From Solimonas sp. K1W22B-7 (lineage in GTDB: Bacteria; Pseudomonadota; Gammaproteobacteria; Nevskiales; Nevskiaceae), in assembly GCF_003428335.1 (NCBI RefSeq), contig NZ_CP031704.1, positions 434,001 to 498,000 on the forward strand: 64,000 nt of DNA. Reading direction: 5' to 3'. Below are positions 1-64,000 of this stretch, piece after piece. Made by a program: the position numbers and the translations under genes. Each line of letters opens with the position of its first letter. Within the stretch, counting starts at the first letter, position 1. The notes below the pieces were generated by a model. That model was not told the origin of the DNA. It saw only the letters and a program-made list of their open reading frames with translations, and ran no database searches.

Positions 1-45
1 GCGGGGATACTGGCGGATCTGCGCGAGCGGGAAATCGTTTTCTGA
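1..45 (+). CDS. 3' end of an unidentified protein
   Basis: Frame 1 reads AGILADLREREIVF and then a TGA stop, so the window opens in the last 14 codons of a plus-strand gene. The alternation of hydrophobic and charged residues could be the last helix of a helix-turn-helix regulator, but this is too short to identify. It is followed at once by a long inverted repeat that may help end its transcript. Confidence 0.4.
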   Translation, partial: AGILADLREREIVF

Positions 46-60
46 GCCTAGCCGTAGCTG

Positions 61-192
61 TCCCCTCTCCCGCTTGCGGGAGAGGGTGCCCGAAGGGCGG
101 GAGAGGGTTTCTGTAGAGCGTGAATTGAGCGCTTCAGGGCTCTACAGAAACCCTCTCTCCCGGCCTCTCTCCCGCAAGCGGGAGAGAGGAGA
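61..192. repeat. Long imperfect inverted repeat (CTCTCCCGC family)
   Basis: Two arms of about 55 bases (roughly 63-118 and 137-190) are imperfect reverse complements around a short centre. Each arm holds the smaller palindrome CTCTCCCGC-TTGC-GGGAGAG followed by a GGGAGAGGGTTTCTGTA block. A single arm recurs at 39985-40043 and shorter relatives lie at 4895-4935 and 39580-39620. The element sits between the tail of one gene and the 3' end of the convergent patatin gene, where such a hairpin could act as a two-way transcription barrier. It is a mobile-looking intergenic repeat, not a gene. Confidence 0.8.
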
Positions 193-198
193 AAAGAT

Positions 199-1968
199 TC
201 AGCTCTTCAGCAACACATCCCGCACCGCCGTCAGCTTTTCCAGCGCGTGCTGGTAGCCGCGCTCCACGGTCTGGTCCAGTTTCTTCCAGTCGAACAGGGC
301 GATGCCGCTGACCGGCATGCGCACGTAGGCGTCGGCGCGCGCCGCGCGCTGCGAGGTGCCGCTTTCGCTGGTCAGCGTGGCGGTGCGGAACACGATGGCG
401 AACAGGCCCGGGCGCTCGCCGTCCTTCTTGATGTTGAACAGCGCCTCCGGGTCCGGGCCGACCACGCCGGGGGCCGAGATGCCGCCCTCGGTGCTGACGT
501 CGGAGGCCACGATCGGGCCGCGCCCCCAGGCCTGCATCACGTCGGTGGGCAGGCTGTTGATCACCGCGCCGTCGGCCAGCAGGTCGCCGTTCCAGGCCAC
601 CGGCGGTGCCACGCCCGGCACGCACATGCTGGTGGCGACCCACAGGTGCAGCGGCCCCTGGTCGTGGACCATCGCCTTGCCGCGCGTCAGGTTGGTGCTG
701 ACGCAGAAGTAGGGCATGCGCAGCGCCTCGATCTGGCGCTCCTCGAACAGTTCGTGCATGCGCTTGGAGAACTTGCGCCCGCGGATCAGCGCCACGCTGG
801 GGAAGATGTAGTCGTTGAGGTAGTTGTGGCTGACGAAGGTTTCGCGCGCGATGTGCAGCATCTCCTCGTCGGTGTAGCCGCAGGCGGTCAGCGCCGCGAA
901 GAATGCGCCCATGCTGGAGCCGCCGGCGCAGTCGATCGGGATGTCGAGCTCGCGCAGCGCGCGGATCATGCCGATATGCGCGAAGCCGCGCGCGCCGCCG
1001 CCGCCCAGCACCACGCCGATGCCGCGGCCGCTGAGCTGGCGTGCCAGCGATTCGCAGTCGGCGCGGCTGTTGGGGCGCAGGTAGTAGTGCGCGCGGGCGC
1101 CGCTCAGTTCGCGCCACTTGAGGATGTGGTCCGGCTCCTCGCCCTCGGCGCGGATCATCACCACCTCCACCGGTGCGCGCGTGCCGCTCTGGCGCAGCTC
1201 GTCGAGCATGGCGCTCATGATCGGGTAGGAGCGTGTGGTCACCACCACCAGGATGCGGTCGGCCTGGCGCATGCAGCGCTGTGCCCAGGCATCGGCATCG
1301 CGGTTGGCCAGGTACACCAGGTAGCGCTGCTCGCATTCGATGCGGTCGAGGAACTCGATCAGGCGGCCATTGGTTTCCGGGTCATGCGACAGCGCCGCGC
1401 CGGGGCCCAGCTCGGCATCGCAGAGCACCGAGTCGACCAGGCGTACCGGGTAGTGCATCGACAGCGCGTCGCGCAGGCCGGCGGCCACCGCCGCCGCGTC
1501 GACGTCGCCCAGCGCCGGGATCACCGCGAAGCTGCGCACGCTGCGCACCGCGGCCAGCTGCTGCGAGTGCTGGTTCTGGCGCAGGCGATGGATGATGACC
1601 CGCGTCATCTCGATCATGGCGCCGGGGTAGTTCTCGATCACCGTGTACAGGTCCTCGCGCGGGATGCGCAGCAGGATGCTGTCGCGCACCGCGTAGACCG
1701 AGACGCTGCGCTTCTCGCCGGAGATCACGCCGATCTCGCCGATCGGCTCGTGGTGGCCGATGTCGCCGAGGAGGCTGCCGTCCTTGTTCACCGCGCGCAG
1801 GCGTCCGGTGCTGACGATGTACATCGAATCGGCCGGCTCGCCCTGCTCGAACAGCACGCTGCCGCTACGGATACCGAGCAGCTCGGTGTGCGCGGACAGG
1901 GCATCCAGTGCCTCGGGCTGCAGCCGCGAGAACAAGGGTGTCTGCGCCAGGATGGTCCGTGTATCCAT
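199..1968 (-). CDS. NTE-type patatin-like phospholipase with cyclic-nucleotide-binding domain
   Basis: This 589-residue protein joins an N-terminal CAP-type cNMP-binding domain (about residues 8-125, with GEIGVISGEKRSVS in the binding pocket region) to a C-terminal patatin domain. The patatin part shows the oxyanion hole GGGGARG near residue 322, the nucleophile serine in GSSMG near residue 352, and the dyad aspartate in LADGA. Proteins of this build (RssA/NTE family) hydrolyse phospholipids or lysophospholipids at the inner face of the membrane. There is no signal peptide. I start at 1968 (MDTRTILAQ) because a purine-rich GGGGA lies just upstream; an upstream ATG at 2028 would add 20 unlikely residues. 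It is transcribed divergently from the next gene, 68 bases away. Confidence 0.85.
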   Translation of the reverse strand: MDTRTILAQTPLFSRLQPEALDALSAHTELLGIRSGSVLFEQGEPADSMYIVSTGRLRAVNKDGSLLGDIGHHEPIGEIGVISGEKRSVSVYAVRDSILLRIPREDLYTVIENYPGAMIEMTRVIIHRLRQNQHSQQLAAVRSVRSFAVIPALGDVDAAAVAAGLRDALSMHYPVRLVDSVLCDAELGPGAALSHDPETNGRLIEFLDRIECEQRYLVYLANRDADAWAQRCMRQADRILVVVTTRSYPIMSAMLDELRQSGTRAPVEVVMIRAEGEEPDHILKWRELSGARAHYYLRPNSRADCESLARQLSGRGIGVVLGGGGARGFAHIGMIRALRELDIPIDCAGGSSMGAFFAALTACGYTDEEMLHIARETFVSHNYLNDYIFPSVALIRGRKFSKRMHELFEERQIEALRMPYFCVSTNLTRGKAMVHDQGPLHLWVATSMCVPGVAPPVAWNGDLLADGAVINSLPTDVMQAWGRGPIVASDVSTEGGISAPGVVGPDPEALFNIKKDGERPGLFAIVFRTATLTSESGTSQRAARADAYVRMPVSGIALFDWKKLDQTVERGYQHALEKLTAVRDVLLKS

Positions 1969-2036
1969 CGGTCCCCGTTGTATTTTTCCCGAGTCTATCG
2001 CTAACGCCCGGCTGCGGGTGTGGTCCAATTCACCCC

Positions 2037-3869
2037 ATGAGCCTGCTCCGGCCGCGATCCCTGCCGCTGATGCTGTTCCTGCTGTGGCCCGCCTGGGCCG
2101 CCGCGGTCGACCGCGTCAGCCTGAGCGTCGGCCGCATCGAGGGGGCGGGCTGGAATGCCTCCGGCCTGCAGGCCGGGATGGATGCCGGCGGGCGCGTCAG
2201 TGTCGCCGTCGCGCGGCTTGAATCCGCCGCGCTGCCCGGTCCCGTGAAGCAGTTCCAGGCCTCCTGCCGCATCGGCCGGGGCGAGGGCCGCGCCATGTCC
2301 TGCCGCGAAGGCCGGCTGGCCCTGGCCGCCGACAAGCTCGGTTCCCTCGGGGGGGATTTCACGGTGGACGCGCCCAGCGCCGCGGACTGGCGCCTGCGGT
2401 CGCGACTGCGGGGTGAACTCTCCGGGCAGGACGCCAGCGAGCGCTACGTCGCCGAAAAGATGGTCTTCGGCCTGGATGCCGACCTGCGCCTGCAGGGCGG
2501 GCGCCTGCGCGGCAGCACCGGCTTGCAGCTGAGCTCCGGCCAGGCTTATGCCGATCCGGTTTTCGCGGACTTTTCCGCCCACCCGCTGCGGGCCCAGGCC
2601 GAGTGGTCCCTGGCCTTGCCCTCGCGGCTGCTGGACCTGCAGGCCCTGGAACTGGAGCAGCCCGGCATCGGCCGCATCCGGGCACAGGGCCGGTGGCCGC
2701 TGCGCGAGGGCGTCAAGGGCCTGGCGGCCGTGGTGGATATCGCCGCGCTGGAGCTGGCGCCGGCCGCGGAGTGGTACGCCAAGCCCTTCCTGGCCGGCTC
2801 GCGCATGTCGGACCTGGTGGCCTCGGGACAGGCCCGCGGGCGCGTCGAACTGCATGCCGGCGCCCCCGCGGTGGTGGCCCTGGACCTGGCGGATGCCGGC
2901 CTGGACCTGGGCAAGCTCGGCCTGGGCTTCGAAGGCCTGCAGGGGCGCTTTGCCTGGACCGCGAATGCAGCCTCGGCGCAGGACGCCGTGCTGCAGATCG
3001 GCCAACTGCGCTACGGCAAGCTGGAAAGCGCGCCGGCGACGCTGCGCTACCGCGCCGGCGGCCGTGACTTCCGCCTGGCCGCGCCGCTGCGCCTGGGCCT
3101 GCTCGACGGCGCCCTGAACATCCGCCAGCTGGAACTGCGCAATGCCGGGCAGCCCGGCATGGGCGCCGCCTTCGACGCCGACATCGAGCTGATCGAACTG
3201 GCGCAGCTGTGCCGCGCCTTCGGCTGGCCGGAGTTCAGCGGCACCCTGGCGGGCCGCCTGCCGGGTGTGAAACTGGAGAACGACATCCTGTCGCTGGACG
3301 GCGCACTGACCGCGCGCGCCTTCGACGGCGACATCCGCATCGGCGACCTGCGCGTGATCCAGCCCTTCGGCGTGCTGCCGCGCGTGGCCGCCGACATCCG
3401 CCTGCGCAAGCTCGACCTGAAGCAGGTCACCAGTGCCTTCTCCTTCGGCCGCATCGAGGGACGGCTCAACGGCGACGTCGGCGGCCTGCGCCTGATCGGC
3501 TGGAAGCCGGTGGCGATGGACGCGCATCTCTACACGCCGGCCGACGACCGCTCGCGCCACCGCATTTCGCAGCGCGCCATCGACAGCATCTCCCGCGCCG
3601 GCGGCGGCCCCGCCGGCCTGCTCAAGCGCAGCGCCCTGACCGTGTTCGAGGACTTTGCCTATGACCGCATCGGCTGGAGCTGCCAGCTCGACAACGGCGT
3701 CTGCATCATGGACGGGCTGGAGCCGGCCAAGAACGGCGGCTACGTGCTGGTGAAGGGCCGCCTGCTGCCGCGCATCGACGTGGTGGGCTACTCGCGCCGG
3801 GTCGGCTGGGAGACCTTCCTGGGCCAGCTCAAGGCGGCGATGGCGGCGGAGAAGGCGGAGGTTCGTTGA
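2037..3869 (+). CDS. Exported AsmA/YdbH-like protein
   Basis: The 610-residue product begins with a clear signal peptide (MSLLRPRSLPLMLFLLWPAWAAA). The rest is a long run of alternating hydrophobic beta-strand segments with repeated DLRLQGG- or DADIELIELAQL-like stretches, typical of AsmA-like bridge proteins that carry phospholipids between the two membranes. The next gene on the same strand is a YdbL-type DUF1318 lipoprotein; in Enterobacteria ydbH and ydbL are an operon, so YdbH is my best guess. No YnbE-like gene is seen between them. The C-terminus (RIDVVGYSRRVGWETFLGQL) is conserved-looking but I cannot name it. Two REP-like palindromes follow directly. Confidence 0.6.
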   Translation: MSLLRPRSLPLMLFLLWPAWAAAVDRVSLSVGRIEGAGWNASGLQAGMDAGGRVSVAVARLESAALPGPVKQFQASCRIGRGEGRAMSCREGRLALAADKLGSLGGDFTVDAPSAADWRLRSRLRGELSGQDASERYVAEKMVFGLDADLRLQGGRLRGSTGLQLSSGQAYADPVFADFSAHPLRAQAEWSLALPSRLLDLQALELEQPGIGRIRAQGRWPLREGVKGLAAVVDIAALELAPAAEWYAKPFLAGSRMSDLVASGQARGRVELHAGAPAVVALDLADAGLDLGKLGLGFEGLQGRFAWTANAASAQDAVLQIGQLRYGKLESAPATLRYRAGGRDFRLAAPLRLGLLDGALNIRQLELRNAGQPGMGAAFDADIELIELAQLCRAFGWPEFSGTLAGRLPGVKLENDILSLDGALTARAFDGDIRIGDLRVIQPFGVLPRVAADIRLRKLDLKQVTSAFSFGRIEGRLNGDVGGLRLIGWKPVAMDAHLYTPADDRSRHRISQRAIDSISRAGGGPAGLLKRSALTVFEDFAYDRIGWSCQLDNGVCIMDGLEPAKNGGYVLVKGRLLPRIDVVGYSRRVGWETFLGQLKAAMAAEKAEVR

Positions 3870-3876
3870 ACAAGGG

Positions 3877-3942
3877 GGTCGCGAGCAAGCTCGCTCCTAC
3901 ATAGTGAAGGTTCCGGATGTAGGAGCGAGCTTGCTCGCGACC
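3877..3942. repeat. Inverted pair of REP-like elements (GTAGGAGCGAGCTTGCTCGCGACC)
   Basis: A 26-base palindromic unit occurs at 3877-3902 in one orientation and at 3917-3942 in the other, 14 bases apart. A third copy lies at 4685-4710. Each copy contains GAGCGAGC-TT-GCTCGC, able to fold alone, and the pair can fold as one long stem. Paired REPs of this sequence type are common between genes in Pseudomonas and Xanthomonadaceae relatives. Confidence 0.9.
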
Positions 3943-4027
3943 TGGTGGGAGGGCCCCGTCACCCGGCTTTCATCCTGCATTCAGTGCCTGGCCCTATACT
4001 TCCGGAACCAATATTCAGGAGACGATC

Positions 4028-4624
4028 ATGACCCGCTGGCTTTCCGCCCCCCTGGCTGCCGCTGCCCTCAGCCTCGCCGCCTGCGTGACGATCAACGTCT
4101 ACTTCCCGGCCGCCGCCGCCGAGAAGGCCGCCGACCGCATCATCGACGACGTCTGGGGCCAGCAGCCGGGCGCCCCGGCACCCGCCCCGGACGCTGCGCC
4201 GGCGCCCACCTCCATGATCGACCTGCAGCGCCTGCTGGTCGGTTTGCTCGACCTGGTGGTGCCGCCCGCCGCCGCGCAGGAGCCGAACCTCGACGCGGCC
4301 TCGCCGGAGGTCACGCACCTGAAGGCGCAGATGGAGAACCGCTTCGCCGACCTCAAGCCCTTCCTGGATTCCGGCGCCGTGGGCCTGACCAACGACGGCT
4401 TCCTCGCCGCGCGCGAAGTGCCGCTGGCGCAGCGCACCACGGTGCGCAACCTGATCGGCAACGAGAACGCCGACCGCTCGGCGCTGTACCGCGAGATCGC
4501 GGTGGCCAACAAGCAGCCGCAGTGGGAAAAGGACATCCGCGCGGTCTTCGCCCAGCGCTGGATCGCCAAGGCGGCGCCGGGCTGGTGGTATCAGGATGCG
4601 AATGGAACCTGGAAGCAGAAATAA
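4028..4624 (+). CDS. YdbL/DUF1318 family lipoprotein-like exported protein
   Basis: The 198-residue protein starts with a signal sequence ending in a lipobox-like LSLAAC (cysteine about residue 19), followed by the hallmark VTINVYFPAAAAEKAAD of DUF1318 proteins. The C-terminal half (NDGFLAAREV, NENADR, LYREIAVAN) matches the rest of the family. The function is unsettled; in E. coli the YdbH-YnbE-YdbL set supports phospholipid traffic to the outer membrane. AGGAGA 5 bases before the ATG sets the start. It is separated from the YdbH-like gene by 158 bases with REP elements, so it may have its own promoter. A perfect intrinsic terminator follows. Confidence 0.8.
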   Translation: MTRWLSAPLAAAALSLAACVTINVYFPAAAAEKAADRIIDDVWGQQPGAPAPAPDAAPAPTSMIDLQRLLVGLLDLVVPPAAAQEPNLDAASPEVTHLKAQMENRFADLKPFLDSGAVGLTNDGFLAAREVPLAQRTTVRNLIGNENADRSALYREIAVANKQPQWEKDIRAVFAQRWIAKAAPGWWYQDANGTWKQK

Positions 4625-4637
4625 GCTTCAGGTTTCC

Positions 4638-4668
4638 GAAAAGGGCCGCCAGACAGGCGGCCCTTTTC
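4638..4668 (+). terminator. Intrinsic terminator after the YdbL-like gene
   Basis: A 13-bp perfect stem (GAAAAGGGCCGCC / GGCGGCCCTTTTC) with a five-base loop, AGACA. The A- and T-rich base of the stem makes it usable in both directions. Confidence 0.9.
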
Positions 4669-4684
4669 ATTTGCGGCCCACGAA

Positions 4685-4767
4685 ATGTAGGAGCGAGCTT
4701 GCTCGCGACCTCGTTCGACTCTCACCGAACCGTTCATCCCGAGTGCCGCGTAGCGGTGTATCGAGGG
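4685..4767. repeat. REP copy plus a 40-bp interspersed repeat
   Basis: 4685-4710 is the third REP copy of this window. 4728-4767 is a 40-base sequence beginning AACCGTTCATCCCGAG that recurs without a mismatch at 39531-39570. Degenerate relatives occur at 19837-19862 and, reversed, at 19911-19935. No reading frame is shared by the copies. Confidence 0.9.
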
Positions 4768-4998
4768 TGATTTGCCGCGCTTTGGCGATGACTAAATGTC
4801 ATCGCCTGCGGCGGATCACGGGCGGCCATGGATGGCCGCCCCGGGGCTCAATCAGGTAGCTGCGGTCCCGCCATGGATGGCGTCACCTCTTGTTTCCCTC
4901 TCCCCGTTTACGGGGAGAGGGCTAGGGTGAGGGGCGCGGACTTTCAGGTAGAAACCCAAGCGGGAATGCCGGCGACTACGCCGGTCAGGAGCCGCGGA
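4768..4998. other. Gene-free stretch made of small palindromes
   Basis: This stretch holds several perfect short stems: GGCGATGA-CTAAA-TGTCATCGCC-type at about 4783-4807, GGGCGGCCAT/ATGGCCGCCC near 4830, a CGCCATGGATGGCG motif near 4871-4884 and CTCCCCGTTTACGGGGAG near 4900. A related palindrome set lies at 46535-46690. I see no coding potential with ribosome-binding sites. The sequence is best explained as accumulated intergenic repeats. Confidence 0.6.
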
Positions 4999-5285
4999 TT
5001 CTTGGAGGTTTATTTCGCCCAAGGGCGAGTCACTTTTCTTTGTTATACGACACCAACAGTAGGCGCCTCTAGGCGAAGAAAAGTAACCAAAAGAAAACGT
5101 ACCCTTGTATCGGCGCCCCGCTGAAGCGGGGTTCCCCGCCCAGTGGTCGGGCGCGGACGGGTCGGACACACAGGCCATCCATGGCCTGCGTGTCCTCGGC
5201 CGGACATCCTGTCCGGCGCGACCCTGCGCCCGACCCCTGCGCGGGCGCCGCTACGAGGGAACCCGGTACATCAAAAGCATTCGCT
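4999..5285. repeat. Long interspersed repeat, copy A
   Basis: This block is about 70 percent identical over roughly 285 bases to 39680-39965. Shared landmarks in the same order are a GCCCAAGGGCG-type palindrome, GGGCGAGTCACTT, AAAGTAACCAAAAGAAA, CCCCGCTGAAGCGGGG, a GGCCATCCATGGCC palindrome, GCCGGACATCCTGTCCGGC and TCAAAAGCATTCGCT ending in GCTCACCAAG. Reading frames here are not conserved between the copies. Similar blocks are widespread in Xanthomonadales and are often wrongly annotated as small basic proteins. Confidence 0.85.
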
Positions 5286-5333
5286 CGCGCTCACCAAGAC
5301 TTCGGAAGAGGGAGCGGAATCGCGTAGCGGCTA

Positions 5334-6833
<1,500 letters not shown>

Positions 6834-6849
6834 CAGGCGGGCTCGGGTT

Positions 6850-8568
6850 CTATTCGTGGGGCAGGCGCAGGCCGATATCGGTAATGCGGTCGCGCTCCAT
6901 TTTGCGCACCACCAGGTCGATACCGCCCAGGCGCAGGCGGTCGCCGACCACGGCATTGGGCAGGTACCTGGCGAAGAGCCCGCGCACGTCCAGGTCCGCG
7001 GCGCCGGCCGGCGGCGGCATGCCGTAGGCCTCGGCGATGTCGGCCATCTTCGCCGAGGGGTCCAGGTGGAACTCGCCGAAGTAGCGCTGCTCGGCTTCGC
7101 GCGCCGGGCGGCGAGCGCTGTGGAAGACCTCGTCGAGCTGGCCCAGGTCGCGTTCGGCCGCCACCAGGGAGACGTAGTCGCCGGCACGCAGCGTGCCCCA
7201 GTCGCGGTAGGTCAGCAGGCGCCCGGCGCGGGAGATCGCGATCACCCGCGACACGTCCTGCAGCGGCAGCTCCTTGTGGCGCAGGCCGATCAGGGCACTG
7301 TCGTGGCCGATGCGGTAGCTGACGATCTCGTAGCCGCGCTGGCCCGGCAGGTCGAACTCGATGCGGTGCACCATGTCGGAACTGGCCGGCATCTGCAGGC
7401 CCAGCAGCCGTGCCACCGGCGCGACGGTCCAGCCCTGCACCACCAGCGACACCAGCACGATGAAGAAGGCGACATTGAAGAACAGCGCGGCGTTTTCCAG
7501 CCCCGCCAGCCAGGGATAGGTGGCGAGCACGATCGGCACCGAGCCGCGCAGGCCGACCCAGCTGATGAAGACCTGCTCGCGGGCCGGGAAGCGGAAGGGC
7601 ATCAGCGCCAGCCATACCGACAGCGGCCGCGCCACCAGGATCAGCACCAGGGCGATCAGCAGCGCCGGCCCGGCCACCGGCCAGAGCTTGGACGGCGAGG
7701 CCAGCAGGCCCAGGATCACGAACATGCCGATCTGCGCCATCCAGGCGATGCCGTCGTGGAAGCGGCGGATGCTGGCCGCCGCGCGCAGGCGGCGGTTGGC
7801 CAGGGTGATGCCGGCCAGGTACACCGCCAGGAAGCCGCTGCCGCCCAGGACCGCCGTGAGGCCGAAGATCAGCAGGCCGCCGAACAGGCCGAGCAGCGGA
7901 TACAGCGAGTCCGACAGCTCCAGCCGGTTGATCGCCTTGACCAGCAGCCGCCCGCCGCCGATACCCAGGGCCGCGCCCAGGCCGCCCTGCAATACCAGCA
8001 TCCTCAGCGTGTCCAGGGCGCCGAAGTCTTCCGGGTGCTGCAGGTAGGCGATCAGCACCAGGGTCAGCAGGATCGCCATCGGGTCGTTGCTGCCCGATTC
8101 GATCTCCAGCACCGAGGTGACGCGCTTGTTCAGGTGCACCGCGTTGTTGTGCAGCAGCGAGAACACCGCCGCGGCGTCGGTGGAGGCGACGATGGCGCCG
8201 AGCAGCAGGCCCTCGGCCAGCGGCAGGTTCAGCAGCCAGGCCGAGAAGCCGCCGGCCACGGCCGCCGTGATCAGCACGCCGATGCTGGCCAGGCTGAGCG
8301 CCGGCCGCAGGCCGACGCGGAAGTCCTCCATGCGTGTGCGCATGCCGCCGTCGAACAGGATCACCGCCAGCGCCGCCGTGCCAGCCAGGTTGGCCAGGGG
8401 GTAGTCGCTGAAATGGATATTGCCCGGCCCGTCCTCGCCCGCCAGCAGGCCGATCACCAGGAACACGAACAGGATCGGTACACCCAGCCGCGGCGTGATG
8501 ACGGTGGCGAGGATGCTGGCGAGGAACAGCACCGCCGCCAGCAGGATCATGTGGTTGGCGAATTCCAT
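6850..8568 (-). CDS. NhaP2/CvrA-type potassium/proton antiporter
   Basis: The 572-residue protein has about twelve membrane segments of the CPA1 exchanger fold, with the ion-site regions LFDGGMRTR, ASTDAAAVFSLL and EIESGSNDPMAILLT. It ends in soluble TrkA-C (RCK-C) and further regulatory domains (from about residue 390) that usually sense nucleotides. The family expels potassium or sodium in exchange for protons. The start at 8568 is an ATG behind a GCAGGC; a TTG at 8577 is possible but weaker. A perfect stem-loop lies just upstream, and the POT transporter follows 16 bases downstream. Confidence 0.85.
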   Translation of the reverse strand: MEFANHMILLAAVLFLASILATVITPRLGVPILFVFLVIGLLAGEDGPGNIHFSDYPLANLAGTAALAVILFDGGMRTRMEDFRVGLRPALSLASIGVLITAAVAGGFSAWLLNLPLAEGLLLGAIVASTDAAAVFSLLHNNAVHLNKRVTSVLEIESGSNDPMAILLTLVLIAYLQHPEDFGALDTLRMLVLQGGLGAALGIGGGRLLVKAINRLELSDSLYPLLGLFGGLLIFGLTAVLGGSGFLAVYLAGITLANRRLRAAASIRRFHDGIAWMAQIGMFVILGLLASPSKLWPVAGPALLIALVLILVARPLSVWLALMPFRFPAREQVFISWVGLRGSVPIVLATYPWLAGLENAALFFNVAFFIVLVSLVVQGWTVAPVARLLGLQMPASSDMVHRIEFDLPGQRGYEIVSYRIGHDSALIGLRHKELPLQDVSRVIAISRAGRLLTYRDWGTLRAGDYVSLVAAERDLGQLDEVFHSARRPAREAEQRYFGEFHLDPSAKMADIAEAYGMPPPAGAADLDVRGLFARYLPNAVVGDRLRLGGIDLVVRKMERDRITDIGLRLPHE

Positions 8569-8618
8569 TGCCTGCAAGAGTAACCGCTTGAAGCTTCAGC
8601 AAGAAACTTGCCGCGGGG

Positions 8619-8639
8619 ATTGGTCAAAAAAAGACCAAT
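8619..8639. other. Perfect 7-bp inverted repeat with A7 loop
   Basis: ATTGGTC-AAAAAAA-GACCAAT stands between two minus-strand transporter genes, 50 bases before the antiporter start. It could be a weak end point for the MFS gene transcript or an operator; it has no T-tract beyond its loop. Confidence 0.5.
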
Positions 8640-8646
8640 GCGCAAC

Positions 8647-9888
8647 TCAGCTCAGCTTCACCCCGAACAGCTCCTTCGACCGGCGCCAGACGTACGCCAC
8701 CGTCAGCAGCGTCACGCCGCCGCCGAAGATCACCGAGGGAATCGTGCCCATCAGGCGCGCGGCCAGGCCGGACTCGAAGGCGCCCAGCTCGTTGGAGGAG
8801 GCCACGAAGATGCTGTTGACCGACAGCACCCGCCCGCGCAGGTGGTCCGGCGGGATGGTCTGCAGGATGGTGCCGCGGATCACCACGCTGACGCTGTCGG
8901 AGGCGCCGACGAAGAACAGCGCCGCCATCGACAGCCACAGGCTGTCGGACAGGGCGAACAGCAGGGTGGCGATGCCGAAGCCCAGCACCGCCAGCAGCAT
9001 GTTGCGCCAGGCGTGCTTCGTCGGCGGGTACCAGGCCAGCAGCAGCACGGTGAGCATGGCGCCCACCGCCGGCGCGGCGCGCAGGAAGCCCAGGCCCTGG
9101 GGGCCGACCTTGAGGATGTCCTCGGCGAAGATCGGCAGGATCGCCACCATGCCGCCGAACAGCACCGAGAACATGTCCAGCGAGATCGAGTAGAGGATGA
9201 TCTTGCTGTTCCAGACGTAGCGCAGGCCCTCGGCCAGCGACTGCCACAGCGTTTCGCCTTCCTCGGCCACGGCCGCCACCGGTCGCGGCTTGATCGTGAA
9301 CAGCAGCAGGAAGTTGGCGGCGAACAGGCCGATCGCCACCAGCAGCGCGCCGGTCAGGCCGAGGCCGGCATAGAGGAAGCCCGAGGCCACCGGGCCGGCG
9401 ATGGCGCCAGCCTGCCAGAAGGTGCTCGACCAGGTCGCCGAGTTGGCGTAGTGCTCGCGCGGCACCAGGAAGGCCTTCAGCGATGAACTGGCCGGCGAGT
9501 AGAAGCCGCGGGCGAAGCCCACCACCATGAACATGGCGTAGATCACCAGCAGCATGGCCCATCGCGGCAACTGCTCGCGCACGCCTTCGTGCGAGACCAC
9601 GGTCAGCACGCTGGAGCCGGCGATGATCACCAGCAGCATGTACTGCATGATGCGGCGTTTCTCGTAGCGGTCCGCCACGTGGCCGCCGAACAGCGCCAGG
9701 CCGATGAAGGGAATCGCTTCGGCCAGGCCGATGAAACCCAGCGTCAGCGGGTCGCGCGTCAGCTTGTACAGCTCGTAGCCCAGCGCCACCTCCTGCACCA
9801 GGATCGCCATGGTGGTGAGGAAGGCGCCGCTGACCAGGTTGCGGAATTCAGGGAAGCGCAGCGCGGCGAAGGGATCGTGCTTCGACAT
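8647..9888 (-). CDS. MFS transporter, DHA3/MFS_3-like
   Basis: This 413-residue protein has twelve predicted membrane helices. It opens with the DPFAALRFPEFRNLVSG motif typical of the MFS_3 (enterobactin-exporter-like) group, with GGHVADRYEKRR after helix 2. The substrate cannot be told from sequence; the group includes siderophore and drug exporters. It is the first of three minus-strand transporters that may form one unit, though 78 bases separate it from the next gene. The prfC gene starts upstream on the same strand. Confidence 0.85.
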   Translation of the reverse strand: MSKHDPFAALRFPEFRNLVSGAFLTTMAILVQEVALGYELYKLTRDPLTLGFIGLAEAIPFIGLALFGGHVADRYEKRRIMQYMLLVIIAGSSVLTVVSHEGVREQLPRWAMLLVIYAMFMVVGFARGFYSPASSSLKAFLVPREHYANSATWSSTFWQAGAIAGPVASGFLYAGLGLTGALLVAIGLFAANFLLLFTIKPRPVAAVAEEGETLWQSLAEGLRYVWNSKIILYSISLDMFSVLFGGMVAILPIFAEDILKVGPQGLGFLRAAPAVGAMLTVLLLAWYPPTKHAWRNMLLAVLGFGIATLLFALSDSLWLSMAALFFVGASDSVSVVIRGTILQTIPPDHLRGRVLSVNSIFVASSNELGAFESGLAARLMGTIPSVIFGGGVTLLTVAYVWRRSKELFGVKLS

Positions 9889-9907
9889 GGCTACGGGCGC
9901 GAATCCC

Positions 9908-11509
<1,602 letters not shown>

Positions 11510-11616
11510 GGGGGCGCGATTTTAAAGGAAAAGGGCGGTTGGCGCGCCGGGGACTGCCGGAATCCGGCGGGATTTTTGCTAGGCTGCGGCCAGGGACGTA
11601 TCAACGGGAAGGACAC

Positions 11617-12024
11617 ATGGAGTACCTGATCGGTATCGCGTTGGCCCTGGCGGTGGCGCTGGGCGCCCGCTGGATAGGCTTCGATCGCGACCGCGCGTTT
11701 TATCCGACGGTCTTGATCGTCATTGCCTCCTACTACGCCCTGTTCGCGGTGATGGGCGGTTCACTGTCGGCGCTGGCCGTGGAGTCGGTGGCGCTGGGGG
11801 GCTTCGCGCTGCTGGCCATCGCCGGCTTCAAGCTCAGCCCCTGGATCGTGGTCGCGGCGCTGGCCGGCCACGGCGTCTTCGACTGGCTGCACCCGGGCCT
11901 GATCGACAACCCCGGCGTGCCGGCCTGGTGGCCCGGCTTCTGCCTGGGCTACGACCTGGCCGCCGCCGGCTTCCTGTCCTGGAACATCCGGCAGGCCCGC
12001 GGCCGTCGCCTGCGCATGGATTGA
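11617..12024 (+). CDS. Small four- to five-helix membrane protein of unknown function
   Basis: The 135-residue protein is almost wholly hydrophobic with short loops (RWIGFDRDRAFYPTV after helix 1; a tryptophan- and proline-rich loop HPGLIDNPGVPAWWPGFC before the last helix). The start follows GGGAAGGACAC. I do not recognise the family. It is followed two bases later by a small AgmX/PglI-like exported protein, so the three genes 11617-12874 form a tight operon. Confidence 0.75.
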   Translation: MEYLIGIALALAVALGARWIGFDRDRAFYPTVLIVIASYYALFAVMGGSLSALAVESVALGGFALLAIAGFKLSPWIVVAALAGHGVFDWLHPGLIDNPGVPAWWPGFCLGYDLAAAGFLSWNIRQARGRRLRMD

Positions 12025-12026
12025 AG

Positions 12027-12398
12027 ATGAAAGCACTCGCCCCGGTCCTGCTGGCGCTGCTCGCGCTCCTGGCCGCTCCGGCCGGGGCGGCGCCGGCACC
12101 GGCCCGCAGCCCCGGGGAAATCCAGGGCGTGTTCGACCGCAACCGCGCGCCGCTGCAGCGCATCCTGCTGAAATACCAGCAGCGCATGCCGCTGGAACAG
12201 GTCCTGCGCCTGGAACTGCGCTTCACCATCGCCCCGGACGGCCAGCTCAGCGAGCCGGCGGTGCAGTCCTCCACCTATGGCGACAGGGAACTGGAGGCGA
12301 TGCTGCTGAACTGGCTCCGCGGCCTGCGCTTCGAGGCCCGCCCGGTGCCGGCGCAGACGGTCGAGCGCTATCCGCTGCTGTACCCGCCGGTGCGATGA
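12027..12398 (+). CDS. Small exported AgmX/PglI (TonB-C-like) domain protein
   Basis: The product has 123 residues. A signal peptide (to about residue 22, APAGA/AP) precedes a single domain of the AgmX/PglI or TonB C-terminal type: FDRNRAPLQRILLKY, then ELRFTIAPDGQLSEPAVQSS and LLNWLRGLRFE. In larger proteins this domain ends a periplasm-spanning link to ExbB/ExbD; here it stands alone as a soluble periplasmic protein. The TonB-like protein at 35430-36353 has the same domain. The stop overlaps the next start (ATGA). Confidence 0.7.
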   Translation: MKALAPVLLALLALLAAPAGAAPAPARSPGEIQGVFDRNRAPLQRILLKYQQRMPLEQVLRLELRFTIAPDGQLSEPAVQSSTYGDRELEAMLLNWLRGLRFEARPVPAQTVERYPLLYPPVR

Positions 12399-12874
12399 GG
12401 CGCCTGGCCCGGGTCCTGGCGGCGGGACTGCTGGCGCTGGCCGGCACCGGTCCGGTGGCGGCGCAGGACGACATCCTGGCCATGACCCGCACCAAAGAGG
12501 AGATCCAGGCCGCCATCGGTGCCGACCGGGCCGCCTTCGGGCGCCTGTTCATGGACTACCTGCGGCGCCAGCCCCGCGCCAGTTCCGGCCGCATGCTGGT
12601 GAGCTTCACGGTGGCACCGGACGGCCAGGTCAGCGAGGCCGCGATCGTCGCCTCGCCTTTCGCCGACGCCCCGCTGGAGGCCGGCGTGGTGGCGCAGTTC
12701 CAGCGCCTGCGCTTCCAGGCGCGCGAGGTGCCGGTGTTCACGCACCCCGGGTTCCCGGTCTACTTCGCACTGCCGCAAGGCAAGGTCGCGCCGCCCGTCG
12801 CGGCGCCGGCCGCCAAGGACATTCCGGGCGTGCCCGCGCCAACGCCGCAATCGCCGGTGCGGGGCTGGGAGTAG
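12395..12874 (+). CDS. Second small exported AgmX/PglI-like domain protein
   Basis: The product has 159 residues. It has a signal peptide (to about residue 23, PVAAQ) and the same fold as its neighbour: LVSFTVAPDGQVSEAAIVASPFAD and QFQRLRFQAREV. A proline-rich tail of about 25 residues follows. The two genes look like a tandem duplication that has diverged. It starts by ATGA overlap and is therefore translationally coupled. The function is unknown. Confidence 0.7.
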   Translation: MRRLARVLAAGLLALAGTGPVAAQDDILAMTRTKEEIQAAIGADRAAFGRLFMDYLRRQPRASSGRMLVSFTVAPDGQVSEAAIVASPFADAPLEAGVVAQFQRLRFQAREVPVFTHPGFPVYFALPQGKVAPPVAAPAAKDIPGVPAPTPQSPVRGWE

Positions 12875-12885
12875 GCGCAGCAGGT

Positions 12886-14004
12886 CTATTCGCGCCCGCC
12901 CAGAAGCAGCGAAAACTTCCACTGCAGCATGTCGTCGTAGAAGCTTTCCTCGGTGCCGATGCTGCGCGTGTGGCTGTAGAACAGCCCGGTTTCGGGCGTC
13001 ATTCCCGGCAGCAGCCCGCCGGCCCAGCGCGACAGGTCCAGGCCCAGGTTGAGCTGGTTGCTGCGCTGTGCTGCGTCGGGCAGGAACCATGCGGGATTGA
13101 CGCCGCTGGCCAGGCCGGCCGACAGGCCGACGCCGCGCAACTGCCGGCGCAGGCTGGCGTCGGAACTCCAGCCTTCCGCCAGCGCCGGGTTCTGCGCGTC
13201 CGGCGCGCGGCGCCAGGCGAACTGGGTCTGTGCCGACCAGGGCCCCAGGTCGTGCTTGCGCATCAGCCCCAGTTCGTAGCCGGCCGCCGGATCGCTGGTG
13301 CCCGCGCCGGCCACCGGCACCGGGTCGATCGCCTGCAGGCGCAGTTGCGAGCGCCGTGCCTGTGCCCCCCATTCCAGCGCGGCCGACCAGGTGCGCGCGT
13401 CCAGGCCGGCGACGCTGGCGTCGGGCAGCACCACGCGGCAGCTGCGGCCGCGCAGGTTCAGTGCCAGCGCCTCGGCCGGCAGCGGCATCTGCATCGTGCC
13501 TTCCAGGGCACAGTCCAGCGGCGCGGCCGGCGCCGTGGAGTTGGACCACTTCAGATCGAAGGCGGCGATTGGCGGCGCCCAGCCGAGATTCACCGCCTGT
13601 TGCGCGTTCTGCGCCTCGCCGGCCAGCTGCCATTCCGAGCGCTGCTCGTAGCTGATCCCGAGACGCAGCGGCGCCCCCGCCAGCTCGCTGAGGCGAACGT
13701 CGGCGTTCTGTCCCAGGGTCTGCAGCGCCACCTGCTGCGAGGGTGCGGCGACGGTGCTGGTGCCGGACTCGAACAGCTGTCCGGGCTGCACGCGGTAGCC
13801 GGCGCGGTACTGCAGGAAGCCGTCGCTGCTGCCCAGCGTGAAGTCGCTGTTGAGGCCTGGCAGCACCGCGCGCTGCGGCGCCGCCAGCTGGCTGTCGAGC
13901 TTGAGCTGCAGCGGCGCATCGGGAGCGGGCGGGGCGGACGCGCAGGCGCCGAGCAGCAGCGTGCCCAGTGTCAGCAGGATGTTCCGCTTGCTCCGCTTGT
14001 TCAT
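12886..14004 (-). CDS. Outer-membrane lipoprotein of unknown function
   Basis: The 372-residue protein has a lipoprotein signal (LLTLGTLLLGACAS, cysteine about residue 21), then a proline-alanine linker and a body of regular amphipathic strands with aromatic ends (RLGISYEQRSEWQL, QTQFAWRRAP, WKFSLLLGG at the terminus). This suggests an outer-membrane barrel or barrel-associated lipoprotein. The start at 14004 follows CGGAAAC; an earlier in-frame ATG at 14034 lacks a Shine-Dalgarno. It is convergent with 12395-12874, only 11 bases away. Confidence 0.65.
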   Translation of the reverse strand: MNKRSKRNILLTLGTLLLGACASAPPAPDAPLQLKLDSQLAAPQRAVLPGLNSDFTLGSSDGFLQYRAGYRVQPGQLFESGTSTVAAPSQQVALQTLGQNADVRLSELAGAPLRLGISYEQRSEWQLAGEAQNAQQAVNLGWAPPIAAFDLKWSNSTAPAAPLDCALEGTMQMPLPAEALALNLRGRSCRVVLPDASVAGLDARTWSAALEWGAQARRSQLRLQAIDPVPVAGAGTSDPAAGYELGLMRKHDLGPWSAQTQFAWRRAPDAQNPALAEGWSSDASLRRQLRGVGLSAGLASGVNPAWFLPDAAQRSNQLNLGLDLSRWAGGLLPGMTPETGLFYSHTRSIGTEESFYDDMLQWKFSLLLGGRE

Positions 14005-14070
14005 GTTTCCGATCGGTGGCGCGTGCGGCGCCATCGGAGTTATGAGTGCGACCGGCTACTCCGAGTTCCC

Positions 14071-14142
14071 GTGGGAGCGGCTTCAGCCGCGATGGCATGT
14101 GCACTACGGCTACCGGCGCATCGCGGCTGCAGCCGCTCCCAC
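14071..14142. repeat. REP-like inverted repeat (GTGGGAGCGGCTTCAGCCGCGA)
   Basis: Arms GTGGGAGCGGCTTCAGCCGCGAT and ATCGCGGCTGCAGCCGCTCCCAC flank a 28-base centre that also contains short palindromes. This is a second REP family, distinct from that at 3877-3942 and well known from Pseudomonas and Xanthomonas relatives. Confidence 0.85.
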
Positions 14143-14169
14143 AAAGTGCATCGTTGCCATGGCAGGCAC

Positions 14170-14200
14170 AAAAAAGCCGGCGGCCTTGCGGCCGCCGGCT
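14170..14200 (-). terminator. Intrinsic terminator of the OmpA gene
   Basis: Read on the minus strand: an 11-bp perfect stem AGCCGGCGGCC/GGCCGCCGGCT with a GCAA loop, followed by a run of six T. It lies 19 bases past the stop of the OmpA-family gene. Confidence 0.93.
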
Positions 14201-14218
14201 GGGTTCACACCCGGGCGC

Positions 14219-15388
14219 TTACTGCTTGATCACCTTGAACTCGACACGGCGGTTCTCGGCGCGGCCCTCGTCGGTCTTGTTGCTGACCACCGGCACCGAT
14301 TCACCCAGGCCCTGGGCGGCGAGGCGGGTACCCTGCACGCCCTGGCTGATCAGGTAGTCGCGCACCGAGTTGGCGCGTGCTTTCGACAGCTTCAAGTTGT
14401 AGGCGTCCGACCCGATGTTGTCGGTGTGGCCCTCGATCTCCACTTCCATCGTCGGCTGGCCGCGCAGGCCGGCGGCGATGCCGTCGAGGATCGAGCGGCC
14501 GTCCGCGGTCAGCGTCGCCTTGTTGAACTCGAAGTTGATGTTGCGCAGCACCAGGCGCTGGGCCTTCACGGCGCAACCGCGTTCGTCGACGCGCATGCCG
14601 CGCGGCGTGTCGGGGCAGAGGTCGTTGGCGTTGAGCACGCCGTCGCCATCGGCATCGGGCGGCGGGGGCGGCGGCAGGCCGCAACCGTAGGCATCCACCG
14701 CGATGCCGCGCGGGGTGCCGGGGCAGCGGTCGGAGGTGTCGGGCACGCCGTCACCGTCGCTGTCGGAGACCGGCGGCGGCAGGAGTGCCGGCGGCGGAGG
14801 AGGCGGGGGAGGCGGCGCCGTTTCGCTGAGGTTGAACTGCACGCCGGCGTTGACGCGGGTGTCCCAGACACGGTTGCTGCCGTTGGCAGTGCCCGGGATT
14901 TCGTCGCTGAAGATGGCGTAGCGGCGGCCTTCGAGCCGCAGCGCGGCTTCGCGCGAGCCGCCGAGCTTGAACAGAAGGCCGCCGCCGGCGTTGGCGTAGC
15001 CGACGATGCGGCCGCCGCGGTTTTCGTTGGACGGCGGGTCGCCCAGCGCGTCCTCGTAGGTGCCGCCGCCGCCGGCCAGCAGGTAGGGGTTGATGCGGCT
15101 GTTGGGTGCGGCGGCGAAGCGCAGGTCCAGGCCGGCACCGAAGTTGGTGTCGTCGCGGCCGGTGGTGTCGTTGTTGACCTTGTGGCCGAAGACGTTCAGT
15201 TCGGTCGAGAAGTAATCGTTCAGCGGAAAGCCGAACAGCGCATGGCCGCCGATGCCTTCGTCGTTGGCCTGGCGGCCGCTGTCGGGATTCACCCAGCTGC
15301 CCATCAGGCCCATGTAGGGCTTGGCTTCGGCATGGGCAGCGCTGGCCATGGTTCCAAGGAGCAGCAACGCGAGTGCTTTGTTTTTCAT
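14219..15388 (-). CDS. OmpA-family porin with thrombospondin type-3 repeats
   Basis: The 389-residue protein has a signal peptide (MKNKALALLLLGTMASAAHA), an N-terminal eight-strand OmpA-like barrel (about 22-195), a polyproline stretch, two calcium-binding type-3 repeats (DSDGDGVPDTSDRCPGTP and DADGDGVLNANDLCPDTP) and a C-terminal OmpA peptidoglycan-binding domain (about 275-389, INFEFNKATL, IEGHTDNIGSDAYN, RRVEF). It ties the outer membrane to the cell wall. The proline tract probably acts as a spacer. It has its own terminator and lies upstream-to-downstream of a second OmpA-domain gene on the same strand. Confidence 0.92.
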   Translation of the reverse strand: MKNKALALLLLGTMASAAHAEAKPYMGLMGSWVNPDSGRQANDEGIGGHALFGFPLNDYFSTELNVFGHKVNNDTTGRDDTNFGAGLDLRFAAAPNSRINPYLLAGGGGTYEDALGDPPSNENRGGRIVGYANAGGGLLFKLGGSREAALRLEGRRYAIFSDEIPGTANGSNRVWDTRVNAGVQFNLSETAPPPPPPPPPALLPPPVSDSDGDGVPDTSDRCPGTPRGIAVDAYGCGLPPPPPPDADGDGVLNANDLCPDTPRGMRVDERGCAVKAQRLVLRNINFEFNKATLTADGRSILDGIAAGLRGQPTMEVEIEGHTDNIGSDAYNLKLSKARANSVRDYLISQGVQGTRLAAQGLGESVPVVSNKTDEGRAENRRVEFKVIKQ

Positions 15389-15479
15389 CGGACGATCCCT
15401 ATCACGTTTGGTTGAGGCACCGGGGCGATGCTCGACCCGGCGCCCTGAACATCTGCTGAACCGGCCGGCGGCTTGCGCC

Positions 15480-16448
15480 CTACGGCGCGGTGCTGGCCTT
15501 GAACTCGACCTCGGCCGCGCCGCCCGCCTTGCCCCTGGCCTTGAGGCGGGAGCCGGCGACGCCGACGTCGGAGAGGAAGGTCTTCACGGCGGTGGCGCGC
15601 GCCGCCGCCAGCCCGGTGCTTTCGCCGGCGGCACTGTGGCCGATGACTTCCAGCTGCACATCAGGACGTGCGCGCAGTGCCGACAGCACGGCATCGAGCT
15701 GCTTGCGCGCCGCGCCGTTGAGCTTGGCCGAGCCGATGTCGAAGGACACGCTGCCCAGGCTCGGAGCCGGGGCGGCGTCCTGTGACGGCGTTGCCGCCGG
15801 CAGCAGGCTTACGCCCGGCGGCAATGGCACGCTGGATGCCGTCGGCAGCGCCGGGCGGGTGAGCGGCGGCGCCTGTGCCGGCAGCTCGATCACCGCGACC
15901 GGCGCAGGGGCGGGGGCCGGTTCAGGAGCGGGCGGAACGGGTTCCGCTTTCGCGGCGGCGGGCGCGGCCGGGAGGGTCGCGGCCTCCTGCGCCATCGGTG
16001 CGGGCTGGACCGGCGCGGGGGCCGCAGGCTCGGCCGCGACCGGCGCAGGAGCGGGGGCGACCGGGGCCGGTTCGGCGACAGTGGCGGGCATCGCCTGCGG
16101 CGGCGGCGCGGCGCTCGCCGCGGTCGCAGGCTCTGCCGCGGCCGGCGCGACCGGGGCAGCGGCGGCGACTTCTGCGACCGGGGCCGCTGCGGCGGCGACG
16201 GCCGTGACGGCGGCCACGGTCGCCGCTTCGGCCGCCGCTTCCGGGAATTCGTCGGCCGGCAGCGGCGGGATCAGCGCCGCGCAGCCCTTGCGGTCCACCA
16301 GCGTGCCGGCGGCGGTGTTCGGACAGGCGTCCGCGCTGTCGATCGCACCGTCGCCGTCCGCGTCCGCCGCCTGGGCCAGAACGGCGCCGGGCAGCAGGGC
16401 GACCAGCGCAAGCAGCGCCGCGGGCGCGGAATTCGAACGGTGTTTCAT
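15480..16448 (-). CDS. Exported protein with type-3 repeat, long Ala-Pro linker and divergent OmpA domain
   Basis: The product has 322 residues: signal peptide (to about residue 26), one DADGDGAIDSADACPNTA calcium repeat, about 150 residues almost entirely of alanine, proline, valine and glutamate, then a shortened OmpA-like domain (about 230-322: VSFDIGSAKL, LEVIGHSAAGES). The usual HTD...N signature is degraded to HSAAGES, so peptidoglycan binding may be altered. The stop lies 91 bases upstream of the other OmpA gene. It is divergent from the TetR gene with about 150 bases between. Confidence 0.8.
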   Translation of the reverse strand: MKHRSNSAPAALLALVALLPGAVLAQAADADGDGAIDSADACPNTAAGTLVDRKGCAALIPPLPADEFPEAAAEAATVAAVTAVAAAAAPVAEVAAAAPVAPAAAEPATAASAAPPPQAMPATVAEPAPVAPAPAPVAAEPAAPAPVQPAPMAQEAATLPAAPAAAKAEPVPPAPEPAPAPAPVAVIELPAQAPPLTRPALPTASSVPLPPGVSLLPAATPSQDAAPAPSLGSVSFDIGSAKLNGAARKQLDAVLSALRARPDVQLEVIGHSAAGESTGLAAARATAVKTFLSDVGVAGSRLKARGKAGGAAEVEFKASTAP

Positions 16449-16551
16449 GCAGGTCCCCGGATTATTGTGGCGGCCTTTTTTCGCCGCGAAGCGCTTATAG
16501 CACGGCCACTTGCGGCGTATGAAGCGTCGCAGGGGCCGGGGCCCGCGCGGC

Positions 16552-16604
16552 TTGCGCCATACGCACGCGTATGTCTAAACTCCCCTCTCAATACGCCACC
16601 GTAT
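16552..16604 (+). promoter_or_regulatory. Promoter with two ATACG-N4-CGTAT operators for the TetR gene
   Basis: A -35 TTGCGC (16552-16557) and -10 TAAACT (16576-16581) are 18 bases apart. A palindrome ATACG-CACG-CGTAT (16559-16572) fills the spacer and an identical-arm palindrome ATACG-CCAC-CGTAT (16591-16604) lies 32 bases, about three helical turns, downstream, reaching into the start codon. This is the layout expected of autorepression by the adjacent TetR protein. The promoter boxes are my reading; the two palindromes are plain. Confidence 0.7.
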
Positions 16605-17271
16605 GTACAGACGCGACATGAAGCCCACGGCCGCCTCCGACAGCCGACAGAACCTCAGTGCCGACGACTGGGCCGAGGCCGCGCTGGACGCCATCGCGGT
16701 CGGCGGACTCGACGCCGTGGCGGTGGAGCCGCTGGCCCGCGGACTGGGCGTGACCAAGGGCAGCTTCTACTGGCATTTCCAGAACCGCGACGCCCTGTTG
16801 CGCGCGGCGCTGCAGCTGTGGGAGCGCCACCAGATCGACGAGATCCTGTCCAAGGTGGACCCGTCTGCCAGTCCCTACGAGCGCATCGTGCGCCTGTTCA
16901 AGGCGGCCAACATGAGTGTGCGCGACGGCCGCCTGTACCTGGCCATCGCCGCCGCCGCCGACAACCCGACGGTGCAGGCCTTCGTGCAGCGCCTGTCGGA
17001 GCGCTGGATCAACTACCTGGACGAAAGCTACCGTGCCCTGGGTTATTCCGACCCGCAGGCGCGGCAATGGGCGCTGTTCGCGTTCGCCACCTTCATGGGC
17101 AACCTGCAGATCCGGCGCGACACGCCGCAGATGATGCCCGAGGGGCAGGCTTTCACCGATTATGTGAAGCTGATGATCAAGACGCTCATTCCCCGGGAGG
17201 CGAGGGAGCAGGGCGCGGAAGAAGACGACGATCACCCGCACGTGGTGCCGATGCGCCGCCCGGGTTCCTGA
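16603..17271 (+). CDS. TetR-family transcriptional regulator
   Basis: The 222-residue protein has an N-terminal TetR helix-turn-helix (about 24-70: AALDAIAVGGLDAVAVEPLARGLGV then GSFYWHFQNRDALL). The ligand-binding part has no recognisable group. It sits 19 bases before fadE, on the same strand, so it may control fatty-acid use. The C-terminus is acidic and histidine-rich (EEDDDHPHVVP). The start could also be the ATG at 16618; neither has a good Shine-Dalgarno, and the first overlaps an operator. Confidence 0.85.
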   Translation: MYRRDMKPTAASDSRQNLSADDWAEAALDAIAVGGLDAVAVEPLARGLGVTKGSFYWHFQNRDALLRAALQLWERHQIDEILSKVDPSASPYERIVRLFKAANMSVRDGRLYLAIAAAADNPTVQAFVQRLSERWINYLDESYRALGYSDPQARQWALFAFATFMGNLQIRRDTPQMMPEGQAFTDYVKLMIKTLIPREAREQGAEEDDDHPHVVPMRRPGS

Positions 17272-17290
17272 TTCCTTTCCGGAGGTCCCC

Positions 17291-19768
17291 ATGTCGACTC
17301 TTTCCGTTGGTCTCGCCGCGCTGGCCGTGGCCTGGGTCATGGCCTATGTCGGCCTGCCGCTGCTGGCCTGGACCGTCTTTGCCGGCCTGCTGCTGCTGGC
17401 GCTCAAGGCCGTGGGTGCCCTCGGCGCCACCGGCTTTGCCGTTTGCGCCATCCTGTTCTTCGCCCTGGCGGCCCTGCTGAACATCCGCCCGCTGCGCCGT
17501 GCCGTCATCACCGGCCCGGTGTTCGGCGTGTTCAAGAAAGTGCTGCCGGAAATGTCCTCCACCGAGCGCGAGGCGCTGGAGGCCGGCGACACCTGGTGGG
17601 AGGCCGAGATGTTCCGCGGCCGGCCGGACTGGAACAAGCTGCTGGACTTCAAGTACACCGCGCTGACCGCCGAGGAGCAGTCCTTCCTCGACAACGAGTG
17701 CGACGAGCTGTGCAAGCTCTGCGACGACTGGAAGATCGAGTTCGAGACCAAGGACCTGTCGCCGGAGGCCTGGGCCTATATCCGCGAGAAGAAGTTCCTC
17801 GCGATGCTGATCAAGAAGGAATACGGCGGCCTGGGCTTCTCCGCCAACGCGCAGTCGGCGGTGGTGACCAAGCTGGCGACCAAGTCGATCACCATGGCGG
17901 TGACGGTGATGGTGCCCAACTCCCTGGGCCCCGGCGAGTTGCTGATGCACTACGGCACCGACGCGCAGAAGCAGCAGTGGCTGCCGGGCCTGGTGTCGGG
18001 CAAGGAGATTCCCTGCTTCGGCCTGACCGGCCCCGAGGTCGGCTCCGACGCCACCGCGATGCCGGATCTCGGCACCGTCTGCTACGGCCAGCACGAGGGC
18101 AAGAAGGTCCTCGGCATCCGCCTGGATTTCTCCAAGCGCTACATCACGCTGGCGCCGATCGCCACGGTGGTGGGCCTGGCCTTCAAGCTGCGCGACCCCG
18201 ACGGACTGCTCGGCGACAAGACGAAAACCGACTACGGCATCACCTGCGCGCTGATTCCGGCGAAGCATGAGGGCATGGAGATCGGCCGCCGCCACTACCC
18301 CGGCGGTGCCTTCCACAACGGCACGATCCATGGCCGCGGCGTGTTCATCCCGGTGGAGTGGATCATCGGCGGCCCGGCGATGGCCGGAAAGGGCTGGCGC
18401 ATGCTGGTGGAATGCCTGTCCGCCGGCCGCGGCATCTCGCTGCCGGCGCTGGGCACCGCGGGCGGCCAGACCGCCTACCGCATGACCGGCGTCTACGGCC
18501 GTTTCCGCCGCCAGTTCAAGGTCTCGGTCGGCAAGTTCGAGGGCGTGCAGGAAGCCACCGGCCGCATCGCCGGCTACACCTACACGCTGGAGGCGATGCG
18601 CGTGCTGACCGCCTCGGCGGTGGATCACTGCGCGCCGTCGGTGGTCACCGCGATCGCCAAGTACCACATGACCGAGCTGATGCGGAAGATCATCACCGAC
18701 GGCATGGACGTGATGGCCGGCAAGGCGATCCAGCAGGGCCCGCGCAACTTCATGGCCACCGCCTACCGCACCACGCCGGTGGCGATCACGGTGGAAGGCG
18801 CCAATATCCTGACCCGCAATCTGATGATCTTCGGCCAGGGCGCCATCCGCTGCCACGAGTACGTCTTTCCCGAAATGGAAGCGGCGCGCGACGACGACCT
18901 GGTGAAGTTCGACCAGCTGCTGTTCGGGCACATCGGCTTCTCGATCAACCGCGCGGTGCGCGCCTTCACGCTCGGCCTCACCGGCGCGCGCCTGGCGTCC
19001 TCGCCGGTGCAGGGTGAGCTGGCGCCGTATTTCCGCAGGATGGAGCGCTACTCCTCGGCCCTGGCCTTCTGCTCCGACCTGACCATGGGCGTGCTCGGCG
19101 GCAAGCTCAAGTTCATGGAGCGCCTGTCGGCGCGCCTGGGCGACGTGCTGAGCCAGCTCTACATCGCCTCCGCCGTGGCCAAGTACTACCTGGAAGGCAG
19201 CAAGTCCGAGGCCGAGCTGGCGCACGCGCGCTGGGCGCTGGACCATGCCATGCACGAGATCGCCAGGGCCTTCGAGGGCTTCCTCGACAACTTCCCGGTG
19301 GCCTGGGCGCGCGGCGTGATGCGCGTGGTGGTGTTCCCGCTGGGCAACACCACCAAGCCGGTCAGCGACAAGCTCAACGCCCAGGTGGCCGACCTGATCC
19401 TGGAGCACAGCGACGTGCGCGAGCGCCTGTCCTGGCTGGTGTTCAAGAACGGCGGTGTGCATGACCCGGTGGGCCGCATGGAGCACGCCTGGACCGTGGC
19501 GCAGCGCACGGAACCCGCCTACCTGAAGTATTTCCGGCACGCCAACCGCGGCGAACTGGCCGGCGACACCGTCGCCGACCGCCTGAAGGACGCCGTCACC
19601 CGCAACCTGATGACCCGCGACGAGGCCGACCAGGCCGCCGAGTACGACCGCGTGCGCTTCGACGTGATCCTGACCGATGACTTCTCCAAGGAGTACATCG
19701 CCGGCAACTATGCGGCGGAGCGGGCGGAGGTGATTGAGCTGGCGGCGGCGCGGGCGAAGCTGGCCTGA
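17291..19768 (+). CDS. fadE: Acyl-CoA dehydrogenase FadE
   Basis: The 825-residue protein carries out the first oxidation step of fatty-acid beta-oxidation. It has the FadE build: two to three N-terminal membrane helices (residues 5-60), the acyl-CoA dehydrogenase core ([17 protein letters not shown] near 240; [14 protein letters not shown] later) and the C-terminal DUF1974 region. The length equals E. coli FadE (814) closely. GGAGGT precedes the ATG. It is followed by a strong terminator, so the TetR-fadE pair forms a unit. Confidence 0.95.
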
Positions 19769-19783
19769 GCTTCTGGCTGTCAC

Positions 19784-19815
19784 AAAGGCCGGACGGCTCG
19801 CCGTCCGGCCTTTTT
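19784..19815 (+). terminator. Intrinsic terminator after fadE
   Basis: A ten-bp perfect stem GGCCGGACGG/CCGTCCGGCC with a CTCG loop, preceded by AAA and followed by TTTTT. Confidence 0.93.
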
Positions 19816-19832
19816 CGTTGCGGGTCCACCCA

Positions 19833-19937
19833 CCCGTTCATGCCGAGTGCCGCGTCCCTCGATACAACCCGCCATGGCGGGTCACTCGGGATGACCGGCC
19901 GTCGTGTATCGAGGCACGCGGCACTCGGGGTGAGCGG
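19833..19937. repeat. Rearranged copies of the CCGAGTGCCGCG interspersed repeat
   Basis: 19837-19862 (GTTCATGCCGAGTGCCGCG and following) matches the start of the 40-bp repeat at 4728 and 39531. 19911-19935 carries its end and start in the opposite orientation (GTGTATCGAGG...GCACTCGGGGTGA). An inner palindrome CCCGCCATGGCGGG lies between. The region before the next gene is therefore repeat-derived. Confidence 0.75.
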
Positions 19938-20028
19938 TCTGGTGGAAATTCCTACAAGAAGCCGCCTTCCCTTTTATCCCGCCGATTGGCGAAGATGCGG
20001 CACACCCCATCAGCCACCCCGACGAGCC

Positions 20029-21564
20029 ATGACCGACCCCATCCTGATCGGCAAGGGCGACACGCCCCAGTTCCTGCTGCCGGCCTACGCCAACCGCCAC
20101 GGCCTGATCGCCGGCGCCACCGGCACCGGCAAGACCATCACCCTGCAGGGCCTGGCCGAAGGCTTCTCCGACATCGGCGTGCCGGTGTTCGCGGCCGACA
20201 TCAAGGGTGACCTCTCCGGCATTGCGGCGGCGGGGGAGGCCAAGCCCAAGCTGGCCGAGCGCGCCGCGCAGATCGGCCTGGCCGGCTACGCGCCGCAGAA
20301 CTATCCCACCGTGTTCTGGGACGTGTTCGGTGTTTCCGGCCACCCGGTGCGCGCCACCATCTCCGACATGGGGCCGACGCTGCTGTCGCGCCTGCTGGAC
20401 CTGACCGACGTGCAGGAAGCGGTGCTGTCGCTGGTGTTCAAGTACTGCGACCAGCAGGGCCTGCTGCTGCTGGACTTCAAGGACCTGCGCGCGGCGCTGG
20501 GCCATGTCTCCGAGAACGCCAAGACCCTGGGTGCCGACTACGGCCTGGTGAGCAAGGCCTCGGTCGGCGTGATCCAGCGCGGCCTGATCCAGCTGGAGCA
20601 GGACGGCGCCGAGGCCTTCTTCGGCGAACCGGCGATGGACCTCAACGACTTCATGCGCACCGACCTCGGCGGCAAGGGCATCATCAACGTGCTCGCCGCC
20701 GACCAGCTGTTCCAGAAGCCGCGGCTCTACGCCACCTTCCTGCTGTGGCTGCTGGCCGAGCTGTTCGAGCGCCTGCCCGAGGCTGGCGACCTCGACAAGC
20801 CCAAGCTGGTGTTCTTCTTCGACGAGGCGCACCTGCTGTTCAAGGACGCCCCCAAGGCCCTGGTGGAGAAGGTCGAGCAGGTGGTGCGCCTGATCCGCTC
20901 CAAGGGTGTCGGCGTCTACTTCATCACGCAGAACCCGCTGGACCTGCCGGAGAGCGTGCTGGGCCAGCTCGGCAACCGCGTGCAGCACGCGCTGCGCGCC
21001 TTCACTCCGCGCGACCAGAAGGCGGTGAAGGCGGCCGCCACCACCTTCCGCGCCAACCCGAAGCTCGACGTCGCCGCCGCGATCATGGAACTGGGTGTCG
21101 GCGAGGCCCTGGTATCGACGCTGCAGGACAAGGGCGTGCCCGGCATCGTCGAGCGCACGCTGATCCGGCCGCCGCGTTCGCGCATGGGCGCGCTGACGCC
21201 GGAGGAACGCAAGACCGTGATGTCGCGCAGCCCGGTGGCCGGCAAGTACGAGCAGGTGGTGGACCGCGAGTCGGCCTACGAAAAGCTGTCGCAGCGCGCT
21301 GCCGAAGCCGCGCCGCCGCCCGCGCCGGAGAAACCCGCGGCGGCCCCGGCGCCGAAGGCCGGTGGCGGCTGGTGGGACGAAGCCTCGCGCCAGCCCGCCC
21401 CCGCCCCCCGCGCCGAACCCGCCCCGCGCAAGCCGGCCGCGCGCCGCAGCGACACGGTGACGGAAGCCGCGGTCAAGAGTGTCACCCGCAGCCTCGCCAA
21501 CACCGTGGGTCGCGAGGTGGGGCGCACGCTGCTGCGCGGCATCCTCGGGTCGCTGAAACGGTAG
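20029..21564 (+). CDS. HerA-like DUF853 ATPase (YjgR family)
   Basis: The 511-residue protein matches the YjgR/DUF853 group of HerA-FtsK-type ATPases. Walker A GATGTGKT is at about residue 30 and Walker [10 protein letters not shown] at about 265; [26 protein letters not shown] supplies the sensor region. A 70-residue alanine-proline-rich linker precedes a short basic C-terminal segment ([19 protein letters not shown]). The cellular role is not known; some tie it to stress or DNA translocation. The ATG at 20029 fits the family start; a longer frame to 19840 runs through a repeat. Confidence 0.88.
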
Positions 21565-21566
21565 CA

Positions 21567-22028
21567 ATGCTGGACTACCCCTTCACCGATGCCGCCGTAG
21601 TCCTGGCGGCGTTGAGCAACGCCACGCGCATGGCGGTACTCGTCGGGGCGCTTGCCGCGGGCGTCTATCTGTATGTCGTGCGCCGGCAGGGCATCCGCTT
21701 CTGGATCTGGGCGCCGCTGGCGGCGGCGCTGGGTTTCCTGGCGGCGCGGCCGATGCTGTCCGCCCCCTACACGCTGTCGGATTTCGTGCGGCTGCGCCTG
21801 GAGGAAAAGCAGTTGCTGCTGGACTTTCCCGGCCAGGGATCGCCGCGGGTCCTGGCGGTCGCCGACATCGCCGCCGTCCGCTTCACCCTGCCGGACAAGC
21901 GGGGGCGGAACTGCTACCTGCTGCTGGAACTGCGCTCCGGCGAGATCTACCGCAGCTCCCCCGGCCACGGCCGCCTCTGCCGCGAGCGCCGCGACGAGCT
22001 GAGCGACTGGCTGGGCCGGCTGCGCTAG
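21567..22028 (+). CDS. Membrane protein of unknown function
   Basis: The 153-residue protein has two membrane helices (about 20-40 and 52-70) followed by a soluble domain of about 80 residues. That domain has a beta-rich PH-like pattern (EEKQLLLDFPGQGSPRVLAVADIAAVRFTLP). It starts two bases after the HerA-like gene, so the two are coexpressed. I do not recognise the family. Confidence 0.65.
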   Translation: MLDYPFTDAAVVLAALSNATRMAVLVGALAAGVYLYVVRRQGIRFWIWAPLAAALGFLAARPMLSAPYTLSDFVRLRLEEKQLLLDFPGQGSPRVLAVADIAAVRFTLPDKRGRNCYLLLELRSGEIYRSSPGHGRLCRERRDELSDWLGRLR

Positions 22029-22034
22029 GCCTGC

Positions 22035-22071
22035 CATCCCTTCCCTGATCGCCGCGACCAGGGAAGGGATG
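22035..22071 (+). terminator. Strong hairpin after the membrane protein gene
   Basis: A 13-bp perfect stem (CATCCCTTCCCTG / CAGGGAAGGGATG) with an 11-base loop, directly after the stop. It lacks a T-run, so it may stabilise the message end rather than terminate by itself. Confidence 0.6.
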
Positions 22072-22163
22072 ACAGACCCTGACACGACCTTGTCACCCTG
22101 GCTAAGGATTCGCCACCGCCCCGGCGTTATACTGCGCGCCCTTCCGAGGTCCGCCGTCCCGTC

Positions 22164-22817
22164 ATGAGCCCGTCCCCTTCGCCCTACCGCCGTGCCCGCG
22201 ATCCGCGCGCCCCGCTGGAAGCCGGCCTGGGCGCGCTGGGCCTGGCTGCCGACCTGGCCGATCCGCTGCTGGTCTACCTGGCCGAGCTGCAGAAGTGGAA
22301 CGCCGCCTACAACCTGACCGCGATCCGCGATCCGGACGAGATGGTGGTCAAGCACCTGCTGGATTCCCTGGTCCTGCTGCCCCATGTCGGCGGGCGCCTG
22401 CTCGATGTCGGTGCAGGGGCCGGGCTGCCGGGGATTCCGCTGGCCATCGCCAACCCCGGGCTGGAGGTGACGGTGCTGGACAGCAACGGCAAGAAGGTGC
22501 GCTTCATGCGCCATGCCGTCCGCACCCTGGGCCTGGCCAACGTCAGCGTCGCCGAGGCCCGGGCCGAGGCATTCGCGGCCGAGTCGCCGTTCGGCTGCAT
22601 CGTCAGCCGCGCCTTCGCCTCCCTGGCCGATTTCTTCAGCGGAACCGAGGCCTTGCTGGCTCCCGGTGGCCAATGGGTGGCCATGAAGGGCAAACTAGAC
22701 CCCGAAGAGTTGGCCGCCGTGCCGGCTCGATTCGTCATCAGGGGGACGCATCGCCTGCAGGTGCCGGGGCTGGACGAAGAGCGCCACGCGGTCATCGCAG
22801 GAATCAAGTCAGCATGA
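22164..22817 (+). CDS. rsmG: 16S rRNA (guanine527-N7)-methyltransferase
   Basis: The 217-residue protein methylates G527 of 16S rRNA using S-adenosylmethionine. The SAM-binding loop DVGAGAGLPGIPLAI is at about residue 80; KWNAAYNLTAIRD and KHLLDSLVLLP are family hallmarks, as is VSRAFASL. Its stop overlaps the parA start (ATGA), giving the usual rsmG-parA-parB order, but mnmG, which often lies upstream, is absent here. Confidence 0.95.
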   Translation: MSPSPSPYRRARDPRAPLEAGLGALGLAADLADPLLVYLAELQKWNAAYNLTAIRDPDEMVVKHLLDSLVLLPHVGGRLLDVGAGAGLPGIPLAIANPGLEVTVLDSNGKKVRFMRHAVRTLGLANVSVAEARAEAFAAESPFGCIVSRAFASLADFFSGTEALLAPGGQWVAMKGKLDPEELAAVPARFVIRGTHRLQVPGLDEERHAVIAGIKSA

Positions 22818-23602
22818 GTTACGTCATCGCCGTTGCCAACCAGAAGGGCGGAGTGGGCAAGACCACCACGTCCATCAACCTCGCTGCCTCGCTGGCGGCC
22901 ACCAAGCGCCGTGTGCTGCTGGTGGACCTCGACGCGCAGGGCAATGCCACGATGGGCATCGGCGTGGACAAGAGCACCGTGGTCAAGACCGCGCGCGACC
23001 TCCTGCTGGAAAAGGCCAAGCCGGGCGAAGTGATCCAGTACCTGCCGGCGGTGGGCCTGTCGCTGATGCCGGCCAACGGCGACATGACCGAGGCCGAGAT
23101 CAAGCTGCGCGACGTCGCCGCCGGCGACTTCGCCCTGAAGACGGTGCTGGCCGAGGTCGCCGACCAGTTCGATTTCGTGCTGCTGGACTGCCCGCCGGCA
23201 TTGTCCAAGCTCACCGTCAACGCCCTGGTCGCCGCCGACGGCGTGCTGATCCCGATGCAGTGCGAGTACTACGCGCTGGAAGGTCTCACGGCGCTGATGG
23301 ATACGGTCAACAAGATCAAGCGCGTGATCAATCCCCGGCTGGAAGTCGAGGGCCTGCTGCGCACCATGTTCGACCCGCGCAACAATCTCGCCAACGACGT
23401 CAGCAACCAGTTGCTGCAGCATTTCGGCGACAAGGTCTACCGCACCATCATCCCGCGCAACGTGCGCCTGGCCGAGGCGCCCAGCCACGGCCTGCCGGTG
23501 ATGCTTTACGACGCACAGTCCTCCGGCGCCAAGGCCTATCTGGCGCTGGCCGGCGAAGTGCTGCGCCGCCATGACGGCGGACAGATGAGGCTTAGCGCAT
23601 GA
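22814..23602 (+). CDS. parA: Chromosome-partitioning ATPase ParA (Soj)
   Basis: The 262-residue protein is a deviant Walker ATPase: KGGVGKTTTSINLAASLA (residues 11-28), DLDAQGNAT, LLDCPPAL. It forms a nucleoid-bound gradient that moves ParB-parS complexes apart. The length and absence of an N-terminal helix-turn-helix are those of chromosomal Soj. It is coupled to rsmG and parB by four-base overlaps at both ends. Confidence 0.96.
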   Translation: MSYVIAVANQKGGVGKTTTSINLAASLAATKRRVLLVDLDAQGNATMGIGVDKSTVVKTARDLLLEKAKPGEVIQYLPAVGLSLMPANGDMTEAEIKLRDVAAGDFALKTVLAEVADQFDFVLLDCPPALSKLTVNALVAADGVLIPMQCEYYALEGLTALMDTVNKIKRVINPRLEVEGLLRTMFDPRNNLANDVSNQLLQHFGDKVYRTIIPRNVRLAEAPSHGLPVMLYDAQSSGAKAYLALAGEVLRRHDGGQMRLSA

Positions 23603-24456
23603 GTGCCCTGAAAAAACGCGGCCTCGGCCGCGGTCTCGATGCCTTGCTTTCGAGCGGCTCGCCGGTGACGCAGGGCGCCGACGGCAGCGGCGACGAGTTG
23701 CGCGAACTGCCGCTGGATCGCCTGGCCCCGGGCCAGCACCAGCCGCGCCGCCAGTTCGACGACGAGGCGCTGAATTCGCTGGCCGACTCGATCCGCGCCC
23801 AGGGCGTGGTGCAGCCGATCGTGGTGCGCCCGGCCGGTGCCGACCGCTACGAGATCATCGCCGGCGAGCGCCGCTGGCGCGCCGCGAAGATGGCTGGCCT
23901 GACGCAGATTCCCGCCGTGATCCGCACGCTCGACGAGCGCGGCGCGATGGCGGTGGCCCTGGTCGAGAACATCCAGCGCTCCGACCTGAACCCGCTGGAA
24001 GAAGCGCAGGCGCTGCACCGGCTGATCGACGAATGCGGCCTGACGCACGAGGCCTGCGCCGAGGCGGTGGGCAAGTCGCGCACCGCGGTCAGCAACCTGC
24101 TGCGCCTGATGGAACTCAATGCCGACGTGCAGGACCTGGTGCGCGAGCACCGCCTGTCCTTCGGCCATGCCAAGGTGCTGCTGGGCGTGCAGGGCGCGCG
24201 CCAGTCCTCGCTGGCCAACATGGTGGCGGAGCAGCACCTGTCGGTGCGCCAGACCGAGGCGCTGGTGCAGGCGCAGCCACAGCAGCAGAAGCCCAAGGCC
24301 GCACCGCCGCCGGCGATCGGCGAGATCGAAAAGGAAATCGCCGGCCGCATCGGCCTGGCGGTGAAGCTGCAGCAGAACGACAAGGGCCGCGGCAAGCTCA
24401 CCGTCGCCTTCAAGAGCAACGGCGAGTTGCAGAAGCTGCTGGGCCTGTTGCGCTGA
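23599..24456 (+). CDS. parB: Chromosome-partitioning protein ParB (Spo0J)
   Basis: The 285-residue protein starts with the short ParA-contact peptide (KKRGLGRGLDALLSS), followed by the CTP-binding ParB N-domain (GQHQPRR, GVVQPIVVRP, ERRWRAAKMAGL, ENIQRSDLNPLEEA), a helix-turn-helix that reads parS (VGKSRTAVSNLLRLMEL) and a C-terminal dimerisation domain. I looked for the usual TGTTTCACGTGAAACA-type parS near it and saw none. A large inverted repeat follows. Confidence 0.96.
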   Translation: MSALKKRGLGRGLDALLSSGSPVTQGADGSGDELRELPLDRLAPGQHQPRRQFDDEALNSLADSIRAQGVVQPIVVRPAGADRYEIIAGERRWRAAKMAGLTQIPAVIRTLDERGAMAVALVENIQRSDLNPLEEAQALHRLIDECGLTHEACAEAVGKSRTAVSNLLRLMELNADVQDLVREHRLSFGHAKVLLGVQGARQSSLANMVAEQHLSVRQTEALVQAQPQQQKPKAAPPPAIGEIEKEIAGRIGLAVKLQQNDKGRGKLTVAFKSNGELQKLLGLLR

Positions 24457-24474
24457 GGAAGAGCTGAGAAGACG

Positions 24475-24552
24475 CAGTCCGCAAATGAACGCAAATAAAC
24501 GCTAATGGAAGTTCTCTGGTATTTGCGTTGATTTGCGTTCATTCGCGGACTG
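24475..24552. repeat. Inverted repeat GCAGTCCGC-AATGAACGCAAAT
   Basis: Two 33-base arms (24475-24507 and 24520-24552) are imperfect reverse complements, each containing two tandem AACGCAAAT-like units and TCCGCRAATGAACGC. Similar AACGCAAAT repeats are common in gammaproteobacterial intergenic DNA. Coming straight after parB, the structure may act as its transcript end. Confidence 0.8.
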
Positions 24553-24583
24553 GAATTCTTTTTCTGAAGTCCGGGAGATGCAT

Positions 24584-25375
24584 ATGTCCATCATCTATCG
24601 CACGGCACTGATCACCGGCGCCTCCAGCGGCATCGGTGCCGTCTTCGCCACGCAGCTCGCCGCCGCCGGCAGCGACCTGATCCTGGTGGCGCGCCGCCGC
24701 GAGGAACTGGAGAAGCTGGCGCAGCAGCTGCGCAGCGCGCACGGCCGCCGCGTCGAGGTGATCGCGATGGACCTGGCCAAGCCGGATCCGGGCGAACTGC
24801 TGGCCGAGGAAGTGAAGCAGCGCGGCCTCGAAGTGGACCTGCTGGTCAACAACGCCGGCTTCGGTTCTTCCGCGAACTTCCACGAGGACGGCTACGAGCG
24901 CGACCAGCGCATGATCGCGGTCAACATTGCCGCGCTGACCGAGCTGACCCATGCCTTCCTGCCGGCGATGGTGCAGGCCGGCCACGGTGCGGTGATCAAC
25001 ATCGCCTCCGCCGCGGCCTTCCAGCCGATGCCTTACATGAGTGTCTACGGTGCCACCAAGGCCTACGTGCTGTCGCTGACCCAGGCGCTGTGGGCCGAGT
25101 ACCGCGGGCGCGGCGTGCGCTTTCTCGCGGTCTGCCCCGGGCCGGTCGATACGCCGTTCTTCGAGGCTGCCGACAGCGGCAAGCTGCGCCAGGAAATCCC
25201 CAGTGCCGTGATGATGACCGCCGAAGGCGTCGTGAGCGGCAGCCTGCGCGCCCTGCAGCGCGACGCCTGCGTCTACGTCCCCGGCATCGCGGTCAAGCTG
25301 GGCGCGGTGATGCCGCGCCTGCTGCCGCGGCGCCTGCTCGCGGCCACCATGGGCAAGGTGATGAACCGCCGATGA
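24584..25375 (+). CDS. Short-chain dehydrogenase/reductase
   Basis: The 263-residue protein is a classical SDR: cofactor loop TGASSGIG (residue 11 on), NNAG at about 88, catalytic Ser (NIASAAAFQ) and YGATK, and PGPVDTPFF after strand 6. An RR after the third strand (ARRREE) favours NADPH. GGGAG lies seven bases before the ATG at 24584, so I prefer it over 24578. The substrate is unknown. The stop overlaps the next gene (ATGA). Confidence 0.9.
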   Translation: MSIIYRTALITGASSGIGAVFATQLAAAGSDLILVARRREELEKLAQQLRSAHGRRVEVIAMDLAKPDPGELLAEEVKQRGLEVDLLVNNAGFGSSANFHEDGYERDQRMIAVNIAALTELTHAFLPAMVQAGHGAVINIASAAAFQPMPYMSVYGATKAYVLSLTQALWAEYRGRGVRFLAVCPGPVDTPFFEAADSGKLRQEIPSAVMMTAEGVVSGSLRALQRDACVYVPGIAVKLGAVMPRLLPRRLLAATMGKVMNRR

Positions 25376-27054
25376 GCCCGGTGGCGCAAGCGCGGTCGGA
25401 GGTCATCAAGCGCCTGCTGCGCGACGGCAAGTACGCCGCGGCGCTGGTGATCCTCGACCAGAAGCTCGCCGAACAGCCGGACCTGGCGCCGCTGCACTGG
25501 CACCGCTCCAGCTGCCTGATGATGCTCGGACGCCCCGCCGAGGCACTGGCCGCGGTGCTGCGCGTGATCGAGCTGCAGTCGGATTTCGCCAAGGCCTGGC
25601 TGCGCCGCGCCGAGCTGACCGCCACCCTGCACGGCGACTATCCGGAGCGGGAAGGCGACCTGCGGCTGGCCACGGCACTGGACAGCGAACTGGCTCCGGC
25701 GCACCGCGCCCTGGCCCTGATCCACCAGCAGGCCGGCCGCCTGGCCGAGGCCGAGGCGTCCCTGAGCCGTGCGCTGGAGCTGGATCCCTCGGACGGCGAG
25801 GGCTATGCCATCCGCGCCTGGTGGGCCAGCAATGCCTCGCGTGCGCTGGCGGCGGGTGAAGAGACGGTGGCCCAGCCCAACGGCACGCAGCTGTCGCGGC
25901 GCCGCCTGGAGGGCGCGGTCGAGGACCTGCGCCGCGCGGTGAGACTGGTGGCGGATGCCGCGCGCTACCGCATGCAGCTCGCCCGCCGCCTGCAGGAGCT
26001 GCAGCGCTTTGGCGAGGCGGTGGCCGAATACGACGAGCTGCTGGCGAGCCTGCCGGCCGGGCACGTGCTGCGCAACGTCGCCGAGGAGATGCGCCGCCTG
26101 GCCTGGGCGCAGGGCGCCGGCGAGCGTACCCGCGCAGCGCAGCAGCAGGCTCAGCTCCAGACACAGATTCGCGCCCGCGCGCAGGCCGAAGCCCTGGAGG
26201 CCGCGGCGGCGGCGCAGGCCGAGGGCGCGCGGCGCACGGTGGAGCAGGACCTGGCCGCCTCGGTGCTGCGCAGCAGTGCGCAGCAGCTGCGCCAGGGCAA
26301 GGACCTGTCCGCGGTGCTGGAACCCCTGGGCGACGGCAGTCCCGACACGCTGCTGGCGATCAATGTCGCCGACAAGTTGTTCCAGCTCGGGCATCTGCCG
26401 CCCTGCGAACTGCGGCCGGCGCCGGCCGAGGCCTTCCCCGAGTTCATGCGCCGTCATGCCGCCGAGTCCTGGCAGCAGCTGGCGATGCTGGGCTTCGTCT
26501 ATCTCGGCGATTTCGATCCGCGCCACCTGGCGCCGCTGCTGAGCGAGAGCACCCTGCTGCGCTGCTACCGCTCCGGCGACGGTTCGGTGGCGGCCAACAG
26601 CTACGCCGTGCGCCCCAACCGGGCCGGCTGGGTAGGCTGGCTGCGCCTGCGGCTGGCGCGGCTGCCGCGCAGCGTCGGGGTGATGGAGTTCGAAACCGAA
26701 TTCGCCGATGGCGGCTTCGTGGTGACCAACAACGGCGGCAACGCCAATCCCTTTGCACACGGCTCGCGTGTGGACACCCTGGCCTTGCCGGCCGGCAGCA
26801 GGGCCGACTTCCTGTTCGAGCGGCACCGCCGGCGCTGCGCCGACTACCTGCGCCAGCACACCGGCGTCGGCGTGCGCGAGCTCGACGACCTGCCCGGCCT
26901 GGTGGCGATGCAGGATCGGCTGGCCGAGACCAAGAACGAGTACCGGCAGTCGATTGGCTACGCCAGCGACGAGGAACTGCAGCGCCTGCTGGGCTCGCGC
27001 GAGGACCTGGCCGACCGGGTTCGCGAACAGCTGGCGCGCCTGGCGGCGAGCTGA
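25372..27054 (+). CDS. Tetratricopeptide-repeat protein of unknown function
   Basis: The product has 560 residues. The first 230 residues are TPR helices (AALVILDQKLAEQPDLAPLHWHR, LALIHQQAGRLAEAEASLSRALELDP). A charged coiled coil of about 70 residues rich in alanine and glutamine (QQQAQLQTQIRARAQAEALEAA in part) follows. The last 230 residues form a separate domain with FAHGSRVDTLALPAGSR that I do not recognise. There is no signal peptide. It is translationally coupled to the SDR gene. Confidence 0.7.
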   Translation: MSPVAQARSEVIKRLLRDGKYAAALVILDQKLAEQPDLAPLHWHRSSCLMMLGRPAEALAAVLRVIELQSDFAKAWLRRAELTATLHGDYPEREGDLRLATALDSELAPAHRALALIHQQAGRLAEAEASLSRALELDPSDGEGYAIRAWWASNASRALAAGEETVAQPNGTQLSRRRLEGAVEDLRRAVRLVADAARYRMQLARRLQELQRFGEAVAEYDELLASLPAGHVLRNVAEEMRRLAWAQGAGERTRAAQQQAQLQTQIRARAQAEALEAAAAAQAEGARRTVEQDLAASVLRSSAQQLRQGKDLSAVLEPLGDGSPDTLLAINVADKLFQLGHLPPCELRPAPAEAFPEFMRRHAAESWQQLAMLGFVYLGDFDPRHLAPLLSESTLLRCYRSGDGSVAANSYAVRPNRAGWVGWLRLRLARLPRSVGVMEFETEFADGGFVVTNNGGNANPFAHGSRVDTLALPAGSRADFLFERHRRRCADYLRQHTGVGVRELDDLPGLVAMQDRLAETKNEYRQSIGYASDEELQRLLGSREDLADRVREQLARLAAS

Positions 27055-27189
27055 TCGCGGCTGGAGCGGCGCCGACGGAGGGTGCCGGGCGACCGACCGG
27101 CAGCAGCGGCAGTGACGTGGCAGTGACGTGCCGGCGGGCAGCATGAATCCTGTGCGAATCCCCGCGCGAACCGCATCGCAGGCCTCCAG

Positions 27190-27957
27190 ATGGACCGGAA
27201 AACCTTTGCCAGGATCCTGAGCGGCGCCGCTTGTGCGGCGGCGTTGCTCGCCGGTGGCCAGGCAAGCGCGGACGACTCGACGCAGACCCTGGACAACGTC
27301 GAGATGAGCGGCGACCTGCTGCAGTTCGGCGTGCCAGTCATCGGCCTGGCGCTGACCTTCCTGCTGACCCGCGATCGCGACACGCCGAAGTTCGACTTTT
27401 CCATGCTGGCAGCGCCGGCAGCGCCGGGCGTGGCCGACGGCGATGTCGCCGGCGGCCTCAACTGGCCCGGCCCTACGCTCAACGGTTCGCCGCAGCGCGA
27501 TTTCGCGCTGGCCTTCACCCGCATGGAAGTGGCCACCTACGGTCTCAAGTATGCGGTCGATGCCGAGCGGCCCAACGGCGGTCCGCGTTCCTTTCCCTCC
27601 GGCCATACCGCTTCGGCCTTCATGGGCGCCGAGTTCATCCGCAAGGAGTACGGCTGGGGCTGGGGCGTGCCGGCCTACCTGACGGCGGGCTGGGTGGGCT
27701 ACAGCCGCGTCGAAACCCACAACCATTACTGGCGCGACGTGGTCGCCGGCGCCCTGATCGGCGTGGCCTCCAACCACGACTTCGACACCATCAGGCTGCG
27801 CCATGGCGAACTCAGCATCGGTCCGACGATGCTGTTGCCCAACTCCGTCTCGCGACCCGCGGCGGCCTCCGGCTGGAACGACGACAAGGAGTCCGGCGTC
27901 CTCAACGGCGGCCACCTCGACCTCAGCCCCGGCCTGCAGGTCCGCTGGACCTTCTAG
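27190..27957 (+). CDS. Exported PAP2-family phosphatase
   Basis: The 255-residue protein has a signal peptide (cut near ASA/DD, residue 27) and the three phosphatidic-acid phosphatase motifs: K120-X6-R127-P128, P-S137-G138-H139, and R173-X5-H179-X3-D183. It probably dephosphorylates lipid or isoprenoid phosphates in the periplasm or outer membrane, in the manner of PagP-independent lipid A phosphatases or undecaprenyl-pyrophosphate phosphatases. All catalytic residues are in place. A palindromic repeat separates it from the sigma-54 operon. Confidence 0.88.
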   Translation: MDRKTFARILSGAACAAALLAGGQASADDSTQTLDNVEMSGDLLQFGVPVIGLALTFLLTRDRDTPKFDFSMLAAPAAPGVADGDVAGGLNWPGPTLNGSPQRDFALAFTRMEVATYGLKYAVDAERPNGGPRSFPSGHTASAFMGAEFIRKEYGWGWGVPAYLTAGWVGYSRVETHNHYWRDVVAGALIGVASNHDFDTIRLRHGELSIGPTMLLPNSVSRPAAASGWNDDKESGVLNGGHLDLSPGLQVRWTF

Positions 27958-28000
27958 GGCAACCTAGAGCAACGCTCACCCCGCAGTCGTTTCATCATCG

Positions 28001-28085
28001 GCGTCATACCGGCGGAAGCCGGTATCCAGTCGTACGGTGGCTGCTCCTGTCCGGGACTGGATGCCGGCTTCCGCCGGCATGACGG
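28001..28085. repeat. Inverted repeat CGTCATRCCGGCGGAAGCCGG
   Basis: Arms at about 28001-28030 and 28056-28085 (GCGTCATACCGGCGGAAGCC..., ...GGCTTCCGCCGGCATGACG) form a long interrupted hairpin; each arm also folds alone. The sequence is of a class very widespread between proteobacterial genes. Confidence 0.85.
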
Positions 28086-28159
28086 GTTTCATGTTGCTGA
28101 TTGGATCGAAACGGTTCCAGACCCCGCCGGATTGCCGCCCCCTGGCGTGGGCGAATAAC

Positions 28160-28175
28160 TGGCATGCCCATTGCT
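28160..28175 (+). promoter_or_regulatory. Sigma-54 promoter of the TPR/ExbBD operon
   Basis: TGGCATGCCCATTGCT gives GG at 28161-28162 and GC at 28173-28174 with exactly ten bases between, matching the sigma-54 -24/-12 consensus. The start of transcription would fall near 28186, one base before the first leader hairpin. Four more promoters of this form lie at 36380, 38770, 40215 and, reversed, 45160. Confidence 0.88.
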
Positions 28176-28186
28176 ACTTCTGAATC

Positions 28187-28257
28187 GGGGTCGACGAAGA
28201 CCCCTTGAGCACCGCGGTCAACGACGCCCGCTTCCTGTGCAGCACTTTTCAGGGGAG
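28187..28257 (+). promoter_or_regulatory. Leader with two six-base-loop hairpins (probable ANTAR target)
   Basis: Hairpin P1 is GGGGTC-GACGAA-GACCCC (28187-28204), perfect six-bp stem. P2 is GCGGTC-AACGAC-GCCCGC (28214-28231), one mismatch. Both loops have six bases with G at position 4; P2 also has A at position 1, the known ANTAR preference. No terminator follows. Instead CTTCCTG (28231-28237) can pair with CAGGGG (28250-28255), which is the ribosome-binding site of the first gene, so control here would act on translation. The pairing overlaps P2 by one base and is inference. Confidence 0.65.
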
Positions 28258-28263
28258 CACGTC

Positions 28264-30018
28264 ATGTTGTTGATCGCACACGGCAAAACCGTTCCGGCCC
28301 AGGCGCCGGGCCGTGGCCCGCTGGCGATCCGTTTCGGCGCATCGATCCGGTGCATCGCTCTCGCCGCGGTCATCGTGCTGCCGGCCCGGGCCGCCGAATC
28401 CCCCGCGAACCTTGCCGCCGCGGTGCTCGAGCTGGAACGCCAGGCGCCGGCCGCCGACGCGCGCCAGCTCACGCTCTATATCGGCAACCGCAGCGAGGGC
28501 AGCCTGCTGCGCGAGGTGGTGGTGATGGTCGACGGCCGCGCCGCCGCGCGCCATCGCTACAGCGACCGCGAAGCCCGCGCCCTGCGTGCCGGCCTGCACC
28601 CGCTGGTCATTGCGCCGCTGGACGAGGGCAGTCACCGGCTGCGCGTGGAGTTCGTCGCGCGCGCCGAGGATGCGCAGCCGGGCGATGGGCGCCAGCACGC
28701 CCAGGTCGACCAGGACTACTTGAAGACCGCCGCCGCCGGCCGCGTCGAGCTGGTGATGGACAAGCAGGGCCTGCGCGGCAAGTACGGCATTCAATGGCAG
28801 GACTGGGCCAGGCCGGCGCCGGCTCTGGAAGACCCGCGCCTGCGTGCCGCCGACTACTACCTGCGCAGCGGCCAGCCGCTGGCCGCCGCGCTGCTGCTGG
28901 AGCGCCTGCGCGGCGAGGGCCAGCCGCTGCCGGCCGCCTTCGACCGCCGCATGGCCGACAGCCTGGCTGCACTGGACCTGGCGGCGCCCTCCGCGCTGGC
29001 CGGCGCCTCGCCGGTGCTGGAGCGCTACGGCCGCAGCGTCGCCGCCCTGCAGCAGGGCGATGCGCAGGCCGCGGCGCAGCTCGAGGCGATCGGTGCGGCC
29101 GAGGCGCAGGACGGCGAGACGCTGATGCTGCGCGACTACGCCAACCTCGAGCTGGGCTACCAGCTGCTGCGCCAGGGCGAAGGCGAGCGCGCCAAGCCGG
29201 TGCTGGCCCGCGTCCGCAGCCCCGGCCCCTGTTCCAACGCCGCCCTGCTGGGCTTCGGCTGGGCCTTCCTGGTGCCCAAGGCCGGTGCTGGTGCCAGTGC
29301 CGGCGACGGCAGCATGTTCAGCGCGCAGGCGCCGCTGTGGCCGGCCGGCCCGGAGGACGCGGCGCGCCTGCGGCGCAACCTGCCGTTCCGCTACCTGCAC
29401 TCGGTGGCGGTGGCCGGCGAGCGCAAGCTCGACCTGCAGCGCGCGCTGATTCCCTGGGTGGAGCTGCTGGGACGCGACGCCACCGACCCGGCGGTGCAGG
29501 AGGGCATGCTGGCGGTGCCCTATGCGCTGGCGCACCTGGGCGCGCACGAGCAGTCGCAGCAGTACAGCCGCCGCGCCGTCGACCAGCTGGAGCGTGCGCG
29601 CGCGGAGCTGGACGCCGCCATGCGCCACGTCTCCGGCGGCGAGCTGCTGGCGCTGCTGCAGCAGCGCATGACCGACGAAGGCGACGGCTGGCGCCGCGAA
29701 CTGGCCGACCTGCCGTATGCCGATGCCACCGCCTATCTCAAGCCGCTGATGCAGGACCCGGCTTTCCTCGCCGCGCTGTCCGCGCAGCAGCGCCTCGCCC
29801 AGATCGACCAGGCCGCGGCGCGGCGGGAAGACGCCGCCGGCGTGGCGGCGCTGCGCCAGCGCATCGCCGCGGCCGCGCAGGCGCAGGGCACGGAACTGCA
29901 GGACCTGGCGCTGGCGCGGTTGCGCGCGCAGCGCCAGCACACGCTGGCCTATCTCGCCGAGGCGCGCCTGGCGCTCGCCCGCGTGCATGACCGGCCGCTG
30001 GAAGGAGAGCCCTCGTGA
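28264..30018 (+). CDS. Large exported helical protein, first gene of the ExbBD operon
   Basis: The 584-residue protein has a signal segment (SIRCIALAAVIVLPARAAE, about residues 28-46), then a beta-domain of about 130 residues (LTLYIGNRSEG, VVMVDGRAAARHRYS, VEFVARAED) and a long helical region with TPR-like pairs (DYYLRSGQPLAAALLLERLRGEG). AGGGGAG is eight bases before the ATG. I know no named family. Similar proteins head operons with TPR, ExbB, ExbD and AgmX-like genes in other proteobacteria. It probably acts in the periplasm as part of the complex driven by the downstream motor. Confidence 0.7.
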   Translation: MLLIAHGKTVPAQAPGRGPLAIRFGASIRCIALAAVIVLPARAAESPANLAAAVLELERQAPAADARQLTLYIGNRSEGSLLREVVVMVDGRAAARHRYSDREARALRAGLHPLVIAPLDEGSHRLRVEFVARAEDAQPGDGRQHAQVDQDYLKTAAAGRVELVMDKQGLRGKYGIQWQDWARPAPALEDPRLRAADYYLRSGQPLAAALLLERLRGEGQPLPAAFDRRMADSLAALDLAAPSALAGASPVLERYGRSVAALQQGDAQAAAQLEAIGAAEAQDGETLMLRDYANLELGYQLLRQGEGERAKPVLARVRSPGPCSNAALLGFGWAFLVPKAGAGASAGDGSMFSAQAPLWPAGPEDAARLRRNLPFRYLHSVAVAGERKLDLQRALIPWVELLGRDATDPAVQEGMLAVPYALAHLGAHEQSQQYSRRAVDQLERARAELDAAMRHVSGGELLALLQQRMTDEGDGWRRELADLPYADATAYLKPLMQDPAFLAALSAQQRLAQIDQAAARREDAAGVAALRQRIAAAAQAQGTELQDLALARLRAQRQHTLAYLAEARLALARVHDRPLEGEPS

Positions 30019-32837
30019 TCCGCGCCGCTGCTGCCCTGGGCTTGTTGCTGGCCGGCGCCTCCGCGCTGGCCGCCGACGCGGTTTCCACCGTCGGCTCCGT
30101 CACCGAGAACAACGGCCTGTCGAAGAACGGCTGGCTGCTGGTGCGCACCCCCAGCATCCTGCGCGTGACCGGCTCGGAGCAGGTCACGCCGGACCTGCGC
30201 CTCGCGCTGGAGCAGTACGACCGCCTGCAGGAACTGCCGGACGTGGATCCGGCGATCCGCGCCGAGGCGCTGCGCCGCTCCGCCGACCTGCGCATCCGCA
30301 TCGCCGAGGACAGCGGCTCGCTGGATCCGGCGGAGTTGCGCAAGGCGGTGCAGGCCTACCAGAAGCTGATGGCCGAGCAGCCCGCCTACGTGCGCGCCGA
30401 CCGCGTGCTCTACCAGATGGCGCACGCCAGCGAACTGCTCGGCGACGAGGCCCTGTCCATCGCCAGCCTGAGCCTGCTGGGGCAGAAGTATCCGCAGTCG
30501 ATCCGCCGTGCCGATGCGCAGTTCCGCGCCGCCGAGCTGCTCTATCGCGACCGCCGCTACGCCGCCGCCGAGGAGCAGTACCGCCAGGTGGTGGCGCTGG
30601 GCGACAAGACGCCGCTGTTCGAGCCGGCGCAGTACAAGTACGCCTGGTCGCTGCTGCAGCAGTCCAGGCATGAGCAGGCGCTGCCGGTATTCATCGCGGT
30701 GCTGGAGCGCGAGCTGCCGCCGGGCGAGCTGAGCGATCCCAGGGCGGCGATCGCCGCGGTGCGCAGCGGCCGTGCCGAGCTGGCCGGCGATGCGCTGCGC
30801 GGCATCGGCCTGTCGCTGGCGGCGCTGGGCGGCGGTGCCGCGCTCAACCGCCAGTTCGCGCAGTCCGGCGAGCCGCGCTTCGCCGCCCTGCTGCACACGG
30901 CGCTGGGCGAGCAGCTGCTGCAGAAGCGCCGCTACACCGACGCCGCGGCCAGCTACCTCGCCTTCATCGAGCGCCATCCGCGCCATGCGCTGGCGCCCGG
31001 CTTCCAGCGCCAGGCCATCGCCGCCTACGAGCGCGGCGGCTTTACCGAGCAGTTGCTGGCGGCCAAGGAAACCTATGTGCGCGACTACGCGCCGGGCAGC
31101 AGCTACTGGGCCGCGGCGGCGGCGCCGGCCGAGGTGCAGGCGCAGGTGCGCAAGGACATCGAGGAACTTGGCCGCCATTACCAGGCCAGTGCCCAGCGCG
31201 CCGCGGCAGGGCCGGTGAGGCAGGCGCAGTTCCTCAAGGCGGCCGGCTGGTACCAGCGCTGGCTGGAGCTGTACCCCAAGGATGCGCAGGCTTCCGCCAT
31301 CCACCTGCTGCAGGCCGATGCGCTGCTCGATGGCGGCCGGCCCGACGAGGCGGCACGGCAATACGCGCGCGTCGCCTACGACTACCCGGCGCATGCGCGC
31401 AGCGCCGAGGCGGCGTATGCGGCGGTGCAGGCCTGGCAGCAGGCGGCGGCCGTGCCGGCGGCGCGCAGCGAGGCCCTGCGCCAGTCGGTGGCCGCCGGCC
31501 TCAAGCTGTCCGACCGCTACCCGCAGCATCCGCAGCGCGCCACCGTGCTGGCGCGCGCGGCAGGGGATCTCTACGAACTGGGCGATCACGCCCAGGCGCA
31601 GCTGCAGGCGCAGCGCGTGCTCGACGGCTCGCCGCAGCTGCCGCCGGAACTGGCGCGCAGCGTCCTGGGCATCGTTGCCGACGCACGCTATGCGCAGCAG
31701 CAGTACGACGCGGCCGAAGCGGCCTATGCCGCGCTGCTGCAGCGCATCCCGGCCGGCGATGCCGCGAGGCAAACCACGGTCGAGCAGCTCGCCGCCTCGA
31801 TCTATCGCCAGGCCGAGGCCGCGCGCGCCGCCGGTGACCTGCGCACCGCCGCCAGCGCCTTCCAGCGCGTCGGCCGCGCCGCCCCGGAGGCCGGCATCCG
31901 CGCCACCGCCGATTACGACGCCGCGGCCGCGCTGATGGCGCTGCAGGACTGGCCGCAGGCGCAGGCCGCGCTGGAATCCTTCCGCGCACGCTATCCGCAG
32001 CAGGCGCTGCTGCCGGACGTGGATCGCAAGCTGGCGCTGGCCTACCAGAAGGGTGGCCGCCCGGCGCAGGCCGCCGACGCCTTCGCGCGCATCGCCGCGC
32101 GCAGCGACGAAACCCCGTCACTGCGCCGCGATGCCGCCTGGCTCGCCGCCGAACTCTACGGCGAGGCGCGCATGCCGCCGGCCAGCCAGCGCGCCTACGA
32201 GGACTACCTGTCGCGCTATCCGCAGCCGCTGGAACAGGCGCAGCTGGCGCGCCGCCGCCTGGCCGACTACGCCCGCGATGCCGACCCGGCGCGCTACGCC
32301 CGCTGGCTCGGCGAACTGGTGGACGCCGATGCCCGTGGCGCTGGCGCGCGCACCCCGCAGACGCGCCTGCTCGCGGCGCAGGCCAGCCTGGAGCTGGGCC
32401 GCATGGAAGCCGCCAAGGCCCGCGAACTGGCGCTGCGCCTGCCGGTGGAAAAGACCCTGCCGACGCGCAAGGCCGCCACCGAGCGCGCCATCGCCGGGCT
32501 CAACCGCGCTGCCGGCTATGGCTTCGCCGAGGTCACCACCGCCGCCACCTACGACCTGGGCGCCGTCTACCGCGACTTCGGCCGCGCGCTGCTGGTGTCC
32601 GAACGTCCGCGCGAGCTGCGCGGCGAGGCGCTGGAGGAATACGAGCTGCTGCTCGAGGAGCAGGCCTATCCCTTCGAGGAGAAGGCGATCCAGGCGCACG
32701 AGCTGAACCTGCAGCGCTTGCGCCAGGGCCTGTGGAACGAATCGATTCGCCGCAGTACCTGGGCGCTGGCGGAACTGGCGCCGGGCAAGTACGGCAAGCA
32801 GGACCAGAGGGAGACGACCTATGAAGCGCTGCGCTGA
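30015..32837 (+). CDS. Large exported TPR protein
   Basis: The product has 940 residues. After a signal peptide (to about residue 20, ALAADA) nearly the whole length is tetratricopeptide or Sel1-like helical pairs (AAEEQYRQVVALGDKTPLFEPAQYKYAWSLL is one such unit at about 180), the pattern of YbgF/BamD-type and GltE-type scaffold proteins. It starts at a GTG overlapping the previous stop (GTGA) and its end overlaps the next gene by 17 bases. It is probably the periplasmic scaffold of the envelope complex encoded here. Confidence 0.8.
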   Translation: MIRAAAALGLLLAGASALAADAVSTVGSVTENNGLSKNGWLLVRTPSILRVTGSEQVTPDLRLALEQYDRLQELPDVDPAIRAEALRRSADLRIRIAEDSGSLDPAELRKAVQAYQKLMAEQPAYVRADRVLYQMAHASELLGDEALSIASLSLLGQKYPQSIRRADAQFRAAELLYRDRRYAAAEEQYRQVVALGDKTPLFEPAQYKYAWSLLQQSRHEQALPVFIAVLERELPPGELSDPRAAIAAVRSGRAELAGDALRGIGLSLAALGGGAALNRQFAQSGEPRFAALLHTALGEQLLQKRRYTDAAASYLAFIERHPRHALAPGFQRQAIAAYERGGFTEQLLAAKETYVRDYAPGSSYWAAAAAPAEVQAQVRKDIEELGRHYQASAQRAAAGPVRQAQFLKAAGWYQRWLELYPKDAQASAIHLLQADALLDGGRPDEAARQYARVAYDYPAHARSAEAAYAAVQAWQQAAAVPAARSEALRQSVAAGLKLSDRYPQHPQRATVLARAAGDLYELGDHAQAQLQAQRVLDGSPQLPPELARSVLGIVADARYAQQQYDAAEAAYAALLQRIPAGDAARQTTVEQLAASIYRQAEAARAAGDLRTAASAFQRVGRAAPEAGIRATADYDAAAALMALQDWPQAQAALESFRARYPQQALLPDVDRKLALAYQKGGRPAQAADAFARIAARSDETPSLRRDAAWLAAELYGEARMPPASQRAYEDYLSRYPQPLEQAQLARRRLADYARDADPARYARWLGELVDADARGAGARTPQTRLLAAQASLELGRMEAAKARELALRLPVEKTLPTRKAATERAIAGLNRAAGYGFAEVTTAATYDLGAVYRDFGRALLVSERPRELRGEALEEYELLLEEQAYPFEEKAIQAHELNLQRLRQGLWNESIRRSTWALAELAPGKYGKQDQRETTYEALR

Positions 32838-33459
32838 ACTTTGCGCATCGGCGATGCTGGCATGGATGCTGGCCGCCTGCGCCGGCGGTCCGCCGCCGCG
32901 CCCGATGCCCACCGCCGCACCTGCCGCCAGCCAGCCGCGGCCGCCGCCGGCACCCACCAGCGGCAGCGCCGAACAGCGCTACCAGGAAGCGCTGGCGCTG
33001 CTGAAGAACGGCCAGCGCCCGCCGGCGCAGGCGCTGCTGCTGACGCTGACGCGCGAGTACCCGGAGCTGTCGGGTCCCTGGACCACGCTGGGCATCACCC
33101 AGGCACAGGCGAAGCAGCGCGACGCGGCCATCGCCAGTTTCGCGCGCGCGGTCGCGGCCAATCCGCGCAACGCCGTGGCGCACAACTGGCTCGGCAGCCT
33201 GTATCGCGAGACCGGCAATTTCGGTGCCGCCGAGCAGGCCTATCGCAAGGCCCTGGCGGCGCAGCCCGACTATGCCGCCGCGCACCTGAACCTGGCGATC
33301 CTCTACGACGTGTCGCTGCGCCGGCCGCAGCAGGCGCTGGCGTACTACCGCAGCTACCAGCAGTACCAGGGCGGCGACAAGCTGATCGTCAGCGCCTGGA
33401 TCAAGGAACTGGAAGCCGGCGCGCCGGCGCCGGTCAGCGTCGCCGGGGTGCAGCCATGA
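32821..33459 (+). CDS. TPR lipoprotein
   Basis: The 212-residue protein has a lipobox MLAACAGG (cysteine about residue 20), a proline-rich spacer, then three to four TPR units (ALALLKNGQRPPAQALLLTLTREYPE, AVAHNWLGSLYRETGNFGAAEQ). The start is set by GGGAG 8 bases upstream, inside the preceding gene. As an outer-membrane-anchored TPR protein it is the likely contact between the motor complex and the outer membrane. Confidence 0.8.
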   Translation: MKRCAELCASAMLAWMLAACAGGPPPRPMPTAAPAASQPRPPPAPTSGSAEQRYQEALALLKNGQRPPAQALLLTLTREYPELSGPWTTLGITQAQAKQRDAAIASFARAVAANPRNAVAHNWLGSLYRETGNFGAAEQAYRKALAAQPDYAAAHLNLAILYDVSLRRPQQALAYYRSYQQYQGGDKLIVSAWIKELEAGAPAPVSVAGVQP

Positions 33460-33734
33460 GACGTCTGCTGCTGTCGCTGTGCCTGCTGTCCGGCGTTGCA
33501 GCCGCGGAAGCTCCGGCTGCGGAGTCCGGCACCACCATCGTCGGCGAGCAGGAATCCTCGGTCGGCCTGTTCCTGACGCCCTGGCAGGACGAGCGCGCCA
33601 GCGACCTCGATCGCCCGCCTTCGCGCCTGGCGCCGGCGACGCCGTCGCTGGACGCGACCGACTTCGGCCGCAGCGCGGCCGCCTACGAAACCTTGCTGGC
33701 CTATCGACGCGAGCAGTTGCAGCGCGTGCACTGA
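33456..33734 (+). CDS. Small exported protein of the ExbBD operon
   Basis: The 92-residue protein has a signal peptide (RRLLLSLCLLSGVAAAEAP) and a short acidic body with SSVGLFLTPWQDERASDLDRPPS in the middle. It starts by ATGA overlap. I do not recognise it; its fixed place between the TPR lipoprotein and ExbB suggests an accessory part of the complex. Confidence 0.7.
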   Translation: MRRLLLSLCLLSGVAAAEAPAAESGTTIVGEQESSVGLFLTPWQDERASDLDRPPSRLAPATPSLDATDFGRSAAAYETLLAYRREQLQRVH

Positions 33735-33756
33735 TTGATTGCAGACGGAGTACATT

Positions 33757-34398
33757 ATGGAAAACCTCGCACCCCTGGCCCGCTTCTTCCACGGTGGCGG
33801 CGTCTTCATGTATCCCATCGCATTGACCCTGGGCCTGGCCCTCGCGGTAGCGATCGAACGATTTTTCTTCCTGATGCGCTGGAAGCGCGACAACAAGCGT
33901 CTCTGGTCGGAGGTCTCGCCGCTGCTGGCGCAGGGCGATCTTGCCGGCGCCGAACTGCTCACCGCCAGCTCCGAGACCGCGGTGGCCAGGATCCTCGCCA
34001 ACGGCCTGGCGCAGACGCGCATCGACAGCCGCCGCAGCGAACTGGAGATCGCCACCGAGGAAGGCCTGATGGAAGTGCTGCCGGCCATCGAGCGGCGCAC
34101 GCACTACCTGGCCACCTTCTCCAACGTGGCCACCCTGCTGGGCCTGCTCGGCACCGTGTTGGGCCTGATCGGCGCCTTCGCCGCGCTGGGCGCGGCCGAT
34201 GCCTCGCAGAAGGCCGACCTGCTGTCGGCGGGCATTTCCGAGGCGATGAACTGCACCGCCTTCGGCCTGATGGTGGCGATCCCCTCGCTGCTGCTGCACT
34301 CCTGGCTGCAGAGCCGCACCGGCGAACTGGTCGACAGCCTGGAGTCGGTCTGCTCGCGCTTCGTCAGCAGTATCTGCAACCCGGCACGGGCGCGCTGA
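33757..34398 (+). CDS. ExbB/TolQ/MotA-family proton channel
   Basis: The 213-residue protein has the ExbB build: one N-terminal helix (about 15-38), a cytoplasmic loop of about 90 residues, and two long C-terminal helices with NVATLLGLLGTVLGLIGAF and GISEAMNCTAFGLMVAIPSLL. With ExbD it forms the proton-driven stator that powers a TonB-like partner across the periplasm. Two exbD genes and a TonB-like gene follow directly. I do not give it a symbol since this is a paralogous system, not the siderophore exbB. Confidence 0.92.
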   Translation: MENLAPLARFFHGGGVFMYPIALTLGLALAVAIERFFFLMRWKRDNKRLWSEVSPLLAQGDLAGAELLTASSETAVARILANGLAQTRIDSRRSELEIATEEGLMEVLPAIERRTHYLATFSNVATLLGLLGTVLGLIGAFAALGAADASQKADLLSAGISEAMNCTAFGLMVAIPSLLLHSWLQSRTGELVDSLESVCSRFVSSICNPARAR

Positions 34399-34405
34399 AC
34401 GGAAC

Positions 34406-34960
34406 ATGGCCATGCACTCCTGGTCCGCACTCGAAGACGAGCCGCCCCGCGCCAGCCCGCGCCGCGAGCGGCGGCAGCGGCGCTTGCTGCGCTCGGGCGA
34501 GCAGGAAGAGCTGAACCTGGTGTCGATGATCGACGTGTTCGCCGTGCTGGTGTTCTTCCTGCTGGTCAGTTCCTCGGTCGCCGCCACGCGCCTCAAGGTC
34601 TTCGGTCTGGATCTGCCGGCGCCGGGCGCCGCCGTGGCGACGCAGGACCTGCCGCCGCCGGTGGTGCGCCTGCTGCCGGATGGTCTGCAGGTGGAGGCGG
34701 CGCCGGCCAGGACCAGGCGCCTGCCGCGTACGGCACAGGGCCATGACCTCAACGCGCTGTCCGCACTGCTGGTGCAGGCCAAGCGGGCCGCACCGACGCA
34801 GCAGCAGGCCACGTTGCTGGTGGACGCCGATGTCGCCTACGACGATGTCGTGCAGGTGATGGAGACGCTGCGCCAGGCGCCGGTATCGGCGCGCCTGCAG
34901 GGATTGCCCGCCGAATTGTTTCCGCAGATCGCCATCGGCGATGTGGAAGGCCGCTCGTGA
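34406..34960 (+). CDS. ExbD/TolR-family protein, copy 1
   Basis: The 184-residue protein has a basic cytoplasmic N-terminus (RRERRQRRLLR), a single helix with the essential aspartate in LNLVSMIDVFAVLVFFLLV, and a periplasmic domain. The helix is nearly the same as in the next gene, so the two arose by duplication, while the periplasmic domains differ. Two ExbD types usually form a heterodimer inside the ExbB pentamer. Confidence 0.9.
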   Translation: MAMHSWSALEDEPPRASPRRERRQRRLLRSGEQEELNLVSMIDVFAVLVFFLLVSSSVAATRLKVFGLDLPAPGAAVATQDLPPPVVRLLPDGLQVEAAPARTRRLPRTAQGHDLNALSALLVQAKRAAPTQQQATLLVDADVAYDDVVQVMETLRQAPVSARLQGLPAELFPQIAIGDVEGRS

Positions 34961-35433
34961 ACGCGCGCCAGCGCCAGCGACGACAGGGCCGCGAGCTGCG
35001 CGCCCGCTCGCGCCGGGCCGGCATCAACCTGGTGTCGATGATCGACGTGTTCGCGGTGCTGGTGTTCTTCCTGCTGGTCAATGCCCTGGTGGTGCAGGTG
35101 ATCCCGACGCCGCCGGCGCTGCAGTTGCCGGCCGCGGCGATCGCGCCCGAGCCGCGGCCCGGCATCGCGATCACGGTCGGCACCGAAGAGGTGCGCCTGG
35201 GTGAGCGCGTGGTGCAGAGCACCGCCCAGCTCCTGCGCGGCGACAGCAAGGCCCTGCGTGCCGCGCTGGCACAGCTGCCGATGGCCAATGACAAGGATCG
35301 TGGCGAGATCAACATCCTCGCCGACAAGCGCGTGTCCTACCGCGCGCTGCGCGAGGTGATGAACGCCTGCAGCGACAGCCGCTATGCACAGGTTTCGCTG
35401 GCGGTGGCAGACAAGCCCGGTGGTGGTGCGTGA
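34957..35433 (+). CDS. ExbD/TolR-family protein, copy 2
   Basis: The 158-residue protein has the same helix, INLVSMIDVFAVLVFFLLV, as copy 1, followed by a typical ExbD periplasmic fold (VTVGTEEVRLGERVV, INILADKRVSYRALREVM). It starts at a GTG overlapping the previous stop. Having two different ExbD subunits is characteristic of Agl/Glt-type and some TonB2-type systems. Confidence 0.9.
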   Translation: MNARQRQRRQGRELRARSRRAGINLVSMIDVFAVLVFFLLVNALVVQVIPTPPALQLPAAAIAPEPRPGIAITVGTEEVRLGERVVQSTAQLLRGDSKALRAALAQLPMANDKDRGEINILADKRVSYRALREVMNACSDSRYAQVSLAVADKPGGGA

Positions 35434-36353
35434 GCACCGCGACAGTGCCGCGCCTCGGCGACCGATGGGGTGTCGTCGCCGAATCCGACCGGCGCTTCCA
35501 GCGCTGGATGGCGCTGAGCGTCAGCCTGGTGCTGGCCGCGATGATCGCCCTGCAGTTCTGGCAACAGGTCGAACCCGACCCGCAGCCCGAGCCCATCCGC
35601 GTGACCCTGCTGCCTCCGCCACCACCGCCTGCACCGAAAGTGGAGCGCGCCGCGGTGGAACCGCCCGCTCCCAAGCCGGCGCCGAAGCCCGCACCGAAAC
35701 CGGTTGAGCGTGCCAGGCCGGCACCGGCACCGGCACCGGCACCGTCGGCGCGCGAGATCGCGGCGCGCTCGGGGTTGATGTCGATGCGCAACCAGCTGTC
35801 GTCGATGCGGGACGCCGCACCGACCGCCGGCCCGCAGACCCTGCTGCGCGAGTCCGCGGTGTCCTCCAGTAATCGCCGCAGCGGCGAGTCGCTGGCGGCC
35901 ACCGCGAGCAGCGGCAGCAGCGGCATCGGACAAGGCTCGCGCAGCGTCACCGCAGTGCAGGGCACGGGCACGCTCGGTGCGCGGCGCACCAGCGAAGTAC
36001 ACAGCGGGCTGGGTGCAGGCCGGGATGAACCCGGCGGCGCCGGCCAGGACGCCGGAGGTTCGCGCTCGCTCAAGGAACTGCAGCTGGCTTTCGACCGCAA
36101 CAAGTCTTCGCTGTTCTCGATCTTCAACCGCGCCGCACGCGAAAGCACCGACCTGGGCTCGGGCAAGATCGTCGTCAGCCTGACCATCGCCCCCGACGGA
36201 TCGGTCACGCGCTGCGAGCTGGTCTCCAGCAGTTTTGCCAACCCCGATCTCGAGACCAAGATCCTGCAGCGCGTGCGCATGCTCAACTTCGGCGCGAAGA
36301 ATGTGCCGGCCTATACCTACGCGAACTATCCGATCAATTTCCTGCCGTCATAG
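35430..36353 (+). CDS. TonB-like protein with AgmX/PglI C-terminal domain
   Basis: The 307-residue protein has one N-terminal membrane helix (about 29-46, ALSVSLVLAAMIALQFW), a proline-alanine-lysine segment (PPPPPAPKVERAAVEPP...), a low-complexity middle, and a C-terminal AgmX/PglI domain (about 215-307: LQLAFDRNKSSLFSIFNRAAR, KIVVSLTIAPDGSVTRCELV). It is the energy transducer moved by the ExbB/ExbD motor. GTG start overlaps the previous stop, so all eight genes are coupled or nearly so. The second sigma-54 promoter lies 27 bases after the stop. Confidence 0.88.
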   Translation: MSTATVPRLGDRWGVVAESDRRFQRWMALSVSLVLAAMIALQFWQQVEPDPQPEPIRVTLLPPPPPPAPKVERAAVEPPAPKPAPKPAPKPVERARPAPAPAPAPSAREIAARSGLMSMRNQLSSMRDAAPTAGPQTLLRESAVSSSNRRSGESLAATASSGSSGIGQGSRSVTAVQGTGTLGARRTSEVHSGLGAGRDEPGGAGQDAGGSRSLKELQLAFDRNKSSLFSIFNRAARESTDLGSGKIVVSLTIAPDGSVTRCELVSSSFANPDLETKILQRVRMLNFGAKNVPAYTYANYPINFLPS

Positions 36354-36379
36354 GACCGGATAGTGCGTTGCAGCATAAG

Positions 36380-36395
36380 TGGCATGGCGTTTGCT
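36380..36395 (+). promoter_or_regulatory. Sigma-54 promoter of the DUF3034-globin operon
   Basis: TGGCATGGCGTTTGCT with GG at 36381-36382 and GC at 36393-36394, ten bases apart. The start of transcription should be near 36405, giving a leader of about 170 bases. Confidence 0.9.
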
Positions 36396-36408
36396 TAGTT
36401 TGAAAACA

Positions 36409-36518
36409 GTGAGCCGAGAAGGCTCGCAAACAGGGAGCGGTCAGAGTCGAGCGCCCCGAACGGACAGAGACGTCCACGTTACCGGCATTGCAGCCGGCCA
36501 ACGTGGACGTTTTTTTTT
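36409..36518 (+). promoter_or_regulatory. ANTAR-type antiterminator and intrinsic terminator in the DUF3034 leader
   Basis: After a first hairpin (36409-36427, five-base loop GAGAA) come P1 GCGGTC-AGAGTC-GAGCGC (36437-36454, one G-G mismatch) and P2 GGAC-AGAGAC-GTCC (36462-36475). Both six-base loops have A at position 1 and G at position 4, the defining ANTAR motif. The terminator stem ACGTCCACGTT (36470-36480) pairs perfectly with AACGTGGACGT (36500-36510) and is followed by nine T. P2 shares 36470-36475 with the terminator, so the two cannot form together: binding of an ANTAR protein to P1-P2 would permit read-through into the DUF3034 gene. Confidence 0.85.
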
Positions 36519-36573
36519 GGGCGGTTGGGAAGCCGGAACGACTCCGGCACTACCACACATAAGGAGTTTCAAG

Positions 36574-37611
36574 ATGAATGGGTCTCAAGGGAGCAAGCTT
36601 CGCCTCTGGTCTTGCGCGGCAGCGATCGGCGCGGCGACGGTATTGCACAGCGGAGTGGCGGCAGCGGGTTACAACGATGGCAAGGTGTTCCTCACCGGCG
36701 GCGTGTTCACGGTCGACGGCGCGGGCGGCGGTGGTGCGGTCCCCTGGGCGACCATCACGGGTTATGAAACCCGCGACGGCATCAACGGCGGCGTGGCGTA
36801 CACCTACGCCAACCTGCCGGCGCTGCAACTCAATGTGTTCGGCGGCGCCGTGGGTTTCTACGATCGGTTCGAGCTGTCCTATGCCACGCATCACCTGTCG
36901 CTGAACCTGTCCAACCTGGACACGGTGGCACTGGTGGCGGAAGCGGCGGGCCTGGATATCGGTACCGATCCCTGGAATTCCACGCTGAAGATGGACGTGT
37001 ACGGTGCCAAGCTGCGCCTGTTCGGCGACGCGGTCTACACCTCGGACAGCTGGATTCCGCAGGTGGCCCTCGGCGGCCTGTACAAGGAAAACAAGTCCAA
37101 GGAACTGATCACCACGCTGGGCGCCAGCAAGTCCAAGGACTGGGAAGCGTACATCGCGGCGACCAAGGTGTTCTTCCCGCTCAGCACGCTGGTCAACGTC
37201 ACTGCGCGTTACACCTCCGCCAATGAAATCGGCCTGACCGGCTTCGGCGAATGCACCGGCAGCGACTGCACCAACGACAAGGAACTTCGTTGGGAACTCT
37301 CCATCGCGCACCTGCTGAGCAAGAACACCGCGGTCGGCTACGAGTACCAGCAGCACGGCGACAATCTCGACGGCAAGAGCGTCACCATCGCCGGTCTGCC
37401 GCTCACCGGCCTGACCAACCTGCTGGGTGGCGTGGTCGGCGGTGTCGAGAGTGCGCTGACGCAGGAGAAGGAAGGCGACTGGCAGGACTTCTTCTTTGCC
37501 TACGCGCCGAACAAGAACCTTTCGTTCGTGATCGCCTACCTGATGCTCGGCAACATCTCGGTGGCCCCGGACCAGAACGGTTTCTACATGTCCATGCACG
37601 CAACGTTCTGA
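36574..37611 (+). CDS. DUF3034 outer-membrane beta-barrel protein
   Basis: The 345-residue protein has a signal peptide (cut near VAAAG, residue 32) and the DUF3034 start GKVFLTGGVFTVDGAGGGG-type glycine run with VPWATITGYETRD. The body is a series of amphipathic strands with aromatic ends (VAYTYANLPALQLNVFGG, FDRFELSYATHHLS-like) and it ends in phenylalanine, as barrels do. AAGGAG is seven bases before the ATG. The function of DUF3034 is unknown; the fold suggests an outer-membrane channel. An exported globin follows 25 bases on. Confidence 0.8.
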   Translation: MNGSQGSKLRLWSCAAAIGAATVLHSGVAAAGYNDGKVFLTGGVFTVDGAGGGGAVPWATITGYETRDGINGGVAYTYANLPALQLNVFGGAVGFYDRFELSYATHHLSLNLSNLDTVALVAEAAGLDIGTDPWNSTLKMDVYGAKLRLFGDAVYTSDSWIPQVALGGLYKENKSKELITTLGASKSKDWEAYIAATKVFFPLSTLVNVTARYTSANEIGLTGFGECTGSDCTNDKELRWELSIAHLLSKNTAVGYEYQQHGDNLDGKSVTIAGLPLTGLTNLLGGVVGGVESALTQEKEGDWQDFFFAYAPNKNLSFVIAYLMLGNISVAPDQNGFYMSMHATF

Positions 37612-37636
37612 CCGGACATCACACAGGAGACAGATC

Positions 37637-38107
37637 ATGAAGAGCTTCAAGTTTGGCCTCGGCCTCATCACCGGAGCGGCGCTGATGGTCGCTGCCGTCC
37701 AGCCCGCCTACGCCGGCGAGCAGAAGACCCGTCCCATCCTCGGCATTCCCAAGAGCGCGCTCGACGACTTCGGCGGCGCGGCGGGCGTGCATGCCTGGGT
37801 GGAAAGCCTGTTCTACTACATCATGCTCGACAACCGCATCAGCCACATCTTCCGCGAGTTCGGCAACGTTGAACGCCAGGTGGCGCTCAACACCCAGCTC
37901 GAGCAGATGGTGCTGGGCGGAGCGGTGGAGTACCAGGGTGCCAGCATGAGCGCGGCGCATGCCGATCTCGGCATCACCATGACGCAGTTCAACGCGGTGG
38001 TGGAAGCGGCGTACAACGCCTGCGAGCGCAACCTCGTGCCCTACAAGACCTGCAATCACCTGATCGCGGCGCTGGCGCCGTTCACCCGGGTGATCGTGAC
38101 GAGGTAG
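37637..38107 (+). CDS. Exported group-1 truncated haemoglobin
   Basis: The 156-residue protein has a signal peptide (to PAYA, about residue 26) before a complete truncated-globin domain: FGGAAGVHAWV, tyrosines 60-61 at the B10 region, F72 at the CD1 position, proximal H108 in SAAHADLGIT, and LAPFTRVIV at the end. Truncated haemoglobins bind oxygen or nitric oxide; most are cytoplasmic, so periplasmic export is unusual. GGAG precedes the start. It shares the DUF3034 transcript, ends at a strong terminator and faces an NsrR-type nitric oxide sensor. Confidence 0.82.
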   Translation: MKSFKFGLGLITGAALMVAAVQPAYAGEQKTRPILGIPKSALDDFGGAAGVHAWVESLFYYIMLDNRISHIFREFGNVERQVALNTQLEQMVLGGAVEYQGASMSAAHADLGITMTQFNAVVEAAYNACERNLVPYKTCNHLIAALAPFTRVIVTR

Positions 38108-38167
38108 GAATAACGGCGCCGCTGCCGGCGCTCCCTCTCCTCGTCCGGCAACGGTTGCCGTTAACTG

Positions 38168-38205
38168 AAGAACCCCGTTGGGATTGCCAACGGGGTTCTT
38201 TTTTT
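38168..38205 (+). terminator. Intrinsic terminator after the globin gene
   Basis: A 14-bp perfect stem (AAGAACCCCGTTGG / CCAACGGGGTTCTT) with a GATTG loop and a seven-T run. Confidence 0.95.
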
Positions 38206-38221
38206 CAGCGGGTGCGCGTGA

Positions 38222-38656
38222 TCAGGCGGCGCGCAGGAGGCGGTGCAGGCGCACCAATGTGGGGCCCTGCACGACATCGGCGAGCGTGTACTTCTTCAGC
38301 TCATCGAGGAAGTTGCGCTCCGCGGCATCCAGTGCGGTCTTGAGCGTGCAGGCGCCGTTGAGCGCGCAGGGGCCGCGTTTGCAGTCGGCCAGGCGGCCGC
38401 TGCCTTCCATGGCCTCGACCACATCGCCGATGCGCAGCTGGTCCATCGGTGTCAGCAGGCGCAGGCCACCGAGACGACCGCTGACGGTCTCGACATAGCC
38501 CAGCTTGCGCAATCCTTGTGCAACCTTGTGGAGATGGTGCGTGGAAACGCGCAGCTGCTCGGAGATGCGCGCGGTGCCGACAGGTTTTCCGTCGGGATTG
38601 CCACCGAGATAAACCAGCAGTCGCAGCGATAAGTCGGTGTAAAGGGAGAGGCGCAC
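38222..38656 (-). CDS. nsrR: NsrR-type Rrf2 regulator (nitric oxide sensor)
   Basis: The 144-residue protein is an Rrf2-family repressor. I start at the GTG 38656 because GGAG lies six bases upstream and the N-terminus then reads MRLSLYTD as in NsrR; the ATG at 38668 lacks a Shine-Dalgarno. With this start, Asp8 and cysteines 92, 97 and 103 (C-X4-C-X5-C) coincide with the known NsrR [4Fe-4S] ligands and spacing. NsrR releases DNA when nitric oxide attacks the cluster. It is convergent with the globin gene and divergent from the ANTAR regulator, 164 bases away. Confidence 0.85.
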   Translation of the reverse strand: MRLSLYTDLSLRLLVYLGGNPDGKPVGTARISEQLRVSTHHLHKVAQGLRKLGYVETVSGRLGGLRLLTPMDQLRIGDVVEAMEGSGRLADCKRGPCALNGACTLKTALDAAERNFLDELKKYTLADVVQGPTLVRLHRLLRAA

Positions 38657-38769
38657 GCCTTTCTCCATGCGGTGAGTACGCGGATTCTAGCCGTAAACGG
38701 CCATGTCAAGGGGGGCGGGGGCATTCTTCTCCATGCCCAGCTGACGAACGTGTCATTTCTCCGGAAAAG

Positions 38770-38785
38770 TGGCATCTGGTTTGCA
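38770..38785 (+). promoter_or_regulatory. Sigma-54 promoter of the ANTAR regulator gene
   Basis: TGGCATCTGGTTTGCA with GG at 38771-38772 and GC at 38783-38784, ten bases apart. Transcription would start near 38796, leaving only a 25-base leader without hairpins, unlike the other four sigma-54 leaders. An inverted repeat TGAC-GAACG-TGTCA lies at about 38742-38755 and might be a factor site. Confidence 0.88.
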
Positions 38786-38820
38786 ATGTATTTGCCGGGG
38801 ATCGGGAGAAGGAACTACCC

Positions 38821-39426
38821 ATGGTTACGGAACACACAAAATTGCGTGTGATGCTGGTCGACGACGACCAGGACCGGCTGGCCTTGCTGGAAAAGGCACT
38901 GGGAGCGGAAGGCCACCAGGTCGTGGCGCGGCTGAATACACATGCCGACCTGTCCGTGGCTGTTGCACTGCACAAGCCGGAAGTGGTTTTCTGCGACGTC
39001 GGCGCCCCCGGGCGCGACATCCTGCAGTCGCTGGGGGAGATGTACCGGGAACATCCCCGGCCGATCATCCTGTGGGCGGAGCAGAGCGACGCCCAGACCA
39101 CGCGGCGTGCACTGGATGCGGGCGTCAGCGCCTTCGTGGTCGACGACCTGGCGCATCGCAAGAACTTCAGTTCGCTGCTGGACCTGGCGATCGCACGCTT
39201 CGAGATGCAGCAGGCCCTGCACCAGGAGCTGGACCGGGCGCGTACCCGCCTGGCGGACCTGCGCGACATTGAAAAAGCCAAGGGCCTGCTGATGAAGCGC
39301 CGCGCGCTGGACGAGGCCTCGGCTTACAACCTGCTGCGCCGCATGGCGATGGATCGCAAGCAGCGCATCGGCGACTTCGCCAGGACGCTGCTGAATGCGG
39401 CGGATGTGTGGAGCGAACTGGGCTGA
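38821..39426 (+). CDS. NasT-like response regulator with ANTAR RNA-binding domain
   Basis: The product has 201 residues. The N-terminal receiver domain (about 8-125) keeps the acidic pair (VDDD) and a central aspartate (FCDVGAPG) but has VSAFVVDDL where the conserved lysine should be, as in NasT, so phosphorylation may not be its switch. The C-terminal ANTAR domain (about 140-195: LRDIEKAKGLLMKRRALDEASAYNLLRRMAMD) binds paired hexaloop RNA hairpins and prevents termination. No NasS-type partner or histidine kinase is nearby. GGAGAAGGA precedes the ATG. Its likely targets are the leaders at 28187, 36437, 40245 and 45147. Confidence 0.9.
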   Translation: MVTEHTKLRVMLVDDDQDRLALLEKALGAEGHQVVARLNTHADLSVAVALHKPEVVFCDVGAPGRDILQSLGEMYREHPRPIILWAEQSDAQTTRRALDAGVSAFVVDDLAHRKNFSSLLDLAIARFEMQQALHQELDRARTRLADLRDIEKAKGLLMKRRALDEASAYNLLRRMAMDRKQRIGDFARTLLNAADVWSELG

Positions 39427-39428
39427 GC

Positions 39429-39464
39429 AACACGGGCGATGCCGCAATGGGCATCGCCCGTGTT
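39429..39464 (+). terminator. Perfect 15-bp hairpin after the ANTAR gene
   Basis: AACACGGGCGATGCC and GGCATCGCCCGTGTT pair fully around a six-base loop, two bases after the stop. No T-run follows, so its action as terminator is less certain. Confidence 0.7.
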
Positions 39465-39530
39465 GCCGGGGTATTTCTCCCTCTCCCTCTCGCCCTGAGG
39501 CGGGATGAGTGTGGCTGCGGGCCCCCACCT

Positions 39531-39620
39531 AACCGTTCATCCCGAGTGCCGCGTAGCGGTGTATCGAGGGACGTGCCTTTTGTCTCCCTCTCCCGCTGGC
39601 GGGAGAGGGTGGGGAGAGGG
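39531..39620. repeat. 40-bp interspersed repeat plus CTCTCCCGC palindrome
   Basis: 39531-39570 is identical over 40 bases to 4728-4767. 39580-39620 is a CTCTCCCGCTGGCGGGAGAG palindrome followed by a GGGAGAGGGT direct repeat, related to the element at 61-192. Confidence 0.88.
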
Positions 39621-39679
39621 TGGTGCATGATGAAACCCTGGGAGGGCGTTCTGTGATGCCGGTCCTAGACCGGTCAGGA

Positions 39680-39965
39680 GCGGTGAGACTCTGATGGGTT
39701 ATCTCGCCTAAGGGCGAGTCACTTCTCCTTGCTTGTGCAAAGAGAAGTAACCAAGAGAAAGCACACCCTGGATGTGAGCAGCCCCGCTGATGCGGGGCAA
39801 CCTGCGTGGTGGTCGTACTTCGGGGTCGGGCAAACAGGCCGTCCATGGCCTGTATGCCCTCAGCCGGACTTCCTGTCCGGCTGACCCCTGTGCTCGACCC
39901 CCGCGCAGGTGCTCACAAACAGGGGCCCGTAAGTCAAAAGCATTCGCTGCGCTCACCAAGCTATC
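39680..39965. repeat. Long interspersed repeat, copy B
   Basis: This is the second copy of the element at 4999-5285, in the same orientation and with the same chain of inner palindromes (CGCCTAAGGGCG, GTGCAAAG region, CCCCGCTGATGCGGGG, GCCATGGC, AGCCGGACTTCCTGTCCGGCT). The compensating base changes in stems suggest the folded form matters. No reading frame is kept between copies. Confidence 0.85.
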
Positions 39966-39984
39966 GGAAAACACAAGAAGCTTT

Positions 39985-40043
39985 GATGTGTCCCCTCTCC
40001 CGCTTGCGGGAGAGGGTGCCCGGAGGGCGGGGGAGGGTTTCTG
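39985..40043. repeat. Single arm of the CTCTCCCGC repeat
   Basis: This nearly matches 59-115, including the GTGCCCGRAGGGCGGG block and the GGGTTTCTGTA end. It completes the repeat-filled 750-base gap between the ANTAR gene and the FMN operon, in which I see no gene. Confidence 0.85.
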
Positions 40044-40214
40044 TAAAGGCCCGTCCCAGTGCACCCCGCCTCCTCCCGGCGCACTCCCGCACCAGCAGCG
40101 CGCAAGGCCGGCCGTTTCCGGCGCGGAAAGCCACCCGAAAGCGCCGCACCATCCTGTCGCATCGCATCGAAAATGCGCATGGCGTCAGTCGCTTAAATAT
40201 GGCATCTGAAATAC

Positions 40215-40230
40215 TGGCATAGCGATTGCT
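40215..40230 (+). promoter_or_regulatory. Sigma-54 promoter of the FMN-binding/PepSY operon
   Basis: TGGCATAGCGATTGCT with GG at 40216-40217 and GC at 40228-40229, ten bases apart. Transcription would start near 40240, just before leader hairpin P1. Confidence 0.9.
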
Positions 40231-40244
40231 ACTTTTATCCCGTG

Positions 40245-40322
40245 GGTGGCGACGAGGCCGCCTGCGAAGACAAGGACAGCGACGTCCACGTAGCCCTGGC
40301 CGGCGACGTGGACGTTTTTTTT
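40245..40322 (+). promoter_or_regulatory. ANTAR-type antiterminator and intrinsic terminator in the FMN operon leader
   Basis: P1 is GGTGGC-GACGAG-GCCGCC (40245-40262, all six pairs with one G-T). P2 is GGAC-AGCGAC-GTCC (40274-40287), loop A1 and G4. The terminator stem ACGTCCACGT (40282-40291) pairs with ACGTGGACGT (40306-40315), followed by eight T. P2 shares 40282-40287 with the terminator, so they exclude each other. The terminator stem is the same sequence as in the DUF3034 leader, although the loop and flanks differ. P1 has G, not A, at loop position 1. Confidence 0.8.
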
Positions 40323-40386
40323 GGCCTGCCGCCGCGGTGTTGCGTCGTGCGAGGCCGGATCGCCCACCCAAAGACCACCGATAAAG

Positions 40387-40989
40387 ATGACTACATTCGA
40401 CAACCCAGCTGCATGCCCGACCGATGCTGCCTCGATTGGCGGCGCGTCGCGGCGTTCGTTCCTGCGCGGTGCCCTGGCGCTGCTGGCATTGCCCCTGACC
40501 AAGGTTGCGGCAGCCGCCGGCACCTTTGAACTGTTCAAGACCTTCCAGACCCCGGAGGCCTTCCTGGCCGAAGCCTTCGGCGCCACCGTGCCGCCGGCTT
40601 CGACGCTGGACCTGGACGACGCCAGGCAGTCGCAGCTCTCCGGCGTCTACGGCCGCCGCTACCCGCAGGCGCGCCTGCGCTACTGGCGCGCGCCCAACGG
40701 CCGCACCGCCTGGATCTTCGACGACATCGGCAAGGAAGGCTACGTGCCCACCACTTCCGGCTTCGTCGTGCAGAACGGCGCGATCGACTTCGGCCGCGTG
40801 CTGATCTACCGCGAATCGCGTGGCGAGCAGATCGCCGAGCGTTCCTTCCTGCAGCAGCTGGTCGGCGCACGCGCCTCCGGCAACGGCATCGACAAGAAGG
40901 TCGACAACGTTTCCGGTGCCACCTACTCGGTGAAGATGATGCAGCGCATGGCGCGCACCGCGTTGATGCTCGATTCCCTGGCGAGGTGA
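40387..40989 (+). CDS. Tat-exported FMN-binding domain protein
   Basis: The 200-residue protein has a twin-arginine signal (SRRSFLRG, residues 21-28, then a hydrophobic stretch to AAAA at 44) and a C-terminal FMN-binding domain ending in DNVSGATYS, where Thr179 is the predicted site of covalent FMN attachment by ApbE. Such proteins carry electrons outside the cytoplasm. A PepSY membrane protein and apbE follow, which fits. The ATG at 40387 has a weak Shine-Dalgarno. Confidence 0.85.
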   Translation: MTTFDNPAACPTDAASIGGASRRSFLRGALALLALPLTKVAAAAGTFELFKTFQTPEAFLAEAFGATVPPASTLDLDDARQSQLSGVYGRRYPQARLRYWRAPNGRTAWIFDDIGKEGYVPTTSGFVVQNGAIDFGRVLIYRESRGEQIAERSFLQQLVGARASGNGIDKKVDNVSGATYSVKMMQRMARTALMLDSLAR

Positions 40990-40994
40990 CGAAA

Positions 40995-41882
40995 GTGTCC
41001 GAAACCCAGTCCATCGCGGTTGAATCTCCCCTCCCGCATCGCGAGCACGGCGCGCGCTGGCACCGCTGGCGCGAACGGGTGCGGCTGGTGGCGGTGCGTC
41101 CGCACGCCGCGGCGCGCCCCAAGCGCAACCTCAACGTGTTGCTGCGCGAGTGGCACAAGCGCGCCGGCCTGTTCGCCTTCGTGTTCATGATCTGGCTGGG
41201 CTTCAGTGGCTTTCTCATCAATCAGAGCGCGAGCTGGGGTTACGACACCAGGCGCGTCGATTGGGGCTGGGTCATGAGCCTCTATGGCCTGCACCCGGAG
41301 CCGCCGCAGAGCGGCTTCCAGGCCGGCAGTCACTGGCTGGCCGCCACCACCGACTACACCCTGGTCGATGCCCAGCCGCTGGGCACGCCGATCCGCGAGC
41401 CGCGTGGTTTCGTGCTGGCGGGCAGTGCCGAAAAGCCGCTGCTGTTCGTCGCCGCTGCCGAAAGCCTGCTGCTGCTGACGCCGCAGGGCGAGCGCATCGA
41501 CGAGCTGACGCCGCCGATCCTGCCGGTGTCCAACATCCGCCGTATCGGCATGGTCAAGGGGCATCCGGGCAGCATTGCGGTGCAGGACCTCGACGCCTTC
41601 CAGAGCATGGACGAGGGCAACACCTGGACGCCGGTCGCCTCCACCGCCGTGGAATGGTCGGAGCAGAAGGCCCTGCCCGATGCCGAGCGCTCGCGCCTGC
41701 TGCCGTTCTCCAGGCCCAGCGTCTCGATCGAGCACATCCTGGTGGACGCACACAGCGGCCGCCTGTTCGGAAACTGGGGGGCCTGGGTCATCAACTGCGT
41801 CGGTATCGCCGCCATGCTGCTGTCGATCAGCGGCATCTGGATGGTTTACCGCACTTCCTCCGCCCGCCGCCGGAGGCAGTGA
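40995..41882 (+). CDS. PepSY-associated transmembrane protein
   Basis: The 295-residue protein has a long basic cytoplasmic N-terminus (to about residue 40), a helix with WHKRAGLFAFVFMIWLGFSGFLI, a periplasmic domain of about 190 residues and a C-terminal helix (WVINCVGIAAMLLSISGIWMVY). This is the two-helix frame of PepSY_TM proteins, which pass electrons from the cytoplasm to exported flavoproteins. GAGGTGA five bases before the GTG at 40995 sets the start; an earlier GTG at 40986 overlaps the previous stop. Confidence 0.78.
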   Translation: MSETQSIAVESPLPHREHGARWHRWRERVRLVAVRPHAAARPKRNLNVLLREWHKRAGLFAFVFMIWLGFSGFLINQSASWGYDTRRVDWGWVMSLYGLHPEPPQSGFQAGSHWLAATTDYTLVDAQPLGTPIREPRGFVLAGSAEKPLLFVAAAESLLLLTPQGERIDELTPPILPVSNIRRIGMVKGHPGSIAVQDLDAFQSMDEGNTWTPVASTAVEWSEQKALPDAERSRLLPFSRPSVSIEHILVDAHSGRLFGNWGAWVINCVGIAAMLLSISGIWMVYRTSSARRRRQ

Positions 41883-41884
41883 TG

Positions 41885-42153
41885 AGAGCCTATCCGTGCA
41901 TAGGACACACACGCGACGGCGTGCCATTTTCGTGTCCCGCTAACCCTATCGACGCGCGGTGTATCTGACGTACATAAGCGGCGATAGGGAACGCGGGGCG
42001 CGAAAATGGCCCCGTCCCTCCGGGTTGTGCCGGAAATCGCGCCATGCTGCGCCGACCGCTGCTTATTTGGAACCACCAAACCGCGCATCGGCCGACTTGC
42101 CTGGCGCGATTTCTGGCAGCAACGCGTGCGTGTCCTATACACGGATAGGCTCT
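41885..42153. mobile_element. MITE-like nested palindromic element
   Basis: Terminal inverted repeats of about 30 bases (41885-41914, AGAGCCTATCCGTGCATAGG on; 42124-42153) match at all but two positions. Inside are two further inverted pairs: GCCATTTTCG...CTATCG with CGATAGGG...CGAAAATGGC, and GGAAATCGCGCCA with TGGCGCGATTTC. No protein is encoded and no clear target duplication is seen. It sits between the PepSY gene and apbE. The last 130 bases before apbE hold another palindrome, CCGTACTTTAAGTACGG, at about 42189-42205. Confidence 0.65.
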
Positions 42154-42285
42154 GAGCCTGCTGCGCCCGCCGATCCTGCATCTCCGGTGCTCGCCGTACT
42201 TTAAGTACGGCTCCGCTCCTCGCTGCAGCCTCGACGGGCTCGACACGGCCTCTTCACTACCTCCTGGAGCAGTGAGATTTTCAAC

Positions 42286-43302
42286 ATGATGATGTCGCGG
42301 CCGTTGTTGATTCGTGGACTACGGCTGCAGACGCCGTCGATCGTGCGCCGGCGCTTCATCGCCATGGGCACCGAGGTGCTGGTGACGGTGGCCAGCCGTG
42401 GGCGGCGCCACGATGCAGAAGCGGCGATGCTGTCGGTGCGGCGCCTGATCGAGGACTTCGGGCGCGACTGGTGGGCCTGGGGCCCGGGGACGCTGGGCGG
42501 CATCAACCGTCGCCTGGCCGCCGGCGAGGCGGCCAGCATCCCCTTGCCGATGCAGCCGCTGTTCCGCCGCGCCTGGGAGATTCACCAGCAGACCGGCGGC
42601 GCCTACGAGCCCCGCATCGGCGCGCTGGTGCGTCTCTGGGGTTTCGACGACATCGTGCGCATCCGCAGCGCGCCTCCCGCGGCGGCGGACATCGCCGCGG
42701 CACATGCCGCCCTGTGTTCTGCACCTGCTTATGACGGCGGCGGCGACTACGGGCCGGCACCCGGCATCACCTGGGACTTCGGCGGCATCGCCAAGGGCTG
42801 GATCGTCGATGCGGCGCTGGAACTGCTGGCCAGCCATGGCTTCGGCGATGCCACGGTGGATGCCGGCGGCAACCTCGCCACGCGCGGCCGCCGCCATGAA
42901 CGCGCCTGGCGCATCGGCATCCGCGATCCGCGCAGCGCCGCCGAACAGCCCGGCCTGCTCGCCACGCTGGATGCCGGCGATGAGGCAGTCAACACGCACG
43001 GCGACGACCAGCGCTGGTTCGAACACCGGGGCCAGCGCTATTCGCACCTGCTGGATCCGCGCAGCGGCTGGCCGTCGCAGGGCCTGCGCGCCTTGACCGT
43101 GGTGCATCCCGACGGCAGCTGGGCCGAGGCGGCCGGCGCCGCGCTGTTCGTGTCCGGGCCCGCGGGCTGGCAGCCGCTGGCGCGGCGCCTGGGCATCACC
43201 CAGGTTCTCGTCGTGCACGAAGATGGCCGCGTGCAGGCCACCGCCGCGCTCGCGGCGCGGCTGCAGGCCGAGCCGGACGTGCGAATCCAGTGGCTGGATT
43301 AG
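42286..43302 (+). CDS. apbE: FAD:protein FMN transferase
   Basis: The 338-residue protein attaches FMN from FAD to a threonine of exported flavoproteins. ApbE hallmarks are FIAMGTEV near the start, GGAYEPRIGALVRLWGF, DFGGIAKGWIVDAAL, DAGGNLATRG and the magnesium-site region YSHLLDPRSGWPS. There is no plain signal peptide or lipobox, so it may act before export of the folded substrate by Tat. Its predicted substrate is Thr179 of the product of 40387-40989, encoded two genes upstream. Confidence 0.92.
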   Translation: MMMSRPLLIRGLRLQTPSIVRRRFIAMGTEVLVTVASRGRRHDAEAAMLSVRRLIEDFGRDWWAWGPGTLGGINRRLAAGEAASIPLPMQPLFRRAWEIHQQTGGAYEPRIGALVRLWGFDDIVRIRSAPPAAADIAAAHAALCSAPAYDGGGDYGPAPGITWDFGGIAKGWIVDAALELLASHGFGDATVDAGGNLATRGRRHERAWRIGIRDPRSAAEQPGLLATLDAGDEAVNTHGDDQRWFEHRGQRYSHLLDPRSGWPSQGLRALTVVHPDGSWAEAAGAALFVSGPAGWQPLARRLGITQVLVVHEDGRVQATAALAARLQAEPDVRIQWLD

Positions 43303-43355
43303 ACCAGTCGAGCTCCTGCCTTCCCCTCTTCATTTCATCGCAAAAGCCGACGCCC

Positions 43356-43398
43356 AAAAAAAATCCCGCAGCGGAAGGGGAGGCATCCGCCGCGGGAA
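43356..43398 (-). terminator. Intrinsic terminator of the OmpA-cupredoxin gene
   Basis: On the minus strand TCCCGCGGCGGA pairs with TCCGCTGCGGGA around a short loop and is followed by eight T, 22 bases after the stop. Confidence 0.88.
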
Positions 43399-43419
43399 AG
43401 CACACCCCATTCTTAAGGC

Positions 43420-44868
43420 TTACTTGACGATCACCTTGCCGGACATCGCGGCACCGTGGATCGAGCACTGGTACGGGTATTCGCCCGGCGCGGTGAAGCT
43501 GCGGCTCCAGCTGGCGCCCTTCTTCATGCGGCCGCTCTGCTGGTCGCTGAAGCTGACGTTGTGATTGGAGCCGTCCTCGTTGGTCCAGGTCACCGTGGCG
43601 CCGGCCGGCACCGTGATCGTCGCCGGCTCGAATACCATCATGCCGATCGTCACCTGCGAGTTGCCGCCCGCCGCCGCGGCCGGTGCCGGCAGCGGCGGCG
43701 AGGCTTCCGGCTCGGGCTCCACCAGGGTCTCGGTCACCGGCGCCGCGACGGGTGCGGCGGCCGGTGCCGGCTCGGTGATCTCCACCGCGGTGCCGCCCTC
43801 GGGCGTCGGTGCGTAGGTGACCACCGCGGCACCGCCGATTTCCACCACCTTGAGCTCCACGCGGCGATTGATCTCGCGGCCCTCGTCGGTCTCGTTGGTG
43901 GTCATCGGCTTGCTCTCGCCGAAGCCGACCGTGCCCATGCGTACCGGGTCGACACCGCGCCCGGCCAGGTAGTCCTTCACCGAGGCCGCACGGCGCTCCG
44001 ACAGCTTCTGGTTGTAGGCGTCGGAACCCTTGGCGTCGGTGTGGCCGTCGATCTCCACCTTGATGTCGGTGCGCCGCAGCAGTGCATCGGCCACCATGTC
44101 GAGCAGGGTCTTGGCGTTGACCGTCAGCTTGGACTTGTCGAACTCGAAGTTCACGCCGCGCAGCACGATCACGTCGCCGGCCTTGCAGCCTTCCAGCGTC
44201 ATCGGCTGGCCCGCCGCCGGCAGTTCGCAGGGCGGAGCCACCGGGGCTGCCGGGGCCGGTTCGATGACCGGCACCACCTGCGCCGGCTCCACGACTTCCT
44301 TCGGCGCCGCACGGCTGCCGATGGGAATGTGCAGGCCGACGTTGAACTGCGTTTCCTCGTAGTCACCTTCGTCGTCGTGGTACAGCGCCTCGACACGCAG
44401 GCCCCAGCCGCCGTCGCTGCCGCCGAAGTGCAGGCCCACGCCGGCGTTCATCAGGGTGCTGTCGCCACCCATGACGTCGCCATGCAGGTAGAAGTTGCGG
44501 CCCAGGAAGAAGTTGGCGCCCGCGCCGATGGCGCTGATCTCCACGTCTTCAGGCTCGGGGCAGGGCAGCAGGCCGCAGAGCACGCCGCCGATCACGCCGC
44601 GGTCCGGCTTGTTGGCGTCGTAGGTCAGGTAGTTGCCGCGCAGTTCCAGTTCGAACATCGGCGTGATGCGCTTGCCGATCGCCAGCGTCGCACCGTAGCC
44701 GTCGTCGGTATTGCGCGCATCGTCGGCGAGCACGTACGAGCCCATCGGCAGCAGGTAGTAACGGTCGTCGTAGTCGTCGTCGGCCTGGGCTTGCGTTGCC
44801 CCGCAGAACAGGGCGGCGGCCAGCCATGGAATCAGACGGAGTTTCATCCGGGGGTGGAGGTGGTGCAT
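43420..44868 (-). CDS. OmpA porin fused to a C-terminal cupredoxin
   Basis: The product has 482 residues. Signal peptide (about 1-29), OmpA-like barrel (30-195), proline linker, OmpA peptidoglycan-binding domain (about 238-350: VNFEFDKSKL, IDGHTDAKGSDAYN, REINRRVELK), a 50-residue proline-glutamate linker, then a plastocyanin-like domain (about 405-482). The copper ligands H436, C468, H471 and M475 are all present. I know OmpA and cupredoxin as separate families; the fusion would hold a type-1 copper site between outer membrane and cell wall. AAGGGA before the ATG at 44868 favours this start over 44847. A sigma-54 promoter upstream covers it and the small gene 44915-45073. Confidence 0.9.
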   Translation of the reverse strand: MHHLHPRMKLRLIPWLAAALFCGATQAQADDDYDDRYYLLPMGSYVLADDARNTDDGYGATLAIGKRITPMFELELRGNYLTYDANKPDRGVIGGVLCGLLPCPEPEDVEISAIGAGANFFLGRNFYLHGDVMGGDSTLMNAGVGLHFGGSDGGWGLRVEALYHDDEGDYEETQFNVGLHIPIGSRAAPKEVVEPAQVVPVIEPAPAAPVAPPCELPAAGQPMTLEGCKAGDVIVLRGVNFEFDKSKLTVNAKTLLDMVADALLRRTDIKVEIDGHTDAKGSDAYNQKLSERRAASVKDYLAGRGVDPVRMGTVGFGESKPMTTNETDEGREINRRVELKVVEIGGAAVVTYAPTPEGGTAVEITEPAPAAAPVAAPVTETLVEPEPEASPPLPAPAAAAGGNSQVTIGMMVFEPATITVPAGATVTWTNEDGSNHNVSFSDQQSGRMKKGASWSRSFTAPGEYPYQCSIHGAAMSGKVIVK

Positions 44869-44914
44869 GGGATCCCTTTTAGTGAATAGCCAGAAACGAG
44901 AACCTTCAGCGGAT

Positions 44915-45073
44915 CTACGCGCGCGGCTTCTCGCTCCGCAGCCAGCCGGTGGCCGAGCGGAGTCCCTGGGAAAAGCGCGGAAGATTCAGCAGCAGCGCCA
45001 AGCCGCCACCCATGAGGGCAATGGCTTCGATGGCGGATTCGATGAAGGGGAACAACAGAACGGGCTCTGACAT
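44915..45073 (-). CDS. Small membrane protein (52 residues)
   Basis: This short frame (MSEPVLLFPFIESAIEA... to SEKPRA) has an excellent Shine-Dalgarno, AGGGAG, five bases before its ATG, and codon use like its neighbours. Residues 8-35 form one hydrophobic helix (IEAIALMGGGLALLLNL), followed by a basic tail. It lies between a sigma-54 promoter and the OmpA-cupredoxin gene, 46 bases upstream of the latter. The function is unknown; it may be a membrane partner of the copper protein. Confidence 0.7.
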   Translation of the reverse strand: MSEPVLLFPFIESAIEAIALMGGGLALLLNLPRFSQGLRSATGWLRSEKPRA

Positions 45074-45074
45074 G

Positions 45075-45147
45075 GCGACTCCCTGGCAAACAAGCTCGGA
45101 ACAGTCGCGGACGTCATCGGCCGCACAACACGGGGGCAGCAGTGCCC
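45075..45147 (-). promoter_or_regulatory. Leader with two six-base-loop hairpins upstream of the small membrane protein
   Basis: Read on the minus strand: P1 GGGC-ACTGCT-GCCC (45147-45134), loop A1 and G4; P2 GCGGCC-GATGAC-GTCCGC (45124-45107), one mismatch, loop G4. Linker nine bases. Downstream GCGACT (45108-45103) can pair with AGTCGC (45080-45075), which overlaps the Shine-Dalgarno; this pairing shares two bases with P2. So folding of P2 would free the ribosome-binding site. There is no terminator, as in the 28 kb leader. Confidence 0.6.
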
Positions 45148-45159
45148 GGATTTAAATGA

Positions 45160-45175
45160 GCAAACCGTATGCCAA
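45160..45175 (-). promoter_or_regulatory. Sigma-54 promoter of the small protein/OmpA-cupredoxin operon
   Basis: On the minus strand TTGGCATACGGTTTGC gives GG at 45173-45172 and GC at 45161-45160, ten bases apart. Transcription should start near 45148, directly at hairpin P1. A perfect palindrome (45238-45263) lies about 75 bases upstream, where an enhancer-binding protein could sit. Confidence 0.85.
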
Positions 45176-45237
45176 GATCTTGACGCCGGCCTGCACCGCG
45201 GCGGTGCGCGGCAGTGCCGCCGAAAAGCAGTTGCGCT

Positions 45238-45263
45238 GCTTACTGTAGCGCGCTACAGTAAGC
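45238..45263. promoter_or_regulatory. Perfect 26-bp palindrome with CTGTAGC-N2-GCTACAG core
   Basis: GCTTACTGTAGCG and CGCTACAGTAAGC are exact reverse complements. The core CTGTAGC-GC-GCTACAG recurs as CTGTAGC-CC-GCTACAG at 47501-47516, before a small DNA-binding-like gene. This looks like an operator. It lies near -100 of the minus-strand sigma-54 promoter and would also be read rightwards towards the region at 45264-45576. Confidence 0.65.
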
Positions 45264-45539
45264 GCACTGCTGGAATATTCCGCAGGACTCTTTCATCACT
45301 GGTTCAAAGGTAAGGACGCATTCACATGTCACGGCTTTCCACCCTGTCGCTGCAAGCGATGACCCGAGAAATCGGGACGGGCGGACCTTGCCCGACACAT
45401 TCCTGTTCGCTGCCCGGCCTGAATACGGCCGCAACCGCGCACAAGGATTGGCTGCACATGCGTTGACGCGACTCAACACCTGCGGGTGGTAGGTCGCAAC
45501 CTACCGCCTAGACCAGGTAAGAGGGTTTCCAGGATACGG

Positions 45540-45576
45540 AACCCCCGGTAGGCCGAAAGGTTTGCCGGGGGTTTTT
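45540..45576 (+). terminator. Intrinsic terminator of an unassigned transcript
   Basis: AACCCCCGG pairs with CCGGGGGTT, with an inner AGGCC-GAAA-GGTTT stem, followed by five T. No protein gene precedes it in 45264-45540; a small RNA starting near the palindrome at 45238 is possible, with an inner hairpin GGTGGTAGGT...ACCTACCGCC at 45484-45509. Confidence 0.75.
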
Positions 45577-45946
45577 CGTTGTCCCCGCGCAGCGGCCGCA
45601 AGGCCGCTGCGGCTCGCAATGGAACCGGGGGGACATGCCGCCACCTGGAAGCTCTCTAACAATCTGGACTGTCGTAGAGGCGCGGCGCAAGCCGGGCCTC
45701 GATGGACGAAACCGCCTGCCGGCGCGCCCGCATGTCCGGGCGCCGGCGGTGGACTGCGGGCGCCTGGTGCCCGTCTTCTGCATGAAGCCATCGAACCAGC
45801 ACCCCGGCGTAAAGCGCGCGAGCTTGCGGACAACCGGGACGCCACGGAGTGTCTGGCCTCACCAGGCTGGGCATGGACCGTGGACGGGGTGGATATGGGT
45901 TTTGAGATGTGCAGGTGTCTGCGCATCGTCAAAGCACATGCTTCAG
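45577..45946. other. Gene-free stretch before the tRNA cluster
   Basis: I see no gene with a ribosome-binding site here. Two palindromes stand out: GCAGCGGCC-GCAA-GGCCGCTGC near 45587-45608 and GGCGCGCCCGCATGTCCGGGCGCC near 45721-45745. The tRNA promoter should lie at the right end, but I cannot place it with confidence. Confidence 0.5.
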
Positions 45947-46031
45947 GGATGGTTCGCATAGCGGCGATTGCACTTGGCTGTAAACCAGGCGACCACGGTC
46001 TTCCAAGGTTCGAGTCCTTGACCATCCACCA
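45947..46031 (+). tRNA. tRNA-Tyr (GTA)
   Basis: Seven-bp acceptor GGATGGT/ACCATCC, anticodon loop CTGTAAA in a CTTGG/CCAGG stem, long variable arm as expected for tyrosine, T-loop TTCGAGT in CAAGG/CCTTG, A73 and encoded CCA. It is the first of six tRNA genes within 510 bases. Confidence 0.9.
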
Positions 46032-46042
46032 GTTTTTCAACG

Positions 46043-46117
46043 GTGGCCGTAGCTCAACGGCAGAGCCCCCGGCTGTGAACCGGGAGTGAACGGGGTCGGC
46101 ACCCGTCGGTCACCCCA
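46043..46117 (+). tRNA. tRNA-His (GTG)
   Basis: Acceptor GTGGCCG/CGGTCAC, anticodon loop CTGTGAA, discriminator C with G at -1 (46042) and encoded CCA, all histidine identity marks. The T-loop is GTCGGCA in an ACGGG/CCCGT stem instead of the usual TTCRANY, which is abnormal. Confidence 0.82.
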
Positions 46118-46128
46118 ATCATTTTTAT

Positions 46129-46204
46129 GCCTCTGTAGCTCAGCGAATGGAGCGCCCGGTTACGAACCGGGAGGGCGAAGGTTTGAATCCTTCCAGGGGT
46201 GCCA
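46129..46204 (+). tRNA. tRNA-Arg (ACG)
   Basis: Acceptor GCCTCTG/CAGGGGT with wobble pairs, anticodon loop TTACGAA in CCCGG/CCGGG, T-loop TTTGAAT in GAAGG/CCTTC, G73 and encoded CCA. Confidence 0.88.
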
Positions 46205-46284
46205 TTTTCTTCACGGGTAGTTCAGCGGAATTATCGACCCCATCCCCGTAATCCATTCTTTCGAGAACGTCGTTCTCTCCCTTC

Positions 46285-46360
46285 AGTGACCTGGCAGATC
46301 GACTCATGCACTCGTCTGCAAAACGAGATCAGGCCCGTTCGATTCGGGCGGTCACTTCCA
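46285..46360 (+). tRNA. tRNA-Cys (GCA)
   Basis: Acceptor AGTGACC/GGTCACT, anticodon loop CTGCAAA in CTCGT/ACGAG, T-loop TTCGATT in GCCCG/CGGGC, discriminator T (the cysteine identity base) and encoded CCA. It begins with A rather than the usual G. Confidence 0.88.
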
Positions 46361-46367
46361 GGTTCAT

Positions 46368-46443
46368 GTCCCTGTAGCTGAGTTGGCTTAGCGCCGCGCC
46401 GAAAACGCGGAGAGGCTCGTTCGATCCGAGCTGGGGACACCCA
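46368..46443 (+). tRNA. tRNA-Phe (GAA)
   Basis: Acceptor GTCCCTG/TGGGGAC, anticodon loop CCGAAAA in CCGCG/CGCGG, T-loop TTCGATC in GCTCG/CGAGC, A73. The 3' end reads CCCA rather than CCA, one base too many. Confidence 0.82.
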
Positions 46444-46451
46444 TCAGTTTG

Positions 46452-46522
46452 CCCTCTTAGCTCAACGGCAGAGCATCCGACTGTCGATCGGAAGGCCGCG
46501 GGGTCAGCACCCGCAGGGGTGA
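46452..46522 (+). tRNA. tRNA-Asp (GTC), possibly degenerate
   Basis: Anticodon loop CTGTCGA in a CCGA/TCGG stem, D-arm GCTCAACGGCAGAGC, T-arm GCGGG-GTCAGCA-CCCGC with an abnormal loop like that of the tRNA-His here. The acceptor GCCCTCT/AGGGGTG mismatches at its two outermost pairs and no CCA is encoded, so its function is doubtful. Confidence 0.55.
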
Positions 46523-46932
46523 GGAGACGCGCTTAGGCAATGCCTAAATGGCATTGCCTGCGTCGCCGAACGCCCGGCCACGGAATGTTTGGCCAAGCTG
46601 AGGCATGACTCGATGTCATGCCGAAGTAAGCCAAACATGGGCAGGGGTTCAATGGGCGAGCTGAGGTCGCGCCATGGACGGCGTCCCTGCCTGTGCTCTG
46701 CCACTGGGTTTATTTCGTTTCATCCGCAAGCCCCCGCGACAGGTTGGGCGAGCGTGGCCCGCGTCGGTCGCCGCCTCAGGTGTGCGGCCAGGGCATCACC
46801 GCAGCTCTGGTGCCGCAGGTCCTTGTGATGAGCAAGGGCTGCGCGGCGAACCTGCAACTTCTTTCATCGACAGTCCCGATTCCCGAGCGCAACGACGGCA
46901 GCAGGAGAAACAGAAACAATTGAGAAGGTGTC
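46523..46932. other. Gene-free stretch with palindromic repeats
   Basis: AGGCAATGCC-TAAAT-GGCATTGCCT (46535-46559), GGCATGAC-TCGAT-GTCATGCC (about 46603-46622) and CGCCATGGACGGCG (about 46670) resemble the set at 4768-4890. No supported gene is seen; the start region of the HNH gene lies at the right end. Confidence 0.55.
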
Positions 46933-47493
46933 ATGGTTCCGCATGTACTGAAGATCGATCTCGGCGGTGTGCCGGTGGAGTGGCTGCGCTGGCAGGAGGC
47001 TGTCACGCTCTACGCCCGCGAGCGCGTGCGCTGGGAGGCCGGCGAGGCGCGTTTCCGCCTGCACGGCGGTATCCGCCGCGACGGCACCCGTTCCAGCATG
47101 GAGATCAGCTCGATCATCGCCGTGGGGGACCGCAGCCGCCGTTTCGAGCGCGGCCGCCCGATGGTGCACAACCGCATCCTGTTCGCGCGCGATCGTTATG
47201 TCTGCCTGTACTGCGGCGAGCGCTTTCCGGCGCGTGAGCTGACCCGCGACCACGTGGTGCCGGCGTCCCGCGGCGGCCGCGACGTGTACACCAACCTGGC
47301 GACGGCCTGCCGTGCCTGCAACGCGCGCAAGGACGACCGCACGCCGGAGGAGGCGCGCATGCCGCTGCTGGCGCTGCCATACCAGCCGGACATGGCGAGC
47401 TACCTGCTGCTGCTGGCTTCCGGCCGGCGCATCACCGGCTGCCAGCAGTCCTTCCTGGAGGCCTTCGTCGACCCGCGCCGCCGTCCGTCCTGA
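46933..47493 (+). CDS. HNH endonuclease domain protein
   Basis: The 186-residue protein has a C-terminal HNH nuclease module with zinc-binding CLYCG and CRACN pairs around RDHVVPASRGG (about residues 93-135). The first 75 residues (VEWLRWQEAVTLYARERV) are the usual N-terminal extension of a common chromosomal HNH family. AAGGTG precedes the ATG. Whether it belongs to the tail cluster is unclear; it lies on the opposite strand. Confidence 0.85.
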   Translation: MVPHVLKIDLGGVPVEWLRWQEAVTLYARERVRWEAGEARFRLHGGIRRDGTRSSMEISSIIAVGDRSRRFERGRPMVHNRILFARDRYVCLYCGERFPARELTRDHVVPASRGGRDVYTNLATACRACNARKDDRTPEEARMPLLALPYQPDMASYLLLLASGRRITGCQQSFLEAFVDPRRRPS

Positions 47494-47500
47494 ATGACGG

Positions 47501-47516
47501 CTGTAGCCCGCTACAG
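47501..47516. promoter_or_regulatory. Operator-like palindrome CTGTAGC-CC-GCTACAG
   Basis: Arms of seven bases around CC, followed by TAA as in the copy at 45243-45258. It ends 12 bases before the start codon of 47529-47843, so a bound protein would block this gene. Confidence 0.6.
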
Positions 47517-47528
47517 TAAAGTGGCGGC

Positions 47529-47843
47529 ATGGATATCGGCCTGGGCTGGAGCGTGGAAACCCGGCGGACGGAGATCGGGCGGGTGGTTGACGCCCTGGTC
47601 TCCGTTCACGGCTATACGCGCGCGGAAGCCGTGGATCTGCTGTCGCGGCGCATGGGTGCCGGCTTCAACACGGTGGAAGGCTGGATCAGCGGCGGCGGCG
47701 AAGGCAGCCGCTCGCCGCCGCCCTGGCAGGCGATCCTGCTGCTGCAGTACGAACTGGGCCTGCGCCCGGTGCTGGAACTGACGGGCTGGGGTCGTGGGCG
47801 CAAGCCCGCGACCACCCCCAACCCGCGCGCGCGGCGCGCCTAG
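47529..47843 (+). CDS. Small protein of unknown function, possibly DNA-binding
   Basis: The 104-residue protein has helix-rich stretches (RTEIGRVVDALVSVHGYTRAEAVDLLSRRMG, then TVEGWISGG and ILLLQYELGL) that look like a winged or plain helix-turn-helix, and a basic tail. I do not recognise the family. It stands behind the palindrome at 47501-47516 and may be its own repressor. Its end overlaps the convergent 47840-48064 by four bases. Confidence 0.55.
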   Translation: MDIGLGWSVETRRTEIGRVVDALVSVHGYTRAEAVDLLSRRMGAGFNTVEGWISGGGEGSRSPPPWQAILLLQYELGLRPVLELTGWGRGRKPATTPNPRARRA

Positions 47844-48064
47844 ATCGGCAACTCGTAGGTCGGCAGGTCCGGCGCCTCGCCCTGGATGCGCCCACCCTGC
47901 ACGAAAGCCCGCAGGCCCGCCGCCACCGACTGTCCCTGTACCCGGATCACCTGCGCGCCCGGCAGCTCCACGCTGCTGCTGCCGTCGGCGTTGTGGCGGA
48001 GCACCTCGCCGACCAGCTGCGGGTCCGAGGGCAGCAGTTGCTGGAATTGCTTCCAGATGTTCAT
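47840..48064 (-). CDS. Small phage-tail-cluster protein
   Basis: The 74-residue protein (MNIWKQFQQLLPSDPQLVG at the start) has a beta-rich body (SSSVELPGAQVIRVQGQSV), as found in small head- or tail-associated phage proteins. It is the last gene of the minus-strand tail cluster and its ATG overlaps the previous stop. No name can be given. Confidence 0.7.
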   Translation of the reverse strand: MNIWKQFQQLLPSDPQLVGEVLRHNADGSSSVELPGAQVIRVQGQSVAAGLRAFVQGGRIQGEAPDLPTYELPI

Positions 48065-49875
48065 GGCAGATACCTCCAGAGATTCGCTTGTTGCCGTGCC
48101 GTTACCAGGCCCTGTTCCGATACCTCGGCGGAGATCTGCACGCTGTCGACGATCGCCCGGTAGTGGCCCCAGACCGTGTCCTCGATCGCGCCCAACTCGC
48201 CGGGCATCAGCAGGCCCGGTGCCAGTGGCGCCGGCGTCAGCGGCAGCTCGATCGGTATCTCGTGGCGCGGCAGGCTGTCGGCGATCACCTGCAGGCCGCG
48301 CGGCATGGCGGGCACGGTGCTGGTGATCAGCGGATCGGTCAGCAGCTGCGCGTAGGGGCTGCCCGGCGTGCCGTCGCGGTAGACGTTGGCGAGAATGCCC
48401 TGTGTCTGTCCGCCGACCCAGACGCCGTTGTAGCGGCCGCCGCCATTCCAGCGCTTGCCCTTCTGCAGCCAGCTGCCGCCGGCCAGGGTGAAGTCGGGCG
48501 TTTCGCCGGCGAAATTCCACGGCGCTGCCGGCATGCGCGGCGTCACCACCAGCGTGTCGCTGCCCGGTGCCGTCTGCAGCATCGCGCCGCTGGCGGTGGC
48601 GATGCGTGCGATCGCGGTGATCGGCGACTCGCGCTCATAGGACCAGGCGCCGGCCGGCACGGTCCAGTCGCCGATCTGCCAATCCAGCGCGAAGCCGGTG
48701 AACTCCAGCTCGCGCAAAGCCAGCTGCTGCGCGGTGGCCGGCTCCGGGTTGCTGTAGGCGCGCTGTGGTGCGTCGGGCGCGGCGAGCATCGCCGAGCGGC
48801 TCTGGCCGGAGATGTTGCCGCCGCGGCTGCCGAAGCGGCGGTCCTCGCTGAAGCCCTCGACCTGCGCGGTGAAGACGTAGCCGTCGAGTGTGATCTCCAC
48901 GCTGTGCTTGGTCTCCTCGGTCGGTTCCACCGCGAGCAGGGAGGCGACGTCGGCGAAGCCCATCTGCAGCGACCAGGACCAGCTGTCGCGGTCCGCGCCG
49001 AGGGACACGCTGCGCACCGCCAGCGGCAGGCGATCGGGAAGACGTACTACCGAAAGGGAATGGCTCATGCTCAGTGTCCGGCGAACGTTGAAATAGCGGC
49101 CGTCGCCGCAGACCAGGCGCAGGTCCAGCGCATGACGGTCGGGCGGCACGTAGGGAGCGCCGGGAATGCCGAGGCGGAACTCCAGCAGGTGTCGCTCCGG
49201 CCGGTAGCAATCGGGCGGCGGTGGCCGCGGCGGCCGCGGCGGTAGCGGCAGCAGGTAGCGGAAGGCCGGAGCGTTGCCCATGCCCCAGGGCGCACGGCGC
49301 TGCAGGTCGGCGGCATGCCCGGAGCCCCAGGCAAAGACGGTCTCCAGGTCGAGCCGCGCAGCCCTGCGCCAGCGCAGCCCCGCCATGCGGTCGCACGGCG
49401 GCGGATGGCTCCAGCGCAGTTCCCGCGGCGGACTTTCGGTGCGTTCGGCGGCGGCCCAGCCTGCGCGCGCCTGCCGATCGACGGCGACCGGGTTGTGCCA
49501 GCGCAGGTGCGCCTCGCGGTCGACCGGCTCGGCCGTGCCGCTGGCGACCAGGACGCGGCGGTCGGCCGCGATGGCCTCGCGCCAGCGGACCCCGGCCTGG
49601 CGGTCGGCCGCGCCGCCGCCTGCCCAGGCCAGCGCCGCGCCGAGGTCGCGGCTGGCCGCGGGGCCGAAGCGCAGGCGCCACTGCGGATCGCGCGCCAGGC
49701 CGCGCCGCCAGGGCAAACCGGCCTGCGCGAACGCGAGCCGGGACACCGGCTCGGGATCGGGCCCGCCGTCATCCTCGGGCGGCAGTTCGAAGGCCAGCGC
49801 ATGGCGATCCGCCGGCGTGTAGCTGCCGCCGAGTTCGATGAGCAGTGCATGGCGATGGGGAGGCGTGTAGGGCAT
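48061..49875 (-). CDS. Putative tail tip/baseplate-type protein
   Basis: The 604-residue protein opens with about 250 residues of repeated short units rich in arginine and tryptophan with DRHAL, DRQARAGW and LRWR-like motifs. A more conserved-looking region (about 270-604) follows with GYVFTAQVEGFSEDRRFGS and TWVG-type strands, resembling the hub/receptor region of non-contractile tails. The repeat-rich front is unusual. It lies late in the tail cluster, where tip and receptor-binding proteins are found. Confidence 0.6.
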   Translation of the reverse strand: MPYTPPHRHALLIELGGSYTPADRHALAFELPPEDDGGPDPEPVSRLAFAQAGLPWRRGLARDPQWRLRFGPAASRDLGAALAWAGGGAADRQAGVRWREAIAADRRVLVASGTAEPVDREAHLRWHNPVAVDRQARAGWAAAERTESPPRELRWSHPPPCDRMAGLRWRRAARLDLETVFAWGSGHAADLQRRAPWGMGNAPAFRYLLPLPPRPPRPPPPDCYRPERHLLEFRLGIPGAPYVPPDRHALDLRLVCGDGRYFNVRRTLSMSHSLSVVRLPDRLPLAVRSVSLGADRDSWSWSLQMGFADVASLLAVEPTEETKHSVEITLDGYVFTAQVEGFSEDRRFGSRGGNISGQSRSAMLAAPDAPQRAYSNPEPATAQQLALRELEFTGFALDWQIGDWTVPAGAWSYERESPITAIARIATASGAMLQTAPGSDTLVVTPRMPAAPWNFAGETPDFTLAGGSWLQKGKRWNGGGRYNGVWVGGQTQGILANVYRDGTPGSPYAQLLTDPLITSTVPAMPRGLQVIADSLPRHEIPIELPLTPAPLAPGLLMPGELGAIEDTVWGHYRAIVDSVQISAEVSEQGLVTARQQANLWRYLP

Positions 49876-49881
49876 GCCATC

Positions 49882-50226
49882 TCAAATCCGGTCGAACACT
49901 TCGGCTTTCTCGCCGGTGACCGGGTCGAAAGCCAGGGCGTAGTACTTGCGCGAGGGATCCGCGTAGTCGAAACGGAACTCTCCCGCCGGGTTGCTCCAGG
50001 TCCGCGCCAGCAGGCGGCCGGTTTCCTGGTCGTGCAGGAAGACCTGCGCGACCGCCGGTACGCCGTTGATGCGAACCAGCCCCGCGGCGTGGTCGTTCCC
50101 CTGGTGGTACTGGGAGTAGCCTGTGCGGAGGGGTGAGACCATGCCGTGGGGGCGGCGATGGACCAGGGCCCATTCGTACACCGGATCCGACCGGTGCCCG
50201 AGTGCTTTGAATCCTTGTGCTGACAT
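49882..50226 (-). CDS. Small tail-cluster protein with carboxypeptidase-regulatory-like fold
   Basis: The 114-residue protein has a C-terminal half (GVPAVAQVFLHDQETGRLLARTWSNPAGEFRFDYAD) with the beta pattern of a carboxypeptidase-regulatory or transthyretin-like domain, common in virion decoration or fibre-associated proteins. GAGAGGA precedes its ATG. It lies between two larger tail genes. Confidence 0.65.
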   Translation of the reverse strand: MSAQGFKALGHRSDPVYEWALVHRRPHGMVSPLRTGYSQYHQGNDHAAGLVRINGVPAVAQVFLHDQETGRLLARTWSNPAGEFRFDYADPSRKYYALAFDPVTGEKAEVFDRI

Positions 50227-50235
50227 GGTGTCCTC

Positions 50236-51405
50236 TCAGCGCCAGGGGCCGTCGATGTCGAAGTAGTGTCCGTTCCTGTAGGCCGAGCTTGCCCCGCCGC
50301 TGCGCAGTGCCATGAAGCGCTTGCCGGGATACTCGACGAAGTCGCTCTTGATCGAGAAGCTGGGGATGGTCAGCTGCTGGTACAGGCAGGGATACCAGCC
50401 GGGGATGCGGCCGCGGATCTGCCGCGTCGTGTAGCCGTCGGGCGTGCAGGCGAACACCGGGCAGATGATCTGTTCCCCCGTGATCGAGCCGGGTACGGGC
50501 GCATTGCTGTAGCTCTCCTGGTAGAAGGCGCTGGTGCCGAAGCTTTCCCAGGTTCCGACCTGCGGTGAGTTGGGGGTGCCGCCGATGTCGCTTGCCAGAT
50601 AGGAGAAGGGAGCATTGACGTACCGCTGGTGCATGGAGCTTCCGGCATTCCCGTGCGCCCCGCTTCCACCAGGGATCGTGCTGGCGTACGACAGGCGCGT
50701 CATGAAGGCGTCGGCGCCATTCCAGGACACGTCCTGCCCGAAACCGGTCAGCTCGGCGGCGTCGGTGAAGCTCGCATGCCAGAAGATCGCCAGGTAGAAG
50801 CAATGGTCATCCGCGAAGATCGCCCAGGCGCGCGGCGAGCTGCCGCTGGCGTTCGACTTGCGCCAGTAGCAGGTGGCGGCCTGCACCGCGGTCGGGAAGG
50901 GCTCGGTGCCCGTGCCCACGCCCGTCATGGCGCGGTAGCCGCGAACGGCTGCGGCGCGGCTGCTGTCGACGTTGTTGTCGTCGACGTCGAGGTAGTGCTG
51001 GTTCGAGCCCAGCGGCATGCGGAAGCAGGACTTGTTGGTGCCGGTGTAGGCCTCCGTCCAGCCCAGCGGTGCGCGCCGGACGGCCATGGTGCCGGTTGCC
51101 GGCGAGATCGGGGTCGCCGCGCCGATGTTGAAGGTCAGCGTCGTCGAACCCGGCACCGAGGCCACGCGGAACTTGCCGTTGTAGTCGGCCTGGTCGGCGC
51201 CGGATACCTGGATCGTGGCGTAGTCCTGCAGGCCGTGCGCCGTCGAGGTCGTGACGGTGACGATGTTGCCGGCGCGGGTCATGCCGGAGATGTTGACGGC
51301 GCCATAGCCGTCGACCAGGCATTTCTTCAGCACGTTGACGAGGGTGCCGGATTCACCGGTCAGCAGCGGGGCGTTGTTGTCGGTCGATTGAAAGACGTAG
51401 TTCAC
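50236..51405 (-). CDS. Putative tail fibre/receptor-binding-type protein
   Basis: The 389-residue protein starts at a GTG that overlaps the stop of the upstream gene (GTGA). It has glycine-, serine- and aromatic-rich strands (TVTTSTAHGLQDYATIQVSG, NVFQ-like starts, a final YRNGHYFDIDGPWR), as in adhesive virion proteins. I cannot assign a family. By position after the 1137-residue protein it may bind the target cell. Confidence 0.6.
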   Translation of the reverse strand: MNYVFQSTDNNAPLLTGESGTLVNVLKKCLVDGYGAVNISGMTRAGNIVTVTTSTAHGLQDYATIQVSGADQADYNGKFRVASVPGSTTLTFNIGAATPISPATGTMAVRRAPLGWTEAYTGTNKSCFRMPLGSNQHYLDVDDNNVDSSRAAAVRGYRAMTGVGTGTEPFPTAVQAATCYWRKSNASGSSPRAWAIFADDHCFYLAIFWHASFTDAAELTGFGQDVSWNGADAFMTRLSYASTIPGGSGAHGNAGSSMHQRYVNAPFSYLASDIGGTPNSPQVGTWESFGTSAFYQESYSNAPVPGSITGEQIICPVFACTPDGYTTRQIRGRIPGWYPCLYQQLTIPSFSIKSDFVEYPGKRFMALRSGGASSAYRNGHYFDIDGPWR

Positions 51406-54400
51406 TGGTTGTCTCCACGGAATTGCAGGCGCACGCTGTCTTCCGGCTCTTCCACCGGTCCTTGCAGCGTGCAACGGTTGATCCAGATCGGCGCGGCGGC
51501 CGCGACGGTGTTGAAGCGCAGCTGGTTGCCGGCGATCCAGCCCGCGCCCCAGCCGGCGGCGCGCAGCGTCAGCAGCGGCGGCGCGCCCGGTGCCAAACCC
51601 GGCATCAGCGGCAGGAAGTCGGTGCTGGTGTTGCCGGTGGCGATCACGCCGACGGTCTCGCCGACCAGGCGGAAAGCGATGACGCTGGTGAACTCGATGC
51701 GCCAGCGCTCCGAGATCGTGCCTTCGTTGGTCACCTCGATCGGGTGCTCCAGGGCGTTGTACTCGCCCGGCCCCTCGCTGCCGATCTGGTCGTCGCTCCA
51801 GTCGCCGGTCCAGGCCGCCTGGTCGAAGGGTTCGCTGCAGCGCGCCTGCAGGTCGCCGAAGCGCAGCGCCGAGCTGACGAAGCTGCCCGCGGGGTAGTCG
51901 TGGACGATGTCGCCGCTGATCTCGACGTGGCCCGACAGCTGCGCGTCCTCGCAGCGCACCATGTCCTCGATGCGATGCTCGACACGCAGCGGCAGGGTAT
52001 AGCCCGTCAGGTTCAGCGGATTGGCCATGGTGACCTCGCCCTCGTCGAGATCGACGCTGTAGCGGTCACTGGGAATCCTCGTGCCATCGGCGTCGTGGAC
52101 GATGGCGTAGGCCAGATCGGGACGCGACAGCAGGTAGGTGGAGCCGGCGACCGGCGGGTTCGGCAGGTCCTCGGTATCCGTGTGGTGGATCACCAGCATG
52201 CGGCCGGCGGCCAGCACCGGCACGCGGCCATCCAGCGGCAGCCGCACCGGGTTCAGGCCCAGCAGCAGCGGGTCGGTCGGCAGGTAGGCCAGCGCCACGG
52301 CGTTGTAGCGCAGGATTTCGGGATCGATCGCCGGCGACGCATGGACCTTGTAGACACCCGTTTCGATGTCGATCGTTCCGTTGATCATCCCGGTGATCGA
52401 TCCGGTACTGAAGGCGCCGGAACCATCGGCGATCGCCGTCTGCGTGCCGTTGGTGACCTGGAAGGAACCCGTGCGCAGCGGCGAGGCCGGCACGCGCCAG
52501 ATCGCGGAGGACGTGGTCCAGCGGCCGTAGCGGGTCAGCAGGCCCTTGAGCGCCACGGTGTAGCTGCCGGGCAGCCACTCGGTGATCGTGCCGGCGCCGG
52601 TGATGCCGTCGAAGCTGCCGGCATCGGTATCGACGTTGCCGGCGCCCCGGTACTGCAGCTTCACGCCCTGGTCGTAGTAGTGACGGCCGTTGAGGCTGAA
52701 CAGCAGCGAGCCGCCGATCACGCGGTCGATGATCGCCGGGGTGACGTCGATCGCGAGCTGGTTCAGGGTGGTCGGCTCGCTCAGCATCGAGCCGGCGGCG
52801 TTGGTCTGGTACTGCACCGACACGGAGCTGAAGCTTCGCGAGATGCTGGAGAGATCCCACTCCCCGGTCGTGGGATTCCAGACGTAGAAGGGTTCCGCCG
52901 CCGTGGCCGGAAAGACCACCTGGCCGGTCGTGTAGTTGATCGTGCCGACCGCTCCGTCGGATCGGTGGAGGTTGCCGTTCCCTGCGTCGTAGTGGCCCGG
53001 ATGGTAGCCGGCTGCACCTGAGCTGAAGGTCGCCATGACGTACACCGATCCGGGCTCGACCGGCGCTTCGGGCAGCGTGATCGTGATGTTGCCGCCGCTG
53101 GGCGCTGGCTGCGGGCTCGGCGTGTAGGTTTCGTGCTGGGCGTCCTCGTAGCTGACGGTGATCACCGTGCCCTTGGGCGGCAGCACGCTGGGGCGCAGCT
53201 GGATCTGCCTGGCCCAGTACTGCACGCGGCCGCTGCCGTGTCCGCCGAGATCGCCGTTGCCGCTGTCGGTGACGCTGTAGGTGGTGCCGCCGTAGGTCCA
53301 GCCGATGCTCAGCGTTCCCGGGCGCGGCTGCTGCGCGGTGGTGAGCTGGATCGCGCCCAGGACATCGATCACGGCTCCGGACTGATCCTTGTAGTGCGCC
53401 ATCGAGCGCCAGCCGCAGAGTACCCAGGAGCCCACGTCCGGCTGGTAGCCCAGGGTCGCATTGACGGTGCCGGTGATGGGGTTGACGGTGCCCGTGCCGG
53501 TGCCGGGAGCGCCGACCAGCTGGCCCTTGCCGTTGTCGGTCAGCGTGTACCACTGGCCGAGCGCGCGATAACTGACCATGACCGCGCCGTTGGCCGGTTT
53601 GGGGATCAGCGAGAAGCTGTAGTTGAAGCCGCGGTTGGCGAGCGTGATCTGCGTGCCCTGGGTGTGCTGCGCATCGGTGACCAGGGCTGCCGGAACGTAG
53701 CTCAGCGTGAAGGTCTGGCTGCCGTTGGCCAGGCCGCTGAAGCTCAGCTCGCCACTGCCGCTGTCGATCCGGCCGCTGGCGCCGGCGGTGTTGACGCCGC
53801 CACCGATGCGCTGCAGCGCTCCTTCACCGGTCTCCTCGAAGATCGCCTGGTTCGTCCCGGACCCGACGGTCACCTCGAGGCTGCCCATCTGCGCGCTGCG
53901 CATCAGGCGCAGCGCGGCGCTGCCGCCGCTGACCGTGACGGTCTGCGACTCGGTGAACTCCGGCCCGGCCGAGATCAGCAGCGGGCCGTCCGAGCCGACC
54001 TGCTGGTCGAGGATCGCGGTCTCGGAGTAGGACGCCGGGGCGATGTTCTGCAGGATGGTGGAGACCCTCACCACGGTGTCGCCGGACTCGACGTCTTCGG
54101 CCAGCGGCACCACGCCGTAGAAATTGGCGGCGGGGTTCAGGTCGGCGCGGCGCACGCGGGTGGGCCTGTCCGTGAGCGTCGGCTCCTTCTTGAAGTCGCC
54201 GCCGGGGTAGGAGATTTCCAGCGGCTCGCTGATGTTCAGGGTGAGCAGGCGCTTCTGCCACTTGTCGTTGTTGACGCCCAGGGTGACCGTCTGGCTGGTG
54301 ATGCCGGTGATGCGCACAAACTGCTGGCGACCGTAGTGGACATGGCCCGCCAGCTCGACCGACAGGCACAGCACGCTCGACACCTCCGGCGGCGATTCCT

Positions 54401-54815
54401 CGAGGGCCTGGTAGGCCACGACGGTCCGGGCCCCCTGCGGCTGGGTGTCGTACAGCACCAGGACCGTCGCCGCGCCGGGAATCAGGTACTGCTCGATCAG
54501 CGTCCGCGCGTCCGAGCGCCGGCTGGCGTGATCGGGCAGCGTGAACAGGGTGCAGACGACACGGCCGTCGGCCGGCGGATCGGTCAGGACCGCGTGCGCG
54601 CCGAGATACTTGTCGGTGCCGCTGGTGCTCACGGCGCCGAAGACCTTGCGCAGGCTGACGCGGCCGTTGACGCGATCGTCGCGCGAGGTGTCGTCGAAGA
54701 CGTTGTTCAGCTCGGCGTCGATCACTTCGTTGCGGGTCATGCGGCCGCCGCCATCGGGCGTGTCGGACATGACCTGGGTCTTGTACAGCTTGATGTTGTC
54801 GCTGGTGATGGGCAT
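51402..54815 (-). CDS. Large tail protein
   Basis: The product has 1137 residues. The first 130 residues (NIKLYKTQVMSDTPDGGGRMT, TDKYLGAHAVL) form a conserved-looking head typical of phage proteins that attach to the tail tip. The remainder is a long chain of beta sandwiches with FYVWNPTTGEWD, YYDQGVKLQYRG and similar repeats. It is the longest gene of the cluster and probably builds the tip or central fibre. A precise family cannot be named from sequence alone. Confidence 0.65.
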   Translation of the reverse strand: MPITSDNIKLYKTQVMSDTPDGGGRMTRNEVIDAELNNVFDDTSRDDRVNGRVSLRKVFGAVSTSGTDKYLGAHAVLTDPPADGRVVCTLFTLPDHASRRSDARTLIEQYLIPGAATVLVLYDTQPQGARTVVAYQALEESPPEVSSVLCLSVELAGHVHYGRQQFVRITGITSQTVTLGVNNDKWQKRLLTLNISEPLEISYPGGDFKKEPTLTDRPTRVRRADLNPAANFYGVVPLAEDVESGDTVVRVSTILQNIAPASYSETAILDQQVGSDGPLLISAGPEFTESQTVTVSGGSAALRLMRSAQMGSLEVTVGSGTNQAIFEETGEGALQRIGGGVNTAGASGRIDSGSGELSFSGLANGSQTFTLSYVPAALVTDAQHTQGTQITLANRGFNYSFSLIPKPANGAVMVSYRALGQWYTLTDNGKGQLVGAPGTGTGTVNPITGTVNATLGYQPDVGSWVLCGWRSMAHYKDQSGAVIDVLGAIQLTTAQQPRPGTLSIGWTYGGTTYSVTDSGNGDLGGHGSGRVQYWARQIQLRPSVLPPKGTVITVSYEDAQHETYTPSPQPAPSGGNITITLPEAPVEPGSVYVMATFSSGAAGYHPGHYDAGNGNLHRSDGAVGTINYTTGQVVFPATAAEPFYVWNPTTGEWDLSSISRSFSSVSVQYQTNAAGSMLSEPTTLNQLAIDVTPAIIDRVIGGSLLFSLNGRHYYDQGVKLQYRGAGNVDTDAGSFDGITGAGTITEWLPGSYTVALKGLLTRYGRWTTSSAIWRVPASPLRTGSFQVTNGTQTAIADGSGAFSTGSITGMINGTIDIETGVYKVHASPAIDPEILRYNAVALAYLPTDPLLLGLNPVRLPLDGRVPVLAAGRMLVIHHTDTEDLPNPPVAGSTYLLSRPDLAYAIVHDADGTRIPSDRYSVDLDEGEVTMANPLNLTGYTLPLRVEHRIEDMVRCEDAQLSGHVEISGDIVHDYPAGSFVSSALRFGDLQARCSEPFDQAAWTGDWSDDQIGSEGPGEYNALEHPIEVTNEGTISERWRIEFTSVIAFRLVGETVGVIATGNTSTDFLPLMPGLAPGAPPLLTLRAAGWGAGWIAGNQLRFNTVAAAAPIWINRCTLQGPVEEPEDSVRLQFRGDNQ

Positions 54816-54818
54816 GGA

Positions 54819-55208
54819 TCAGATCTCGATGAAGCGCAGGGCGAGCACGAACAGCTCGCCGGCGCCGGGGTTGGAAACTGCGCCGCGCACCGGGCGCGCG
54901 GACATCGGGGCGGCGCCGTCGCGGCGCCAGGCGACCTGCAGCTCCTGGCCGTGGTAGACCAGCAGCATCGGATCGGCGTTGGCCGGCAGCTGCAGGGCAT
55001 GCAGCAGCGCGACCAGTTCGCCGGAGGCCCAGCCGTGGTCGTCGCCGCCCTCCAGCGTGATGGGCCGGCCCTTCTGCAGCAGGGATTCCTCGCGGACCAG
55101 CACCCCGGCTTCTGTCCGGGCCAGGCTCTGCACCACCGGCGTCCAGTCGTAGCGGTCGGTCCAGACCAGGTCCGCGGGCAGGCCGAGGGTGTTCAGGGTG
55201 ATGCTCAC
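54819..55208 (-). CDS. Tail-cluster protein following the tape measure
   Basis: The 129-residue protein (MSITLNTLGLPADLVWTDRYDW) sits directly after the tape-measure gene with an ATGA overlap, where distal tail or tail-tip proteins are placed in siphovirus-type clusters. Its beta-rich pattern and final EI terminus fit a distal tail protein. This is an inference from order. Confidence 0.65.
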   Translation of the reverse strand: MSITLNTLGLPADLVWTDRYDWTPVVQSLARTEAGVLVREESLLQKGRPITLEGGDDHGWASGELVALLHALQLPANADPMLLVYHGQELQVAWRRDGAAPMSARPVRGAVSNPGAGELFVLALRFIEI

Positions 55209-57673
55209 AGGCTGTTCCTCCTGGAAAGGGAAAGGGACTTCAGTAGCGAGGACACGGCATCGTCCTGGCCGGCCAGGACGTCCAGGCTCTTGCCGTCCGG
55301 GAATTCCATGCGCATCACCTTGATGACCTCGGTGCTCGGACGTGGCGCCGGCGCCGGCGGGCGGGGATCGGTCGCTCCGCTCTTCGGCGCGGGCGTCGAA
55401 GCCTGGGCCGCGGCGCGGCGCTGCTCCTCGCGCGCGGCCTTGGCGGCCTTGGCCGCGTCGTCGCGCGCCTTCTGCGCGGCCTCGGCCTTGCTGGCGCTTT
55501 CTTCCGTGACGTAGTCCGGCCGGAACTTCGAGCCGTTGCCGGGTCCGGTCATCGATGGCGGTGGCCGGGTAGTGCGGGCCTGTTTCGGGTCGATCCCGAG
55601 GATCTTGTTCCGCAGGTCTTCGGCCTTGTCGCCACCCTGGAGGAAGGTCGATACCGCCTGCTCGAACTCCTCCTCCGCCACCCGGCCGCGGCCGGGGTTG
55701 TTGACGATCTGGTTGGCCAGCCTCTGGAACAGGATTTCCAGCGCGGTACGGGACTCGCCGGTGACGGCGACGGCGCGCTCGTCCAGGCTGGTCATGGAGA
55801 TCGCGCCGCCCTTGGTCGTCGGCAGCAATGCGCGAGGGTCCGTCGGATTTTTCAGACGCTCCTCGTAAGCCGCGTTGACCGCGTCGATCGCCGACAGCTG
55901 CTTCTGGTGCTCCTTGATGACCTCGGGGATTTCGTTCTTGATGTCCGTGAGGGCGCGGGTGGCGGTGGCGCCGGTGATCTGGTACTGCGTGGCCAGGCTT
56001 GCGAGGGTCTGCTTCTGCGCTTCCGTGCGGGCCTGCGTGGCCAGGATTCCCAGCTGCGATTCCGCGCTGGCCTGCCCCATCGCGGCTGCGGCGGCGACGC
56101 TCGCGGTGGCCATGTCGGCAAAGGCCTTGTCCAGGGACTTCGCGGAGGCCTGGCCGCTGGTGCTGATCAGGGCGAAGTTCTCTTCCGCTTTCTTCGCCGT
56201 GGCCTCGAGCTCTTCGCGCGTCTTGAGACCGAAGAAGGAGAAGGCATCGGCCATCGCCTTGGCCGCGGGATCCGCCGCCGACGGCAGGGTCTTCAGCTTC
56301 TCCTCGACCTGGCCGAGGGTGGTGGCGATGTCGAAACCCTTGATGTTGATCTGGCCCAGCGACTCCTTGAGCGCGGCCAGTTCCTCTTCGCTGTTCAGGG
56401 TCTTCAGCAATTCCTGGAAGGCGGCGGTGAGGAGCTTGGGGTTGGCGTCCGGATCGCTGGCCAGCGACTGGAAGGTCGCCAGCAGGTCCTTGGCCTTGGT
56501 GTCGATGCCGGTCAGAACCTCGTTGACGTCGACGCCGAGTCTCTTGTACTGCTCTGCGCGAATGGCCTCGACGGCCCCCGCCAGTTCCTTGTGGGTCGCG
56601 ATCAGATCCTTGAAGCGGGGGTCCATCGCCATGACGCTTTCCAGCGCCGCACCCGTCAGGGCGGGAAAGGCCTTGGCGGCTTCGTCGATGGCTTCCCTGG
56701 TCTGGCCGAAGGCCTCGCGCGAACGGCTTGCCAGGTTTGCCAGGTCCTCGCTGGAGACCTTGCCGAGGTTCTCGCGAACCTCCTTCAGTTTCGGCAGCAG
56801 CTCGGGATCGATGGGGATGGCGACCGGCTTCGACGCTGCTTCCAGCTCGGCCTTCAGCTCGCCATGCGCTGCCCGGACCTCGCCCAGCTTCGTCCGCACG
56901 CCTTCCAGGTCGATCCGGGTCTGGCCGTATCGTTCCTGCTCGCGGACACCGATCGCGATCTGGGCCTTCAGGTACTCTTCCGAGCCTCCCAGCATGGAGG
57001 CGTAGTGCTGCTTCTGGCTCTCCGTCAGCTGCCCGGTGCCCTGCGCCAGCGCGTCCAGGACCGTTTGCGTCACGGCGCCCTGTCCGGCGAACTTCGCGGC
57101 CTGGTCGGCGGCCGCGGAAATCCCTTCTTCGAGCCGGAGGTTGGCCTGGCTCTGCGCTTCGGCGGCGGACTTCACGGCTTCGCGATACTCGCCGTGCGCC
57201 TTGGCAATCGCCATCACGCGGTCGGCGATGAAGAGAATCGCGGCGCCGGACAGGGCGCTGCTCAGCCCCGAAACCGCCGTGGATGCCGCGCCGACGTTGC
57301 TCGTGAGCACCGAAGCGGATGCCGACGCAGAACTCGAGCCCGACGCCAGGGCCGAGACGGCTCCGGCGGCGCCTCCGGCATTGGCGGCCAGGGCCGATGA
57401 GGCCGTGGAGGCATCGACGGCGAGGGTCACCAGCGTCGAGACCGGATCGGCGGCTCCGCCGGCGCTGTTCGCCAGCGTCGTGAATATGGTCGCCAGGTTG
57501 TCTGCCACGCCGATGTTCTTGGCGAGATCGGCGCTGAAATCGCTGCTGTTCTTGAATCCTTCCAGGGCCTTCTGCAGATCCGAGATGCCCTGGTGCAGCT
57601 TGGCCAGGGTGTCCAGCATCGCATTGGCGTCCTGTGCGAACGTCGCCGGATCCGGGATGATCGAATCAACCAT
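55205..57673 (-). CDS. Tail length tape-measure protein
   Basis: The 822-residue protein is predominantly helical, rich in alanine, glutamate and lysine, with long coiled-coil stretches, a hydrophobic glycine-alanine segment near residues 80-160 (SALAANAGGAAGAVSALASG) and a charged coiled coil near the C-terminus (EAAQKARDDAAKAAKAAREEQRR). This is the usual build of tape measures, which set tail length and span the tube. At about 0.15 nm per residue the tail would be near 120 nm. No lysozyme domain is seen in it. Confidence 0.82.
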   Translation of the reverse strand: MVDSIIPDPATFAQDANAMLDTLAKLHQGISDLQKALEGFKNSSDFSADLAKNIGVADNLATIFTTLANSAGGAADPVSTLVTLAVDASTASSALAANAGGAAGAVSALASGSSSASASASVLTSNVGAASTAVSGLSSALSGAAILFIADRVMAIAKAHGEYREAVKSAAEAQSQANLRLEEGISAAADQAAKFAGQGAVTQTVLDALAQGTGQLTESQKQHYASMLGGSEEYLKAQIAIGVREQERYGQTRIDLEGVRTKLGEVRAAHGELKAELEAASKPVAIPIDPELLPKLKEVRENLGKVSSEDLANLASRSREAFGQTREAIDEAAKAFPALTGAALESVMAMDPRFKDLIATHKELAGAVEAIRAEQYKRLGVDVNEVLTGIDTKAKDLLATFQSLASDPDANPKLLTAAFQELLKTLNSEEELAALKESLGQINIKGFDIATTLGQVEEKLKTLPSAADPAAKAMADAFSFFGLKTREELEATAKKAEENFALISTSGQASAKSLDKAFADMATASVAAAAAMGQASAESQLGILATQARTEAQKQTLASLATQYQITGATATRALTDIKNEIPEVIKEHQKQLSAIDAVNAAYEERLKNPTDPRALLPTTKGGAISMTSLDERAVAVTGESRTALEILFQRLANQIVNNPGRGRVAEEEFEQAVSTFLQGGDKAEDLRNKILGIDPKQARTTRPPPSMTGPGNGSKFRPDYVTEESASKAEAAQKARDDAAKAAKAAREEQRRAAAQASTPAPKSGATDPRPPAPAPRPSTEVIKVMRMEFPDGKSLDVLAGQDDAVSSLLKSLSLSRRNSL

Positions 57674-57773
57674 GGTGTGAAAACTCCACGAAACCGAATG
57701 TATGAAGTCGTCGGGCGCGTGCAGCGCCGACGTACCGCGAGCCTTTTCCTCTCGCCCGTCCGCGACCTCCCGG

Positions 57774-57802
57774 GCAGTTCCCGGAAACGCTCCGGGAACT
57801 GC
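57774..57802 (-). other. Hairpin between tail-tube and tape-measure genes
   Basis: GCAGTTCCCGG and CCGGGAACTGC pair fully around AAACGCT. It is in the 167-base gap where related phages carry tail-assembly chaperone genes, which are missing here. It may slow transcription after the abundant tail-tube gene. Confidence 0.65.
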
Positions 57803-57840
57803 CGCGGGCTGCCGCAGGCGCTACGGCCGGGGGTGCCGGC

Positions 57841-58578
57841 TTACGCGTCGAGGTGATCGACGCTGTAGTCGCCGACGATCGTGCCGGTCAGCGAGGTCAC
57901 CGCGAACTCGCCCAGCAGCGGATCGAAGGTGCTGGCCGAGCGCAGGGTGCAGCTCGGCAGTTCGACCACGACCGGCTTGCCGGTGGCGAGGTTCTTGCCG
58001 TTCAGCAGCAGGCGCATGCGCAGCTGGTTCTTCTTCGAGCCGGAGATGCGCGAGCCGGTGACGGCGCGGGTGGTGTAGGTCTTCTCGACGGTGTCGCTGG
58101 CCTCCACCGTGCCGCTGGCGAGGAACTTCACCAGGCCCATCGTCAGGTCGACCACGTAGTCCACGCCCTGGACCAGCGTATTGACGCCGCCGTTGTCCTT
58201 CAGCAGGAAGCCGGTGGGGTTGATGTAGCGGTCGCCCAGTTCCAGCCAGGTATCCAGTGCCGTGACGGTGAGGTCCACCGCGGTGCGGGTCTGGGTGGTG
58301 AGGTTCAGCGGGGCGACGTTGCCCTGCAGGGCCAGGCCGATGGTCTCGGCGTCGCCTTCGTCGAAGTCGACCGTGACCATGGGCTTGCCCGGGATCACGA
58401 CCGAGTCCAGCACCTGGCCGTAGCTGGCGACCTGCTTGGAGACGCGCTGCTTCTCCTCGCTTTCACCCGGCGAGATCGCGAGCTTGATCGCGTTCTTGAT
58501 GCCGAGGAAGCCGGCGAAGCTGCCATCGTCGTTGAGGATTGCGGCGTGAACATTGCCGGCGCAGAGAAGTCCGCTCAT
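57841..58578 (-). CDS. Major tail tube protein
   Basis: The 245-residue protein has the pattern of phage tail-tube proteins: ILNDDGSFAGFLGIKNAIKLAIS near the start, QVLDSVVIPGKPMVTVDFDEGDAETIGLALQG and a C-terminal GDYSV. It is followed by a hairpin and the tape measure, the standard order. No sheath gene precedes it, which indicates a non-contractile tail. Confidence 0.8.
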   Translation of the reverse strand: MSGLLCAGNVHAAILNDDGSFAGFLGIKNAIKLAISPGESEEKQRVSKQVASYGQVLDSVVIPGKPMVTVDFDEGDAETIGLALQGNVAPLNLTTQTRTAVDLTVTALDTWLELGDRYINPTGFLLKDNGGVNTLVQGVDYVVDLTMGLVKFLASGTVEASDTVEKTYTTRAVTGSRISGSKKNQLRMRLLLNGKNLATGKPVVVELPSCTLRSASTFDPLLGEFAVTSLTGTIVGDYSVDHLDA

Positions 58579-59033
58579 GTGTTGCTCCTGTGGTTTTCAT
58601 GGAAAGTGACCCGGGCTTTCAGTTCGGGTCGGAAAAAAGGGGTGCCGCCGTCGTCGGCGAACATCGTCCTGCCGCCGAGTTCGAGCCCGCCGACGCCGAC
58701 GATCCAGTTCACCGGATCGATGGTGGCGAGCGCCTGGCGGATGTCGGCGAAGGCGCGGCGTGCCTGCAGCAGCTGCGCCTGGTCGACGTCGCCGGCGGGA
58801 AACTCGACGGCGATGGTCAGGGCCAGCGAGGCCCGGCGCCGCTTGCCGTTCTGGTATTCGGCGACTTCCTCGTCGTCGATGATTTCGACGAAGGGCAGCT
58901 CTTCGTCGATCGCGGAGCCGTCGTTGGGCAATACCTGCAGGCCGATGTCGCTGCGGTAGCCGTTGTCCTGGCGAATCTGCCTGAGGCAGTCGGCGATTCC
59001 CTGGACGATCTGGTGGTCGATGGGTTCTGACAT
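58575..59033 (-). CDS. Tail completion/terminator-like protein
   Basis: The 152-residue protein (IVQGIADCLRQIRQDNGYRSDIG, VEIIDDEEVAEYQNGKRRR, NWIVGVGGLELGGR) has the size and alternating pattern of tail-terminator proteins of the lambda U / minor tail group and immediately precedes the tube gene, coupled by ATGA. Confidence 0.75.
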   Translation of the reverse strand: MSEPIDHQIVQGIADCLRQIRQDNGYRSDIGLQVLPNDGSAIDEELPFVEIIDDEEVAEYQNGKRRRASLALTIAVEFPAGDVDQAQLLQARRAFADIRQALATIDPVNWIVGVGGLELGGRTMFADDGGTPFFRPELKARVTFHENHRSNT

Positions 59034-59040
59034 GTGATCA

Positions 59041-59613
59041 TCATTCCATGTGGTCGGTGACGTGCTTTACCAAAATCGTGTCAATTGAAACGACGCGATC
59101 GGCGGTCTGATCCGCAGCGCGTTCGCACAGTGCGCGCTCGGCGGCGCGGCGGTTGGCGAGGCCCTGCACGAAGCGCTTGCGTCCGCTTGCGGCGTCGGTG
59201 ACGTAGGACCAGGCCGGCTGTCCGCGCTCGTTGTATTGCAGGGCCCTGCAGGCGCTCTTCCAGTCGCCGCGATTGGCGTGGCGCACGGCCGCGGATCCGC
59301 AGGCACCGTCGAGGCCGACGTTGTAGGCGAACAGCGTCAGCGCGGCGGCCTGCGGCGGCGACATCGGCTGCGTGACGCAGCGGCGGATGCCCTGGTGGAA
59401 GGCGAGCAGCTGCTCGTGCAGCCAGCGCTCGCAGGTGAGATCGCTGTACACCTCGCCCATGCGCACCCTGGGACCGGTCTGCCCGTAGCAGGCAGTGGGC
59501 ACCGCGGCGACGTCGAGGTAGGCGCGGTTGGACTTGCCTTCGAGAATCTTCGCCGCCGGGATCGCCAGCAGCAGCGCGGTGCCGGCGAGGGCGGCGCGGG
59601 AGCGGGGGTTCAT
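59041..59613 (-). CDS. Phage-type lysozyme (SAR endolysin)
   Basis: The 190-residue glycoside hydrolase of the T4/P21 lysozyme family has the catalytic E-D-T set in EGKSNRAYLDVAAVPTACYG region (about residues 25-48). Its N-terminus (RAALAGTALLLAIPAAKI) is a weakly hydrophobic alanine-rich signal-anchor-release segment, so it can be exported without a classical holin. It is needed to free the tail particles by lysis. Its ATG overlaps the holin-like gene's stop. Confidence 0.88.
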   Translation of the reverse strand: MNPRSRAALAGTALLLAIPAAKILEGKSNRAYLDVAAVPTACYGQTGPRVRMGEVYSDLTCERWLHEQLLAFHQGIRRCVTQPMSPPQAAALTLFAYNVGLDGACGSAAVRHANRGDWKSACRALQYNERGQPAWSYVTDAASGRKRFVQGLANRRAAERALCERAADQTADRVVSIDTILVKHVTDHME

Positions 59614-59804
59614 CGCGCCTGCCGGGTGGCCGGGCCGCGTATTTCGCGCTGCCATTTCCACAGCAGGTGCGCGGCCTGCAGGGCGAGATAGGCCAGCGTC
59701 ATCCAGCCGACAAGATCGTTCAACGTCAGTCCACTCCAGAATGCGAGGATGGGTGGCCCCGACTTGGCGGTGGCCGTGGTGAAGTCGCTGCGCAGATCGT
59801 TCAT
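59610..59804 (-). CDS. Holin-like small membrane protein
   Basis: The 64-residue protein has a single hydrophobic helix (about 28-48, LVGWMTLAYLALQAAHLLW) and a basic C-terminus (KWQREIRGPATRQAR), placed directly before a SAR lysozyme with an ATGA overlap. Position and shape suggest a holin or pinholin. Confidence 0.7.
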   Translation of the reverse strand: MNDLRSDFTTATAKSGPPILAFWSGLTLNDLVGWMTLAYLALQAAHLLWKWQREIRGPATRQAR

Positions 59805-59916
59805 GTGCGGATGCCTCGCGATGAAAATCGGGGAGTGCGTGGGGGGTGTTTTCGGGTCGGTGGGAACATGCAGACAGGGTCCCATGGGGTCGCTGACACG
59901 CCTTACCAAAACGGCG

Positions 59917-60258
59917 TCACTGCCGAGTCGCATCCGGCGGCATCTGCCGCAGGAGCTGCGGCGCGCAGATGCGGCGCAACTGGCGGATGCTCAGCTCCTC
60001 ACGCCGCGCCAGGGTCTCCATGGCGAAGCCGGGGGCATGCTTCTGGCACAGCGCGAGATAGCTGCTGCGGATCCTGAGATCCCTTTCGCAGTGCGCCTTG
60101 CCGCGCGGCACGTAGAGACGGTCTCCGCCGCACTCGAAGCGCAGCGCATCGATGACTTCGTCGGCAGTCTTGTCGACCGCTTCCTGATGCAAGGCCAGCG
60201 ACCTGGCCAGGACGGAGCGGACGACGCGCTTGATGATCAGATGGTCTGCGTTGCTCAT
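59917..60258 (-). CDS. Mor-like transcription activator
   Basis: The 113-residue protein has the Mor/C activator pattern: GGDRLYVPRGKAHCERDLRIRSSYLALCQ then a helix-turn-helix LARREELSIRQLRRICA. Mu Mor switches on middle genes; here it lies upstream of the lysis and tail genes on the same strand, so it probably activates them. The start at 60258 follows GGAG. Confidence 0.75.
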   Translation of the reverse strand: MSNADHLIIKRVVRSVLARSLALHQEAVDKTADEVIDALRFECGGDRLYVPRGKAHCERDLRIRSSYLALCQKHAPGFAMETLARREELSIRQLRRICAPQLLRQMPPDATRQ

Positions 60259-60335
60259 GCTGTCCAGCTCCGGGATGGCTGTGGCGAAAGGGGTTGCCGT
60301 TGTGCGGCGGCGGATCGGTAGCGCGCGGCCCGGCC

Positions 60336-60572
60336 TCACCAGGGCCGCGACCGGCTGCGGAAATGCATGTCATGGCGTTGCGCCAGCTGTTCGCAGAGCG
60401 TGCAGCGGCTGGCGCCGCGCACCACCGCCAGGCGCCGGGGGTCGATCTCGTCGCCGCAGTCGGCGCAATCGCTCCTGCCGAAGGCGCTGGAGTCGGACAG
60501 GCGGGCGGAGGCGTTGAGCGCCTCGCTGACACGGGCTTCGGCCTCCTGGATGAGGTCCATGAAATCGGGCAC
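60336..60572 (-). CDS. DksA/TraR-type zinc-finger protein
   Basis: The 78-residue protein has a four-cysteine zinc site (CADC ... CTLC, about residues 31-56) after an N-terminal helix (MDLIQEAEARVSEAL). It belongs with short TraR-like regulators found on phages and plasmids that alter RNA polymerase. GGAG six bases before the GTG at 60572 sets the start. It is the first gene of the minus-strand cluster transcript. Confidence 0.8.
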   Translation of the reverse strand: MPDFMDLIQEAEARVSEALNASARLSDSSAFGRSDCADCGDEIDPRRLAVVRGASRCTLCEQLAQRHDMHFRSRSRPW

Positions 60573-60661
60573 GGCGAACTCCGGTGGCGATGAGGCAGGC
60601 GGCCTCATCGGAAATAAGGGGCGACACGGCAGGCGTTGCGGCGAGAGCCCTGGGCCGTTCT

Positions 60662-60732
60662 GCTAATAATATTAGCATTGCTGCTTATAAAGTCAATAGC
60701 AACGCTACTTGACAATCATTAGCGATGCTAAT
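60662..60732. promoter_or_regulatory. Operator array TTAGC-N3-GCTAA between repressor and tail cluster
   Basis: Four related palindromes: GCTAAT-AAT-ATTAGC (60662-60676), ATTAGC-ATT-GCTGCT (60671-60685), AATAGC-AAC-GCTACT (60695-60709) and ATTAGC-GAT-GCTAAT (60718-60732). The last three have centres 24 and 23 bases apart. They cover both promoters between the divergent genes, as do OR operators in lambdoid phages, and should bind the 60746-61462 repressor. Confidence 0.85.
60669..60696 (-). promoter_or_regulatory. Promoter of the tail-cluster regulators
   Basis: On the minus strand -35 TTGACT (60696-60691) and -10 TAATAT (60674-60669) are 16 bases apart, close to the sigma-70 consensus. The first two operators lie over the -10 and spacer, and the third abuts the -35. 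Confidence 0.78.
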
Positions 60733-60737
60733 ACTCT
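60709..60737 (+). promoter_or_regulatory. Repressor promoter
   Basis: -35 TTGACA (60709-60714) and -10 TACTCT (60732-60737) are 17 bases apart. The start of transcription would be at 60744-60746, so the repressor message would begin at or next to its ATG (leaderless), as with lambda cI. The fourth operator fills the spacer. Confidence 0.7.
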
Positions 60738-60745
60738 CGGCCCCC

Positions 60746-61462
60746 ATGAAGCGCAGAGAGCTCTCGCCTCACGAAAAGGCGGCCGCCCTGGAGTTGCGGC
60801 GTCTGTGGGATGTCCAGAAGGGCCCGCTGGGGCTGACCCAGGAGCGGGTGGCGTTCCAGTTCGGCTGGAAACAGCAGAGCGCCGTCAGCCAGTACCTCAA
60901 CGGTGTCATCCCGCTGAACCTCGAGGCGCTGGTGAAGTTCTCCGACCTGCTGCGCGCGCCGGCGGAGGAAATCTTTCCCGACCTGGCGAGAAAGCTGCCG
61001 AGGGGTGCCACCGTGGAATCCCTGGGGATCAGCCTGACGTCCGACGTGGTCTACGTGTCCAAGGTCACCGGCGCCAAGCTGGCCGGCGGGCGCGGCGAGA
61101 TCATTCACGATTTCGAGGAAGTCGATAAATCGCATTCCTTCCGGCGCGAGTGGATGGCGCAGGCGGGGCTCAGCCCCGACAAGTGCAAGCTGTGGGACGT
61201 TACCGGCGACAGCATGTCGCCCACCCTCAACCACGGCGACAGCGTGATGATCCACACCGCCGAGCGCGAGGTGGTCAGCGGCAAGGTCTATGCGCTGATC
61301 GCCGAGGATGGCATGCGGGTGAAGCGGCTGATCCGCCGCGCCGATGGCATCGTCGTCATGCACAGCGACAATCCGATGCAGCACCTCTACCCGCCGGAGC
61401 CGATCCTCAGCGAGACCGTGGCCATCTACGGCCGGGTGGTCTGGAAGGCTGGCAAGCTGTAG
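60746..61462 (+). CDS. CI/LexA-like repressor with S24 peptidase domain
   Basis: The product has 238 residues. An N-terminal helix-turn-helix (about 20-65: GLTQERVAFQFGWKQQSAVSQYLNG) is joined to an S24 autopeptidase with nucleophile S156 (GDSMSPTL) and general base K193 (MRVKRLI). A113-G114 (KLAGG) is a likely self-cleavage site. RecA-stimulated cleavage would lift repression of the tail cluster during the SOS response. I prefer the ATG at 60746, without Shine-Dalgarno, because the earlier ATG at 60725 lies inside an operator and upstream of the predicted transcript start. Confidence 0.9.
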   Translation: MKRRELSPHEKAAALELRRLWDVQKGPLGLTQERVAFQFGWKQQSAVSQYLNGVIPLNLEALVKFSDLLRAPAEEIFPDLARKLPRGATVESLGISLTSDVVYVSKVTGAKLAGGRGEIIHDFEEVDKSHSFRREWMAQAGLSPDKCKLWDVTGDSMSPTLNHGDSVMIHTAEREVVSGKVYALIAEDGMRVKRLIRRADGIVVMHSDNPMQHLYPPEPILSETVAIYGRVVWKAGKL

Positions 61463-61519
61463 CGGTCTCCTGCCCGGGAAATATCAGCGTCGCTGATTTT
61501 CTCCAAGGCCGCGGGGAAC

Positions 61520-61948
61520 TCAGAGCCGGTCGTTGAAGGCCGGGATATGCGTCACCCGGAACACCCCGGAGAGCGACTGCAGCTCGGCCCGGTGCAGCGC
61601 CACCAGGCGCCGCAGGCAGGCCTTGCCCTTGCTCGTCAGCCGCACCTGCACCTGGCGCCGATCGTCCCTGGCGCGCGTGCGCCGCACCAGCCCCGCCGTC
61701 TCGCAGCGCGTCACCAGCGCCACCGTGCCGTGCTGCTGCATCTGCAGGCGCTCCGCCAACTCGCCCACCAGTGCCCAGTCGCGCTCCGGGTTGCCCTGGA
61801 CATGCAGCATCAGCTGGTACTGCAGCGCCGTGATCCCCTCCGCCTGCGCCGCGTCCTCGCTGAAGCGCAGGAAGCGGCGCAGCTGGTAGCGGAATTCGGA
61901 CAGGGCCTGGTAGTCCTGCGGGGTCGGGGGCGGGGTGGGGCGAGGCAT
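61520..61948 (-). CDS. MarR-family regulator
   Basis: The 142-residue protein has the MarR winged helix (about 55-115: ALVGELAERLQMQQHGTVALVTRCETAGLVRRTRARDDRRQVQV in part). GGAG lies nine bases before the ATG. It is divergent from the HPP-CBS gene with 74 bases between, which hold an imperfect palindrome. It probably controls that gene and itself. Confidence 0.88.
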   Translation of the reverse strand: MPRPTPPPTPQDYQALSEFRYQLRRFLRFSEDAAQAEGITALQYQLMLHVQGNPERDWALVGELAERLQMQQHGTVALVTRCETAGLVRRTRARDDRRQVQVRLTSKGKACLRRLVALHRAELQSLSGVFRVTHIPAFNDRL

Positions 61949-61978
61949 GGGATGAAGCTCCGGCAATGGCGCCGATAT

Positions 61979-61996
61979 ATCACAACATGATGTAAT
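61979..61996. promoter_or_regulatory. Candidate MarR operator
   Basis: ATCACAACATGATGTAAT matches its own reverse complement at 14 of 18 positions, the size and symmetry MarR proteins bind. It lies midway between the two divergent genes. Confidence 0.55.
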
Positions 61997-62022
61997 CGCG
62001 CCCCTTCATTTCACTGCTCCCC

Positions 62023-63210
62023 ATGAACAAGCTGCTGCCCTCCTGGCTCAGGAGCCTGCTGCCGCCCCGGGCCTCGGTCAGCCAGGCCGAGCGCCTGCGC
62101 TCCGGCACCGGCGCACTGCTGGGGGTGCTGATCGCCGGCCTGGCCAGCACCGCCCTGCTCGGCGCCACGCCCGGCGCGGTCTGGCTGATCGCGCCGATGG
62201 GCGCCTCGGCGGTGCTGCTGTTCGGCCTGCCCGCCAGCCCCCTGGCACAGCCCTGGTCGGTCCTCGGCGGCAACCTCGTGGCGGCGCTGATCGGCGTGAG
62301 CTGTGCGCGCTACATTCCGGTGCCGGCGCTGGCGGCCGCGGCGGCCATCTTCCTGTCGATCGGCGCGATGTTCGCGCTGCATTGCCTGCATCCGCCCAGC
62401 GGGGCGGTGGCACTCACCGCCGTGCTCGGCGGCAGCCAGATCGAGGCGCTGGGCTACGGCTTCGTGCTCGAGCCGGTGCTGCTCAACAGCCTGCTGCTGC
62501 TGGGCGTGGCCGTGCTCTACAACAAGGCGGTCGGGCGCCGCTATCCACACTCGCAGCAAGCCGAGGCGCCGCATCCGCACCAGACCGCCGACAGCCTGCC
62601 CACGGCGCGCCTGGGTTTCACCAGCGAAGACCTGCAGGCCGTGCTGCAGGCCCACGACCAGGTGCTGGACATCAGCATCGACGACCTCGAGGACCTGTTC
62701 CTGCGCACCGAGCGTCATGCCCACCGCCGCCGCTTCGGTGAAACCCGCTGCGGCGACATCATGGCGCGCGACATCGTCACCGTGGAGTTCGGCAGCAGGC
62801 TGGCCGAGGCCTGGCAGCTGATGCGGGCCCATGCGGTGCAGGCGCTGCCGGTAGTGGACCGCGGGCGCCATGTCATCGGCATCGTCACCCGCTCGGATTT
62901 CCTGCGGCATATCGATCCCCTGCAGCTGCCGGGCATGGGCGCGCGCCTGCGCGCCTTCCTCAGGTACACCGAGCACACCCACACCGAAAAGCCGGAGGTG
63001 GTGGGGCAGATCATGAGCGCGAAGGTGAAATCGGTGCAGGACAGCACCCCCATCGTCGAACTGGTGCCGATGATGTCCGACGCGGGCCTGCACCATGTGC
63101 CGGTGGTGAACGCCGAGCGCAAGCTGGTCGGCATGATCACGCAGACCGACTTCGTCGCCGCCCTGTACGAAACCAGCCTGGCGCAGCTCGGCGAACCCGC
63201 CGCCGCCTGA
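62023..63210 (+). CDS. HPP-family membrane protein with two CBS domains
   Basis: The 395-residue protein has four to five membrane helices with the HPP motif (LHCLHPPSGAVALTAVLGG, about 125-143), then a linker and a CBS pair (about 240-385: MARDIVTVEFGSRL, VVDRGRHVIGIVTRSDFL, HVPVVNAERKLVGMITQTDF). HPP proteins are implicated in nitrite transport in chloroplasts and cyanobacteria; the bacterial role is not settled. CBS pairs usually sense adenine nucleotides. It is paired with a divergent MarR gene. Confidence 0.88.
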   Translation: MNKLLPSWLRSLLPPRASVSQAERLRSGTGALLGVLIAGLASTALLGATPGAVWLIAPMGASAVLLFGLPASPLAQPWSVLGGNLVAALIGVSCARYIPVPALAAAAAIFLSIGAMFALHCLHPPSGAVALTAVLGGSQIEALGYGFVLEPVLLNSLLLLGVAVLYNKAVGRRYPHSQQAEAPHPHQTADSLPTARLGFTSEDLQAVLQAHDQVLDISIDDLEDLFLRTERHAHRRRFGETRCGDIMARDIVTVEFGSRLAEAWQLMRAHAVQALPVVDRGRHVIGIVTRSDFLRHIDPLQLPGMGARLRAFLRYTEHTHTEKPEVVGQIMSAKVKSVQDSTPIVELVPMMSDAGLHHVPVVNAERKLVGMITQTDFVAALYETSLAQLGEPAAA

Positions 63211-63369
63211 GCGGACGCGGCGCGGGCGCTGTAGAATGAACGTACCCGGTGCAATGCCGGGCGCCGCAAATCCGTTGTGCCATCCTGATGTGAACCCAAG
63301 CTGTGCCGGTACTGCCGGCGCGACAGAGGCTGTTGTGTCCCGCCGTCGGCGGGCCGAAGGAGAAGAGCA

Positions 63370-63951
63370 ATGCTGGACGAGAAATTCGAGGAAGCGCTGG
63401 GTTTTGCCGCGCGCCTGCACAGGACGCAGCGGCGCAAGGGCGTGGACACGCCCTATGTCGCGCACCTGATGAGCGTGTCTGCGCTGGTGCTGGAATTCGG
63501 CGGCAACCAGACGCAGGCGATCGCCGCGCTGCTGCACGACAGCGTCGAGGACCAGGCCACCGCCTTCGGTGGCGCCGACAGGCTGCGCGAGGAAATCCGC
63601 GTGCGCTTCGGGGACGAAGTGCTCGCCATCGTCAACGTCTGCACCGACGCCGACGTGGACCCCAAGCCGGAGTGGTGGGAGCGCAAGCGCAACTACGTCG
63701 CCCACGTCCGCGAGATGGACATCGCGGCTGCGCTGGTGAGCGTCTGCGACAAGCTGCACAACGCCCGCTCCATCCTTTGCGACATCCAGCGGGCCGGGGC
63801 CGACGATGTATTCGCGCGCTTCACCGGCGGGCGCGAGGGCACGCTGTGGTACTACGAGGCGCTGGCGCAGGCGTTTGCCGAGGCGCTGCCGGGGGATGCC
63901 AGCCGCGAGCTGGCGGCCACCGTGGCGGCCATGAAGACCGCTGCGGGCTGA
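63370..63951 (+). CDS. HD-domain phosphohydrolase (RelA/SpoT hydrolase-like)
   Basis: The 193-residue protein has an HD_4 domain: RRKGVDTPYVAHLM near the start, the metal pair HDSVED (about residues 56-61) and DKLHNARSIL (about 125). These are the hydrolase motifs of (p)ppGpp-degrading enzymes, but no synthetase, TGS or ACT domain is present, so it is a small single-domain hydrolase and could act on ppGpp or another nucleotide. AGGAGA precedes the ATG. The 159 bases upstream hold three short hairpins. Confidence 0.85.
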   Translation: MLDEKFEEALGFAARLHRTQRRKGVDTPYVAHLMSVSALVLEFGGNQTQAIAALLHDSVEDQATAFGGADRLREEIRVRFGDEVLAIVNVCTDADVDPKPEWWERKRNYVAHVREMDIAAALVSVCDKLHNARSILCDIQRAGADDVFARFTGGREGTLWYYEALAQAFAEALPGDASRELAATVAAMKTAAG

Positions 63952-63973
63952 CGCAAAAGGACGAGGAAGCGCC

Positions 63974-64000
63974 GTGCCGGCGGTGCTGGAATGCCTGGGT
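63974..64000 (+). CDS. Start of a further gene
   Basis: A GTG at 63974, with GAGG nine bases upstream, opens a frame (MPAVLECLG) that runs off the window. It lies 22 bases after the HD gene. Only nine codons are visible, so this is tentative. Confidence 0.35.

Follow-up and report, generated by a model that had tools for sequence, protein, structure and literature searches.

A predicted NasT-type ANTAR antiterminator upstream of a DUF3034-globin operon in Solimonas and its sister leaders

The stretch of DNA analysed here (the window) comprises 64,000 nucleotides from Solimonas sp. K1W22B-7. Within it, the leader of a DUF3034-globin operon (leader B; 36433-36518, plus strand) is very probably an antiterminator under the control of the NasT-type ANTAR protein encoded at 38821-39426, a mode of control that it would share with sister leaders (A, C and D). 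The regulator is most likely a paralogue of NasT that lost NasS and that controls a set of genes for an exported globin, flavin and TonB functions.

Leader B folds into two hexaloop hairpins, P1 and P2, followed by an intrinsic terminator. P1 (36433-36457) has eight base pairs and the loop AGAGTC (36443-36448), while P2 (36462-36475) is made of four pairs, GGAC (36462-36465) with GTCC (36472-36475), closing the loop AGAGAC (36466-36471). Both six-base loops carry an A at the first position (A1) and a G at the fourth (G4). The terminator (36470-36518) has an 11-bp outer stem (36470-36480 paired to 36500-36510), an inner stem (36482-36486 paired to 36493-36497) and a T run at 36510-36518, the first T of which doubles as the last paired base. 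The six bases from 36470 to 36475 are common to P2 and to the 5' arm of the terminator, and the two structures exclude each other. The original prediction had described these hexaloops, the six-base overlap and the nine-T terminator, all of which sequence and folding bear out. It had also called the arrangement a textbook one; this holds for the presence of the hairpins and their overlap, less so for P1, whose stem is interrupted by a G-G mismatch (36440/36451) and a bulged A at 36436.

The 141-nt region of leader B folds 6.3 standard deviations better than its shuffled versions, none of 200 shuffles being as good. When the RNA is cut at 36480, P1 and P2 both fold, with a probability of at least 0.95 for the nine pairs checked. 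In the full leader RNA, the terminator structure is favoured by 14.4 kcal/mol (-46.6 versus -32.2). Thus, P1 and P2 are predicted to form first and the terminator later, as expected where an antiterminator has to be kept in place by a protein.

Domain searches agree with the operon assigned to this leader in the original prediction, identifying a DUF3034 protein (PF11231, E 6e-76; 36574-37611, plus strand) and a truncated globin (Bac_globin; 37637-38107, plus strand). The DUF3034 protein is mostly beta in a low-confidence model (mean pLDDT 54.5) and is possibly an outer-membrane barrel. The best solved match of the globin is HbN (group 1; 2gkm, E 4.1e-9), an NO-consuming globin, and by eye its N terminus looks like the signal peptide of an exported protein. 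The sister leaders precede three further operons. One (28264-36353, plus strand) encodes an unknown 584-aa protein, two TPR proteins, a 92-aa protein, ExbB, two ExbD and a TonB-like protein whose TonB_C match lies below the Pfam cut-off. Another (40387-43302, plus strand) encodes, by domain search, an FMN_bind protein, a PepSY_TM protein and an ApbE flavin transferase. The last (43420-45073, minus strand) consists of a 52-aa ORF (44915-45073) and a gene for an OmpA-cupredoxin protein (43420-44868). The 52-aa ORF gave no Pfam match and probably encodes one membrane helix, judging by eye; similar small ORFs follow the leader in other Solimonas. Among the matches listed, the set (unknown 584-aa protein, TPR, ExbB, two ExbD, TonB; OmpA-cupredoxin; DUF3034, globin, FMN_bind, PepSY_TM, ApbE; ANTAR) recurs whole or in part in Solimonas, Stenotrophobium, Nevskia, Hydrocarboniphaga, Sinimarinibacterium and Panacagrimonas. 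The ANTAR homologues listed, together with whole-genome searches, assign the window to the genus that includes Solimonas fluminis. A row of five tRNA genes lies farther along the window, at about 45947-46521.

In the protein named as regulator in the original prediction (38821-39426, plus strand), domain search identified REC and ANTAR domains; the protein is of the NasT kind. Among solved structures it comes closest to a "putative antiterminator" (1s8n) and to 6wsh, a response regulator; its ANTAR part matches the nitrate regulatory protein 4akk. By our reading, the receiver is devoid of the usual partner residues. Elsewhere in the genome, the nas locus has an ANTAR protein of its own (C1:1482433) and its own leader. 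One could thus imagine leader B being worked by the nas-locus protein, or by both proteins, all the more as the nas leader is likewise equipped with a sigma-54 motif and a hexaloop (AATGGC). We consider this improbable: the 38821 gene is part of the cluster, its relatives in other genera accompany the same genes, and the nas ANTAR protein is only about 30% identical to the 38821-39426 protein. Some species, as in L066, possess two ANTAR-NasS pairs, the first adjoining this gene set and the second adjoining nas genes. Six nas queries found no match in the window; control of nitrate-assimilation genes, by which a NasT would be recognized, does not appear to be the task of the 38821-39426 protein.

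The immediate surroundings of the regulator gene were compared in loci from named genomes, which had been scanned with aligned ANTAR homologues; all counts are among the matches listed. Of 35 related loci (L053-L086 and L088), 29 have a NasS-like gene immediately after the ANTAR homologue. Those without it are L053, L054, L055, L060, L065 and L080; the sequence of L065 ends 343 bp past the ANTAR gene, and the other ANTAR gene of L065 has NasS. In loci outside Nevskiales by title (L087 and L089-L105), NasS comes directly after ANTAR in 12 of 18; six of these loci (L094-L099) have a NasS match 1.7 kb away from the ANTAR gene, and L106-L112 gave no NasS match. Two of the relatives' NasS-like proteins were scanned and belong to the NMT1_2 family, with no Tat signal. 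No NasS gene lies beside the regulator in the window, in L053-L055 or in L060. The only match to the NasS query in the Solimonas genome itself is taken to be NrtA-like, because it bears a Tat signal and is part of the nas locus. In a tree of 62 proteins (L056 left aside), the window protein falls in a clade of ten (100/100), of which L057, L058, L059, L061 and L062 keep NasS, and inside this clade, in a NasS-less group of four from Solimonas and Stenotrophobium (95/83). L057, titled Verrucomicrobia, groups with Nevskiales loci in the tree and is probably mis-assigned. In Hydrocarboniphaga effusa (NZ_AKGD01000001.1; L077 and L088), the ANTAR-NasS-OmpA-U584 stretch occurs twice, about 203 kb apart and with the same content; the same doubled stretch is seen in genome G312, as a duplication or an assembly effect.

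Divergent from the ANTAR gene lies a gene for an Rrf2/NsrR-like regulator (38222-38668, minus strand), identified by domain search and by alignment with the solved NsrR 5n07. The protein has three Cys and an N-terminal Asp in the same positions as 5n07, where these are presumably the residues holding the Fe-S cluster. Against the NCBIfam NsrR equivalog the protein scores 105.8 bits, below the cut-off of 182. The divergent arrangement is found in the window, in L053-L057 and in L060, and all seven of these loci have a sigma-54 motif 51-61 bp ahead of the start of the ANTAR gene, a feature seen in none of 15 other loci checked. As L056 and L057 keep NasS, the NasS and NsrR-like wirings are not strict alternatives. 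In this genus, the supply of ANTAR protein probably depends on a sigma-54 promoter of the ANTAR gene itself and on the divergently encoded NsrR-like repressor.

Sigma-54-type -24/-12 motifs precede every operon considered so far. They are located at 36380-36395 (TGGCATGGCGTTTGCT) for the DUF3034-globin operon, at 38770-38785, 51 bp ahead of the ANTAR gene, at 40215-40230 for the FMN_bind-PepSY-ApbE operon and at 28160-28175 for the TPR-ExbB-ExbD-TonB operon (all on the plus strand), and at 45159-45174 on the minus strand for the small ORF and OmpA-cupredoxin operon. The pattern TGGCAN6TTGCW has five matches in the window, before leaders A, B, C and D and the ANTAR gene, as compared to 0.2 expected. 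A stricter version, TGGCAYN5TTGCT, occurs 11 times in the 5.37-Mb genome (three times for the reversed control pattern, both strands), with four occurrences in the window within 17 kb and two in the nas region. The window motifs have the GG and GC elements at -24/-12 with the correct spacing and, because they match this established consensus, we read them as sigma-54 promoters; sigma-54 is presumably used at all five. The genome has 13 Sigma54_activat domain matches, nine of which exceed 220 bits and are candidate activators. A sigma-54 motif also precedes a short peptide gene elsewhere (L155; G000:C1:339936-339951, minus strand), whose product has a double-glycine-like leader by eye and is possibly a peptide precursor.

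Ahead of leader D, 33 bp from its sigma-54 motif, lies the palindrome GCACC-N5-GGTGC (45193-45207, minus strand), which we take to be the pattern of an NtrC site. It is exact in two congeners (L034 and L036) and has one mismatch in a third (L035). Within 200 bp of the leader, the palindrome is found with up to one mismatch in 11 of 54 leaders (0.74 expected from single-base shuffles) and with up to two in 33 of 54 (10.2 expected); at 27 other sites with a sigma-54 motif, the corresponding numbers are one and six. Leader C has it with two mismatches, while leaders A and B (three mismatches each) and the ANTAR promoter (four) have no version within two mismatches. Over the window as a whole the pattern is frequent too, with 18 occurrences against 8.8 expected at one mismatch. 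Since A and B are without the palindrome and the pattern is frequent in the window, NtrC is a candidate activator only for leader D and some of the relatives. Another, long palindrome, TTACTGTAGCGCGCTACAGTAA, lies ahead of leader D at about 45236-45262 (minus strand) and was not seen upstream of D in three congeners.

Conservation of the hairpins was assessed in 50 distinct leaders picked by the sigma-54 motif and the P2 core alone, with hairpins chosen regardless of their loop letters; this blind set includes orthologues, the window's leader B being present as copy L129. A hexaloop stem of at least five pairs lies upstream of P2 in 40 of the 50 leaders, the remaining ten having no such hairpin. 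The upstream loops, corresponding to P1, show G4 in 36 of 40 cases and A1 in 27 of 40. As single stems were often equalled by shuffles of their own leader (fractions of 0 to 0.97), the evidence from this set resides in the loop letters and in the set as a whole. Absence of covariation had been stated beforehand as an outcome that would refute the antiterminator. In 28 sequences, four of them the window leaders, P1 shows 53 doubly changed cells as compared to 18.1 in shuffles, with none of 500 shuffles reaching 53, and the number drops to 3-14 when the pairing partner is slid by one to three columns. Possession of a stem was one of the criteria by which P1 was chosen, and this biases the test towards pairing; P1 exceeds the shuffles on four of five measures, the exception being the number of pairs with any double change (5 versus 4.6). 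P2 shows no covariation, being too conserved to vary enough. Among the 37 leaders with a P2 of the GGAY-GTCC type, which were scored for the overlap with the terminator, 25 have all seven bases of the P2 3' arm paired into the stem preceding the T run (0.2 expected by shuffling), five have six paired, one has four and six lack a T run. Loop-to-loop spacing ranges between 19 and 33 nt in 27 leaders from relatives.

A covariance model, R1, was built from 24 leaders at 16 loci, none from the genus of the window. Used on the 5.37-Mb genome, R1 ranked leader C first (29.0 bits, E 0.006) and leader B second (28.1 bits, E 0.010), in a search that scored 150 of 4969 first-look candidates and whose E-values, as the tool itself cautions, are approximate. 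The third and fourth matches (24.1 and 21.4 bits) were rejected as leaders, having no sigma-54 motif in their 3-kb loci and lying in what by eye look like coding stretches. Leader A obtained 18.2 bits (E 1.9), which is no better than chance genome-wide, and leader D was not recovered as such, an overlapping match scoring 12.2 bits; perhaps both score poorly because their P2 is of a GCGG type, which is absent from the R1 seeds. When 58 genomes of the family were searched with R1 at E 0.05, 119 matches were obtained, spread over 40 of the genomes; ANTAR domains were found in 48 of the 58 and DUF3034 in 39. R1 matches occur in 38 of 48 genomes with ANTAR and in two of ten without (Fisher 7e-4), and DUF3034 in 39 of 48 and none of ten, respectively (1.8e-6), counts that are not independent because the genomes share descent. 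An R1 match lies 184-334 bp upstream, on the same strand, of 35 of 42 DUF3034 domain matches (33 genomes), eight of the 24 R1 seeds being themselves DUF3034 leaders. The DUF3034 matches without an R1 leader are those in G004, G017, G330, G008, G327 and G334 and one of two in G335; at least the one in G327 is at a contig end. At 14 DUF3034 loci outside the family, the unit of sigma-54 motif and P2 was found in none, and a globin-like neighbour in seven. As far as these short loci (about 3.7 kb) show, leader control of DUF3034 looks particular to the family.

These results bear on another view of leader B, namely that its hairpin is the ordinary terminator of the upstream TonB operon, which ends at 36353, and that the likeness to P1 and P2 is incidental. 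The terminator is indeed only 117-165 bp past tonB and would stop tonB transcripts too. Yet a sigma-54 motif separates tonB from the hairpins, the R1 match stays before DUF3034 where the upstream gene differs, as it does in several loci (e.g., L059 and L060), and is found before other operons as well, and the covariation of P1 argues against a plain tonB terminator. We reject this view on the grounds of promoter motif, conservation and covariation, and hold it to be very improbable. The reading of leader B as an ANTAR antiterminator, as put forward in the original prediction, is supported.

The original prediction counted four leaders in the window. Four there are, starting at 28187, 36433, 40244 and, on the minus strand, 45147, with a terminator in only two (36433 and 40244). 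Leader C (40244-40322, plus strand) has the P1 loop GACGAG (40251-40256), the P2 loop AGCGAC (40278-40283) and an overlapping terminator with eight T. Leader A (28187-28231, plus strand; P1 loop GACGAA at 28193-28198, P2 loop AACGAC at 28220-28225) and leader D (45107-45147, minus strand; P1 loop ACTGCT, P2 loop GATGAC) lack a T-run terminator, and no exclusion between P2 and a terminator exists there. The eight hexaloops of the four leaders show G4 in 8/8 and A1 in 5/8, in a scan that demanded A or G at loop position 1 and G at position 4. An Rfam search gave no match up to E 5 overlapping the four leaders, which may be counted in favour of an effector other than ANTAR, be it a small molecule or some other RNA-binding protein, as the ligand of the hairpins. 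The dual hexaloops with G4, the loop spacing, the terminator overlap and the co-occurrence with ANTAR genes speak against this reading, which we hold to be very improbable. Rfam does recognize TwoAYGGAY RNA at two places in the window, 39779-39930 and 5156-5226 (both minus strand; 47.6 and 49.9 bits, gathering score 43), the former lying between the ANTAR gene and leader C.

Translational control was considered for 17 terminator-less leaders, a ribosome site being found in 15. In these 15, which include relatives, the ribosome site is in a hairpin adjoining P2 (mean unpaired 0.00-0.49), and forcing P1 and P2 to form increases the unpaired value by at most 0.15 in 12 and by 0.22-0.27 in three. 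Pairing of P2 with the first codons is unusual in leader A, only 1.0% of 294 control starts being as good (0.0% in a second species); the pairing is borderline in a terminator-less leader of S. marina (6.1%) and at chance in the other ten of 13 terminator-less leaders. In a contrast set of 14 leaders with terminators, three gave no start and one of the other 11 reached 5.4%. As the computed effect of P1-P2 is small, an unmasking of the start site at leaders A and D is retained only in the more far-reaching scenario given below.

The arrangement has counterparts in known systems. The nas leaders that NasS-NasT governs in Paracoccus denitrificans (nasA) and in Bradyrhizobium (narK-bjgb-flp-nasC and nos) are alike in having a REC-ANTAR regulator of the NasT kind and leader hairpins, and in the adjoining NasS, found here in relatives (PMC3795266, PMC4724949, PMC6759348). 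In the present case, by contrast, the controlled operons would be other than those of nitrate assimilation, the regulator gene has no NasS neighbour in this genus, the nas locus has an ANTAR protein of its own, and the globin, apparently an exported one, most resembles HbN. A Bradyrhizobium globin gene, bjgb, is listed among NasS-NasT targets (PMC4724949); together with the NsrR-like regulator and the HbN-like globin, this precedent would point to a role in nitrogen-oxide stress. Terminator-less two-hairpin leaders also precede narK-like nitrate transporter genes in Alkanindiges and kin, Polycyclovorans and Acinetobacter (L089-L092, L073, L103 and L104).

The eut leaders of Enterococcus faecalis, controlled by EutV, likewise have P1 first, a P2 overlapping the terminator stem, A1/G4 hexaloops and a short linker, and EutV is phosphorylated by EutW (PMC3369931, PMC8934654). 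In contrast, no kinase gene was seen adjoining 38821-39426, and the receiver, as we read it, lacks the usual partner residues. Target RNAs of actinobacterial ANTAR proteins resemble leaders A and D in being terminator-less and near a start codon; the ANTAR motif there itself covers the ribosome site and binding represses (PMC8164766), whereas here an extra hairpin covers the site and binding might, on faint indications, expose it. PepSY-like flavinylation clusters similarly combine ApbE with PepSY_TM and a secreted FMN-binding protein; they are named with DUF2271/DUF4198 partners and iron, and that text mentions neither DUF3034 nor globin (PMC8238504). A survey of sigma-54 reports ANTAR genes under sigma-54 (PMC12316311).

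In the mechanism that we propose, RNA polymerase would start at the sigma-54 promoter (36380), and P1 and then P2 would emerge in the transcript. Without the protein, the stronger terminator hairpin would overtake P2 and transcription would end before the DUF3034-globin operon. When present and active, the NasT-type protein 38821-39426 would hold P1 and P2, so that the terminator would be blocked and the operon read. The same protein would act in the same way at leader 40244, and probably also at the terminator-less leaders 28187 and 45147 (minus strand). In most relatives, a NasS-like protein would restrain the ANTAR protein, as in nitrate-sensing NasS-NasT pairs; in this genus, NasS has gone from beside the regulator, and protein supply would depend on the sigma-54 promoter and the NsrR-like (nitric-oxide type) repressor. 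The original account had left out the sigma-54 motifs, the NasS neighbour of the relatives, the NsrR-like neighbour and the terminator-less state of two leaders. A more far-reaching scenario, which we offer tentatively and find rather doubtful, is that a duplicated NasS-NasT pair was rewired in Nevskiales to an extracytoplasmic globin/flavin/TonB apparatus and that one branch, NasS-less and placed under sigma-54 and an NsrR-like NO sensor, turned the switch into a reporter of NO rather than nitrate. The one ANTAR protein would then operate by two routes, antitermination at two operons and freeing of a masked start site at the other two; the P2 of leader A is able to pair with the first codons.

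In titles and abstract beginnings of the open PMC literature, we found no report that DUF3034 or the present gene set is controlled by ANTAR, nor any of the NasS-less, NsrR-linked form. The device is known; its targets and wiring appear to be new. Altogether, these data describe what would be a conserved multi-operon ANTAR regulon outside nitrate assimilation, present in tens of species, and they tie the little-studied DUF3034-globin-flavin-TonB set to a regulator of the nitrogen-oxide type. They may also provide a naturally occurring example of a NasT-type protein that lacks its sensor, in which the question of what activates such a protein becomes testable.
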